From: Rhodobacteraceae bacterium HLUCCA12
GTDB lineage: Bacteria; Pseudomonadota; Alphaproteobacteria; Rhodobacterales; Rhodobacteraceae
Direction: 5' to 3'
Assembly (NCBI GenBank): GCA_001314715.1
Contig: LJSV01000023.1
Span: 1-36,899 of the forward strand
DNA: 36,899 nucleotides
Position numbers and translations under genes: made by a program. Each line of letters opens with the position of its first letter. Within the stretch, counting starts at the first letter, position 1. The notes beneath the pieces are model-generated. The model had not been told where the DNA came from, did no database searches, and was given only the letters and a program-made list of their open reading frames with translations. Below, piece by piece: positions 1 to 36,899 of this stretch.

Positions 1-60
1 GCCTGCCCGAGATCATCCAAGGGGTTGAGTTCCGCGACGGGCTCCGCCAACGTCAAGCTG

Positions 61-544
61 CCGCCTGATCAGGCGTCACCAACTTCTGCGCATATCTCCC
101 TGTATCTCGTGGAACGGTTCTGTGGTCACCGCGTCGCTGTCGAGACTGCCCGGGCACTGCTTCTCGACATGCCACGCGATCCTGCCCCTGTCGCGCCCGC
201 ATTCCGAGGGCCTAGTACACAGGGTCGAGGATTACCTGACCGCGAACTTCCACCGCGATGTGCCGACGGACGAGATTGCGGCACTCGTCGGCATGAGCCG
301 CCGCAACCTTGTTCGCCGCTTTAAGGCCGCCACCGGCGCGCGGCCGGGCGATTACGTGCAGATGCTGCGGGTCGCGGCGGCGCGTTCGATTCTGGAATAC
401 GCTGCCTCGTCGATCGAGCGGGTCGGGCTGACGGCCGACTACAAGGACATGGCGTACTTTCGGCAGGTCTTCAAGCGGCACAGCGGCATGACCCCTGCTG
501 CCTATCGCGATCAATTCCGCCGGTCAGGCAGTCCTGGAGACTGA
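61..544 (+). pseudogene. Frameshifted remnant of a GlxA/AraC-type regulator
   Basis: Two overlapping frames together give the second half of a GlxA-family regulator (DJ-1/PfpI-like domain plus AraC helix-turn-helix). Frame 1 carries the end of the sensor domain, with LVERFCGHRVAVETARALLL and DMPR up to about position 177. The linker PLSRPHSEGLVHRVEDYL and the whole AraC-type DNA-binding domain, including SRRNLVRRFKAATG and FRQVFKRHSGMTPAAYR, continue in frame 2 to the stop at 544. The switch lies at about 176-188. Sequence before position 73 does not look like the expected sensor domain, so the gene appears decayed as well as cut by the window edge. A sequencing error could also give the single frameshift. 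The family identity is clear; the loss of function is inferred. Confidence 0.75.
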
Positions 545-811
545 TCCTGCCTGGCACGTTTTCAGCAGGTCGTTGAAATATCGCGCCACCGGCCATCGCA
601 GGAACCCGACGACCTCGTAGGCGCGTCGGGCCGGTTTATGTCCGAGATCTCCTATGGCCTCGATCATGATCATCTTCATCCCCGCCGATCTACGGCGGTG
701 CTCCGCAAGCTGCATGAGCCGCCGGCCGATACCCTTGCGCTGGTGTTCGGGCAAAACAGCATGGATGTAGAAGCGCCAAATTGGGTTCCCACTGCGCGCC
801 GGATCTGCAGC
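524..811 (-). pseudogene. N-terminally truncated GNAT acetyltransferase fragment
   Basis: The reverse strand carries the acetyl-CoA-binding motif of GNAT N-acetyltransferases, HQRKGIGRRLMQLAEHRR, followed by a C-terminal portion ending at 524. The match extends upstream as NPIWRFYIHAVLPEHQRKG, but that frame closes at a TAA at 863-865 and has no ATG. The only start in reach is a TTG at 752-754, which would cut into the fold. The first half of a GNAT domain (strands 1-3) is missing, so this is probably a fragment. It converges on and overlaps the regulator remnant by about 20 bp, and both lie at the same decayed edge. Confidence 0.6.
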
Positions 812-897
812 ACTTAGCCTTGCGCGCCGCCTGTCGCAGTCAATCTGGGGAGGGAAAGCAGTTTAAGGGAGAGCGCAAACTCAGAGGAAAAAAAATT

Positions 898-909
898 TGA
901 CATGTGTCA
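898..909. promoter_or_regulatory. Inverted repeat upstream of the TRAP operon
   Basis: TGACA-TG-TGTCA is a perfect 5+2+5 inverted repeat 65 bp before the dctP start. A TTGACA (897-902) overlaps its left arm and could be a -35 element, although no convincing -10 box lies 17 nt downstream. The position fits an operator controlling operon A. The binding protein is unknown, and no regulator gene is intact next to this operon. Confidence 0.4.
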
Positions 910-960
910 CTAATTGGACCACCATCAAAAAAAGAGAAAAATTGGAACTATAATTGCCAC

Positions 961-967
961 AAGGAGG
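961..967 (+). promoter_or_regulatory. Strong Shine-Dalgarno that fixes the dctP start
   Basis: AAGGAGG lies 7 nt before the ATG at 975. It selects that ATG over the longer in-frame opening at 954, which would place the ribosome-binding sequence inside the gene. Confidence 0.8.
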
Positions 968-974
968 GTATTCG

Positions 975-1952
975 ATGAAACTTCTCAAATCCGCAGCCTT
1001 GCTCACGGCGCTTACCATGTCGGCGCCAGGAGCGTTCGCGCAAGAACTGCGTATGCTTTCGAGCTGGGATGAGAACTATGCCTACAATCCCTACATCTTG
1101 GAGCCCTTCTACGAGGGGGTCTCTGAGGGCACCGACGGGCGCATCACGTTCTCGCAGTTTGGCCCCGAAACCGTGCCGCCATTCGAGCAACTGGAACCGG
1201 TTGGTAGTGGGGCCTTTGACCTGCTATTCACACATGGGGCCTATCACTTCGGTGTTTCGCCACTGATGACCGCTGCCGACGCGCTTGAGGGAGATGTCGA
1301 AGCCGTACGCGAGTCCGGAATCTTCGATGTCTTTGACGAGCACTATCAGCAGTTCAACCTCAAGCTGATCATGCTGCCGATCACGCCGGAAGGCGCCTAT
1401 CATATCTTCCTGCGCGATCCGGTTTCCGAGGAGGGAGATCTTGAGGGTCGCCGGATCCGCGGAACTCTGACCTATAGCGGCGTAATCGAAATGCTGGGTG
1501 GGGTCGTCACGGTACTGTCGCCATCTGAGATTTACACCGCATTGGAGCGCGGTGTCGTTGATGGGGCCTCTTGGCCGATCATCGGCATGCTCGACTATAG
1601 CTGGTATGAGGTTGCCCCGTATCTCTTGCGCCCGGCATTCGGCGTGAATTACGAGCCCATCTTCATGAACTTGGATCGCTGGAATTCGCTCAGCGAGGAA
1701 GACCAGGAGGTGATCCTCGAGGTAGCACGCGATGTGGAGGACGCGTGGTACGATGATGCCGTCGGGATCTGGGAAGCCGAGGAGGCGGAACTGATCGAAC
1801 GAGGTGCGGAGATCACAGAAATGGGCGATGAGCAGCAGGCGCAATTGCGCGAGGCCTGGTCGGAAGCGTTGTGGGCCATGGCTGAAGAGCAGAACGCCGA
1901 AGCAACTCAAGAACTTCGCGACTTTGCGCGCGAAGCCGGTCTGACGGACTGA
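975..1952 (+). CDS. dctP: TRAP transporter solute-binding protein, DctP family
   Basis: Periplasmic binding protein of a tripartite ATP-independent transporter; it captures an organic acid and delivers it to the DctQM membrane pair. The 325-residue product starts with a Sec signal peptide (MKLLKSAALLTALTMS, cleavage after AFA). It keeps the family core: an RRIRG arginine region that in this family contacts the ligand carboxylate, and SPSEIYTALERGVVDG followed by a hydrophobic helix. Length is typical. The start is set by AAGGAGG at 961. dctQ follows after 5 bp and dctM after 2 more, so all three are co-transcribed with the biotin carboxylase genes. The ligand is unknown; the neighbourhood suggests a di- or tricarboxylate or hydroxy acid. 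Confidence 0.9.
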   Translation: MKLLKSAALLTALTMSAPGAFAQELRMLSSWDENYAYNPYILEPFYEGVSEGTDGRITFSQFGPETVPPFEQLEPVGSGAFDLLFTHGAYHFGVSPLMTAADALEGDVEAVRESGIFDVFDEHYQQFNLKLIMLPITPEGAYHIFLRDPVSEEGDLEGRRIRGTLTYSGVIEMLGGVVTVLSPSEIYTALERGVVDGASWPIIGMLDYSWYEVAPYLLRPAFGVNYEPIFMNLDRWNSLSEEDQEVILEVARDVEDAWYDDAVGIWEAEEAELIERGAEITEMGDEQQAQLREAWSEALWAMAEEQNAEATQELRDFAREAGLTD

Positions 1953-1957
1953 CGACC

Positions 1958-2476
1958 ATGAGGGGCGAGGTAAACTGGCGTCGTTTGTTTGGCACAGTGC
2001 ATGATATAGTTACACTTATCGGTTTTTACTGTGCCGTGTTCTGCCTCGCCCTCATCACGAGCATTTATGTTTATGAAGTCGGCGCGCGGTATTTCTTTTC
2101 CGCGCCGACGTCTTGGAGTTCGGCGCTCGTTTCCTACTTGCTCTTGTATATCGTGTTCCTGGCGATGCCGGAGCTAACCCGGCACAGAGTCCACGTGTTC
2201 ATCAGCATCTTTCTGGACACCTTGCCGGAGCGTCAGGCGGTTATGCTGACACGGGTGCTGTATACGATCGCCGGCATCGCCTGTCTGATCGGCGCCTATT
2301 TCTCTTTTGGGGCTACATCACATCAGTTTTTGACCGGCATCACCACCGTAAACGAATGGCGCGTCCCAAAGTGGCTGGTCTCTGTAGCGATACCCTACGG
2401 ACTGTTTTCTACCGGACTGTACTATCTTCGCCATGTGATGGGTAGAATTAGCTTTTGCGACGAGAGGGTTAGCTGA
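1958..2476 (+). CDS. dctQ: TRAP transporter small permease, DctQ
   Basis: Small membrane subunit of the TRAP importer. The 172-residue protein has four hydrophobic segments: one after the first 15 residues (IVTLIGFYCAVFCLAL), one at the SYLLLYIVFLAMPEL region, one at TIAGIACLIGAYFSF and one near VSVAIPYGLFSTG. The motif around ELTRHRVHV matches the family pattern of an E..R...H segment after the second membrane helix. It sits between dctP and dctM with gaps of 5 and 2 bp. Start ATG at 1958. The role follows from family and position. Confidence 0.9.
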   Translation: MRGEVNWRRLFGTVHDIVTLIGFYCAVFCLALITSIYVYEVGARYFFSAPTSWSSALVSYLLLYIVFLAMPELTRHRVHVFISIFLDTLPERQAVMLTRVLYTIAGIACLIGAYFSFGATSHQFLTGITTVNEWRVPKWLVSVAIPYGLFSTGLYYLRHVMGRISFCDERVS

Positions 2477-2478
2477 CG

Positions 2479-3792
2479 ATGGATTGGTGGTTCGTGCTCC
2501 TGCTCGGGATCGGGCTTCTTCTATTGCTGATGATCCTTGGAATGCCGATCTTCGTTGCATTCCTCATCCTGAATGTCGCTGGTGTTTATTGGTTGCTGGG
2601 CCCCGCCGGGTTCGGGATGTTCGCCAACAGTATGTACGCGACAGCTACATTGACAGAGCTGGCTGCCGTGCCGCTCTTCATTCTCATGGGTGAATTGCTG
2701 TTCCGATCCGGTGCGATGGAACGATTGTTGACGTCTCTAGACCGGCTCGTCGGCCAGATCAGGGGGCGGCAGTATATCCTTTGTATCCTCTTGTCGGCGA
2801 TATGTGGTGCGCTGGCGGGTGCCGCCATGGCCGTGGCCGGGCTTCTTGGCCGGTCGCTGTATCCAACCATGGCGAAGCGCGGCTATGATCGCAAGCTTTC
2901 GGCGGGAACGATCCTGGGCGGCGCGACAGTCGATGCGATCATCCCGCCGAGCGTGCTGGCCATCATCGTTGCATCTCTAGCCAAAGTTTCCACGGGCAGC
3001 CTGCTGGTGGCTGGCATAATACCGGGCCTCTTTCTGCTAGGGATGTCGACGATCTACGTATTGGTGCGCGTCCGCTATAATCCCTCGCTTGCTCCGGATC
3101 TTTCGGAGGATCTTCGCGACCCAAATACCAGGGGAAGTGCATTCATTGCCTTTCTCCGTCTATTGCCGGTCATGTCAATTTTCCTGGTCGTGATGGGTTT
3201 CATCATGCTTGGGATCGCCACTCCGACCGAGGCCGCGGCATGTGGCGTGCTGTGCGCGCTCGTCCTATCAGGCTTCTACGGAGGGTTGAACTGGCAAATG
3301 CTCCACCAGTCGCTGACCTCGGGTGTTCGCGTCGCGGGGATCATGCTGGCGATCATGGCTTGCGCCGCGATGTTCAATCAGCTTCTGATTTTCTCGGGGG
3401 CGTTGAGCCAGTTGACCACATTCGTGCTGGAACTTAACCCGGCCTACTATGTGATGCTGGCGCTGATGCTGGCTCTTCCGTTCTTCCTGTTCATGTTCCT
3501 TGATCAGGTTTCGGTTCTCATGGTGCTGGTTCCACTGTATCTTCCGATTATCGACTTGTACGAATTCGATCCCATCTGGTTCTGGGCGCTGATCCTGGTG
3601 ATAGCCACGGCCGGTGGGATTACTCCGCCACTTGGCTACACGCTTTATGCCTTTAAGAGTGCGGTTCCGCACTTCGATACGCGCGAGCTGTTTCAGGCGG
3701 CACTACCGTTCGTCGGGCTGATCGTGATGGGCATCGTAATCATGATCATCTTTCCTGGAATTATCACCTATCTCCCGAACCTAATGCGATAG
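2479..3792 (+). CDS. dctM: TRAP transporter large permease, DctM
   Basis: Sodium-coupled channel subunit of the TRAP importer. The product is 437 residues, usual for DctM, with about twelve hydrophobic segments. Family landmarks are visible: VPLFILMGELLFRSG near residue 70, GAAMAVAGLLGRSLYPTM, then AGTILGGATVDAIIPPSVL, and TPTEAAACGV in the second half. GGITPPLGYTLY near the C-terminus matches the conserved P-P-x-G loop. It follows dctQ after 2 bp. A 56-bp gap separates it from the carboxyltransferase gene, with no terminator seen, so the operon probably continues. Confidence 0.93.
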   Translation: MDWWFVLLLGIGLLLLLMILGMPIFVAFLILNVAGVYWLLGPAGFGMFANSMYATATLTELAAVPLFILMGELLFRSGAMERLLTSLDRLVGQIRGRQYILCILLSAICGALAGAAMAVAGLLGRSLYPTMAKRGYDRKLSAGTILGGATVDAIIPPSVLAIIVASLAKVSTGSLLVAGIIPGLFLLGMSTIYVLVRVRYNPSLAPDLSEDLRDPNTRGSAFIAFLRLLPVMSIFLVVMGFIMLGIATPTEAAACGVLCALVLSGFYGGLNWQMLHQSLTSGVRVAGIMLAIMACAAMFNQLLIFSGALSQLTTFVLELNPAYYVMLALMLALPFFLFMFLDQVSVLMVLVPLYLPIIDLYEFDPIWFWALILVIATAGGITPPLGYTLYAFKSAVPHFDTRELFQAALPFVGLIVMGIVIMIIFPGIITYLPNLMR

Positions 3793-3848
3793 CTTCCAAC
3801 AGACGACGACTGGCCAATTAACATTTGCAGATCGAGCGAGCACGAAAC

Positions 3849-5336
3849 ATGGCGCAGGCACAAGAGATCCGTTTTGTAGATACGACTATACGAGACGGCC
3901 AGCAAAGCCTTTGGGCGACCAACATGCGCACAGCCGTCATGTTGCCGGCGCTGGAACAACTCGATCGTGCCGGTTTTGATGCCATTGAGATACACGCGAA
4001 CAGTTTCGAGAAGAAGATGGTGCGTGAACTTCTTGAAAATCCTTTCGACAGATTGCGCCTGGCACGTGAGCATGCGCCCAACACACGGCTGCGCATCATT
4101 CGTGGCCGATACCTGACGTCTTTTCAGATTGCTCCGCTTGCGCTCGAAAAGCTCTGGTACGAACTGATGGGAGCATACGGCATTGAAGAGGTGCGCACTT
4201 CCGACTCGTCGAATACTGTCGCGGTCTGGAAAAAGCACATTGAGATGGCGCGTGCCGCCGGGGTCGACACAATCATCAACTTGATCTTTTCGATCTCGCC
4301 ACGGCACACCGACGACTATTATGCGCGGAAAGCGCGAGAGGCCGCCGCCCTTCGCCCTTACAGGATATGCCTTAAGGATCCCGGCGCGCTGTTGACGCCA
4401 AAGCGCCTTCAGACGCTCGTTCCCTCTATACTCGCTGAAACCGGTGACATACCCGTCGAGTTTCACACGCATTGCAACACTGGGCTGGGCGGTCTTTGCA
4501 CGCTTGAAGCCATTGAGTTGGGTATACATTGCGTCAACACGGCCGTTCCGCCGATGGCCGAGGGCTCTTCGAACCCGTCAACTTTCGATGTAGCACGAAA
4601 CGCGAGAGTGTTAGGTTACAACACACTTCTTGATGAAGAAGTGCTGAAGCCCGTAGAACAAGGCTTACTGCGTGCGGCGCGCCAGGACGGTATGCCAGTC
4701 GGAGTGCCACAGACCTACGACGCTTCGCATTACATCCATCAGGTGCCAGGCGGTATGATTTCCAACCTCAGGTTTCAACTGGGGCGAGCCGGCCTTGCGG
4801 ACCGGCTCCATGAGGTCCTCGATGAAATCGGTTGGGTTCGTCGAGATTTCGGCTATCCGATCATGGTCACGCCCTATTCCCAGTTCATGGGTGCGCAGGC
4901 GATGATGAACATCCTTGCCGGCGAACGCTACCGAACGGTTTCGGACGAGATCATCCAGTACGCGCTTGGCTTCTGGGGCGAGGACGAACGCGAGGCAATC
5001 GATCCAGAGGTGCGCGACAAGGTTCTTGACCGTCCACGGGCACGCGAGCTCGAGAAATCGCCGCCGCGAGAGATCGATCTTGATGAGCTTCGTGCCCGGC
5101 ATAGCGGCAAGGGAATTTCAGACGAAGAGATGCTGTTGCGCATTTTCACCGATGCGGAGTCGGTCGAAGTCATGCGCGCGGCGAAAACGCCGATGCGGCC
5201 CGGACCCGCAGGCATCGCCGGGCTGATAGATCAAGTGTCGCGAAGTCAGCGCGTCAAATTCCTGCAGATCCAGGGCAAGGACATGAATTTGTGTCTTCAG
5301 GGATCCCGGGCTGATGATCAAAGGGCAAAGCCATGA
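3849..5336 (+). CDS. Biotin-dependent carboxyltransferase subunit, PYC/OADA-like
   Basis: Alpha-subunit-type carboxyltransferase of 495 residues on a TIM-barrel domain, related to pyruvate carboxylase (PycB), oxaloacetate decarboxylase alpha and transcarboxylase 5S. Seen: the metal site DTTIRDGQQS (Asp16), a lysine at the carbamylation position in CLKDPGALLTP (Lys176) and HTH (His206, His208). It ends without a biotin domain, which is a separate gene overlapping by 4 bp (ATGA). The substrate-pocket segments differ from pyruvate carboxylase: the usual WGGATFD position reads HANSFEK (49-55), and FDALND reads SDSSN. Metal chemistry is therefore kept but the acceptor may not be pyruvate. ATG at 3849 is preferred to a TTG at 3825; neither has a strong ribosome-binding site. 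Confidence 0.85.
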   Translation: MAQAQEIRFVDTTIRDGQQSLWATNMRTAVMLPALEQLDRAGFDAIEIHANSFEKKMVRELLENPFDRLRLAREHAPNTRLRIIRGRYLTSFQIAPLALEKLWYELMGAYGIEEVRTSDSSNTVAVWKKHIEMARAAGVDTIINLIFSISPRHTDDYYARKAREAAALRPYRICLKDPGALLTPKRLQTLVPSILAETGDIPVEFHTHCNTGLGGLCTLEAIELGIHCVNTAVPPMAEGSSNPSTFDVARNARVLGYNTLLDEEVLKPVEQGLLRAARQDGMPVGVPQTYDASHYIHQVPGGMISNLRFQLGRAGLADRLHEVLDEIGWVRRDFGYPIMVTPYSQFMGAQAMMNILAGERYRTVSDEIIQYALGFWGEDEREAIDPEVRDKVLDRPRARELEKSPPREIDLDELRARHSGKGISDEEMLLRIFTDAESVEVMRAAKTPMRPGPAGIAGLIDQVSRSQRVKFLQIQGKDMNLCLQGSRADDQRAKP

Positions 5337-5848
5337 CCAGCAAGTTTGAGATATTGAGCGAAGCGGATATCGACAAGATCAGAAACCTTGTGGAGATCCT
5401 GGAAAAGTCGAGCTTCGACAACCTGACCCTGGAACTAAATGACATCAAGCTCACAGTCGGCAGCGGCAACGCACCGCAGTCCATGCCACAGCCCGCTGCG
5501 CCGGCTCCTGTCCCCATTGAGCATGGATCAACGGCCGACGCGACTTTACCCGCAGCCAACGCGATGCCTGCGCCAGCTGCGCCGAACCCGGTCGCGCCCG
5601 AGGGGCTAATCGACGTGATGGCCCCGACAATGGGCCACTTTTATGCGCGCCCGGATCCGCACTCCGCCCCTTATGTCAGCGTCGGCACGCAGGTCGATAG
5701 CGATAGCACCGTCGGCCTTCTGGAGGTGATGAAACTGTTCAACAGCGTCACCGCCGGAGTCGCGGGTGTCGTCGACGAAATCTACGTCTCAGATTCCGAG
5801 TTGGTCGAGTATGGTCAGGTGCTGATGCGCATTCGGCCGTCGGAGTGA
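5333..5848 (+). CDS. accB: Biotin carboxyl carrier protein
   Basis: Carries the biotin that shuttles CO2 between the biotin carboxylase and the carboxyltransferase encoded on either side. The 171-residue protein has an N-terminal AccB-like helix region (SEADIDKIRNLVEIL), a Pro/Ala-rich flexible linker at about 48-90 and a biotinyl domain with LLEVMKLFN, where Lys134 is the biotinylation site. The second residue of the usual A-M-K context is Val here (EVMK), as in some AccB proteins. It overlaps the preceding gene by 4 bp (ATGA) and is followed directly by the biotin carboxylase. It resembles the acetyl-CoA carboxylase carrier, but the context points to a dedicated carrier for the divergent carboxyltransferase, not for fatty acid synthesis. 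Confidence 0.9.
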   Translation: MTSKFEILSEADIDKIRNLVEILEKSSFDNLTLELNDIKLTVGSGNAPQSMPQPAAPAPVPIEHGSTADATLPAANAMPAPAAPNPVAPEGLIDVMAPTMGHFYARPDPHSAPYVSVGTQVDSDSTVGLLEVMKLFNSVTAGVAGVVDEIYVSDSELVEYGQVLMRIRPSE

Positions 5849-5853
5849 CGGAA

Positions 5854-7215
5854 ATGGCGATCAGGCGAGTTCTCATCGCCAACCGCGGCGAGATTGCGGT
5901 CAGGATTATTCATGCCTGCGAGGCACTTGGTATCGAAACTGTATTGGCGGTATCGGCGGTCGACAGAGATACTATGGCGGCCCGTATAGCCGACCAGGCA
6001 TTCTGCATCGGCGCCGCGAAAGCGACCGACAGCTACCTGAATCCCAATAAGATGGTCGCGGCGGCGCTTGCAACGGGATGCGATGCCCTTCACCCAGGAT
6101 ACGGATTTCTGGCCGAATCCGCTGATCTGGCGCAACTTTGTATGGACAACGGGATCACGTTCGTCGGTCCGCGGCCCGACCAGATCAGGACCATGGGCAA
6201 CAAGCTGTCCGCACGGACTCTTGCAAGGCGGCTGGACATTCCGATCCTGCCCGGCTCCGAGAAAGTGATGTCGGCCGAGGAAGCGGTATTCCTGGGGCGG
6301 CATTTGAAATTGCCGATCATGCTGAAAGCCGCCGCCGGAGGGGGCGGTCGTGGCATGATGATCGTGCACAGCCTGTGTGATCTGGTGCCCGCCTTTCAGA
6401 AAGTTCAGTCGGAATCCGCAGCAGCTTTCGGGGATGGATCGATCTATATGGAGAGATTCATTGCTAACGCACGCCATGTCGAGGTTCAGATCCTTGGCGA
6501 TTCACATGGCAATGTCATTCATCTGGGCGAGCGCGACTGTTCACTTCAGCGTCGGCACCAGAAGATGGTCGAAGAGGCCCCCGCTCCAAATTTGCCCGAA
6601 GCGCTGCGTAGTGACCTACGCTCCGCAGCCGTGCGTCTTGCCGAGGGTTTCGGCTACGAGAACGCGGGCACCGTCGAGTTCATTGTGGATCAAGATGACG
6701 ATACGTACTTCTTTCTAGAGATGAACACGCGAATTCAGGTCGAACATCCCGTCACCGAGATGATCTCGGGTATCGACCTGATAGAGGAGCAGTTCAGGGT
6801 CGCAGCGGGCGAGCGCCTTGGTTTCCGGCAGGAGGACATCCTCCTTCGCGGCCATGCAATAGAGTGCCGTATCAATGCGGAACTGCCAGAGGCGAACTTT
6901 CGCCCAAGCCCCGGCTGTATTACCGGATGGAAGCCGCCACAGGGACCAAACATCCGTCTGGATTCGCACTGTCATGCTGGCTATGTCGTGCCGGTCAACT
7001 ACGATTCCATGCTTGGCAAGCTCATCGTTTATGGACCGGATCGAGACACGGCCATTTCTCGGATGCAGCGTGCGCTGGCACGCTTCAGGATCGAGGGCAT
7101 TCCGACCACCTTGGAATTCCAGGCAACTCTGATCAACAATCCTGATTTTGCGGCCGGCACTATGAATACCACGCTCGTGGACAACCTTCTGAAATTGCCA
7201 GGATCCGGGGTATGA
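5854..7215 (+). CDS. accC: Biotin carboxylase
   Basis: ATP-grasp enzyme that carboxylates biotin on the carrier using bicarbonate and ATP. The 453-residue length equals that of stand-alone AccC. Seen: RVLIANRGEIAVRII at the N-terminus, the ATP-grasp glycine loop KAAAGGGGRGM (Lys158 onward), HVEVQILGD, GERDCSLQRRHQK, and the catalytic EMNTRIQVEHPVTE with Arg293. Start choice: a GTG at 5845 overlaps the previous stop, but CGGAG at 5841-5845 is spaced 8 nt from the ATG at 5854, so 5854 is preferred. With the two genes upstream it completes a three-polypeptide carboxylase. Catalytic residues look intact. Confidence 0.93.
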   Translation: MAIRRVLIANRGEIAVRIIHACEALGIETVLAVSAVDRDTMAARIADQAFCIGAAKATDSYLNPNKMVAAALATGCDALHPGYGFLAESADLAQLCMDNGITFVGPRPDQIRTMGNKLSARTLARRLDIPILPGSEKVMSAEEAVFLGRHLKLPIMLKAAAGGGGRGMMIVHSLCDLVPAFQKVQSESAAAFGDGSIYMERFIANARHVEVQILGDSHGNVIHLGERDCSLQRRHQKMVEEAPAPNLPEALRSDLRSAAVRLAEGFGYENAGTVEFIVDQDDDTYFFLEMNTRIQVEHPVTEMISGIDLIEEQFRVAAGERLGFRQEDILLRGHAIECRINAELPEANFRPSPGCITGWKPPQGPNIRLDSHCHAGYVVPVNYDSMLGKLIVYGPDRDTAISRMQRALARFRIEGIPTTLEFQATLINNPDFAAGTMNTTLVDNLLKLPGSGV

Positions 7216-7970
7216 CGCACGAGGAGGATCAGGTTGTTATCGTCACCGGTGCGGCCAGCGGGATTGGCAAGGCATGCACCGATTTCCTGCTGCGCAACGG
7301 CAGTCGGGTTTTGGCCGCGGATTTAGATGCAGAGCGCCTTGCGGCCGCGTACAAGGCAGGTTCCGACGCCCTTGTCCTACAAGCTTGCGACGTGTCGCAA
7401 GCAGACGATTGCACCACCGCCGTCAAGCGCGCCAAGCACGCATTTGGCCGTGTCGATGCCCTGATCCACTGGGCAGGACAGCATTCCACCAAGACCTGGG
7501 ACACACTCAACGCCGAGGATTTCGACGCGTTGCTGCGAGTCAATGTGACTGGCTCTTTCCTGATAGCACAGGCCGCAGCCCGACAGATGATCGCTGACGG
7601 GAACGGCGGCAGCATCGTTCTAACGGGGTCCACGGCGGTGATACACGCTCCGATCGGCGGCGAGGCTGGGAACGGCGGCCCGGCGTACGTGACGGCAAAA
7701 AGTGCCATAACGGGCATGGTAAGATCGCTCGCACGAGCGCTTGGGCCCTCGTCGATCCGCGTCAACGCCATCGCACCGGGTGTCACTGAGACACCAATGA
7801 TCGGCAACTATTCCGAGGCTACGCGCCGTCAGCAGATCGCGACATCGCCGCTGGGACGTATCGGGTCAGCGGAAGAAGTCGCCGAGGCCGGCGTCATGCT
7901 TATCAGTTCGTCCGCACGATACATCTCGGGCGAAGTCGTCATCGTTAACGGCGCCACTGCATTTGGATGA
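7212..7970 (+). CDS. Short-chain dehydrogenase/reductase (SDR)
   Basis: NAD(P)-dependent oxidoreductase of the classical SDR family, 252 residues. Seen: the Rossmann motif TGAASGIG (12-19), an acidic Asp37/Asp39 pair after the second strand (AADLDAE) favouring NAD, catalytic Ser140, Tyr159 and Lys163 (YVTAK), and Asn111. The usual NNAG motif reads HWAG (86-89), which is uncommon. The C-terminal IAPGVTETPM is standard for the family. It overlaps the biotin carboxylase by 4 bp (ATGA), so it is translated with it. It may oxidise a hydroxy acid or reduce a keto acid that is a substrate or product of the carboxylase; the sequence does not settle which. Confidence 0.88.
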   Translation: MTHEEDQVVIVTGAASGIGKACTDFLLRNGSRVLAADLDAERLAAAYKAGSDALVLQACDVSQADDCTTAVKRAKHAFGRVDALIHWAGQHSTKTWDTLNAEDFDALLRVNVTGSFLIAQAAARQMIADGNGGSIVLTGSTAVIHAPIGGEAGNGGPAYVTAKSAITGMVRSLARALGPSSIRVNAIAPGVTETPMIGNYSEATRRQQIATSPLGRIGSAEEVAEAGVMLISSSARYISGEVVIVNGATAFG

Positions 7971-8015
7971 ATTGCGGCGCTCATCGGAGGCGCGGACCAA
8001 CTAAAGGAGAGAACA

Positions 8016-8831
8016 ATGCGGGTAGGCCGACAGGAGAATGCGTTCACGGCGATCTCGACATCCGACACCCACACGATCAATGTTCGAGGGAAAGAGCTTT
8101 CCAGCGAACTGATCGGCGAGATCGGATTCTCCGGCTTCTTTTACTTTCTTCTTACTGGCCAAGAGCCCTCGGCGGCGCAGCAGCGCATGCTAGACGCGGT
8201 CCTGGTAGCTATCGCCGAACATGGTCTCGTGCCGTCAAACCAGGCAGCGCGAATGACGCTCGCCGCGGCCCCTGACGCCATGCAAGGCGCGGTTGCGGCG
8301 GGCCTTCTGGGATGCGGTTCGGTTGTTCTGGGCAGCACCGAGACATGCGGCCGCTTTCTAGCGGACATTCTCGCGCATGCCGAGGCGAACAAACTATCCG
8401 CCGATGAAGCCGTGCGGGAACTGTTGAGAAAGCGTCGCGCGGCACGTGCGACCGTTCCCGGCTATGGTCATCCACAACACAAGGAAGGCGATCCGCGTGC
8501 GCTGAAGCTTCTTTCTCTGGCGAAAGAAGAGGGTGTCGCGGGACGTCACGTCGACCTGGTCCAGCGTGTGGGCACGCATCTGCCGGAGGTCTATGGCCGT
8601 TCACTGCCGCTCAACGTATCCGGCGCGATCCCGGCGGTGATGCTCGATGTCGGCTTCCCTCTCGGCGCGCTAAAGGGAATTCCGATCCTGGCTCGCACCG
8701 CCAGCCTTATCGCGCACCTTAACGAGGAAATCAGTCGGCCGATCGGCTTCATTCTTTCCGGACATGCTGCCGAAGCGGTCGATTACGACGGGAAGTCCCT
8801 TGTGGGTGGCCGCGACAAGGAGGACGTGTGA
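8016..8831 (+). CDS. Citryl-CoA-lyase-like protein, citrate synthase superfamily
   Basis: 271-residue single-domain member of the citrate synthase/ATP-citrate lyase C-terminal superfamily. The size fits stand-alone citryl-CoA lyase, which splits citryl-CoA into acetyl-CoA and oxaloacetate. Seen: GYGHPQHKEGDPRALKLL, with His152 at the citrate-synthase His320 position followed by DPR, and the later LPLNVSGAIPAVMLDVGFP. In the family this second motif normally reads NVDG, the Asp being catalytic (Asp375 of citrate synthase); here it is Ser202. AAGGAG at 8005-8010 supports the ATG at 8016. The next gene is a class III CoA-transferase, a natural partner that would form the CoA thioester. It may act on another 3-hydroxyacyl-CoA or have altered chemistry. 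Confidence 0.75.
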   Translation: MRVGRQENAFTAISTSDTHTINVRGKELSSELIGEIGFSGFFYFLLTGQEPSAAQQRMLDAVLVAIAEHGLVPSNQAARMTLAAAPDAMQGAVAAGLLGCGSVVLGSTETCGRFLADILAHAEANKLSADEAVRELLRKRRAARATVPGYGHPQHKEGDPRALKLLSLAKEEGVAGRHVDLVQRVGTHLPEVYGRSLPLNVSGAIPAVMLDVGFPLGALKGIPILARTASLIAHLNEEISRPIGFILSGHAAEAVDYDGKSLVGGRDKEDV

Positions 8832-9964
8832 TGACAAAGGTTCTCGAAGGAATACGTGTCATCGAACAAGGTACCTTCATCACTGGGCCCGCGGCCGGGA
8901 TGCTATTGGCTGATCTCGGAGCCGATGTGATCAAGGTAGAGCAACCCGGCTCCGGCGATCCTTTTCGTGCATTCAGAGGTGGTCTCTACAGCCCCCACTT
9001 TCAGGCTTACAACCGCAACAAGCGGTCAATCGCTCTGAACGTGAAATCGGCCGAGGACCGTGAGATCTTCGACGACCTGATCCGCAGTGCGGATGTCTAC
9101 ATCCAGAATTTCAGACCGGGTGCAGCGGATCGCCTTGGAACCGGTGAAGCCAGGTTGCGCGAACTAAATCCGCGCCTTGTATATTGCGCCATCAGCGGGT
9201 TTGGAGAGTCTGGGCCTTACCGGCGCCGGCCAGCATATGATACGGTCGCGCAAGCCAGTAGCGGCTTTCTGCACCTGCTCATCAATCCTGAAAACCCGAG
9301 GGTAGTCGGACCCGCGATTGCCGACGCCGTCACTGGATTCTATGCGGCTTATGGGGTCATGGGCGCGCTTGTCGAGCGCGGACGCACAGGCGTTGGTCGC
9401 AGTGTAAGCGTTTCGATGCTCGAGGCGATGTGCCACTTCAACATCGACGCATTCGCACACCTATTTGCGCTCAAGGACGTGACCGGACCCTACAGCCGCC
9501 CTCGCGCATCCCAATCCTACGTCCTGGAATGCGCGGATCATCGGTGGATCGCGCTTCACATGTCGTCACCTGACAAGTTTTGGCAATCGCTCGCAAAGGT
9601 CATCGAGCGCCCCGACTTGTTCGACGATCCGCGCTTTTCGGATCGTTTTGCACGCATCGACAACTACGAGGATATGATTGGAACCTTGGCCGAGGCATTT
9701 CGCACGCGCAGTTGCGACGAATGGTGCGCCCTGCTTGAAGCAGAGGATGTCCCTCACGCGCCCGTATACAAGAGCGACGAGGTCATGGGAGACCCGCAAG
9801 TAAAACACCTTGGCATTGAGGTCGAGGCGCATCACCCTGTCATGGGCCAGTTTCGCACGATCCGCGGCCCCGTCAACTATGACGGGACGCATGCGACTGA
9901 GGTTGCACCCCCGCCAACGCTTGATGAACACCGCGAAGAAATCCTCGACATGTTAAGGAAATAG
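8831..9964 (+). CDS. Class III CoA-transferase, CaiB/BaiF family
   Basis: Transfers CoA between carboxylic acids through an aspartyl-CoA thioester. The 377-residue product is full length. Seen: VLEGIRVIEQGTFITGPAAG at the start, LADLGADVIKVEQPGSGDP, NRNKRSIALNVKS, YIQNFRPGAADRLG, and PAIADAVTGFYA with the catalytic Asp165. The ATG at 8831 has AAGGAGG 7 nt upstream at 8817-8823; a GTG at 8828 is too close to it. It follows the lyase-like gene with overlapping stop and start, which suggests that it activates the acid that the lyase then cleaves, as in succinyl-CoA:citramalate transfer. It is the last gene of operon A. The following 120 bp separates it from the convergent hydrolase gene, with no clear terminator hairpin. 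Confidence 0.9.
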   Translation: MTKVLEGIRVIEQGTFITGPAAGMLLADLGADVIKVEQPGSGDPFRAFRGGLYSPHFQAYNRNKRSIALNVKSAEDREIFDDLIRSADVYIQNFRPGAADRLGTGEARLRELNPRLVYCAISGFGESGPYRRRPAYDTVAQASSGFLHLLINPENPRVVGPAIADAVTGFYAAYGVMGALVERGRTGVGRSVSVSMLEAMCHFNIDAFAHLFALKDVTGPYSRPRASQSYVLECADHRWIALHMSSPDKFWQSLAKVIERPDLFDDPRFSDRFARIDNYEDMIGTLAEAFRTRSCDEWCALLEAEDVPHAPVYKSDEVMGDPQVKHLGIEVEAHHPVMGQFRTIRGPVNYDGTHATEVAPPPTLDEHREEILDMLRK

Positions 9965-10084
9965 CTCTCTTCGAAGTGTCATGCGAATAGGCATTTTTCT
10001 GATGTCCGAGGCGGCCAGGATACCGATTCTGAACTTGTTTTCGGGCTGGATTTAATCGTTCACCGGAGGAAGAGGTGGAGTATA

Positions 10085-10978
10085 TCACGACGGAGGAGGG
10101 AAGAGGCTGGAATAGTGATCGGCGATCCTCCCGGGCGTGGTAATCCACACGTCTCCGCTATGCTGCGCAATGTGGTGCAGCGCGCGCCTCAAGGCCCTGA
10201 GCCGGTACGGGTGACCTATCACGAACGGATGAAGGACGATCGTGTAGCACAGCGAATACTTGCGGCTTTGCACCAGCATCTCGTCGAACTGATCGATCAT
10301 AAGGCGTTCGAAGTTTTGATGTCCTTCCTGGCGGAACACCATAATGGGACTGTCGTTGACCTCTATCGAATAAGGAACAGAAAGGATGGGTCCCGCCCGG
10401 GTCCGCATCCAGAAAGGTTGATCGTCTGCCGGCCAGTCAAGTATATAGCGAAGTCCGGCTTCGCGCAGTAGATCCAGCGTTACATCGGAATGCGCCAAAT
10501 AGGGGCCCATCCAGCCAAGCGGGGCATTACCCGTATATTTGCGAATGGCCCCCAGAGACTCTTCAATCAATTGGCGCTCATCCGCTTCGGAAAGTGAGTC
10601 TTGACGCTCGCCGTTCGTGCGACCGTGGGCTACAAACTCATCCTTGCGGGCGATGATTCGATCCGCAATTTGGGGACAATGTTCGAATAGCAGCGAGTTG
10701 AAGTTGTGGGAAGCAGGAAAGCCAAGTTCATCGAGTAGGTCGAAAAGATACCACTGACCGACACGATTGCCGTAGTCCCGCCATGCATAGTTACGGCTGG
10801 TCTGCGAGGCGGTCACGCTAGCGCTATCGCTTCCCAGCCCGTCACGAAAGCTGAAGATCTCAATGTTGTTGCAAATCGCAACCGATAACCGCTTGCCTTC
10901 GGGCCAGGTAAAATCGGGACGTTCGGGCAGTGGACTATAATCGTAGCGGTTATGATGCTTGAGTTTCAGCAGGCTCAT
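10085..10978 (-). CDS. Polysaccharide-deacetylase-fold cyclic amide hydrolase (PuuE/imidase-like)
   Basis: 297-residue protein of the NodB-like fold in the subgroup containing the allantoinase PuuE and bacterial cyclic imidases, which open cyclic amide or imide rings. Seen: WPEGKRLSVAICNNIE near the N-terminus, RDYGNRVGQWYLFDLLDELG, FVAHGRTNGERQDSLSE (the EIASHG-type motif), PLGWMGPYLAHSDVTLDLL and a C-terminal VLHPFVIGHPYRLRAL (the HPxxxGxP motif). No signal peptide, so cytoplasmic, unlike true polysaccharide deacetylases. The ATG at 10978 overlaps the 2Fe-2S gene stop by 4 bp; longer in-frame openings lie inside that gene. It is the last gene of the molybdenum hydroxylase operon, which fits ring opening after ring hydroxylation. 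Confidence 0.8.
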   Translation of the reverse strand: MSLLKLKHHNRYDYSPLPERPDFTWPEGKRLSVAICNNIEIFSFRDGLGSDSASVTASQTSRNYAWRDYGNRVGQWYLFDLLDELGFPASHNFNSLLFEHCPQIADRIIARKDEFVAHGRTNGERQDSLSEADERQLIEESLGAIRKYTGNAPLGWMGPYLAHSDVTLDLLREAGLRYILDWPADDQPFWMRTRAGPILSVPYSIEVNDSPIMVFRQEGHQNFERLMIDQFDEMLVQSRKYSLCYTIVLHPFVIGHPYRLRALRRALHHIAQHSGDVWITTPGRIADHYSSLFPPPS

Positions 10979-11481
10979 GACGGTTTCCCCACGGCAAGCT
11001 CGCTGCGGGCCTTCAGTTTGTCCGCGACCTGAAGAACGGCACGCGCGATATTGCGATATCCCGTGCAGCGGCAAAGATTGGATGACAGAAGCTCAGTCAG
11101 CTCGTCTTCGCAGATGTCAGGATCGCGCTCGAACGCTCCATTGATCAACATCAAAAATCCCGGTGTGCAGAAGCCGCATTGCAGTGCATGATTGTCTATG
11201 AAGGCCTGCTGAAGGGGCGATAGGACATCGTTTTGCGCCAGGCCCTCGACCGTCCGAACCTCTGATCCCTGTGCCTGAACCGCGAACATCAGGCAGGCGC
11301 GGACGGCACGGCCATCGACTACGACCGTGCAAGCGCCACAGACCCCGTGTTCGCAACCGACATGGGTCCCGGTCAGCCGGCAATCCTCGCGAAGGGCGTC
11401 AGCCAGCGTCTTGCGAGGCGGACAGGCAATTGAAAAATCAGTTCCGTTGACCTTGAGGGAAAATTCAATCTTCTCAGACAT
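10975..11481 (-). CDS. Molybdenum hydroxylase small subunit, 2Fe-2S (CoxS/XdhA-like)
   Basis: Electron-transfer subunit of a xanthine-dehydrogenase-family enzyme, 168 residues. The N-terminal plant-type ferredoxin domain has Cys43, Cys48, Cys51 and Cys63 (CEHGVCGACTV...C). The C-terminal helical domain has Cys102, Cys105, Cys137 and Cys139 (CGFC and CRC in NLCRCTGY). All eight ligands for two 2Fe-2S clusters are present, and Gln101 (QCGFC) sits at the position that contacts the molybdopterin cytosine dinucleotide cofactor in this family. It starts 9 bp after the FAD subunit and overlaps the hydrolase gene by 4 bp. It is the only small subunit in the operon, so both large subunits presumably share it. 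Confidence 0.95.
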   Translation of the reverse strand: MSEKIEFSLKVNGTDFSIACPPRKTLADALREDCRLTGTHVGCEHGVCGACTVVVDGRAVRACLMFAVQAQGSEVRTVEGLAQNDVLSPLQQAFIDNHALQCGFCTPGFLMLINGAFERDPDICEDELTELLSSNLCRCTGYRNIARAVLQVADKLKARSELAVGKPS

Positions 11482-11490
11482 GGTGCCTCC

Positions 11491-12378
11491 TCAGGCTGAC
11501 AGTGCCGGACTGCTTTTCGTTTGTGTCGCGCTTGTGAGGGCCCGGCGCACGACCGTTGCGGAAAGATCGCGGCGATAAGCCGCCGGCGTGGCCGGATCTT
11601 CTAGCGGGTTGACGGCCTTACTGGCCGTCCGGGCGGCTTCGCCAAACACTTCGGCCGACGGTGTCGCTCCTTCCAGAACGGCCTCGGCTTCGGGAATGCG
11701 ACGGGGATATTCTTCAATTCCGCCCAAGGCCACATGTGGTTTCGTGATCAGGCCCTCGGTGAGGCGGTAACAGCAGAACGCCATGCCGAGCGCGAAATCT
11801 CCGGCACGGCGATTGAACTCGTAAAAGCCCCATTGGATATCGTCAGGCAGAAGCGGCAGATGTACCGCCACAATGATCTCTTCTGGTTCGCGCACTGTTT
11901 CCATTACGCCCGCCCACCAGTCCTTGGCCTTGATACGCCGCCGCCCAGATACCGAAAGTAGCTCGATCTCGGCATCCAGCGCGGCAGCAATCAAGCACCA
12001 TTCGGACGATGGGTCGGCATGGGCGAGGCTGCCGCAGAATGTGCCCCGCTGCCGGATGGGGTAGTGGGCGATATGACGTGACACCGTTGCTAGGACGTGG
12101 CCCAATGGTCCGGGCGCAACGTCCGAAGAATGAAAATCGGCGTGCCGAACCAAAGGCGGGATCGCGATTCCCCGCTCCGATCGGGACACAGTATCAATGC
12201 CTTTGATCGCATTCAGGTCGATCAGCTCCGAAGCATAGGCGACGCGAAGGGCCATCATCGGCACAAGACTTTGTCCGCCGGCTAGGATCATTGCCCCGTC
12301 GTCAGAATTGACCGAAAGCCTCTCGGCCGCTTCTTGCAGGCTGGCCGGACGGAAATAGTCGAATGGCGCGGCCTTCAT
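11491..12378 (-). CDS. Molybdenum hydroxylase medium subunit, FAD-binding (CoxM-like)
   Basis: FAD subunit that passes electrons from the 2Fe-2S clusters to an acceptor. The 295-residue product is the usual size. Seen: the N-terminal FDYFRPASLQEAAERL, the pyrophosphate-binding AGGQSLVPMMALR and RQRGTFCGSLAHADPSSEW (canonical TxGGSxAxADPxxD/E). The ATG at 12378 overlaps the stop of the class II aldolase-like gene by 4 bp; the longer frame upstream lies within that gene. It is cytoplasmic, with no signal peptide. The electron acceptor is unknown; the CoxG homologue encoded at 31282 raises the possibility of quinone reduction at the membrane. Confidence 0.93.
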   Translation of the reverse strand: MKAAPFDYFRPASLQEAAERLSVNSDDGAMILAGGQSLVPMMALRVAYASELIDLNAIKGIDTVSRSERGIAIPPLVRHADFHSSDVAPGPLGHVLATVSRHIAHYPIRQRGTFCGSLAHADPSSEWCLIAAALDAEIELLSVSGRRRIKAKDWWAGVMETVREPEEIIVAVHLPLLPDDIQWGFYEFNRRAGDFALGMAFCCYRLTEGLITKPHVALGGIEEYPRRIPEAEAVLEGATPSAEVFGEAARTASKAVNPLEDPATPAAYRRDLSATVVRRALTSATQTKSSPALSA

Positions 12379-13127
12379 CGCTGTATTCCTTTGGTTGTGG
12401 GGTGATGTGTGATTGCCGGTAGCTGGGATTTCCAATGGTCCCAGCTACGCTGGATCGCGGCCGGTGTGATTGTTGCGGAAAGGGCGATTTCGCCGTCTGA
12501 AAGCATCGTCACTGAACCGATACTGCCTGCAATTGTGTTGCATCGCGCTTCGCGGCAGGCATGAACTGCTCGGAAGGTCATATCCTGCAAACTGGCGCCG
12601 CAGACCAAGGCACCGTGCCCGCGAAGTAGAACAATGGTACTTGCACCCATCGTCAAGATCAGATCCTCGGCCTGTGCCATGTTCGTGACGACCATCGAGG
12701 TATCTCCGAACCGCGTGCGACTGTCCCACAACGGAACCTTTGCACCCATCCAGCCACCCGTCTGGCTGCTTGCGCCGAGTGAACGGGCACCGAGGCAATA
12801 GGGCATCAGGGCTTCCGCATGATGATGACAACTGGCGTGAAGTTCTCCGCACGCCTTGAACACCGCTGCGTGCAGAAATCGCTCTACGAACACGGGCGCA
12901 TCGGAGGCGCCTATCGGGTTGCCGTCAAGATCGAAGGGCAGAACATCCTCTGGTGTAACTTGCGCAGGTGCCCCGGCGGCCGCCATCCAGAAAATCTCGC
13001 TGTGGAGGGGATCGCGAAATGCGACATGGCCAAAGACATCCAGCACATTCTCGTTAATCAGAATGCGGGTTGAGGTCACCAGGTCTTCTATGAGGGCGGT
13101 CGGACGCTTTGGCTGAGGGGAAGTCAT
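12375..13127 (-). CDS. Class II aldolase/adducin-fold protein, probable decarboxylase
   Basis: 250-residue protein of the zinc-dependent class II aldolase family (FucA/AraD). Metal ligands are visible as His101-x-His103 in SCHHHAEALMPY and His171 in LLRGHGALVCG. VERFLHAAVF (Glu82) matches the ERFIH segment of the family. Members of this fold also decarboxylate hydroxylated aromatic diacids, for example the class II aldolase-type 3-hydroxy-2-methylpyridine-4,5-dicarboxylate decarboxylase of vitamin B6 breakdown. The gene sits between the large and FAD subunits of the hydroxylase with 4-bp overlaps on both sides, so it is made with them. A decarboxylase acting on the ring before or after hydroxylation is the favoured reading; an aldolase role remains possible. 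Confidence 0.82.
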   Translation of the reverse strand: MTSPQPKRPTALIEDLVTSTRILINENVLDVFGHVAFRDPLHSEIFWMAAAGAPAQVTPEDVLPFDLDGNPIGASDAPVFVERFLHAAVFKACGELHASCHHHAEALMPYCLGARSLGASSQTGGWMGAKVPLWDSRTRFGDTSMVVTNMAQAEDLILTMGASTIVLLRGHGALVCGASLQDMTFRAVHACREARCNTIAGSIGSVTMLSDGEIALSATITPAAIQRSWDHWKSQLPAITHHPTTKGIQR

Positions 13128-15487
13128 ATCGACACCCTTTTTGCGCGCTGGATTGCGGCGTGAAGGGTCTGTGGCATGATCGGCGCCTGATCGATTTCGA
13201 CACCAAGATCGCTCAGGGCATCCTCGACCGCTGACGCAATTGCCGCCGCAACCGGTATGACCCCGCTTTCACCGACGCCCTTTACACCCAGAGCGTTTAA
13301 CGGCGTTGGTGTTTCACTGTGGAGGATCTCGACGTCCGACATTTCTGAAGCGCTAACCAACAGGTAGTCGCCGAATGTCGTACTAAGCGGCTGACCCTCA
13401 TCGTCGAATGTCATCTTTTCGTAAAGGGCGTTTCCCAGCCCGTGCGCGAGGCCGCCAAGTATTTGCCCGTCAACCATGGCGGGGTTGACCATCCGCCCGC
13501 AATCATGCGCTAGCCATAGGCGGACCACGTCGACATGCCCTGTATCCGTGTCGACCTCGACTTTCGCAACGCAGCAGCCATTCGAATAGGTCATGTCATC
13601 GATCACAACCCGCTGCGTTGACTGCAGGCCGGGGCTGGAGATTCCCGGCAGCGTATAGCCTGGCAGTCCTTCGGCGGCGGCAGCGACCTCGACAAGGGAG
13701 ATGTATTTTCCCGAATTGCTTCTCGGATCGAGAACCACATCCCCTTCGATTTCCAGAGCGTTCGCCGGCAGTTCCAGCAAATGCGCCGCGACGGCAAGTA
13801 TCTTCTTTCGCACTGTCAACGCCGCCGCATGCGAAGAAGCGCCAGCGACAACCGTCTGGCGGCTGTTAAAACCGCCAAAGCCGTAAGGTTCGGCGGTGTC
13901 GCCCAGGACCAGGTCGACCCTTTTGGGATCGCCGCCAAGATGACTTGCAACGATCTGGGCAAGGGCGGTTCCGACACCTTGTCCCATCGCAGCGGCGCCG
14001 GTATTTACCTTGATCCGGCCGTCCCGCCCGACGCGAACGGTCGAGGTCTCGTAGGGTCCGCGTCCAGTTCCCTCGATGTAGTTGGCAAGCCCGAGCCCGA
14101 TGCGGCGCCCCTCGTTGCGCAACTGTGTCTGCCTCGCCCGGAACCCCTGCCAATCGCTCGCGCGCATGGCATTACGTTGCGTTGCAGGATAGTCGCCACT
14201 ATCCAGCACGACCGCAGTGCCAGAGCGCAAGCGCAACGGTTTCTCGCAGGGCATCTGTTCGGGCCTGACAAGGTTGCGCAGCCGGATCTCGGCGCGATCC
14301 AGACCGCAAGTGCGCGCGCCCGCATCCATAAGGCGCTCCATCACATAGGTTGCCTGTGGCTGGCCGGCGCCCCGCACCGGGGTGACCGGCGTTTTGTTGG
14401 TCAACATGACGTCTATCGACAAATCATAGGCCGGCACATTGTAAATCAGGGGCATCATCATCCCGGACGCATAGGGAACGTTTAGCCCGCGTGCGGTCCA
14501 TGCGCCGTGATCGTGAAGCAAGGTGCCACGAATGCCCAGAATACGACCGTCGCCGGAAAGCGCCATATCGACTGTCCAGAGCTGTTCGCGCTCCTGAGTT
14601 GCCGAAAGGAAATGCTCGCGCCTGTCTTCAACCCAGCGCACGGGTTGACCCAGGGCGTGCGCGGCGGCGGCTATGGCGATTTCCTCAGGATAGGTCACAA
14701 GCTTGGGTCCGAACCCGCCGCCAAGATCGGGCGCCAAGACGCTGATCTTACTATCGTCCATGCCGAGCATCGCGCAAAGATGCTTTTTAAGCGCGTGTGG
14801 GGTTTGCGTCGAGCTCCACACGTCCAGCCGGCCGGTGATCTGGTCAGGCCTTGCAAGAACCCCGCGCCCTTCCAGGGAATGAGCGCCACCGCGATCGACA
14901 GTATAGCGCCCAGAGACCACATGGGGCGCACCTGTAAAGGCTGCATCGACATCGCCATACGAAAAACCGAACCGGGCGAGCCGGTTGTGGGGTAGATCGG
15001 CATGCGCGCACGGTGCATTCGGCTCGGCGCTGGTCGCGAGATCAACGGATGCGGGCAAGGGCTCGAAATCAATGTCGATGGCGTCGGCAGCGTCCTCAGC
15101 TTCGGCGCGGCATTCGGCGACGACCATGGCGATGGTTTCGCCGACGTAAACGGTTTCGCTTTCGGCCATGACCGGCCGATCAAGAGTGAAGGCAATGCTG
15201 GATGAGGGCAGCCCCGTGGACAGGCGCACGCCGCCTGGGAGCAACGCTGCCAGTTCTCTGATGGTGTAGATCGCAACAACGCCCGGCATTCTTTCGGCGA
15301 CCTGTGTGTCGATCGACGCGATGCGGGCATGCGCATACTGGCTACGCACGAAGGCGCAGTGGAGTCCGCCAGGCATCTGCAGGTCGTCAAGAAAGCACCC
15401 TTGACCTCTTACCAGCGCTGCATCTTCAAGCCGGGTCACAGATTTACCAAGCAGCGTCCGTTGTTCTACAGAATAGTCGTTCGTCAT
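13124..15487 (-). CDS. Molybdenum hydroxylase large subunit 1 (CoxL/XdhB superfamily)
   Basis: Catalytic subunit binding the molybdopterin cofactor, 787 residues, full length. Seen: GKSVTRLEDAALVRGQGCFLDD at the N-terminus (small domain), VYVGETIAMVVAE, LGGGFGPKLVTYPE, the loop VRGAGQPQATY, AAMGQGVGTALAQIVA with the cofactor-facing Gln, and the proton-abstracting Glu740 in GVGESG. The loop lacks the Cys motif (AYRCSFR) of true form I CO dehydrogenase, so this is a hydroxylase of the aldehyde/N-heterocycle kind. It overlaps a second large subunit upstream and the aldolase-like gene downstream by 4 bp each. The substrate is unknown. Confidence 0.92.
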   Translation of the reverse strand: MTNDYSVEQRTLLGKSVTRLEDAALVRGQGCFLDDLQMPGGLHCAFVRSQYAHARIASIDTQVAERMPGVVAIYTIRELAALLPGGVRLSTGLPSSSIAFTLDRPVMAESETVYVGETIAMVVAECRAEAEDAADAIDIDFEPLPASVDLATSAEPNAPCAHADLPHNRLARFGFSYGDVDAAFTGAPHVVSGRYTVDRGGAHSLEGRGVLARPDQITGRLDVWSSTQTPHALKKHLCAMLGMDDSKISVLAPDLGGGFGPKLVTYPEEIAIAAAAHALGQPVRWVEDRREHFLSATQEREQLWTVDMALSGDGRILGIRGTLLHDHGAWTARGLNVPYASGMMMPLIYNVPAYDLSIDVMLTNKTPVTPVRGAGQPQATYVMERLMDAGARTCGLDRAEIRLRNLVRPEQMPCEKPLRLRSGTAVVLDSGDYPATQRNAMRASDWQGFRARQTQLRNEGRRIGLGLANYIEGTGRGPYETSTVRVGRDGRIKVNTGAAAMGQGVGTALAQIVASHLGGDPKRVDLVLGDTAEPYGFGGFNSRQTVVAGASSHAAALTVRKKILAVAAHLLELPANALEIEGDVVLDPRSNSGKYISLVEVAAAAEGLPGYTLPGISSPGLQSTQRVVIDDMTYSNGCCVAKVEVDTDTGHVDVVRLWLAHDCGRMVNPAMVDGQILGGLAHGLGNALYEKMTFDDEGQPLSTTFGDYLLVSASEMSDVEILHSETPTPLNALGVKGVGESGVIPVAAAIASAVEDALSDLGVEIDQAPIMPQTLHAAIQRAKRVSI

Positions 15488-17883
15488 TCGCAGGCCCCGG
15501 TAAGGTCATCTGATTGCCGCGCGTCGTGTTGGCCAGCGTCATATTCGGCGATGCGCTGTAACAAATATTGTGGAGTGACCGGCAGACGGCGTACTAGCCC
15601 CGGGCGCTGAAGGGCATCGTCTATGGCCGTTGCGATCGTCGCCCCGGCGGCGGTTACGCCACCCTCACCCGATCCCTTAAGTCCCAAGGGGTTCAGCGGC
15701 GACGGGGCATCCTGAAGGATTTGCACGGCGGTTTCGGGCATTTCAGCGGCACTGACCATCAAATAGTCGGCAAAGGTCACGGACACGGGTTGCCCAGTGT
15801 CGTCGTATCGGAACTCTTCGAACAAGGCGCCGCCAAGTCCCTGCGAAAGACCACCCAGGATCTGTCCCTCGATCATGGACGGATTGACGGCTCGCCCGAT
15901 ATCGTAGCTGACGAAATATCGCTCAACCTTGACGTGGCCTGTTTCGGCATCAACGCAAACCAGCGCGATATGCGCCCCATACGGATAATTCATATGCTTA
16001 TTGTGAAACCACGCCTCGGCGGTCAAACCTGGCGAACGGTCACCGCGCTGACTTGAAGCTGGTTCAAGCGCCTTGGCAACTTCGGCCAAGCTGACGGAGG
16101 CACCGCTTTCTACGTGATGCACTACTCCATCATCAAGGAACAGACCGTCAGGGGCGCATTGCAGCAGTTCGGCCGCCATATTGAGCGCCTTTATCCGTAC
16201 CTCTTCCGCAGCAAGTCGGCTGGCTTCGCCTGTCATTACGGTGACGCGGCTGGCATGCGCGCCCCAGCCAAAGGCGATCTTGTCGGTGTCGCCGTGAATG
16301 ACAGCACACCGACTATAGTCAACACCCAGCGTGTCGGCCGCTATCTGCGCAATGGCGGTTTCCATGCCCTGTCCCAGCGAAGCCGCTCCGGTCACGATCT
16401 CGACCGAGCCATCCGTGGCCACTGTCATCCGCACGAGTTCCGAAGGGCCAAGGCCGCTTTTCTCGACGAAATAGCCAAGTCCTACACCAACGTGCTTGCC
16501 TTTGGCGCGCCGCTCAGCGGCCTCGCTTTTGAGGGCCTCCCATCCCGCGAAGCGCTTGGCCTTGTCCAGTAGGCCAGAATAATCGCCGCTATCGAGGATG
16601 ACTTCGGTTTCCAGGGCACTCAGGTTCCGAGCATATGGCATCTCGCTGGAGGCGATGAAATTTCTGCGGCGCAGTTCCAGAGGATCGAGCTGCAGCTCAT
16701 GAGCGATCGCATCCATGAGGCGTTCTCGGACGAACGAGCCTTCGAACCGTCCCGGTGCGCGGTAGGTTGCCGCCGGGGTTTTTGCGGTAAGCCGGAAATG
16801 CGCTCGTGCCGCATAGGCCGGTACCGCGTATGGCCCCAGCAACAAGCCGATGCTCATGTCGGCGACACGCGCGCCGTGGGTTCTCACATATGCACCCTGA
16901 TCGTGATGCAAAGTTTCGTCGATCGCCAGTATGTGGCCGTCCGAATCCACCGCCGCGCGGATCAAATGATGTTGTTCGCGCGAGTGGTTCGCTGCCATCA
17001 TGTGTTCTCGGCGATCCTCGATCCATTTGACCGGGCGTCGAAGGCGCATTGCACCGACGCAGACCAATATGTCCTCAGGATACAATTCACCGCGAATGCC
17101 AAAACCGCCCCCGACATGCAGCTCATGCAAGGCGACCTGCGCGGGCGACATGTCCAACATCTCAGCAATGCGATCGCGGTTCCAATGCGGCCGCTTCGTC
17201 GCGCCCCACAGATGCAGTTTCTCGTTGACCATGTCGAATTCCGCAAGCGCGCCGCGAGTTTCCATCGGAATGCCAGAATGGCGACCGACCGACAGGTCAA
17301 GTTCGACAATGCGATGCGCCGTGCGGAAGCCTTTTGCGACATCGCCGTAACCCTTGTTTATGATCACCGGTTCCGTGCTGGCTCCAGGAGCAAATTCTCC
17401 GGGTTCGTCGCGAGCATCGAGGATCGGCTTCGTGTCTTCGTCGACGTCGACGAAGACCGCGTCCGCTGCATCTTCCGCCAGATAAGGGTCATCGGCAAAA
17501 ACCACGGCCACCGGTTCGCCGACATAGCGCACCCGGTCGCGCGCAAGAATGGGCTGCGTGTACGGACCCAAGCCCTGGATGCTAGTTGCCCGAAAGGGTA
17601 TGTTGGGAATGTCCGATATATCGTCCGAATTCCATACCGCGACGATGCCCGGCATGGTTCTGGCAGCCTCGGTGTCAACGGCAAGAAGGCGCCCCGCTGC
17701 ATGAGGCGAACGCACGATGCGGGCCCAAAGTTGATGTGGCAGGTTCATGTCGCCAACAAAGCGCCCTTCGCCAGCAACTAGCGGGCGATCTTCCAAACGT
17801 GGAACCGACTTCCCGATATAGGCAGACTTGCGAACCTGTCGCGAGTGGCTCGAACGCGACATTGCTTCTTTATCGGTCTTCAC
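15484..17883 (-). CDS. Molybdenum hydroxylase large subunit 2 (CoxL/XdhB superfamily)
   Basis: Second catalytic large subunit, 799 residues, complete. Seen: YIGKSVPRLEDRPLVAGEGR, the cofactor motif LHVGGGFGIRGELYPED, the loop TYRAPGRFEGS, ASLGQGMETAIAQIAAD and Glu740 in GSGEGG. It is clearly a paralogue of the next gene but distant, and both keep the catalytic Glu and the cofactor Gln. The start is taken as the GTG at 17883: GGAGG at 17891-17895 lies 7 nt before it and the GTGA overlap with the permease stop copies the operon pattern; an ATG lies at 17862. Only one FAD and one 2Fe-2S gene exist, so the two large subunits either form two alternative enzymes or a mixed complex. Confidence 0.9.
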   Translation of the reverse strand: MKTDKEAMSRSSHSRQVRKSAYIGKSVPRLEDRPLVAGEGRFVGDMNLPHQLWARIVRSPHAAGRLLAVDTEAARTMPGIVAVWNSDDISDIPNIPFRATSIQGLGPYTQPILARDRVRYVGEPVAVVFADDPYLAEDAADAVFVDVDEDTKPILDARDEPGEFAPGASTEPVIINKGYGDVAKGFRTAHRIVELDLSVGRHSGIPMETRGALAEFDMVNEKLHLWGATKRPHWNRDRIAEMLDMSPAQVALHELHVGGGFGIRGELYPEDILVCVGAMRLRRPVKWIEDRREHMMAANHSREQHHLIRAAVDSDGHILAIDETLHHDQGAYVRTHGARVADMSIGLLLGPYAVPAYAARAHFRLTAKTPAATYRAPGRFEGSFVRERLMDAIAHELQLDPLELRRRNFIASSEMPYARNLSALETEVILDSGDYSGLLDKAKRFAGWEALKSEAAERRAKGKHVGVGLGYFVEKSGLGPSELVRMTVATDGSVEIVTGAASLGQGMETAIAQIAADTLGVDYSRCAVIHGDTDKIAFGWGAHASRVTVMTGEASRLAAEEVRIKALNMAAELLQCAPDGLFLDDGVVHHVESGASVSLAEVAKALEPASSQRGDRSPGLTAEAWFHNKHMNYPYGAHIALVCVDAETGHVKVERYFVSYDIGRAVNPSMIEGQILGGLSQGLGGALFEEFRYDDTGQPVSVTFADYLMVSAAEMPETAVQILQDAPSPLNPLGLKGSGEGGVTAAGATIATAIDDALQRPGLVRRLPVTPQYLLQRIAEYDAGQHDARQSDDLTGACE

Positions 17884-19829
17884 CGGCTTTCCTCCGGTTT
17901 CGGGAATTTGGAGGACCACTTGATCCCGAGAAAACCAGAGGCGGTGATGAGTACAAGGCCGACAGCCACAATCCAGAAACTTGTCGCAAGCAACATGAGC
18001 CCGCCTGCCGCCAACCCCAGGCGACACCACCCGCGCAAAGGGGCACGCCAATAGCCTTCGGCGGCCACAGAGATCGCCAGAACCATAATAAGGCAGCGCG
18101 AGCAGTCGATCAGAATTTCAAGGACACCGCCCTGCATCAGGATTCCAGGGGCATACATAAAGGCGAAAGGCATCACGAAAGCCGCTACGGCAAGTTTGCA
18201 TGCAGTGGTAGCAATGCTGATCGGGTTGGCATCCGCTATTCCCGCCGCGGCATAGGCGGCGACAGCAACAGGTGGCGTCATCGCCGACAGGACTGCGAAA
18301 TATAGCAAGAACAGGTGCGATTGCATCGGTTCATAGCCATAGTCTCCTACGAGCGTGGGCGCGACGAGTGCGGCCGCGAGCGCATAGGCGGCCGGGGTTG
18401 GCATTCCCATGCCCAGTAAGATCGTCATTGCGCCTGCCAGTAGAAGTGTCAGAAGGTCGTTTGTACCGGCGATCAACACGAGCAATTCCGAAACCTTGCC
18501 GGCTAGCCCGGTCATGGTAATTCCACCGATTACCATGCCAGCCGCCGCGCAAGCACCTGTCACAGCGACCATGCTAGCGGTGGTCTGTGCGATCCCGCTT
18601 ATCAACTTGCTCCATGAGAATGTCCGCCAGCGGCACATCCAGGCAATTAGCAAGGCCAGAATCCCATAGAGCGCGACATAAGTCGGGCTGTAATGCATGA
18701 TCAGCGTGCCGCAAAGGACAGCAAGCGGGATGATGTAGGGCCAGCCGGCCACCAGGACCGGCCATGCGCGCGGTAGGCTGTCAGGATCTAGCGTGCCCGC
18801 ACCCGTGCGACGAGACCGAAGGTCTACCTGTAGATACACGGAGACGTAGTAGAGCACCGCAGAAAATGCCGCGGCAAATGCAATCGAGACATATGGAATG
18901 CCTGTGAACTCGGCCATGATGAAGACTGCGGCCCCCATTACCGGTGGCAACAGTGAGCCCCCGGTTGATGCCGCCACTTCGATCCCGCCCGCTAAAACTT
19001 TTGGATATCCCAGTCGTCGCATGACGGGAATCGTCACCGAACCGGTTGTCACGACATCGGCTGTTGGGCTTCCCGAAAGCATGCCGAAAAGGCCGGACGA
19101 TGTCACCGCGACTTTCGCGGGACCGCCGACCTGGCGGCCGGTCAGCGCGGCGGCAATGTCAAAGAAGAATGCGCCGCCGCCAGCGCGTTCCAGCAACGTG
19201 CCGAACATGACAAACAGGAATGCGTACGTGGCAGTCACCTGGATCGGCGCGCCGAACAGCCCGTCTGTGGTGAACACCGTTACGTCCAGAAGATGGGCGA
19301 AGCTAATGTAGCCGTGCCGCAGGGGGCCCTCGAAATTGTGCCCCCATAAATTGTAAGCCATGAAAAGCAGGACAATCGATGTCAGCCCTGGCCCCACGGT
19401 GCGGCGTGCGGCTTCGATTGACAGCAGTAGAATGCCGTAGCCAAAAATCCAGTAACTGGTTGGCAGTGGATGGAAAAGAGTGATCCGCTGTGCAATCTCT
19501 TCCATCTCGAGCACAAAGAAGATCATGCAGACGAAACTTAACCCCGAAAGGATGAAGTCTATGACAGTCGGCCTGTCTGTTCGTGCGTTCGGGCCCGAAC
19601 CGACAAGCAAAAACAGAAGAGTGTACATAAGCGACAGAAACACAATCGTCCTTGCCAACACATCCCAAGTCGAGAGCGTGGCGGCAAAAACGGTGTAACC
19701 GGCTGTAAATACCGATAAGCATGTTACGAACAGACCCAACCATCCATCAAGATAGCGTCGCGGGCCAGTGCTGATTAAACTCAAGCCAAAATTGCGAAGA
19801 ATGGTGGTTGTCGTGTTTGAGGCGCTCAT
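17880..19829 (-). CDS. TRAP transporter fused permease, TAXI type (DctQM fusion)
   Basis: 649-residue membrane protein combining the small and large TRAP permease parts, the form that works with TAXI binding proteins. The N-terminal third has about four to six hydrophobic segments (for example FVTCLSVFTAGYTVFA and IVFLSLMYTLLFLLVG). The rest is DctM-like, with SGLFGMLSGSPTADVVTTGS, GGIEVAASTGGSLLPPVMGA, and GAMTILLGMGMPTPAAYALA plus AVLSAMTPPVAVAAYAAAGI. Start ATG at 19827-19829. The gene overlaps the second molybdenum subunit by 4 bp, tying uptake directly to the hydroxylase, and follows the binding protein gene after 91 bp. Confidence 0.93.
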   Translation of the reverse strand: MSASNTTTTILRNFGLSLISTGPRRYLDGWLGLFVTCLSVFTAGYTVFAATLSTWDVLARTIVFLSLMYTLLFLLVGSGPNARTDRPTVIDFILSGLSFVCMIFFVLEMEEIAQRITLFHPLPTSYWIFGYGILLLSIEAARRTVGPGLTSIVLLFMAYNLWGHNFEGPLRHGYISFAHLLDVTVFTTDGLFGAPIQVTATYAFLFVMFGTLLERAGGGAFFFDIAAALTGRQVGGPAKVAVTSSGLFGMLSGSPTADVVTTGSVTIPVMRRLGYPKVLAGGIEVAASTGGSLLPPVMGAAVFIMAEFTGIPYVSIAFAAAFSAVLYYVSVYLQVDLRSRRTGAGTLDPDSLPRAWPVLVAGWPYIIPLAVLCGTLIMHYSPTYVALYGILALLIAWMCRWRTFSWSKLISGIAQTTASMVAVTGACAAAGMVIGGITMTGLAGKVSELLVLIAGTNDLLTLLLAGAMTILLGMGMPTPAAYALAAALVAPTLVGDYGYEPMQSHLFLLYFAVLSAMTPPVAVAAYAAAGIADANPISIATTACKLAVAAFVMPFAFMYAPGILMQGGVLEILIDCSRCLIMVLAISVAAEGYWRAPLRGWCRLGLAAGGLMLLATSFWIVAVGLVLITASGFLGIKWSSKFPKPEESR

Positions 19830-19920
19830 TCCAAGGTGTCCCAGTTATCAATGTGATGGACAGGCGAAAGCGCAGAAAGGGCCGACCTGGCACACAGATC
19901 GGCCCCTTTCCGTTCGGAAC

Positions 19921-20904
19921 TTACCGGAGACCGGCTTCTTCATAAGCGCGCACGGCGCCGGGGTGGAACGGCAAGACGTCCTGCGCGAGCATGCCTTCAG
20001 GTGCGAATCGCTGCATGGCGTCTGATACCGCTGCCATAGCCGAAGAGTGGTCTATCATCGCGCGAGTGATCGTGTAGGCGATCTCCTCATCCAGGCTTTC
20101 GTCAGCAAAAAGGATGATTGAGGTTGTGACCGTGTCGACATCACCTCCCTCGCCGGGGTTCTCCGATTCCGGAATCGTCCACGGCTGAAGCCCATATTGT
20201 TCGATCACAGCCTCAGCTGCTTCGTCAGGCACCTCAATCAGGCGCAACTCGGTCGCTGCCGCCATTTGCGACAGGCTGCTGTGTCCTTCGAATAGCGTGT
20301 TGGCAAGCAGATCGACCCGGCCATCGCGCATCAGTGTCGTTTGCTCGCCCGAAGCCTGGAACTGAACAGAACCGCCCCACGACTCCACGTCTTCAAGCGT
20401 CACGCCAAGCGCTTCCAATGTTGCTTCCGTGATGGCCGAGGTGAGAAGTCCACGACGGTTAAAAACAAGCCGAGTCGGTGGTTGTTTCTCGGCAAAATCA
20501 GCAAGCGTTTCGATCCCGTGTTGATCGGCCCAGTCGGCCCGGGCAATCCACCAGACCGGCGCCCAGTCATACAGGACCGCGATTGCCGTCAAGCCCTCTA
20601 CTGGTTCCTCGAACGGTTCAGTGCCATTACTTGCGAAGACCAGATCGCCGTCATTAGCCATGCCAAGTGCGCAAGTCCCCGCTGCTACTTGTGCGACATT
20701 GGCCAGACCACCCGAAGAAGTTTGGTATGTGACTGTTGACCCGGGCGAAAGCTCCTTGACGGCAGTATCAAGGCCTGCGCCCACGAGCGACCATAGTCCG
20801 CCCGGACTGGCGCCGCAGACAGTCTCGTCTACCGTTACCTGCGCGGCCGCCGGCGCCGCCAATCCCATAGCGAGAATCGTGCCCATAAGGCTTGAATATT
20901 TCAT
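19921..20904 (-). CDS. TAXI-family TRAP solute-binding protein
   Basis: Periplasmic substrate receptor for the fused permease, 327 residues. The Sec signal peptide is MKYSSLMGTILAMGLAAPAAA, followed by TVDETVCGASPGGLWSLVGAGL, the start of a TAXI domain. SSGGLANVAQVAAGTCALGMANDG matches the family's S.GS..N...l..G...g pattern. Acidic C-terminal stretches are present. The start is the ATG at 20902-20904 with a purine-rich GGGGGAAG upstream; a longer frame to 21033 has no signal sequence and is rejected. It is the first gene of operon B and probably lies behind the promoter in 20905-21128. The ligand is unknown; TAXI proteins commonly bind small carboxylates and amino acid-like molecules. Confidence 0.9.
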   Translation of the reverse strand: MKYSSLMGTILAMGLAAPAAAQVTVDETVCGASPGGLWSLVGAGLDTAVKELSPGSTVTYQTSSGGLANVAQVAAGTCALGMANDGDLVFASNGTEPFEEPVEGLTAIAVLYDWAPVWWIARADWADQHGIETLADFAEKQPPTRLVFNRRGLLTSAITEATLEALGVTLEDVESWGGSVQFQASGEQTTLMRDGRVDLLANTLFEGHSSLSQMAAATELRLIEVPDEAAEAVIEQYGLQPWTIPESENPGEGGDVDTVTTSIILFADESLDEEIAYTITRAMIDHSSAMAAVSDAMQRFAPEGMLAQDVLPFHPGAVRAYEEAGLR

Positions 20905-21128
20905 AAGTCTTCCCCCTGTTCTGATACCTTTGTCGCATCCAAGACACTGCCTGACGCCACTAAGGCAGACGCAGAAGAGTGCCTTGGAATTTAGGAAAGC
21001 ACAAAATTGGTCACCTGGCAAGAAAATTTCCAAAAATGGAACGAAGCGCCGGTTTTCGTGCTGCTTTTGAACAAAGAACGCTCAGCCCCGCTCGTTAGCA
21101 GGGCAGAGTGTCGGTTTCCGGGGCTTTA
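20905..21128. promoter_or_regulatory. Probable promoter region of operon B with an inverted repeat
   Basis: This 224-bp gap lies upstream of the TAXI operon and downstream of the XRE gene, both on the minus strand. It contains TTCCA-AAAA-TGGAA at 21028-21041, a 5-bp inverted repeat with an A4 centre, about 125 bp before the TAXI start, which could be an operator. A second pair, AGCCCCG (21084-21090) and CGGGGCT (21119-21125), flanks 28 bases and is a weak hairpin just after the XRE stop. No confident -35/-10 pair was found. Confidence 0.35.
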
Positions 21129-22067
21129 TCAGGCCTGCTTGGCGGGTAGTCGACCGTTCTCGCGGTCGATTGCCTCGATCAGGCCACGCAGGTAGTCGGC
21201 CGCTTCGCGACCTTTCAGCGCCTCGCTCCACATCTGTTCGATGATTCGCTCGTGAAGCGAGATCGCCTCGTCTGTATTGGTGATCATTGCTACGCCCAGG
21301 CGAATATTCGGCTGTTCACCCAGTCGGAACGGGCTGATCGACAGTGTCTTGCGATCGCCATTTCGAAAAATCTGGAAGCTCGTGTGCGGCAATGTGCCAA
21401 TGACGAGCCCGACTTGGATACCGATCGGCTCGCTTTCGATCAGATTAATGAAATGTTCGACTTCGTGGCGCGCGCGTTCGCGTCGCAAGTCCAGATCTTC
21501 AGGTGGAATGAAGGGCTGACCCACGAAACCGGAGCGAAGAAGGCGAACTATGTCATGCGCCGAAAGCAAGTTCACCACGGCTGGCCGACGCAAGGCATAG
21601 TTTTCGCGACGTTCGCGCAGGATCTCGATGATACGATCGATGTCTGCCAACGCACGGTCGCGATGGCTTGTTCCTTCAGGCACGCTTTCCTTCAGCAGTG
21701 TCTCAAGCGCTTCCTGGAACTCATCGGAGGCGAGTAGAAGCGATATCGGGCTTGCCAACACAATGATCTGTGTGGCCTCGGCCTCAAGCTGTCGCAAGCG
21801 CTCGAAATACGTGACCGCCGACGAGATATATTCGCTCTCGGCGCCTAGCAGCGTTGCCAAGGAAACATTCAGCAGTTCCGCCAATCCGGTCAGGGTTTCG
21901 ATCTTGACAACTTCACCTTTTTCGAACCGGTAAACGGCTGTCCGTGAAATCCCGAGTCGCTTTGCGATATCATCCGCACTCAGCCCGGAGCCAAGCCGGA
22001 ACGCCCTGAGCCGTTTTCCAATCTCTTGATATTGTACACTCACGCGCACCTCGTCTGAATAGCTCAT
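21129..22067 (-). CDS. XRE-family transcriptional regulator with large C-terminal domain
   Basis: 312-residue regulator. The N-terminal Cro/CI helix-turn-helix spans about residues 14-70 and reads IGKRLRAFRLGSGLSADDIA then KRLGISRTAVYRFEKGEVVK, a typical HTH_3 pattern, followed by LTGLAELLNVSLATLLG. The remaining 235 residues are mostly helical with many charged residues. They belong to no domain I can name, but their length suggests effector sensing. The gene lies between operon B, of which it is a likely regulator, and the divergent amidase, with 119 bp separating its start from the preferred amidase start. No other regulator stands next to operon B. The start ATG at 22067 has only a weak ribosome-binding sequence. 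Confidence 0.85.
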   Translation of the reverse strand: MSYSDEVRVSVQYQEIGKRLRAFRLGSGLSADDIAKRLGISRTAVYRFEKGEVVKIETLTGLAELLNVSLATLLGAESEYISSAVTYFERLRQLEAEATQIIVLASPISLLLASDEFQEALETLLKESVPEGTSHRDRALADIDRIIEILRERRENYALRRPAVVNLLSAHDIVRLLRSGFVGQPFIPPEDLDLRRERARHEVEHFINLIESEPIGIQVGLVIGTLPHTSFQIFRNGDRKTLSISPFRLGEQPNIRLGVAMITNTDEAISLHERIIEQMWSEALKGREAADYLRGLIEAIDRENGRLPAKQA

Positions 22068-22186
22068 CCCAATTGCATCAAGCAGAAGTCAATATGTGAC
22101 ATTGCATCGCCGGCAGGTAGACTTTATCGCAATTTCGAGTGCTTGTAACAAAAATAAAGAGAATCACAAACATCCGGACAGACCTC

Positions 22187-23461
22187 ATGATCCCGACAAA
22201 AGCCACGATTCCGGACCTTCGCGCGGCGCTTTCTTCAGGAAAGTTGACACCGCTTGACGTGGTCGAGGCACATCTCGAACGAATCCGTACGTTGGACCGT
22301 GGCATCCGGGGTTTTGTGCGGGTCTGTGAACAAGGCGCACGGAACGCGGCCAAGGCTGATGTTCATGGTCCCTTGCGAGGGCTGCCTTTCGGCATCAAGG
22401 ATGTACTCGAAACAGGTGACATGCCGACGGAACATGGGTCTGCAATCTTCGAAGGCGCTCGCCCGCGTTTCGACGCCGCTGTCGTTGCGACATTGCGCGG
22501 GGCAGGCGCTATCGCCATCGGCAAGACCGCAACTGCCGAGTTCGCTGGAACCGCGCCGCCGGCGACCACCCATCCCCTCGACCCCGCACGCACCCCTGGA
22601 GGGTCTTCAAGCGGATCGGCGGCGGCGGTGGCTGCCGGGATGGCAGTGTTCGCTTTGGGAACACAGACCGGCGGTTCGGTTCTGCGACCAGCGGCGTTTT
22701 GCGGCATTGCGGGCTTTAAGCCAAGTTACGGCCTTTGGCCCATTGCTGGAATGCTGCCCGCGGCGCACAGCTTCGATACAATCGGGGTGGTGGCGCGCTC
22801 CGCTGGCGATGCAGCCATTATTCATGCGACGATGATGCGCATGCCTGAGATCGGCTTGCCCGATACATTGCCGCATGTTGCATTGTGCCGGACCCACCTT
22901 TGGGACACGCTCTCGTCGCAGGGGGCCAGCGCTATCGAGGCGGCCTTCAAGTTGATTGAACAGGCCGGTGCGCGAACCAGCCAGGCATCGCTTCCTGAGG
23001 AGTTTTCCCGACTGACCGAGCATCGCGCGATCATCAACGCTTTCGAACGCAGCGGCAATATGATGGGCCTTGCCGCAAGAAAGGACAAATTCCGCAAGGA
23101 GTCTCGTTCGGTTTATCAACGCGGTCTGGAAATTTCGGGCGAAGAGTATGTCGCGTCGCGCCGCGCGTTGGAGGTCGCTCGCGCCAGCCTCGATGATGTT
23201 TTCGGCTTGGCGGAAATATTGCTGGCGCCGGTTGTACCTGATGTAGCTCCCATGGGCCTGAATAGTACGGGTGACCCTCGCCTTCAGGAAATCTGGAGCA
23301 TGCTTCACTGCCCTACCGTGACCATCCCCATCGGCGAAGGACTTGGGGGGTTACCGCTGGGCTTGCAGCTTGTGGCCCGGCCATTTGAAGATGATCTGCT
23401 ATTGGCTACGGCGCGACAGGTGGAAGCCTTTTACCCCGAAGCGGCCCGACACCTGCGCTGA
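22187..23461 (+). CDS. Amidase signature family hydrolase
   Basis: Hydrolyses an amide with a Ser-cisSer-Lys triad; all three are visible as Lys71 (LPFGIKD), Ser140 (PGGSSSGSAAAVAAG) and Ser164 (TQTGGSVLRPAAF), with the 24-residue spacing between the serines that is normal for the family. The preferred product is 424 residues. The ATG at 22187 starts a normal N-terminus (IPDLRAALSSGKLTPLDVV); a GTG at 22139 would add 16 basic residues with no family support. No GatB or GatC gene is nearby and the sequence is not GatA-like at the C-terminus, so this is a catabolic amidase. Divergent from the XRE gene and next to an N-heterocycle-type operon, it may remove ammonia from a ring-opened half-amide. 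Confidence 0.88.
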   Translation: MIPTKATIPDLRAALSSGKLTPLDVVEAHLERIRTLDRGIRGFVRVCEQGARNAAKADVHGPLRGLPFGIKDVLETGDMPTEHGSAIFEGARPRFDAAVVATLRGAGAIAIGKTATAEFAGTAPPATTHPLDPARTPGGSSSGSAAAVAAGMAVFALGTQTGGSVLRPAAFCGIAGFKPSYGLWPIAGMLPAAHSFDTIGVVARSAGDAAIIHATMMRMPEIGLPDTLPHVALCRTHLWDTLSSQGASAIEAAFKLIEQAGARTSQASLPEEFSRLTEHRAIINAFERSGNMMGLAARKDKFRKESRSVYQRGLEISGEEYVASRRALEVARASLDDVFGLAEILLAPVVPDVAPMGLNSTGDPRLQEIWSMLHCPTVTIPIGEGLGGLPLGLQLVARPFEDDLLLATARQVEAFYPEAARHLR

Positions 23462-23496
23462 GCCCGAGGACCCGGTCATAGAGCACAGCGAGGCGA

Positions 23497-24126
23497 TCAG
23501 TACTCGAACATCATCGTAAGTCTAGTGTCGCGTGCGTTGCGGATGTGGGTCCGGGCGCATTCCTCCGCTCTATCGGGATCGCGTGCTTCGATTGCATCGA
23601 GAATCGCCTCATGCTCGGGCGCAGCGGTGTCGCGCCGTCCAGTGGCCGCAAAGGTAGTGCTGGGCAGTAACATGAGCGCGTCATTCAATCCCATCAACGC
23701 GTCGATTAAAAACCGGTTGTGGGTGGCATCGTACAGACCGCTGTGAAATGCGCTGTTTAACTGGGCAAGCCTTGCGGCATCGGTATCTGGCGCCGCCACG
23801 AAGGATGCCGAGATTCGACGCATCGCGTAGATGTCGCTGGGGGAGGCGTGCTGCGCGGCGAATCGCGCGGCGGCGCCTTCAAGAATTTCGCGAAGTGCAT
23901 AGAGTTCGAGAACGCCCTGGCGATCAAGCTGGGCCACAGCGAGGCCGGATGGAGTCATTTCCAATAGCCTTCGTTCCTGAAGGCGGGAAAGAGCTTCGCG
24001 AACAGGCGTTCGGCTAACGTCCAGACGTTGGGCAATATCCTCGGCGCGTATCCGGTCTCCCGGCCGATACTTCCCGCTGCGAAAGCCCTCGATCAGTTGT
24101 TCGTAAACCTGTTGCGCGCGCGACAT
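23497..24126 (-). CDS. GntR-family regulator, FadR/FCD subgroup
   Basis: Winged-helix repressor or activator with a ligand-binding FCD domain, 209 residues from the preferred start. The wHTH reads YEQLIEGFRSGKYRPGDRI, then RLDVSRTPVREALSRLQERRL. The FCD domain runs from ELYALREILEGAAARFA to EARDPDRAEECARTHIRNAR; metal or ligand residues of the D/H..H type (Asn/His near LNSAFHSGLYDATHNRF) are present. The ATG at 24126 has AGGGA 7 nt upstream, whereas ATG 24192 and the 24267 opening add unrelated sequence. It is divergent from tcuA, and a palindrome at 24246-24257 lies between them, so control of tcuAB and of itself by a carboxylic acid ligand is likely. Confidence 0.88.
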   Translation of the reverse strand: MSRAQQVYEQLIEGFRSGKYRPGDRIRAEDIAQRLDVSRTPVREALSRLQERRLLEMTPSGLAVAQLDRQGVLELYALREILEGAAARFAAQHASPSDIYAMRRISASFVAAPDTDAARLAQLNSAFHSGLYDATHNRFLIDALMGLNDALMLLPSTTFAATGRRDTAAPEHEAILDAIEARDPDRAEECARTHIRNARDTRLTMMFEY

Positions 24127-24245
24127 CACCAAATCCCTGAGCGATCCCGGCTTGTATGCTGCCGTGCGCGCCTGAATGCAAGCGAAGCGCATAGCGTTGC
24201 GAAAAGCGGGGTTTGGCTTCTCAGGTTGTGATGCAGATGTAGACA

Positions 24246-24257
24246 AGTGTATACACT
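24246..24257. promoter_or_regulatory. Palindromic operator candidate for the GntR regulator
   Basis: AGTGTATACACT is a perfect 12-bp palindrome 69 bp before tcuA and 120 bp before the GntR start. It has the TGTATACA core common to operators of the FadR/FCD group. Placement between the divergent regulator and its presumed target supports an operator role. Confidence 0.6.
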
Positions 24258-24280
24258 CGTATATCATCTTTGATACAAAG
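24256..24280 (-). promoter_or_regulatory. TTTGTATC motif, copy 1
   Basis: Read on the minus strand, this 25-nt site begins CTTTGTATC and ends ATACGAG, with 9 bases between TTTGTATC and ATAC. It matches the site at 31220-31244 at 21 of 25 positions and partly overlaps the palindrome at 24246-24257. Both are intergenic between divergent genes. This may be a shared operator; the protein that binds it is not known. Confidence 0.5.
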
Positions 24281-24325
24281 ATCCGGTAATGTCCGATTTC
24301 CGGCAGCAGAAGTGAGTTCTAGGCA

Positions 24326-25732
24326 ATGCGAACGAAGGGCCACACATCGGTCTCAAACGACGGTTGGGACCTTATCGTCGTCGGCGGAGGCAACGCAGCG
24401 CTTTGTGCGGCGATCGTCGCGGCCGAGAGCGGGCGGAAGGTCCTGATCCTTGAGAGTGCACCAAAGGTCTATCGGGGCGGCAATTCGCGCCACACGCGGA
24501 ACTTTCGTTGCATGCATCAAGGTCCGCTGTCTGTGCTGACGGACGCGTATGAGGAAGATGAATATTTTGATGATCTAATGCGGGTTACCAAAGGCGTGAC
24601 TGATGAAAAGCTTGCGCGTCTGACCATCCGCGAAAGCGAAAAGTGCCTGCCATGGATGGAGGCGCATGGGGTGCGCTTTCAGCCCTCACTGTCCGGCACG
24701 CTTTCGCTGTCGCGCACCAACGCCTTCTTTCTTGGCGGGGGAAAGGCATTGGTGAATGCCTATTATAATACCGCCGAAGAGCTTGGGGTAGCCGTCGTCT
24801 ATGATGCCGAGGTCAGGCATGTTCATCTCGAGCGTGACCGCTTCACCTATGTTGATGTGAACATCCGTGGACAAGAGCACCGAATCTTCGGCAAGTCGGC
24901 GGTTCTGGCGTCCGGTGGCTTTCAGGCGGATCTTGACTGGCTTACCCGCGCATGGGGCCCTTCGGCTGCGAATTTCCTGATCCGCGGCACACCCTATAAC
25001 AGGGGCATCGTGTTGCGCGATATGTTGGATCAGCAGGCCGAAAGTGTCGGCGATCCCACGCAGTGTCATGCAGTGGCGATCGACGGACGGGCGCCGAAAT
25101 TCGATGGCGGAATTGTCACGCGCCTTGACTGCGTTCCGTTTTCAATTGTCGTGAACCGTGACGGCGAACGATTTTACGACGAGGGGGAAGACGTCTGGCC
25201 AAAGCGATACGCTATTTGGGGGCGACTTGTTGCAGCGCAACCGGAGCAGGTCGGTTACTCGATCATTGACTCCAAGAGCCTCGATCTCTTCATGCCTTCG
25301 GTCTTTCCACCGGTGAAAGCGGACACACTCGAGGAATTGGGCGAGGCTCTCGGAATTTCGGGGAATGAGCTCCAGAAGACCATCGCAGAATACAACGCCG
25401 CATGTCGGCCCGGAACATTCCATCCAACCGAACTTGACGGGCTTGCGACCGAGGGGCTGGAGCCGCCAAAGACCAACTGGGCGAGGCCCATCGACACCCC
25501 TCCCTACTATGGTTACACCCTGCGCCCGGGCGTAACATTCACCTACCTTGGACTTAAGGTTGACGAAACTGCCCGCGTCCACACGATTTCTGGACCTCTT
25601 GCCAATGTTTGGGCCGCAGGGGAAATCATGGCGGGATCGATCCTCGGGCAAGGCTACCTCGCTGGCTTTGGCATGACAATCGGAACCGTTTTCGGGCGAA
25701 TTGCAGGAAAAGAGGCCGCCAACCATGCCTGA
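24326..25732 (+). CDS. tcuA: FAD-dependent tricarballylate dehydrogenase-like protein
   Basis: Flavoprotein of the fumarate reductase/succinate dehydrogenase superfamily, 468 residues, closest in pattern to TcuA, which oxidises tricarballylate to cis-aconitate. Seen: the FAD motif DLIVVGGGNAALCAAIVAAE, RGGNSRHTRNFRC, FFLGGGKALVNAYY, SAVLASGGFQADLDWL, RDGERFYDEGED and the C-terminal GLKVDETARV with NVWAAGEIMAGSILGQGYLA. The gene overlaps a tcuB-like gene by 8 bp, the diagnostic pairing. The same two modules are fused in CobZ (precorrin-3B synthase), but no cobalamin genes are present here. The real substrate may be another saturated polycarboxylate. ATG at 24326; ribosome-binding site weak. 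Confidence 0.85.
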   Translation: MRTKGHTSVSNDGWDLIVVGGGNAALCAAIVAAESGRKVLILESAPKVYRGGNSRHTRNFRCMHQGPLSVLTDAYEEDEYFDDLMRVTKGVTDEKLARLTIRESEKCLPWMEAHGVRFQPSLSGTLSLSRTNAFFLGGGKALVNAYYNTAEELGVAVVYDAEVRHVHLERDRFTYVDVNIRGQEHRIFGKSAVLASGGFQADLDWLTRAWGPSAANFLIRGTPYNRGIVLRDMLDQQAESVGDPTQCHAVAIDGRAPKFDGGIVTRLDCVPFSIVVNRDGERFYDEGEDVWPKRYAIWGRLVAAQPEQVGYSIIDSKSLDLFMPSVFPPVKADTLEELGEALGISGNELQKTIAEYNAACRPGTFHPTELDGLATEGLEPPKTNWARPIDTPPYYGYTLRPGVTFTYLGLKVDETARVHTISGPLANVWAAGEIMAGSILGQGYLAGFGMTIGTVFGRIAGKEAANHA

Positions 25733-26819
25733 GGATATCACGTTGAACCCATTCAGCGAAGCGATCGATGAAGCACGCCGGCAGGTAGAGATATGCAATG
25801 CCTGTCGCTACTGTGAGGGGTTTTGTTCTGTCTTTCCGGCGATCAATAGGCAGCGGGCCTTTGCGGATGGCGATATCACGCAACTTGCCAATCTCTGTCA
25901 CAATTGCCGTGGCTGCTATTACGCCTGCCAGTATGTTCCGCCGCACGAATTCGCGTTGAACCTTCCAGCGGCGCTGAACGATGTGCGCCAGCAAAGCTGG
26001 GAGCGACTGGCGCGTCCGCAAGCAATCGGCCGGCTTTTTCACGAGCGTGGTGTCGCTCTGGCAGCTGCGCTAGTCGCGGGCTTTGCAGTCCTGTTCGCAT
26101 TGATGGCAGTCTTGCAACCGGAAAGCGGAGAAGGATTTTATGCCTATCTTTCGCACGGAGTTATGGTTGTCGTTTTCACACCGGCATTTCTCTTTCCGTT
26201 GTTTGCGATCGGCGTGAGTTTGCGGGCGTACTGGCGCGAGATTGGTGGTGCTCCGGTGCGGTTTGGGCATCTGGTTAATGCGGTTCGCTCGGCAGGCCGG
26301 ATGCGGAATCTTGACGGCGGGCAAGGACAGGGCTGCAACTTCGAAGACGGCGATCGTTTTTCCAATCGTCGGCGGGTTTATCACCAGATGGTGCTCTATG
26401 GCTTCTTGCTGGCCTTCGCTTCGACGAGTTCGGGTACTATCATGCATTACGGGTTTGCCATGGAGGCACCCTATGGTTTCTTCAGCCTTCCCAAAATGCT
26501 GGGGGTTCCAGGCGGCATCCTGATGTGCATCGGCACTGCCGGGCTTGCTTACATGAAGATGAGCGCCGACAAACACCTTGGAAGTGCGCGTGTCTGGGGC
26601 GGCGAGATGGCATTCATCGCGCTGCTGTTCTTTGTGTCCCTCTCCGGTCTCATGCTTTATATGGCGACGGGAACGGCGGCGGTGCCGACGCTGCTTGCAC
26701 TGCATCTGGGCGCCGTTCTAGCGTTCTTTCTGCTGATGCCCTACTCGAAAATGGTTCACGGTTTCTTCAGGTTCGCGGCCTTGGTGCGCGAAGCGCAGCA
26801 GCGCGATGGAATGCCCTGA
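25725..26819 (+). CDS. tcuB: TcuB-like iron-sulfur membrane electron-transfer protein
   Basis: Accepts electrons from TcuA and passes them towards the quinone pool, re-oxidising the flavin. The 364-residue product has two 4Fe-4S motifs, Cys24-27-30-34 (CNACRYCEGFC) and Cys58-61-64-68 (CHNCRGCYYAC). About six membrane helices then follow, beginning near residue 110 (ALAAALVAGFAVLFALMAVL) and ending with LLALHLGAVLAFFLLMPYSK. His residues in the helices (HYGF, HLGA, KMVHG) could bind haem. The ATG at 25725 overlaps the tcuA stop by 8 bp; the longer frame from 25701 lies inside tcuA. Family and pairing make the assignment firm. Confidence 0.88.
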   Translation: MPEDITLNPFSEAIDEARRQVEICNACRYCEGFCSVFPAINRQRAFADGDITQLANLCHNCRGCYYACQYVPPHEFALNLPAALNDVRQQSWERLARPQAIGRLFHERGVALAAALVAGFAVLFALMAVLQPESGEGFYAYLSHGVMVVVFTPAFLFPLFAIGVSLRAYWREIGGAPVRFGHLVNAVRSAGRMRNLDGGQGQGCNFEDGDRFSNRRRVYHQMVLYGFLLAFASTSSGTIMHYGFAMEAPYGFFSLPKMLGVPGGILMCIGTAGLAYMKMSADKHLGSARVWGGEMAFIALLFFVSLSGLMLYMATGTAAVPTLLALHLGAVLAFFLLMPYSKMVHGFFRFAALVREAQQRDGMP

Positions 26820-26884
26820 ATACGTTGCGTCCTGCGCAAGTGTTCGCAGCGGGGCGCCGGCGATATGACGGCTGGATGAGTTGA

Positions 26885-28054
26885 ATGCCGCGCAGACAGA
26901 CCATCGCAATCCACATGGCAGGATTCTTCAGCCTGAGCTATCTGCAAATGCTGGCGCTGGCGACCCCGCTATGGGGTCAGCAACTCGGATTGTCGATGCT
27001 GATGGTCGGCCTGGTGTCGGCGGCCAGATCAATTTCGCCCTTGGCTTATGCTATCCATTTCGGTTCGTTAATGGACAGTATAGGCGCGCGGCGTTTTCTA
27101 ATTGTATTTGCCGTTCAATGCGCTGTCCTGCCGGTGCTTTACCCAATCCTGCCATTTGCCGCGCCCTTCCTTGTTTTGCAGCTTGTACTTGGTCTGGCGG
27201 CAGCGACGGTTTGGTTGGCGGCGCAGACAGCGATCGCGCGAATCGCGGCGGGCGATAGCGTCATTACGGGACGTTTCTCTTTCTTTACTTCGTTGGGGAC
27301 TGTCTGCGGCCCCCTGATCCTAGGCCTGGCGTGGAACCGGTTTGGCCCGATCGGGGGGTACGGTGTATTGGCGCTCTGGGGCTGCGTGCTCCTGACCGCA
27401 AGCATCCTGCTGCCGGCGAGAAAAGATGTCGTCCGGCGCAAGATTGACCTGCGCATTCTAATTCCCGATCTTCGCACATATACCGAAAGTCTTGCAGGGC
27501 TGAAGCGTCCCATCGTGGCCTTCGTGATCGCCTGCACGTTCATCCGGCTCTCATGTGTAAGCATGCTCGAATCCTTTTATCCTCTGATGTTGCAAGCGCT
27601 GGGTTTCTCAGCTGCGGCGATCGGTGCACTATTCGCGATTGGAAATCTGGTCAGCTCGCCGTCGTCGCTACTTGCATCATGGTGGATCCGCATCTGCGGC
27701 TCTCCGCATCGCGCCTTGACGGTGAGCGTTGCACTTTGCGTGATGGCGCTGGGCGTTTTACCTACGGTTCAGGACTTCTGGAGCGTCGCGGTGGTCATTG
27801 CGGTGTACGGCTTTGGCCTTGGCATCAGCATGCCGCTCATGTTCAGCCTGCTGTCGCAAGGCGTCGCTGCCGACCTGCAGGGCGCGGTTGCCGGTGTGCG
27901 CGCCACTGCCAATCGACTTGCCGCGTTTGTCTTGCCGCTGCTGATGGGAATCGTGGCGGAAGGACTGGGGCTCGCCGGCGCCTTTGCGGCAATCAGCATA
28001 TTGCTGCTCGCCACTCTCATCGCAGCAGAAATGCTTTATGTCAGGCGGATTTGA
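26885..28054 (+). CDS. Major facilitator superfamily transporter
   Basis: 389-residue protein with about twelve hydrophobic segments in two halves. The loop after helix 2 reads GSLMDSIGARRFLI, matching the MFS motif G-x-x-x-D-x-x-G-R-R. It lies 65 bp after tcuB on the same strand and probably belongs to that operon, in the place where tcuC, also an MFS transporter, sits in Salmonella. It does not show obvious similarity to the citrate/tricarballylate proton symporter group, so import of a different acid or export of a product is possible. It ends 8 bp before the convergent oxidoreductase gene, too little room for a normal terminator. Substrate unknown. Confidence 0.88.
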   Translation: MPRRQTIAIHMAGFFSLSYLQMLALATPLWGQQLGLSMLMVGLVSAARSISPLAYAIHFGSLMDSIGARRFLIVFAVQCAVLPVLYPILPFAAPFLVLQLVLGLAAATVWLAAQTAIARIAAGDSVITGRFSFFTSLGTVCGPLILGLAWNRFGPIGGYGVLALWGCVLLTASILLPARKDVVRRKIDLRILIPDLRTYTESLAGLKRPIVAFVIACTFIRLSCVSMLESFYPLMLQALGFSAAAIGALFAIGNLVSSPSSLLASWWIRICGSPHRALTVSVALCVMALGVLPTVQDFWSVAVVIAVYGFGLGISMPLMFSLLSQGVAADLQGAVAGVRATANRLAAFVLPLLMGIVAEGLGLAGAFAAISILLLATLIAAEMLYVRRI

Positions 28055-28062
28055 CGGCGGGT

Positions 28063-29049
28063 TTACGGCGAAAGCACGACCCGCGCCGTGGCGCGGCGCT
28101 GCGCCACATCGCCAAGCGCACGGGCAAAATCCGCAAGCGGATATTGCTGAACCTTGCCGGGAGAGACGCGTCCTTCGGCGGCGAGCGTGAGGATCTCGTC
28201 AAAGCACTGCCGCATCAGCTCGGGGCAACGCTTGCGATAATCGCTGACCTGAACGCCGCTGACCTCGATATTCTTGAGCATGAGGTAATTGACCTTGACC
28301 TGCGGAATTCGCCCGGTCGCAAAGCCAACCACGACGACCCGACCGCGCCAAGCGACCGCGCGCAACGCAGCGTCAAAAACATCTCCGCCGAGCATGTCGA
28401 TAACGACATCGGCGCCTCTTGAGTCGGTCTGGTTCCAGACCTGCTCGCGTAAGCTTTCGCGAAGATCTGGCCGCGAAAGATCAACCGTCGCATCAGCCCC
28501 TGAGGCCAGCACTTTCGCGATCCGCTTTTCAGAGGAAACGGCGGCAAGCACACGGGCACCCCGGGCCTTGGCCAGCTGTATCGCCGCGTCACCGACAGCT
28601 CCTGTTGCCCCCAGGACCAGCACCGTGTCGCCGGGTTTCATCCGTCCTCTTTCGAACAGGGCTACCCAGGCGGTGTCATACGCCAAAGACATCGCGGCGG
28701 CGGTCTCAAAGCTGACACTGTCGGGCAAACGATAGGTGTCGCGGGCAGGAACGGCCGCGAACTGCGCGTACCCGCCATGCTCTGCCATTGCAATCACGCG
28801 ATCGCCATTTCTGAACCCCTCGACGTTGGCGCCGACGGAACATACAGTGCCCACCGGTCCTTTTCCCGGCGTGAACGGGCGTTCAGGCAGGAACTGATAG
28901 GTTCCACGGAAGACCAAATCATCGACAAAATTGACGGGTGCCAGTGACACTTCGATCACGATTTCCCCAGGTTTAGGTGCGGGGCGGGGCGTATCCATCA
29001 GCCGCGCCTCTTCCGGTGCCCCGAACTCCTCGATAACGACAGCCTTCAT
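28063..29049 (-). CDS. Quinone oxidoreductase-like MDR protein (zeta-crystallin type)
   Basis: NADPH-dependent medium-chain reductase of 328 residues. Seen: MKAVVIEEFGAPEEARL at the N-terminus, the catalytic-domain stretch APVNFVDDLVFRGTYQ, PFTPGKGPVGTVCSVG and the cofactor motif VLVLGATGAVGDAAIQLAKA with the AxxGxxG-type glycine loop. The zinc ligands of alcohol dehydrogenases are absent (FVDDL in place of a Cys-containing motif), so it is a zinc-free QOR or enoyl reductase. It is the third gene after the ligase and thioesterase, with a 4-bp overlap (ATGA) to the thioesterase. Reduction of an alpha,beta-unsaturated acid or CoA ester is a reasonable guess in this context. Confidence 0.88.
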   Translation of the reverse strand: MKAVVIEEFGAPEEARLMDTPRPAPKPGEIVIEVSLAPVNFVDDLVFRGTYQFLPERPFTPGKGPVGTVCSVGANVEGFRNGDRVIAMAEHGGYAQFAAVPARDTYRLPDSVSFETAAAMSLAYDTAWVALFERGRMKPGDTVLVLGATGAVGDAAIQLAKARGARVLAAVSSEKRIAKVLASGADATVDLSRPDLRESLREQVWNQTDSRGADVVIDMLGGDVFDAALRAVAWRGRVVVVGFATGRIPQVKVNYLMLKNIEVSGVQVSDYRKRCPELMRQCFDEILTLAAEGRVSPGKVQQYPLADFARALGDVAQRRATARVVLSP

Positions 29050-29459
29050 TTGTTCTTCTCCTGAACCGCGAATGTGCCACGACCCAGCGCCACAATCTTG
29101 CCGCCGGCACTAACCTCGATGTCAATTCGTACCAGCTTCCGGCTTTTCTGGCGGACGACGGCTCTGGCGTCCAAGGTTTCGGCCAATGCCGGGCGAAGAT
29201 ACTCGATCTGCAATGCAATTGTCGGGACGGCGTTTCCCGTCGCGCAGGCAGCCGCCGAATAACCCGCGACATCGATAAGCGAGGCGATGATACCCCCGTG
29301 CACAAAGCTTGGGTTTGTTCCGCCCGCCATTTCCGGGCGTACGGGCAACCTAAGTTCAACGCCTTCAGCCGATGCCGAGATCGACTCAAGCTTCAGCCAG
29401 TCGTTGAAGGGTGGGCGCGTGGCTTCGTTTCTCAGGCGCTCTAGATGCTCTTGCGACAT
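29046..29459 (-). CDS. PaaI-type hotdog thioesterase
   Basis: 137-residue single-domain hotdog protein. FVHGGIIASLIDVAGYSAA contains the HGG motif and the Asp used in catalysis by this family, and IALQIEYLRPALAETLDARA forms the following strands. It probably hydrolyses an acyl-CoA, perhaps to recover trapped CoA. The ATG at 29459 shares one base with the ligase stop (TGATG); a TTG at 29462 is the alternative. AGGTG lies about 8 nt upstream of the ATG. The gene is co-transcribed with the CoA ligase immediately upstream and overlaps the MDR gene by 4 bp, so it likely acts as a safety valve for the same acyl-CoA. Confidence 0.88.
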   Translation of the reverse strand: MSQEHLERLRNEATRPPFNDWLKLESISASAEGVELRLPVRPEMAGGTNPSFVHGGIIASLIDVAGYSAAACATGNAVPTIALQIEYLRPALAETLDARAVVRQKSRKLVRIDIEVSAGGKIVALGRGTFAVQEKNK

Positions 29460-31150
29460 CAACTTGCACCTGAAAACCGTATCGGTGTCGGATTGAGCGT
29501 ACCGTCATCAATCGCGGGAATCAGCGCGCGCTTGAGCATTTTCCCGGAGGCCGAAAGCGGGATCTCGGGGACTTCAAGAAAGTATTCGGGCATATCGTAC
29601 TTGGACAGGCCGGAGCGATCAAGATGCGCGAGAAGCGACTGAGGATCAATGCGCCTTTGCGCTTTCGGCATGACGACGAGGCAGACTTTCTCGCCGAGCC
29701 GTTCATCGGCTATGCCCAATGCCGCGGCGCGCTCGACGTCTGGGAAACGCATGGCCAACTGTTCGATCTTAGAGGGGTGAATGTTGTGCCCGCCTCTGAT
29801 GATGATTTCTTTCAACCTTCCTGTCAGCGTCAGATAGCCTTGTTCGTCCATCTTTCCGAGATCGCCAGTCATAAACCAGCCGTCCGCGTTGAAAGCGCGT
29901 TCGGTGGCGGATTGATCATCGAAATAGCCCATCATCAGGCTGGCACCGCGCCCGCCGATGTGACCGATCTCGCCAACCGGAACGGGTTTATCGGGATCAT
30001 CGGCGGAAAAAATCTTTACCTCGTACCCGGGACAGGCGCGCCCGGATGTGCTGGTTATTCGTTCGACCGGGTCATCGGGAAGCGTGTAGTGGTGAGAGCA
30101 AGCCTCGGTCATTCCGTATCCGCTCTGAGCTTTGATGTTGAGCGCCGCGAGCCGCTCGACCACCCATGATGGCACTGCGGCGCCGGAAATGCGGAATCCT
30201 TTCAGTCCCGGCAGAAGTGTCTCTGTCTGCTTGTCATGCTCTTCCAGTGCTTGCAGCAGGTCCATGGCATGAGCGGGAACACCGAAGAGGAATGTCGCCC
30301 CGACATCTTCGAGCCGGTCGACAAGTGATGCCCCGCGCGGAAGGTCGTGCAAAACAAGTTCACTTCCCACCGCGAGGGACAGAACCAGCGCACCGAACCC
30401 GAGGTTGTGACTCAATGGCCCAAGGGTGTAGATCACGCTGGCGGCGTCGAACCCCCAATCAGCCGCGATGGCGCGCGCGTTGGACAGCAGTGTGTCGGAC
30501 GAATGCAGCACGCCTTTTGGTTCGCCCGTCGTACCAGACGTGAAGGCGAGATAAACGATATCGGTGGATTGATCGGTACGCTCCAGCTTTCGGACCGTTC
30601 CGGCGACGAGAAGAGCCTCGAGGTCGGCGACACTGCGCTGCGCGACGGCCTCTAACGTGACCGCCAGTCGCAGGTCCGTATCCTTTCTGGCTTCGGCAAT
30701 GATGTCGGAGCCCTCGGCGTCCGCCCCGAAATTCGTTTCGACGAACAAGGCTTTTGCGCGCATTCGCTTTATCAGATCAGCTACTTCCGCAACGGTGTGG
30801 TTGCGATGAAGCGACGGACAAAGTACGAAACCTGCCTTGGCACAGGCCAGCAAAAGAACCGCCAGCTCGCAGCGGCTGGACATCCAGGCGGCAACGCGAT
30901 CGCCCGGCTTCAGCCCCTGTTCGGCCAGCCGCCCCGCGGTTCCTTCGGCTAGCCGAATTAGATCACCATACCCGATCGCAACTCCACCGTCGCGAATGGC
31001 AATGCGCGAAGGATCGCGATCCGCATGCTCTTTCGCAGACCCGAAAATCGTCCCTCGCCCCCAAAAGCCCGCATCCGTGAAGGCGGCAACCATCCTGGGG
31101 CTGAGTCGTGTCAAAATGTTCTGTTCGGAATCGAATGAACGGATGTGCAT
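29459..31150 (-). CDS. AMP-forming acyl-CoA synthetase
   Basis: Activates a carboxylic acid with ATP and CoA. The 563-residue product has the P-loop-like LAFTSGTTGEPKGVLHSS, the adenylate-binding SGYGMTEACSHHY, the hinge WFMTGDLGKMDEQGYLTLTG then RLKEIIIRGGHNIHPSKIEQ, and a C-terminal catalytic Lys in LSASGKMLKRAL. It is in the general medium-chain or aromatic acid CoA ligase group; substrate not predictable. The ATG at 31150 has AGGGA 6-7 nt upstream; a TTG at 31198 would add 16 residues. First gene of a three-gene minus-strand operon. It is divergent from the CoxG gene across 131 bp that contain copy 2 of the TTTGTATC motif. Confidence 0.92.
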   Translation of the reverse strand: MHIRSFDSEQNILTRLSPRMVAAFTDAGFWGRGTIFGSAKEHADRDPSRIAIRDGGVAIGYGDLIRLAEGTAGRLAEQGLKPGDRVAAWMSSRCELAVLLLACAKAGFVLCPSLHRNHTVAEVADLIKRMRAKALFVETNFGADAEGSDIIAEARKDTDLRLAVTLEAVAQRSVADLEALLVAGTVRKLERTDQSTDIVYLAFTSGTTGEPKGVLHSSDTLLSNARAIAADWGFDAASVIYTLGPLSHNLGFGALVLSLAVGSELVLHDLPRGASLVDRLEDVGATFLFGVPAHAMDLLQALEEHDKQTETLLPGLKGFRISGAAVPSWVVERLAALNIKAQSGYGMTEACSHHYTLPDDPVERITSTSGRACPGYEVKIFSADDPDKPVPVGEIGHIGGRGASLMMGYFDDQSATERAFNADGWFMTGDLGKMDEQGYLTLTGRLKEIIIRGGHNIHPSKIEQLAMRFPDVERAAALGIADERLGEKVCLVVMPKAQRRIDPQSLLAHLDRSGLSKYDMPEYFLEVPEIPLSASGKMLKRALIPAIDDGTLNPTPIRFSGAS

Positions 31151-31219
31151 AAAGGGTCCCTGCTTCCTCTCCTTGCCACGATTGGGCAGGTCAGTCAAAG
31201 AGTCGTGCTGTAAACTTTA

Positions 31220-31244
31220 CTTTGTATCAATAATGAAATACAAG
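31220..31244 (+). promoter_or_regulatory. TTTGTATC motif, copy 2, with inverted repeat
   Basis: The site starts CTTTGTATC and ends ATACAAG. It holds the inverted repeat TTGTAT-N10-ATACAA, as expected for a dimeric regulator. It equals the site beside tcuA (24256-24280) at 21 of 25 positions and lies between the divergent ligase and coxG-like genes, so it could control both. Confidence 0.55.
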
Positions 31245-31281
31245 CATGTATTTGGCAAGTTTTGAAACATTGAGGTGCGAC

Positions 31282-31749
31282 ATGGAAATCTCGGAAAGCC
31301 ACGTAATTCCAGCGCCGCGGGAAGCGGTGTGGCTCGCGCTGAACGATCCTGACGTGTTGAAGGACTGCATCCCAGGATGCAAGGCGCTTGAAGCGCACGA
31401 TGAGAACAACCTGGAGGCGACCGTTGCGATCAAGATCGGCCCCGTGAAGGCGACGTTCCAGGGGGCGGTCGAATTGAGCGATAAGGTGCCGCCAGAAAGC
31501 TTTGTGATTTCCGGTGAAGGCAAGGGCGGGGTGGCTGGTTTTGCCAAGGGAAGCGCCAAGGTCGCGCTGGATGAACACCCGGAGGGGACGCTGCTTCGCT
31601 ATGAAGTGTCAGTTACCATCGGGGGAAAGCTGGCGCAGCTTGGCGCACGGCTTGTCACCTCGACATCCAAGAAGCTTTCAGCGCAGTTCTTCGAGTGCTT
31701 CGCCGAGCGATTTTCCGACCAGGAAAAGGCGGCGCAGCGCCTGGCTTGA
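31282..31749 (+). CDS. coxG: CoxG-like SRPBCC-domain protein
   Basis: 155-residue START/SRPBCC-fold protein of the carbon monoxide dehydrogenase subunit G family. Members of this family are thought to link molybdenum hydroxylases to the membrane quinone pool. Seen: the N-terminal strand and helix VIPAPREAVWLALNDPDVLK, DCIPGCKALE (the conserved IPG), IKIGPVKATFQGAVEL, and SGEGKGGVAGFAKGSAKVAL. No membrane tail is seen; the protein ends shortly after the C-terminal helix. The start is set by GAGGTG at 31272-31277 before the ATG at 31282. It lies about 13 kb from the Mo-hydroxylase subunits, but no other Mo enzyme is in the window, so the two may work together. Confidence 0.87.
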   Translation: MEISESHVIPAPREAVWLALNDPDVLKDCIPGCKALEAHDENNLEATVAIKIGPVKATFQGAVELSDKVPPESFVISGEGKGGVAGFAKGSAKVALDEHPEGTLLRYEVSVTIGGKLAQLGARLVTSTSKKLSAQFFECFAERFSDQEKAAQRLA

Positions 31750-32043
31750 CTTGCTTGCGCAGTGACGCCCTGACGTCATCGTGTTCGCTGGTTTTACCGG
31801 TGCCGACCCGACCCGCGGTGCATCGGGCATGTTTCGCGAACAGCCCCATCGTTGCAACGACATTCGCTGGCATCGCCACGTTTGCAGATCCCGACTGTCA
31901 AGGGTTTGAGGGTGGCGAGGCCTTGGGCGAGCCCCCCAGCCCAAGGGAAGTCAGAAAGGTTTACAGAGTAGCTTTTTTGTGCTTCGGTATCTATAAAAGA
32001 TACAAATGTCAAAAAACCGCGCGATAGTGGAGGGTAAGTGTCC
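31750..32043. other. Intergenic region with no supported gene
   Basis: About 294 bp between the CoxG-like gene and a weak orphan ORF. Its frames on both strands look like chance openings: biased composition, no domain pattern and no usable starts. The last third turns AT-rich from about 31955 and holds the repeat at 31987-32003, so it is probably the promoter region of the aldehyde dehydrogenase operon. A decayed older gene in the GC-rich first part cannot be excluded. Confidence 0.5.
31987..32003. promoter_or_regulatory. Inverted repeat and TTTGTATC motif, copy 3
   Basis: GTATCT-ATAAA-AGATAC is a perfect 6+5+6 inverted repeat in an AT-rich patch. On the minus strand it extends to TTTGTATC followed 8 bases later by ATAC, close to the layout of copies 1 and 2. 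It lies 26 nt before the GGAGGG that precedes the orphan ORF and would control the downstream aldehyde dehydrogenase, amidohydrolase and GMC genes. Confidence 0.45.
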
Positions 32044-32370
32044 ATGCGTCAGGCTGCGACGATTCCAGAACGATCCCTTTTAAATGCTGGCACGATCGCA
32101 GCGTTACACGGCGCGAATCTTCCCGTCACTCAAAGCGACATCGTTTCCACGCTGTATGACGGGCGTGCAAGGACAGACCAAATCGGTTGCTACGAACGGG
32201 TGGGTGGTGTTGCGCGTGAGCGCGTCACCGGAAACCAGGAGTTCGGTCAAGCGTGGCACTGCACCATCGGGCAGCTGACCCAAGAGCCCAGCCTGTCGCC
32301 TTCGATCCAGCGAATGAACCGGGTCGCGCAGGCGTTGTGTCTGCAACCTTCGACGAGCGCAGTGAAATGA
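32044..32370 (+). CDS. Orphan hypothetical ORF
   Basis: A 108-residue frame that I do not recognise. In favour: GGAGGG at 32029-32034 is spaced about 9 nt from the ATG at 32044, and the stop is 21 bp before the aldehyde dehydrogenase start, as in an operon. Against: the translation (for example GCYERVGGVARERV and GQAWHCTIGQLTQEPSLS) has no membrane segment, no repeated pattern and no recognisable domain, and its codon use looks less ordered than in neighbouring genes. It may be a leader region or a decayed gene. Confidence 0.3.
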   Translation: MRQAATIPERSLLNAGTIAALHGANLPVTQSDIVSTLYDGRARTDQIGCYERVGGVARERVTGNQEFGQAWHCTIGQLTQEPSLSPSIQRMNRVAQALCLQPSTSAVK

Positions 32371-32391
32371 CCGCGTCGGGGAGCACTTGCC

Positions 32392-33867
32392 ATGGATCGT
32401 GCTGAACTGGAACAGCAGTGTTCGGTCTCAATACGGCGACAACTGTTTTGGGGCGGGTCTTGGCAAGAGCCGCTTTCCTTGGGTCGGATCCCAGTGGAAA
32501 ACCCTGCAACTGGCTCGTCGCTAGGAGACGTTGCCGAGGCCGGCAAGCCAGATGTTGACCGTGCGGTTCAGGCCGCGCGGAAAGCCTTTGACGCTTGGCG
32601 CGACTTTGTGCCGCGCGAACGTAGTGACCTTCTCAGGCTTTGCGCACGGCGTCTGCGCGAAAACGGTAGTGATCTCGCCCTGATCGACGCAGCCGATGCG
32701 GGCCTTCCGCGCAAGGCGATGGGCGCAGATATTGAGAACGCGGCACGGCAACTGGAATTCTTTGCGGGGCTTGTTACCGAGATCAAAGGTGAAACCCTGC
32801 CTTTGGGGCCGTCATCGCTTAACTATACTGTACGCGAGCCGTTGGGAGTCGTTGTTCGCATCAATGCGTTCAATCACCCGGTAATGTTTGCTGCTGGCAA
32901 GGTTGCCGCCCCACTGGCGGCGGGCAACACAGTTATCATCAAGCCGGCGGATCAGACGCCGCTTTCGGCCTTGGCGTTGGCTGAAATCTGGGCAGACATA
33001 TTCCCGCCGGGGGTCTTCAATGTCCTCACGGGAAGCCGAGAAACAGGCTCGATGTTGGTATCGCATCCCGATGTCGCGAAAGTCGGGCTGATCGGGAATG
33101 TACTGACCGGCGAAAAGGTATTTAGGGCCTCGGCGGATTCGATGAAAAAGCTGACGCTGGAGCTTGGTGGAAAAAACGCGCTGATCGCCTGTCCAGACGC
33201 CGATCCTGATAGTGTGGCCGACGCGGCAGTACTAGGCATGAACCTGACATGGACGGCAGGACAATCCTGCGGATCGACCTCGCGAGTTTTCCTTCATGAC
33301 TCGATCTACGATGAGGTTCTAGAGAAACTGGTGTCGAGGATCGGGGGGATCAAGCTTGGTCTGCCTACCGACAAGCAGACCGAGATGGGCTGCCTGATCA
33401 GCCGCGAGCAGTATGAAAAGGTCCTTGGTTATATCGAGAAGGGCAGGGACGATGGAGCGCGCGTGGTACAGGGCGGCAGCCGGCCCGACGAAGCCGCGCT
33501 CGCTGATGGATATTTTATCAAACCGACAGTTTTTGCGGATGTCACCAGCGACATGCGGATTGCCCGTGAAGAGATTTTTGGCCCCGTCGTCAGTGTGATG
33601 CGTTGGAGTGACGAGGCTGACATGCTGCGGGACGTCAACGATCTCGATTATGGCCTTACAGCGTCGATTTGGACAAACGATCTGTCGCGAGCGCATCGGC
33701 TGGCGGCGAGGGTTCAGTCTGGCTACATCTGGGTCAACAGCGTGGGCGCTCATTTCTTGGGCGCCCCTTTTGGTGGCTATAAGAAATCGGGCCTCGGACG
33801 CGAGGAAAGCCTGGAAGAGTTATTTCTCAACACGCAGATCAAGAACGTCAACATCGCCATGCGGTGA
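32392..33867 (+). CDS. NAD(P)-dependent aldehyde dehydrogenase
   Basis: Oxidises an aldehyde to the acid; 491 residues, full length. Seen: the catalytic Asn161 (NAFNHP), the cofactor stretch NTVIIKPADQTPLSALALAE, Glu257 in LELGGKN, the nucleophile Cys293 in AGQSCGSTSRVF, and the C-terminal EEIFGPVVSVMRW and PFGGYKKSGLGRE. The loop normally reading TGS reads IGNVLTG, a small departure. GGGGAG about 8-10 nt before the ATG at 32392 is a fair ribosome-binding site. Downstream genes encode an amidohydrolase (63 bp away) and a GMC oxidoreductase, which could supply the aldehyde from an alcohol. Confidence 0.93.
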   Translation: MDRAELEQQCSVSIRRQLFWGGSWQEPLSLGRIPVENPATGSSLGDVAEAGKPDVDRAVQAARKAFDAWRDFVPRERSDLLRLCARRLRENGSDLALIDAADAGLPRKAMGADIENAARQLEFFAGLVTEIKGETLPLGPSSLNYTVREPLGVVVRINAFNHPVMFAAGKVAAPLAAGNTVIIKPADQTPLSALALAEIWADIFPPGVFNVLTGSRETGSMLVSHPDVAKVGLIGNVLTGEKVFRASADSMKKLTLELGGKNALIACPDADPDSVADAAVLGMNLTWTAGQSCGSTSRVFLHDSIYDEVLEKLVSRIGGIKLGLPTDKQTEMGCLISREQYEKVLGYIEKGRDDGARVVQGGSRPDEAALADGYFIKPTVFADVTSDMRIAREEIFGPVVSVMRWSDEADMLRDVNDLDYGLTASIWTNDLSRAHRLAARVQSGYIWVNSVGAHFLGAPFGGYKKSGLGREESLEELFLNTQIKNVNIAMR

Positions 33868-33930
33868 CGAAATGTCAGCTATTGGACGAATGGCAGCTGC
33901 GCGGTGTCGCGGCGTAGAGGAGGAGCGATA

Positions 33931-34659
33931 ATGGCGAGAGTTTGGGATGACTTTTTGACGGAGCGAGACAAGCTAGTTCTCGATGTCGCCGGGTATGGAG
34001 CGCGTGCTGGCTTTGGCGCGCGGCCGGCCCTGATCGTGGTCGATGTCAGTTATGGTTTTACCGGTGACAAACCCGAACCGATACTTGAATCGATAAAACG
34101 TTGGGGCAACTCTTGCGGCGAGGAAAGCTGGGAGGCAGTTCGACAAATTGATCGGCTTGCAATGGCTTTTCGCAAACGTCGTCTCCCCGTAATCTACTCA
34201 ACCGGATTCGCACGCGACGACAATTGGGACTCAGGCAGCTGGTCATGGAAGAACAGCCGGACGGGAGAAATCGTGGCGCCCCCGTCAAACACCCGCGGTG
34301 CGAACGAGATAGTTGATGAGCTTCAGCCGCAACCTCAAGATGTTGTAGTCCTGAAACAGAAACCGAGCGCATTTTTCGGAACGAACCTCGTGAGCTATCT
34401 CACTCTTCTCGGCTGCGACAGTGTCATCCTTACGGGCTGCACGACAAGCGGATGCGTCCGGGCGACGGCGATTGACGCATTCAGCTACAACTACCGCTGT
34501 GCGGTCGTCGAGGATGCCTGTTTCGACAGATGTCAGGCAAGCCACGCGATCGCACTGTACGACTTAAACTGCAAATACGCCGATGTCGTCATGACTGAAG
34601 AGGCTTTGTCGTTCGCAGAAGGGATGCCGGACAACCTGTTCCCCAACCTACCGGGTTAA
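33931..34659 (+). CDS. Isochorismatase-fold amidohydrolase (N-carbamoylsarcosine amidase-like)
   Basis: Cysteine hydrolase of 242 residues. Seen: Asp38 in ALIVVDVSYGFT, a Lys in LKQKPSAFFGTNL (142 or 144), and Cys175 in TGCTTSGCVRATA with the preceding cis-peptide segment. Together these form the Asp-Lys-Cys triad of the nicotinamidase, N-carbamoylsarcosine amidohydrolase and maleamate amidohydrolase group. The N-terminus RAGFGARPALIVVDV is typical of the last two. It would release ammonia, or ammonia plus CO2, from a terminal amide or carbamoyl group. AGAGGAGGAG at 33916-33925 fixes the ATG at 33931; the longer frame would start inside that sequence. It sits 3 bp before the GMC gene. The substrate cannot be chosen from sequence alone. 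Confidence 0.88.
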   Translation: MARVWDDFLTERDKLVLDVAGYGARAGFGARPALIVVDVSYGFTGDKPEPILESIKRWGNSCGEESWEAVRQIDRLAMAFRKRRLPVIYSTGFARDDNWDSGSWSWKNSRTGEIVAPPSNTRGANEIVDELQPQPQDVVVLKQKPSAFFGTNLVSYLTLLGCDSVILTGCTTSGCVRATAIDAFSYNYRCAVVEDACFDRCQASHAIALYDLNCKYADVVMTEEALSFAEGMPDNLFPNLPG

Positions 34660-34662
34660 CCG

Positions 34663-36306
34663 ATGTCGCATGAAATTTCGGGTTCGCGATCATCAGTTTA
34701 TGACTTCGTCATTGTCGGGGCCGGGTCTGCAGGTTGTGTATTGGCAAACCGGTTAAGCGCCGATCCGGCTTGCCGCGTTCTTCTAATCGAGGCTGGCGGC
34801 TGGGACCGTGATCCGTTCATAAAGATTCCGATCGGTTGGGGTCGGATCATGCAAAAAAGGCTCCACGACTGGGGTTATGAAACTGAACCGGATCCTATGC
34901 TGGGCATTCCTGCAATGGAATGTATGCGCGGCCGGGTGATCGGCGGTTCCTCCTCGATCAACGCGATGGCCTATGTCCGCGGGCACGCGCATGACTTTGA
35001 CCGTTGGGCTAGCTACGGCCTTCCAAGCTTGGGTTACGAGAATGCGTTGCGCTATTTTCGGCGACAGGAAACTTGGGAAGATGGCGCATCGGAGTTTCGG
35101 GGGGGCGCTGGTCCCCTGTCAACTATCCGTGCCACCTATGCCGATCCGCTGGCAGAAGCGTTCCTAGAGGCCGCTGACGCGACTGGTATGCCATGGACCG
35201 ACGATTACAATGGCGCGCAGCAAGAGGGTTTCTCGGTCCTGCAATCGACCATACGCAACGGCTGGCGCTGTAGCGCGGCCGATGCCTACTTGAGGCCAGC
35301 CTTGGGCAGGCCCAACCTGACCGTAACCACCAATTCAGTCGTCACTTCCGTCGAGTTCTCAGGCGATCGCGCTGTCTCCGTTGCGTGGCAGCGCTCGGGG
35401 CGTCGGCATCGTGCTCATGCGGAAAACCGGATCATCCTTTGCGCAGGCGCGATTAATACCCCGCAGATTCTTATGTTGTCGGGAATCGGCGATTCGGAAG
35501 TCCTGTCACATCACGGCATAGAAACCCGGGTGCACTTACCGGGTGTCGGGCGAAATTTGCAGGATCATGCCAGCGTGGCTGTTGAATTCGCCCGAAAGGG
35601 CCGTGGACCGTTTGTCGAGAACATGCGAATGGATCGGCTTGTGGCTGGGCTGACAACGGCCTACATGGCAGGAAGGGGATTTGGCACAGATCTTCCCAGT
35701 GGCTGGACAGCGTTTCTACGGACCCCACTGGCCGGTTCCATGCCCGATATTCAACTCATTTTCCGTGCAGTACCTCTTTCTGCAAATCCGTGGTTTCCGG
35801 GTGTCAGAAAACCGTTTTTGGATGGCTTTGCCATCAGAGCTGTCCTGTTGCGGCCCAAAAGTCGTGGGCACGTGGCGCTGCGTTCTGCTGATCCGTTCGA
35901 CAAGGTCCGTATCGTACAGAATCTGTTGCATGCCCCCGGTGATCGAGCAGTGCTTCGAGAAGGCTTGCGCATGATCCCGCAATTCGCTGGGCACAAGGTA
36001 CTTGAGGGCTTTATCGACCGCCAATTGGCTCCAGGTCCCGGGCAATGGTCAGACCAGGGTCTTGATGCCCATATTCTTGGTACGGTTTCGACCGCGCACC
36101 ACCCAGCGGGTACCTGTCGCATGGGCTTGGGAGGTGACGGATGCGATGTATCGGCGCCAGATTTCTCCGTCTACGGGACACAAAGGCTTAGCGTCGTTGA
36201 CGCCTCTGTTTTTCCCGATCTCGTTGGCGGAAACATCAACGCCGCGGTCATCATGCTCGCCGAAATGGCATCCGACTTTCTATCTGGTAAACATACGTCC
36301 GCGTAA
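34663..36306 (+). CDS. GMC-family FAD alcohol oxidoreductase
   Basis: Choline-dehydrogenase-like flavoprotein of 547 residues that oxidises a primary or secondary alcohol. Seen: the FAD motif YDFVIVGAGSAGCVLANRLS, then LIEAGGWDRDP, GRVIGGSSSINAMAYVRGH (GMC signature 1), AGAINTPQILMLSGIG (signature 2), and the active-site His480 in HHPAGTCRMG followed by VVDASVFPDLVGGNINAAVI. No signal peptide, so it is cytoplasmic and probably passes electrons to the quinone pool. The ATG at 34663 follows the amidohydrolase stop by 3 bp, so it is co-transcribed with that gene and with the aldehyde dehydrogenase; alcohol to aldehyde to acid is the natural reading. Confidence 0.93.
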   Translation: MSHEISGSRSSVYDFVIVGAGSAGCVLANRLSADPACRVLLIEAGGWDRDPFIKIPIGWGRIMQKRLHDWGYETEPDPMLGIPAMECMRGRVIGGSSSINAMAYVRGHAHDFDRWASYGLPSLGYENALRYFRRQETWEDGASEFRGGAGPLSTIRATYADPLAEAFLEAADATGMPWTDDYNGAQQEGFSVLQSTIRNGWRCSAADAYLRPALGRPNLTVTTNSVVTSVEFSGDRAVSVAWQRSGRRHRAHAENRIILCAGAINTPQILMLSGIGDSEVLSHHGIETRVHLPGVGRNLQDHASVAVEFARKGRGPFVENMRMDRLVAGLTTAYMAGRGFGTDLPSGWTAFLRTPLAGSMPDIQLIFRAVPLSANPWFPGVRKPFLDGFAIRAVLLRPKSRGHVALRSADPFDKVRIVQNLLHAPGDRAVLREGLRMIPQFAGHKVLEGFIDRQLAPGPGQWSDQGLDAHILGTVSTAHHPAGTCRMGLGGDGCDVSAPDFSVYGTQRLSVVDASVFPDLVGGNINAAVIMLAEMASDFLSGKHTSA

Positions 36307-36667
36307 TCTATCGTTGTTCTGGCTATGTAATAAGAACGAGTTGCGATATTAGAGCCTGCGCCGCACATCGTGGCTTTTCGCATTCGTTGTCAAGTAAGTA
36401 TTCTCGGTCGATGGGACACTGATTAACGCTTGTCCGAGGAAGGCCAGTGCTCCGCCTCAGGAAAATGGTGGCGGCAATATAGGCCGACTACCCATCCCAA
36501 ACGCTGCAACCGCGGCAACCGCAACGCCGCTCCCGGCTTTCGGTGCGCGAGGCGGTGGTGTTGCGCCCGTGCCATCACCATGACAGGCGGGCCCTCCTGA
36601 TTTCCTCTCTCTCACTGGACGTCCCTGGAGGTCGCTGGCATTCTTCGCGTGCTGTTGAAATCCGGAT
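36307..36667. other. Gene-poor junction with a possible gene remnant
   Basis: This 361-bp stretch has no supported complete gene. A frame open from 36398 to a TGA at 36581-36583 reads as an Ala/Pro/Gly-rich tail (ENGGGNIGRLPIPNAATAAT and GARGGGVAPVPSP), like the end of a low-complexity protein, but has no start. GTTCT and AGAAC around 36316-36340 form only a weak hairpin after the GMC gene. Composition changes at about 36440 towards a higher GC, suggesting a boundary. Confidence 0.4.
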
Positions 36668-36899
36668 ATGGGCGCGTGCATGAACAAGATCGAGCGCGAG
36701 CGCGCGGTGGCCTGGACGAGGTCGGAGCTCGACGAGATTTTCGCGTTTCTGACGTGGGTTGACGCCAACTTTTCGCCTTCGGAGATCGATGTCCTTGCGC
36801 TGGTCGAGCAGCTTGACGATCTGGCGTTTTCGGATGCGTCCTGGCTTGCCGATGCCGAGAGCCTGGGCGCGCTGAGCGAGGAGGAGGAGCTGCGACGGG
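36668..36899 (+). CDS. Partial gene of unknown function, cut by the window end
   Basis: A frame opens after a TGA at 36656-36658 and runs out of the window without a stop, giving at least 77 residues. It starts MGACMNKIERERAVAW and is acidic and helical (SELDEIFAFLTWVDANFSPS, then EIDVLALVEQLDDLAF), with codon use like a real high-GC gene. ATG at 36668 or 36680 is possible; neither has a clear ribosome-binding site. I do not recognise the family and assign no function. Confidence 0.5.
   Translation, partial: MGACMNKIERERAVAWTRSELDEIFAFLTWVDANFSPSEIDVLALVEQLDDLAFSDASWLADAESLGALSEEEELRR

Follow-up and report, generated by a model that had tools for sequence, protein, structure and literature searches.

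Gene content of the locus

The window analyzed here, a 36,899-nucleotide stretch of DNA from Rhodobacteraceae bacterium HLUCCA12, carries a nine-gene operon on the plus strand (positions 975 to 9964), in which TRAP transporter genes (DctPQM) are followed by genes for a carboxyltransferase (CT), a biotin carboxyl carrier protein (BCCP), a biotin carboxylase (BC), an SDR oxidoreductase, a citryl-CoA-lyase-like (CCL) protein of the citrate synthase family, and a CaiB-type CoA-transferase. A possible AraC-type regulator of the operon (122 to 544, plus strand) was assigned by eye from its open reading frame. The solute-binding protein DctP (975 to 1952; Pfam DctP, 1.3e-28, run on 954 to 1952) starts with an ATG at 975 preceded by AGGAGGG, and the small permease DctQ (1958 to 2476; Pfam DctQ, 7.2e-19) and the large permease DctM (2479 to 3792; Pfam DctM, 1.9e-65) complete the transporter. 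When the operon was scanned for promoters and terminators, sites were no more numerous than in shuffled sequences.

The CT gene (3849 to 5336, ATG at 3849) encodes a protein with Pfam HMGL-like and PYC_OADA domains. It is followed by the genes for BCCP (5333 to 5848; Pfam Biotin_lipoyl, 2.1e-13), in which residues 131 to 135 (EVMKL) include the presumed biotinyl Lys, and BC (5845 to 7215), which shows three Pfam biotin-carboxylase domains and scores 630 bits against a cutoff of 597 for NCBIfam NF006367. Both junctions, CT/BCCP and BCCP/BC, are 4-nucleotide overlaps, and the gene set of a three-subunit biotin-dependent carboxylase is complete. An earlier sequence-only reading, which had described a CT with its own carrier and biotin carboxylase encoded by overlapping or closely spaced genes in a TRAP-fed operon, was borne out on these points.

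The part of the operon outside the finding of that reading extends to 9964. The SDR (7212 to 7970; Pfam adh_short_C2, 1.1e-49) has a YVTAK active site and an Asp after β2 (AADLD), which we take to be the usual mark of an NAD(H) cofactor. The CCL-like gene (8016 to 8831) scores above the curated cutoff for citryl-CoA lyase (NCBIfam NF004868 subfamily; 321 versus 193 bits), and its product matches the citryl-CoA lyase 6hxp, sharing both active-site His residues and both Arg residues. However, 6hxp has an Asp in its NVDGA motif, presumably the catalytic Asp of citryl-CoA lyase, whereas the CCL-like protein has Ser-202, and Ser, Thr, or once Val occupies this position in 16 other rows. Because the catalytic Asp is absent, lyase activity appears doubtful. 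The CoA-transferase gene (8828 to 9964; class III, CaiB/BaiF; Pfam CoA_transf_3, 1.9e-109) overlaps the CCL-like gene by 4 nucleotides, and the closest PDB chains of its product are succinate-hydroxymethylglutarate CoA-transferase and YfdW. The best PDB match of DctP was 4mnc/4mni (105.8 bits versus 56.9 for the next), whose ligand we take to be benzoylformate; this ligand was left out of the evidence because no paper naming it was found. Elsewhere in the window lie tcuA/tcuB-like tricarballylate genes.

Phylogenetic placement and pocket of the carboxyltransferase

The best profile match of the CT was pyruvate carboxylase subunit B (NF006761), although its scores were under the curated cutoffs both for this profile (312.5 versus 402 bits) and for TIGR01108 (274.7 versus 756.5). 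The closest folds to its AlphaFold model (pLDDT 83.7) were PycB (5ks8), 5S, and OadA. In a 128-row tree, nine references (PYC/OadA/5S) were split from 119 other rows with an SH-aLRT support of 100, and a careful 54-row tree, from which the long-branched L144 (Sulfitobacter dubius) and the majority of the 128 rows were omitted, separated the nine references from 45 rows at 100/100; both trees are unrooted. L062, L069, and L130, left out of the alignment for modeling, are all in the 128-row tree together with L060, and the single-chain PYC matches (L019 to L038) are in no tree. The window CT joins 118 other collected CTs, kinase-linked clusters among them, and falls inside a 94-row branch, for which we found no characterized member. 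The AU test, for which groups were named once the first tree had been seen, rejected a position of the window CT within OadA/PycB/5S (P = 7.6e-78) as well as one within the full set of nine references (P = 4.9e-6). Placement inside the PycB or OadA clades, which the sequence-only reading had set beforehand as speaking against it, was thus tested, and the CT falls outside. Besides, the host genome has a separate full-length single-chain pyruvate carboxylase (contig C36, 1215-amino-acid frame). A housekeeping three-subunit pyruvate carboxylase, which that reading had thought out of keeping with the operon, is accordingly disfavored by the trees, the AU tests, and the genome's own enzyme.

Asp-16, Lys-176, His-206, and His-208, named earlier as metal residues, are all retained in the CT, as are Arg-15, Gln-19, Arg-85, and Ser-305, and the PYC-type metal and catalytic set (Asp, carbamate Lys, two His, Arg, and Gln) is present. 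Four motif changes had been taken as changes of the pyruvate pocket, and their sequences read as given (WGGATFD to HANSFEK, FDALND to SDSSN, HTHDTSG to HTHCNTG, and GTSQPS to GSSNPS). As pocket markers, replacement of the first two is informative, but the other two are weaker, since Cys-209 also occurs in two of the nine references and Ser-241 in six. We scored the pocket columns on the 128-row alignment, whose 119 nonreference rows were collected for their resemblance to the window or to relatives of it and so are no random sample. Trp-49, Ala-52, Thr-53, and Asp-55 each stand in all nine references; Trp-49 and Thr-53 were found in none of the 119 others, Asp-55 in 4, and Ala-52 in 16. Likewise, Phe-118 occurs in 9/9 references versus 5/119 others. 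Conversely, Trp-22 (119/119) and Lys-56 (94/119) are found in no reference, and Pro-178 (94/119) and Arg-82 (104/119) stand where all nine references have Met and Gln, respectively. These four columns, which the sequence-only reading had not named, are more diagnostic than the last two motifs, and the group-wide differences indicate that the relatives share pocket changes, a check that this reading had proposed.

Arg-85, presumably the residue that binds the carboxylate of pyruvate, is conserved in all seven rows of the closest clade. Since the PYC-type catalytic set including Arg-85 is kept, an α-oxo acid, even pyruvate itself, is a possible acceptor as judged by sequence. The observation made in the sequence-only reading is confirmed, and its interpretation as a whole is partly supported: the CT placement outside PYC/PycB/OadA/5S, the pocket changes shared by relatives, and the genome's own pyruvate carboxylase speak for it, whereas the nonpyruvate acceptor is putative, given the retained catalytic set. 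With BC and BCCP encoded alongside the CT, the transcarboxylase that it had offered as an alternative is less likely.

Relatives and their gene neighborhoods

One genome-collection scan yielded 507 relatives, and a viral-contig scan with CCL as the query yielded none. Plasmid homologues carry the names pyruvate carboxylase subunit B, biotin carboxyl carrier protein, carboxyltransferase, and hypothetical protein. Conservation of the neighbors in the closest clade, a point raised in the first reading, was seen in part: among its four members represented by over 15 kb of sequence, TRAP, CCL, and CoA-transferase genes are shared by L054 and L055 but not by L056 and L059. Of 34 genome-collection loci in which the CT is flanked by 4 kb or more on either side, five (L054, L055, L066, L085, and L092) have CCL and CoA-transferase genes no farther than 5 kb from the CT, and CCL was absent from this range in the other 29; both genes are also near the CT in L039 and L182. 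Five more relatives belong to the same order as the Polaromonas MAG, and four of them (L183 to L186; L185 spans only 8.8 kb) had CT, BC, and BCCP with neither CCL nor CoA-transferase, and a 3.8-kb stretch of the Polaromonas MAG genome (L167) held the CCL-CoA-transferase pair with no CT. Given its absence from 29 of 34 loci and from four of five further relatives, the CCL link is a feature of one part of the branch and not of the whole. Homologues of an isochorismatase-family-like hydrolase, encoded 24 kb away from the operon (33904 to 34659, plus strand), were found near the operon in L054 (65%), L055 (54%), and L039 (35%).

Ten plasmid clusters of the family are annotated, and in eight of them the stretch shown contains a type of C-C-cleaving enzyme: CCL (L039 and L144), thiolase (L041, L141, and L147), β-keto acid cleavage protein (L042), or amidohydrolase (L043 and L143), the type to which we assume CouO/HpeF to belong. 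None was present in the stretches shown of L040, which has an acetoacetate decarboxylase, and L142. Three plasmid loci with no gene table (L151, L152, and L187) are outside this count, and the neighbor counts are lower bounds because the plasmid gene tables are incomplete. Such cleaving enzymes are as expected from a β-oxo acid product. Furthermore, the genomes of five relatives (four Binatia and one titled Deltaproteobacteria) each have 9 or 10 CTs of this family but single copies of the window-type BC, the BCCP, and CCL.

Proposed role and comparison with known systems

We consider it fairly probable that the trio is a biotin-dependent carboxylase of a nonpyruvate branch of the PYC_OADA-type family, by which an imported oxo acid or ketone is converted to a β-oxo acid that undergoes CoA transfer and cleavage. 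The direction of the reaction, the order of the steps, the nature of the acceptor, and the roles of the SDR and CCL-like protein are what we infer in the following scheme. The TRAP transporter would import the acceptor or its hydroxy precursor, and in the latter case the NAD-type SDR would oxidize the precursor before carboxylation. BC would load biotin on BCCP with a carboxyl group, using ATP and bicarbonate, and the CT would transfer this group to the enolizable carbon of the oxo acid or ketone, giving a β-oxo acid. The CoA-transferase may then convert a carboxylate into a thioester, and the CCL-like protein may split a C-C bond, releasing a smaller acid along with acetyl-CoA or a different acyl-CoA.

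It is rather unlikely that the enzyme carboxylates a specific nonpyruvate α-oxo acid, like 2-oxoglutarate carboxylase, with reduction by the SDR to a hydroxy-polycarboxylate, CoA activation, and cleavage, in the order of the Hydrogenobacter citryl-CoA route. The conserved Arg-85, the extra basic residues (Lys-55, Lys-56, Arg-82, and Arg-87) that would fit a larger anionic acceptor, the two Arg and two His residues kept in CCL, and the tcuA/tcuB-like genes all speak for it. However, the AU tests put the CT outside the PYC/OadA group, inside which we would expect CfiA of the 2-oxoglutarate carboxylase CfiAB; besides, CCL lacks the catalytic Asp, and family neighbors elsewhere point to ketone-derived β-oxo acids. 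Those neighbors also bear on a reversed order, in which an imported hydroxy-polycarboxylate is first split by the CoA-transferase and CCL, yielding acetyl-CoA plus a ketone or oxo acid, and this ketone is afterward salvaged by the carboxylase. The overlap of these two genes and their occurrence apart from a CT in L167 are consistent with this order, but we regard it as improbable, for the activating and cleaving enzymes of other branches (thiolase and β-keto acid cleavage protein) are of types that act on β-oxo acids after carboxylation.

Reading the trio simply as an additional pyruvate carboxylase, or as an oxaloacetate decarboxylase, made of three polypeptides would agree with the best profile (312 bits), the closest folds, and the kept catalytic residues; nevertheless it seems very improbable, given the score below the cutoff of 402, the exclusion of the CT from PYC/PycB/OadA/5S, the loss of WGGATFD, the genome's own PYC, and the absence of OadB and OadG among the operon genes. 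The same absence of a β/γ subunit led us to reject a sodium-pump oxaloacetate decarboxylase.

Extending the favored carboxylase reading to the family, we tentatively suggest, as a possibility at shorter odds of being wrong than right, that its CTs may each serve a different oxo acid or ketone, with an Asp-less citrate-synthase-family enzyme to split the CoA-activated β-oxo product, and that in Binatia-type genomes about ten CTs may share one BC and carrier, so that the window would belong to a large undescribed catabolic system. AccD of mycobacteria is a crotonase-fold acyl-CoA CT, in contrast to the HMGL/PYC_OADA-type CTs here. Nevertheless, the pairing of one charging unit, AccA3, with several AccD, according to the portions available of PMC4347857 and PMC5407890, follows the same logic as in the Binatia-type relatives, where CTs far outnumber biotin carboxylases. 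Among the titles and openings of abstracts listed, we found no description of this gene set or of the Binatota CT expansion, and the available parts of the ketone and fitness papers PMC8084838 and PMC10949508 held nothing bearing on the operon. Should ketones or other oxo acids prove to be the acceptors across the family, current names such as pyruvate carboxylase subunit B mislead, and the carboxylate-then-cleave route would extend far beyond the small number of lignin and bisphenol degraders studied so far; the CT set with one apparent charging unit would then offer candidates for making β-oxo acids from CO2.

Among known enzymes, PycB (5ks8), oxaloacetate decarboxylase α (2nx9), and transcarboxylase 5S (1rqb) have the fold and metal-site residues in common with the window CT, at 27 to 29% identity among the best eight Foldseek matches, but they form a separate tree group, and the window has neither WGGATFD nor FDALND and carries its carrier on a separate polypeptide. 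The ketone carboxylases resemble the window system in make-up. The acv genes of SYK-6, whose carboxylase is presumably named AcvCDE, form a system of the same kind as Hpe and Xcc, as far as the available text of the sources goes. HpeCBA of Rhodococcus rhodochrous GD02, the published aryl-ketone carboxylase, and XccBCA of Aromatoleum aromaticum (PMC9618137, in the parts available) are likewise three-polypeptide CT, BCCP, and BC systems, and all three carboxylases lie in catabolic clusters with CoA-activating and cleaving enzymes, as in the window. Kinase-linked clusters of Hpe-like make-up group with the window CT, to the exclusion of PYC, in both unrooted trees (9 versus 119 rows; 9 versus 45 at 100/100); the link to XccC, HpeB, and AcvE, themselves outside the tree, is by gene content. 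One of them, the Rhizobium cluster L043, with two PEP-type kinase parts, a carboxylase, a HAD phosphatase, an acetoacetate-CoA ligase, and a hydrolase, has the same functions as hpe in nearly the same order (PMC9618137, likewise in part). The phosphorylated aryl-ketone route of Hpe as such was rejected for the window, since profile searches found no PEP-type kinase or phosphatase among the operon genes, and gene clusters c27 (PPDK-type) and c54 (PEP-utilizing) have no member from it. The window CT shares 34 to 39% identity with members of the branches holding kinase-linked clusters and differs in pocket residues, and where Hpe has a CoA ligase and a β-ketoacyl-CoA hydrolase, the window has TRAP uptake, a CaiB-type CoA-transferase, and CCL instead.

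Separation of the carboxyltransferase from pyruvate carboxylases

By sequence, the carboxyltransferase (CT; positions 3849 to 5336) is not an ordinary pyruvate carboxylase (PYC), and the direction taken by the sequence-only reading is borne out by trees, AU tests, profile scores, and pocket columns. The CT scored 312.5 of 402 bits with the PycB profile and 274.7 of 756.5 bits with OadA, both under the curated cutoffs. Besides a single-chain pyruvate carboxylase (1215-aa frame, contig C36), its genome (3.7 Mb in 52 contigs; 99.92% complete) encodes a second CT of the window kind on contig C17 (41% identity). This second CT, which has its own biotin carboxylase (BC) and biotin carrier (BCCP), groups with Caballeronia, Arthrobacter, and Cnuibacter enzymes, a branch in which biotin supply genes lie near the carboxylase (a BioA-type transaminase in locus L040 and a BioY transporter in L142 and L147).

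Our 128-row CT tree comprised the window, L015, three PDB fragments, and CTs from loci L039 to L157, excluding the duplicate loci L134, L136, L137, L139, L140, and L153. As references we used nine rows (PycB 5ks8, OadA 2nx9, and 5S 1rqb, plus two PYC and four OadA sequences taken from annotated records); the other 119 had been gathered on the basis of their similarity to the window or a window-headed alignment. A branch with SH-aLRT support of 100 parted the 9 references from the 119 others, the window among the latter, and a more careful tree built from 54 selected rows gave the same split (9 versus 45; support, 100/100). With test groups chosen after the first tree was seen, constraining the window among OadA, PycB, and 5S was worse by 206.6 log-likelihood units (AU P, 7.6e-78), and constraining it among all nine references was worse by 86.4 units (AU P, 4.9e-6). 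The window CT thus falls outside the PYC, PycB, OadA, and 5S references, as the earlier reading had anticipated; since both trees are unrooted, we place it with the non-PYC rows without claiming one clade by descent.

That reading had also named four pocket segments as altered. Changes in WGGATFD and FDALND do separate the groups, whereas HTHCNTG and GSSNPS carry little weight because the references themselves vary there. W49, A52, T53, and D55 are present in 9/9 references; among the 119 others, W49 and T53 never occur, D55 occurs in 4 rows, and A52 occurs in 16. F118 is found in all nine references versus 5 of the others. Better separation is given by W22 (119/119 others versus 0/9 references) and by P178, present in 94/119 others, where all nine references have Met. 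PDB sequences and titles indicate that positions 52 and 178 correspond to the residues mutated in the 5S structures A59T and Met186Ile. Because R15, D16, Q19, R85, K176, H206, H208, and S305 are retained, biotin-dependent carboxyl transfer is likely intact in the window CT. R85 is kept in 7/7 rows of the closest clade, 17/87 other rows of the wider group, and 41/119 rows overall.

The D-K-H-H set is missing in 13 of the 119 nonreference rows, and these CTs may be active in the absence of the canonical metal site. Nine of them (L049, L051, L052, L053, L135, L138, L152, L154, and L155), forming one CT subclade with some kinase-linked members, have Tyr at the position of the Lys carbamylated in PYC and Asn at the second metal His; the Lys position holds Glu in L041, L141, and L151 and Ser in L144.

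An AlphaFold2 model of the window CT (20 rows; mean pLDDT, 83.7; pTM, 0.82) confirms the predicted CT fold and says nothing on substrate. PycB 5ks8, 5S, and OadA took the top Foldseek ranks, the first eight rows having query TM scores of 0.76 to 0.80 at 27 to 29% identity.

The operon and its conservation among relatives

Nine genes run in one direction from 975 to 9964: DctP, DctQ, and DctM of a TRAP transporter, CT, BCCP (5333 to 5848), BC (5845 to 7215), SDR (7212 to 7970), a citryl-CoA-lyase-like protein (CCL; 8016 to 8831), and a CaiB-type CoA-transferase (8828 to 9964). On recheck, the coordinates and residues previously reported for CT, BCCP, and BC were correct. The CT/BCCP, BCCP/BC, BC/SDR, and CCL/CoA-transferase junctions overlap by 4 nt; the widest intergenic spacers separate DctM from CT (56 nt) and SDR from CCL (45 nt). 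The next gene, on the opposite strand, encodes a polysaccharide-deacetylase/PuuE-like protein (10085 to 11074).

Elsewhere in the window, tcuA- and tcuB-like tricarballylate genes lie at 24326 to 26819. The TcuA-like gene scored 687 bits (cutoff, 369); the TcuB-like gene scored 357 bits with TIGR02484 (cutoff, 247) and 378 with another TcuB model, below its cutoff of 524. The minus strand at 10975 to 19829 holds two tandem molybdenum large subunits (best model NF040766, each below cutoff), a fused TRAP permease, and 2Fe-2S and FAD subunit-like genes assigned by eye.

A scan of a one-genome-per-species collection gave 507 relatives. Among the best 80 of these, the closest were from Propylenella binzhouense (69% identity), an alphaproteobacterial MAG (64%), and a Polaromonas MAG (62%), followed by Rhodoferax, Burkholderiales, and betaproteobacterial MAGs (61% each). 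Neighbors were mapped by tblastn with window proteins. Gene order in the Propylenella locus (L054) matches the window for DctPQM, CT, SDR, CCL, and CoA-transferase; homologues of the window's isochorismatase-family-like hydrolase (33904 to 34659) and GMC protein lie upstream, and all of these genes show 59 to 76% identity. BCCP and BC are absent there, and the closest copies in that genome are on another contig. The Polaromonas locus (L055) has CCL, CoA-transferase, DctPQM, CT, BCCP, BC, and the hydrolase; homologues of the molybdenum large, 2Fe-2S, and FAD genes also lie near it. The expectation that close relatives keep the same neighbors thus held in part: these two loci share TRAP, CCL, and CoA-transferase genes, whereas tblastn found no other operon genes in L056 (CT, BCCP, and BC; 16.6 kb) or L059 (CT alone; 21.4 kb).

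CT, CCL, and CoA-transferase also occur together in L066, L085, and L092. In the last, a Rhodoferax MAG locus, a CoA-transferase-CCL-CT trio appears twice ahead of BCCP-BC at 8 to 21 kb, with a third CT between. A Sulfitobacter plasmid (CT, 46%) carries TRAP, BCCP, BC, CT, CCL, CoA-transferase, isochorismatase-family, and 3-hydroxyacyl-CoA dehydrogenase genes. Within 5 kb of the CT in the 34 loci (from the best 80 of 507) where the CT is flanked on each side by 4 kb or more, we counted BC in 6, BCCP in 5, CCL in 5, CoA-transferase in 7, and DctM in 2. Among 300 genomes of the Polaromonas MAG's order, five further relatives were found, one (L182) with CCL and CoA-transferase; the other four show, of the operon set, CT, BC, and BCCP only, which argues against a strict link of CCL and CoA-transferase to CT. 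In MAG loci, Amidohydro_2, NMT1, TctC, or UbiD-type genes were often near CT (one representative named per gene cluster). Window-type CTs are uncommon in the class. Of 385 genomes searched, the window's own counted, 8 match at 1e-85; a match better than 1e-130 is seen in just two, the own genome and G149.

Apparent sharing of biotin charging, and the CCL partner

Five genomes, four recorded as Candidatus Binatia (G473, G474, G478, and G479; loci L065, L098, L094, and L063) and one as Deltaproteobacteria (G480, RHO3_bin_65; L088), had 10, 9, 10, 9, and 10 CT matches, respectively, at 45 to 55% identity to the window; 5 of the 48 had one internal stop in the matched stretch, and four genomes had one extra match at 32 to 33%. 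G473 and G474 contain single long contigs (OX638375.1 and OY282432.1). At 1e-60, BC gave two matches in each of the five genomes (57% and 44 to 45%); BCCP at 1e-6 and CCL at 1e-10 gave one each. The 57% BC adjoins BCCP in all five, and no CT was seen in the 19 kb surrounding this pair in the two genomes examined (L170 and L171). One charging unit thus appears to be common to many CTs in these genomes, and divergent carriers may have escaped the search. This ratio is absent from the other genomes covered by the same searches: CT and BC matches number 2 and 6 in G475 and 1 and 4 in G476, while G477 has 8 BC matches and 6 CT matches, the latter including a fragment and a PYC.

We compared 17 distinct CCL rows from fetched loci, all from CT-bearing genomes or records (the window, L039, L054, L055, L066, L085, L092 [two], L144, L161, L163 to L167, L173, and L175). 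All 17 rows retain both His and the DPR Arg, and 16 retain the second Arg (Leu in L144). With columns named after citrate synthase residues, the presumed catalytic Asp of NVDGA in the citryl-CoA lyase structure 6hxp gives way to Ser in 5 rows and to Thr in 11; the remaining row, L173 from contig C12 of the own genome, has Val. Because every row comes from a CT-bearing source and 6hxp is the sole outside lyase compared, we do not call this change special to the system. CCL would either carry out a lyase reaction with no need for the Asp or have another role, such as hydrolysis.

Comparison with ketone carboxylases

A C-C-cleaving enzyme type occurs in the stretch shown of 8/10 annotated plasmid clusters of the family, a count made from incomplete gene tables with three further loci lacking tables excluded: CCL in L039 and L144, thiolase in L041, L141, and L147, a 3-keto-5-aminohexanoate (beta-keto acid) cleavage protein in L042, and an amidohydrolase, possibly HpeF-like, in L043 and L143. 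None of these four types is in the annotated stretch of L040 or L142, whose gene tables are incomplete. Such neighbors are consistent with a beta-oxo acid as product, the outcome of carboxylating a ketone. Sequence and setting suggest that the window enzyme is a variant of the ketone/oxo-acid carboxylases with links to TRAP and CCL. As far as we found, the studied members act on aryl ketones. HpeCBA, a three-part biotin enzyme, was shown to use ATP and bicarbonate to carboxylate 4-phospho-acetophenones, with XccBCA named as its homologue (Dexter et al. 2022, PMC9618137). The Rhizobium plasmid cluster L043, which is in our CT tree, has the same functions as the Hpe cluster in nearly the same order.
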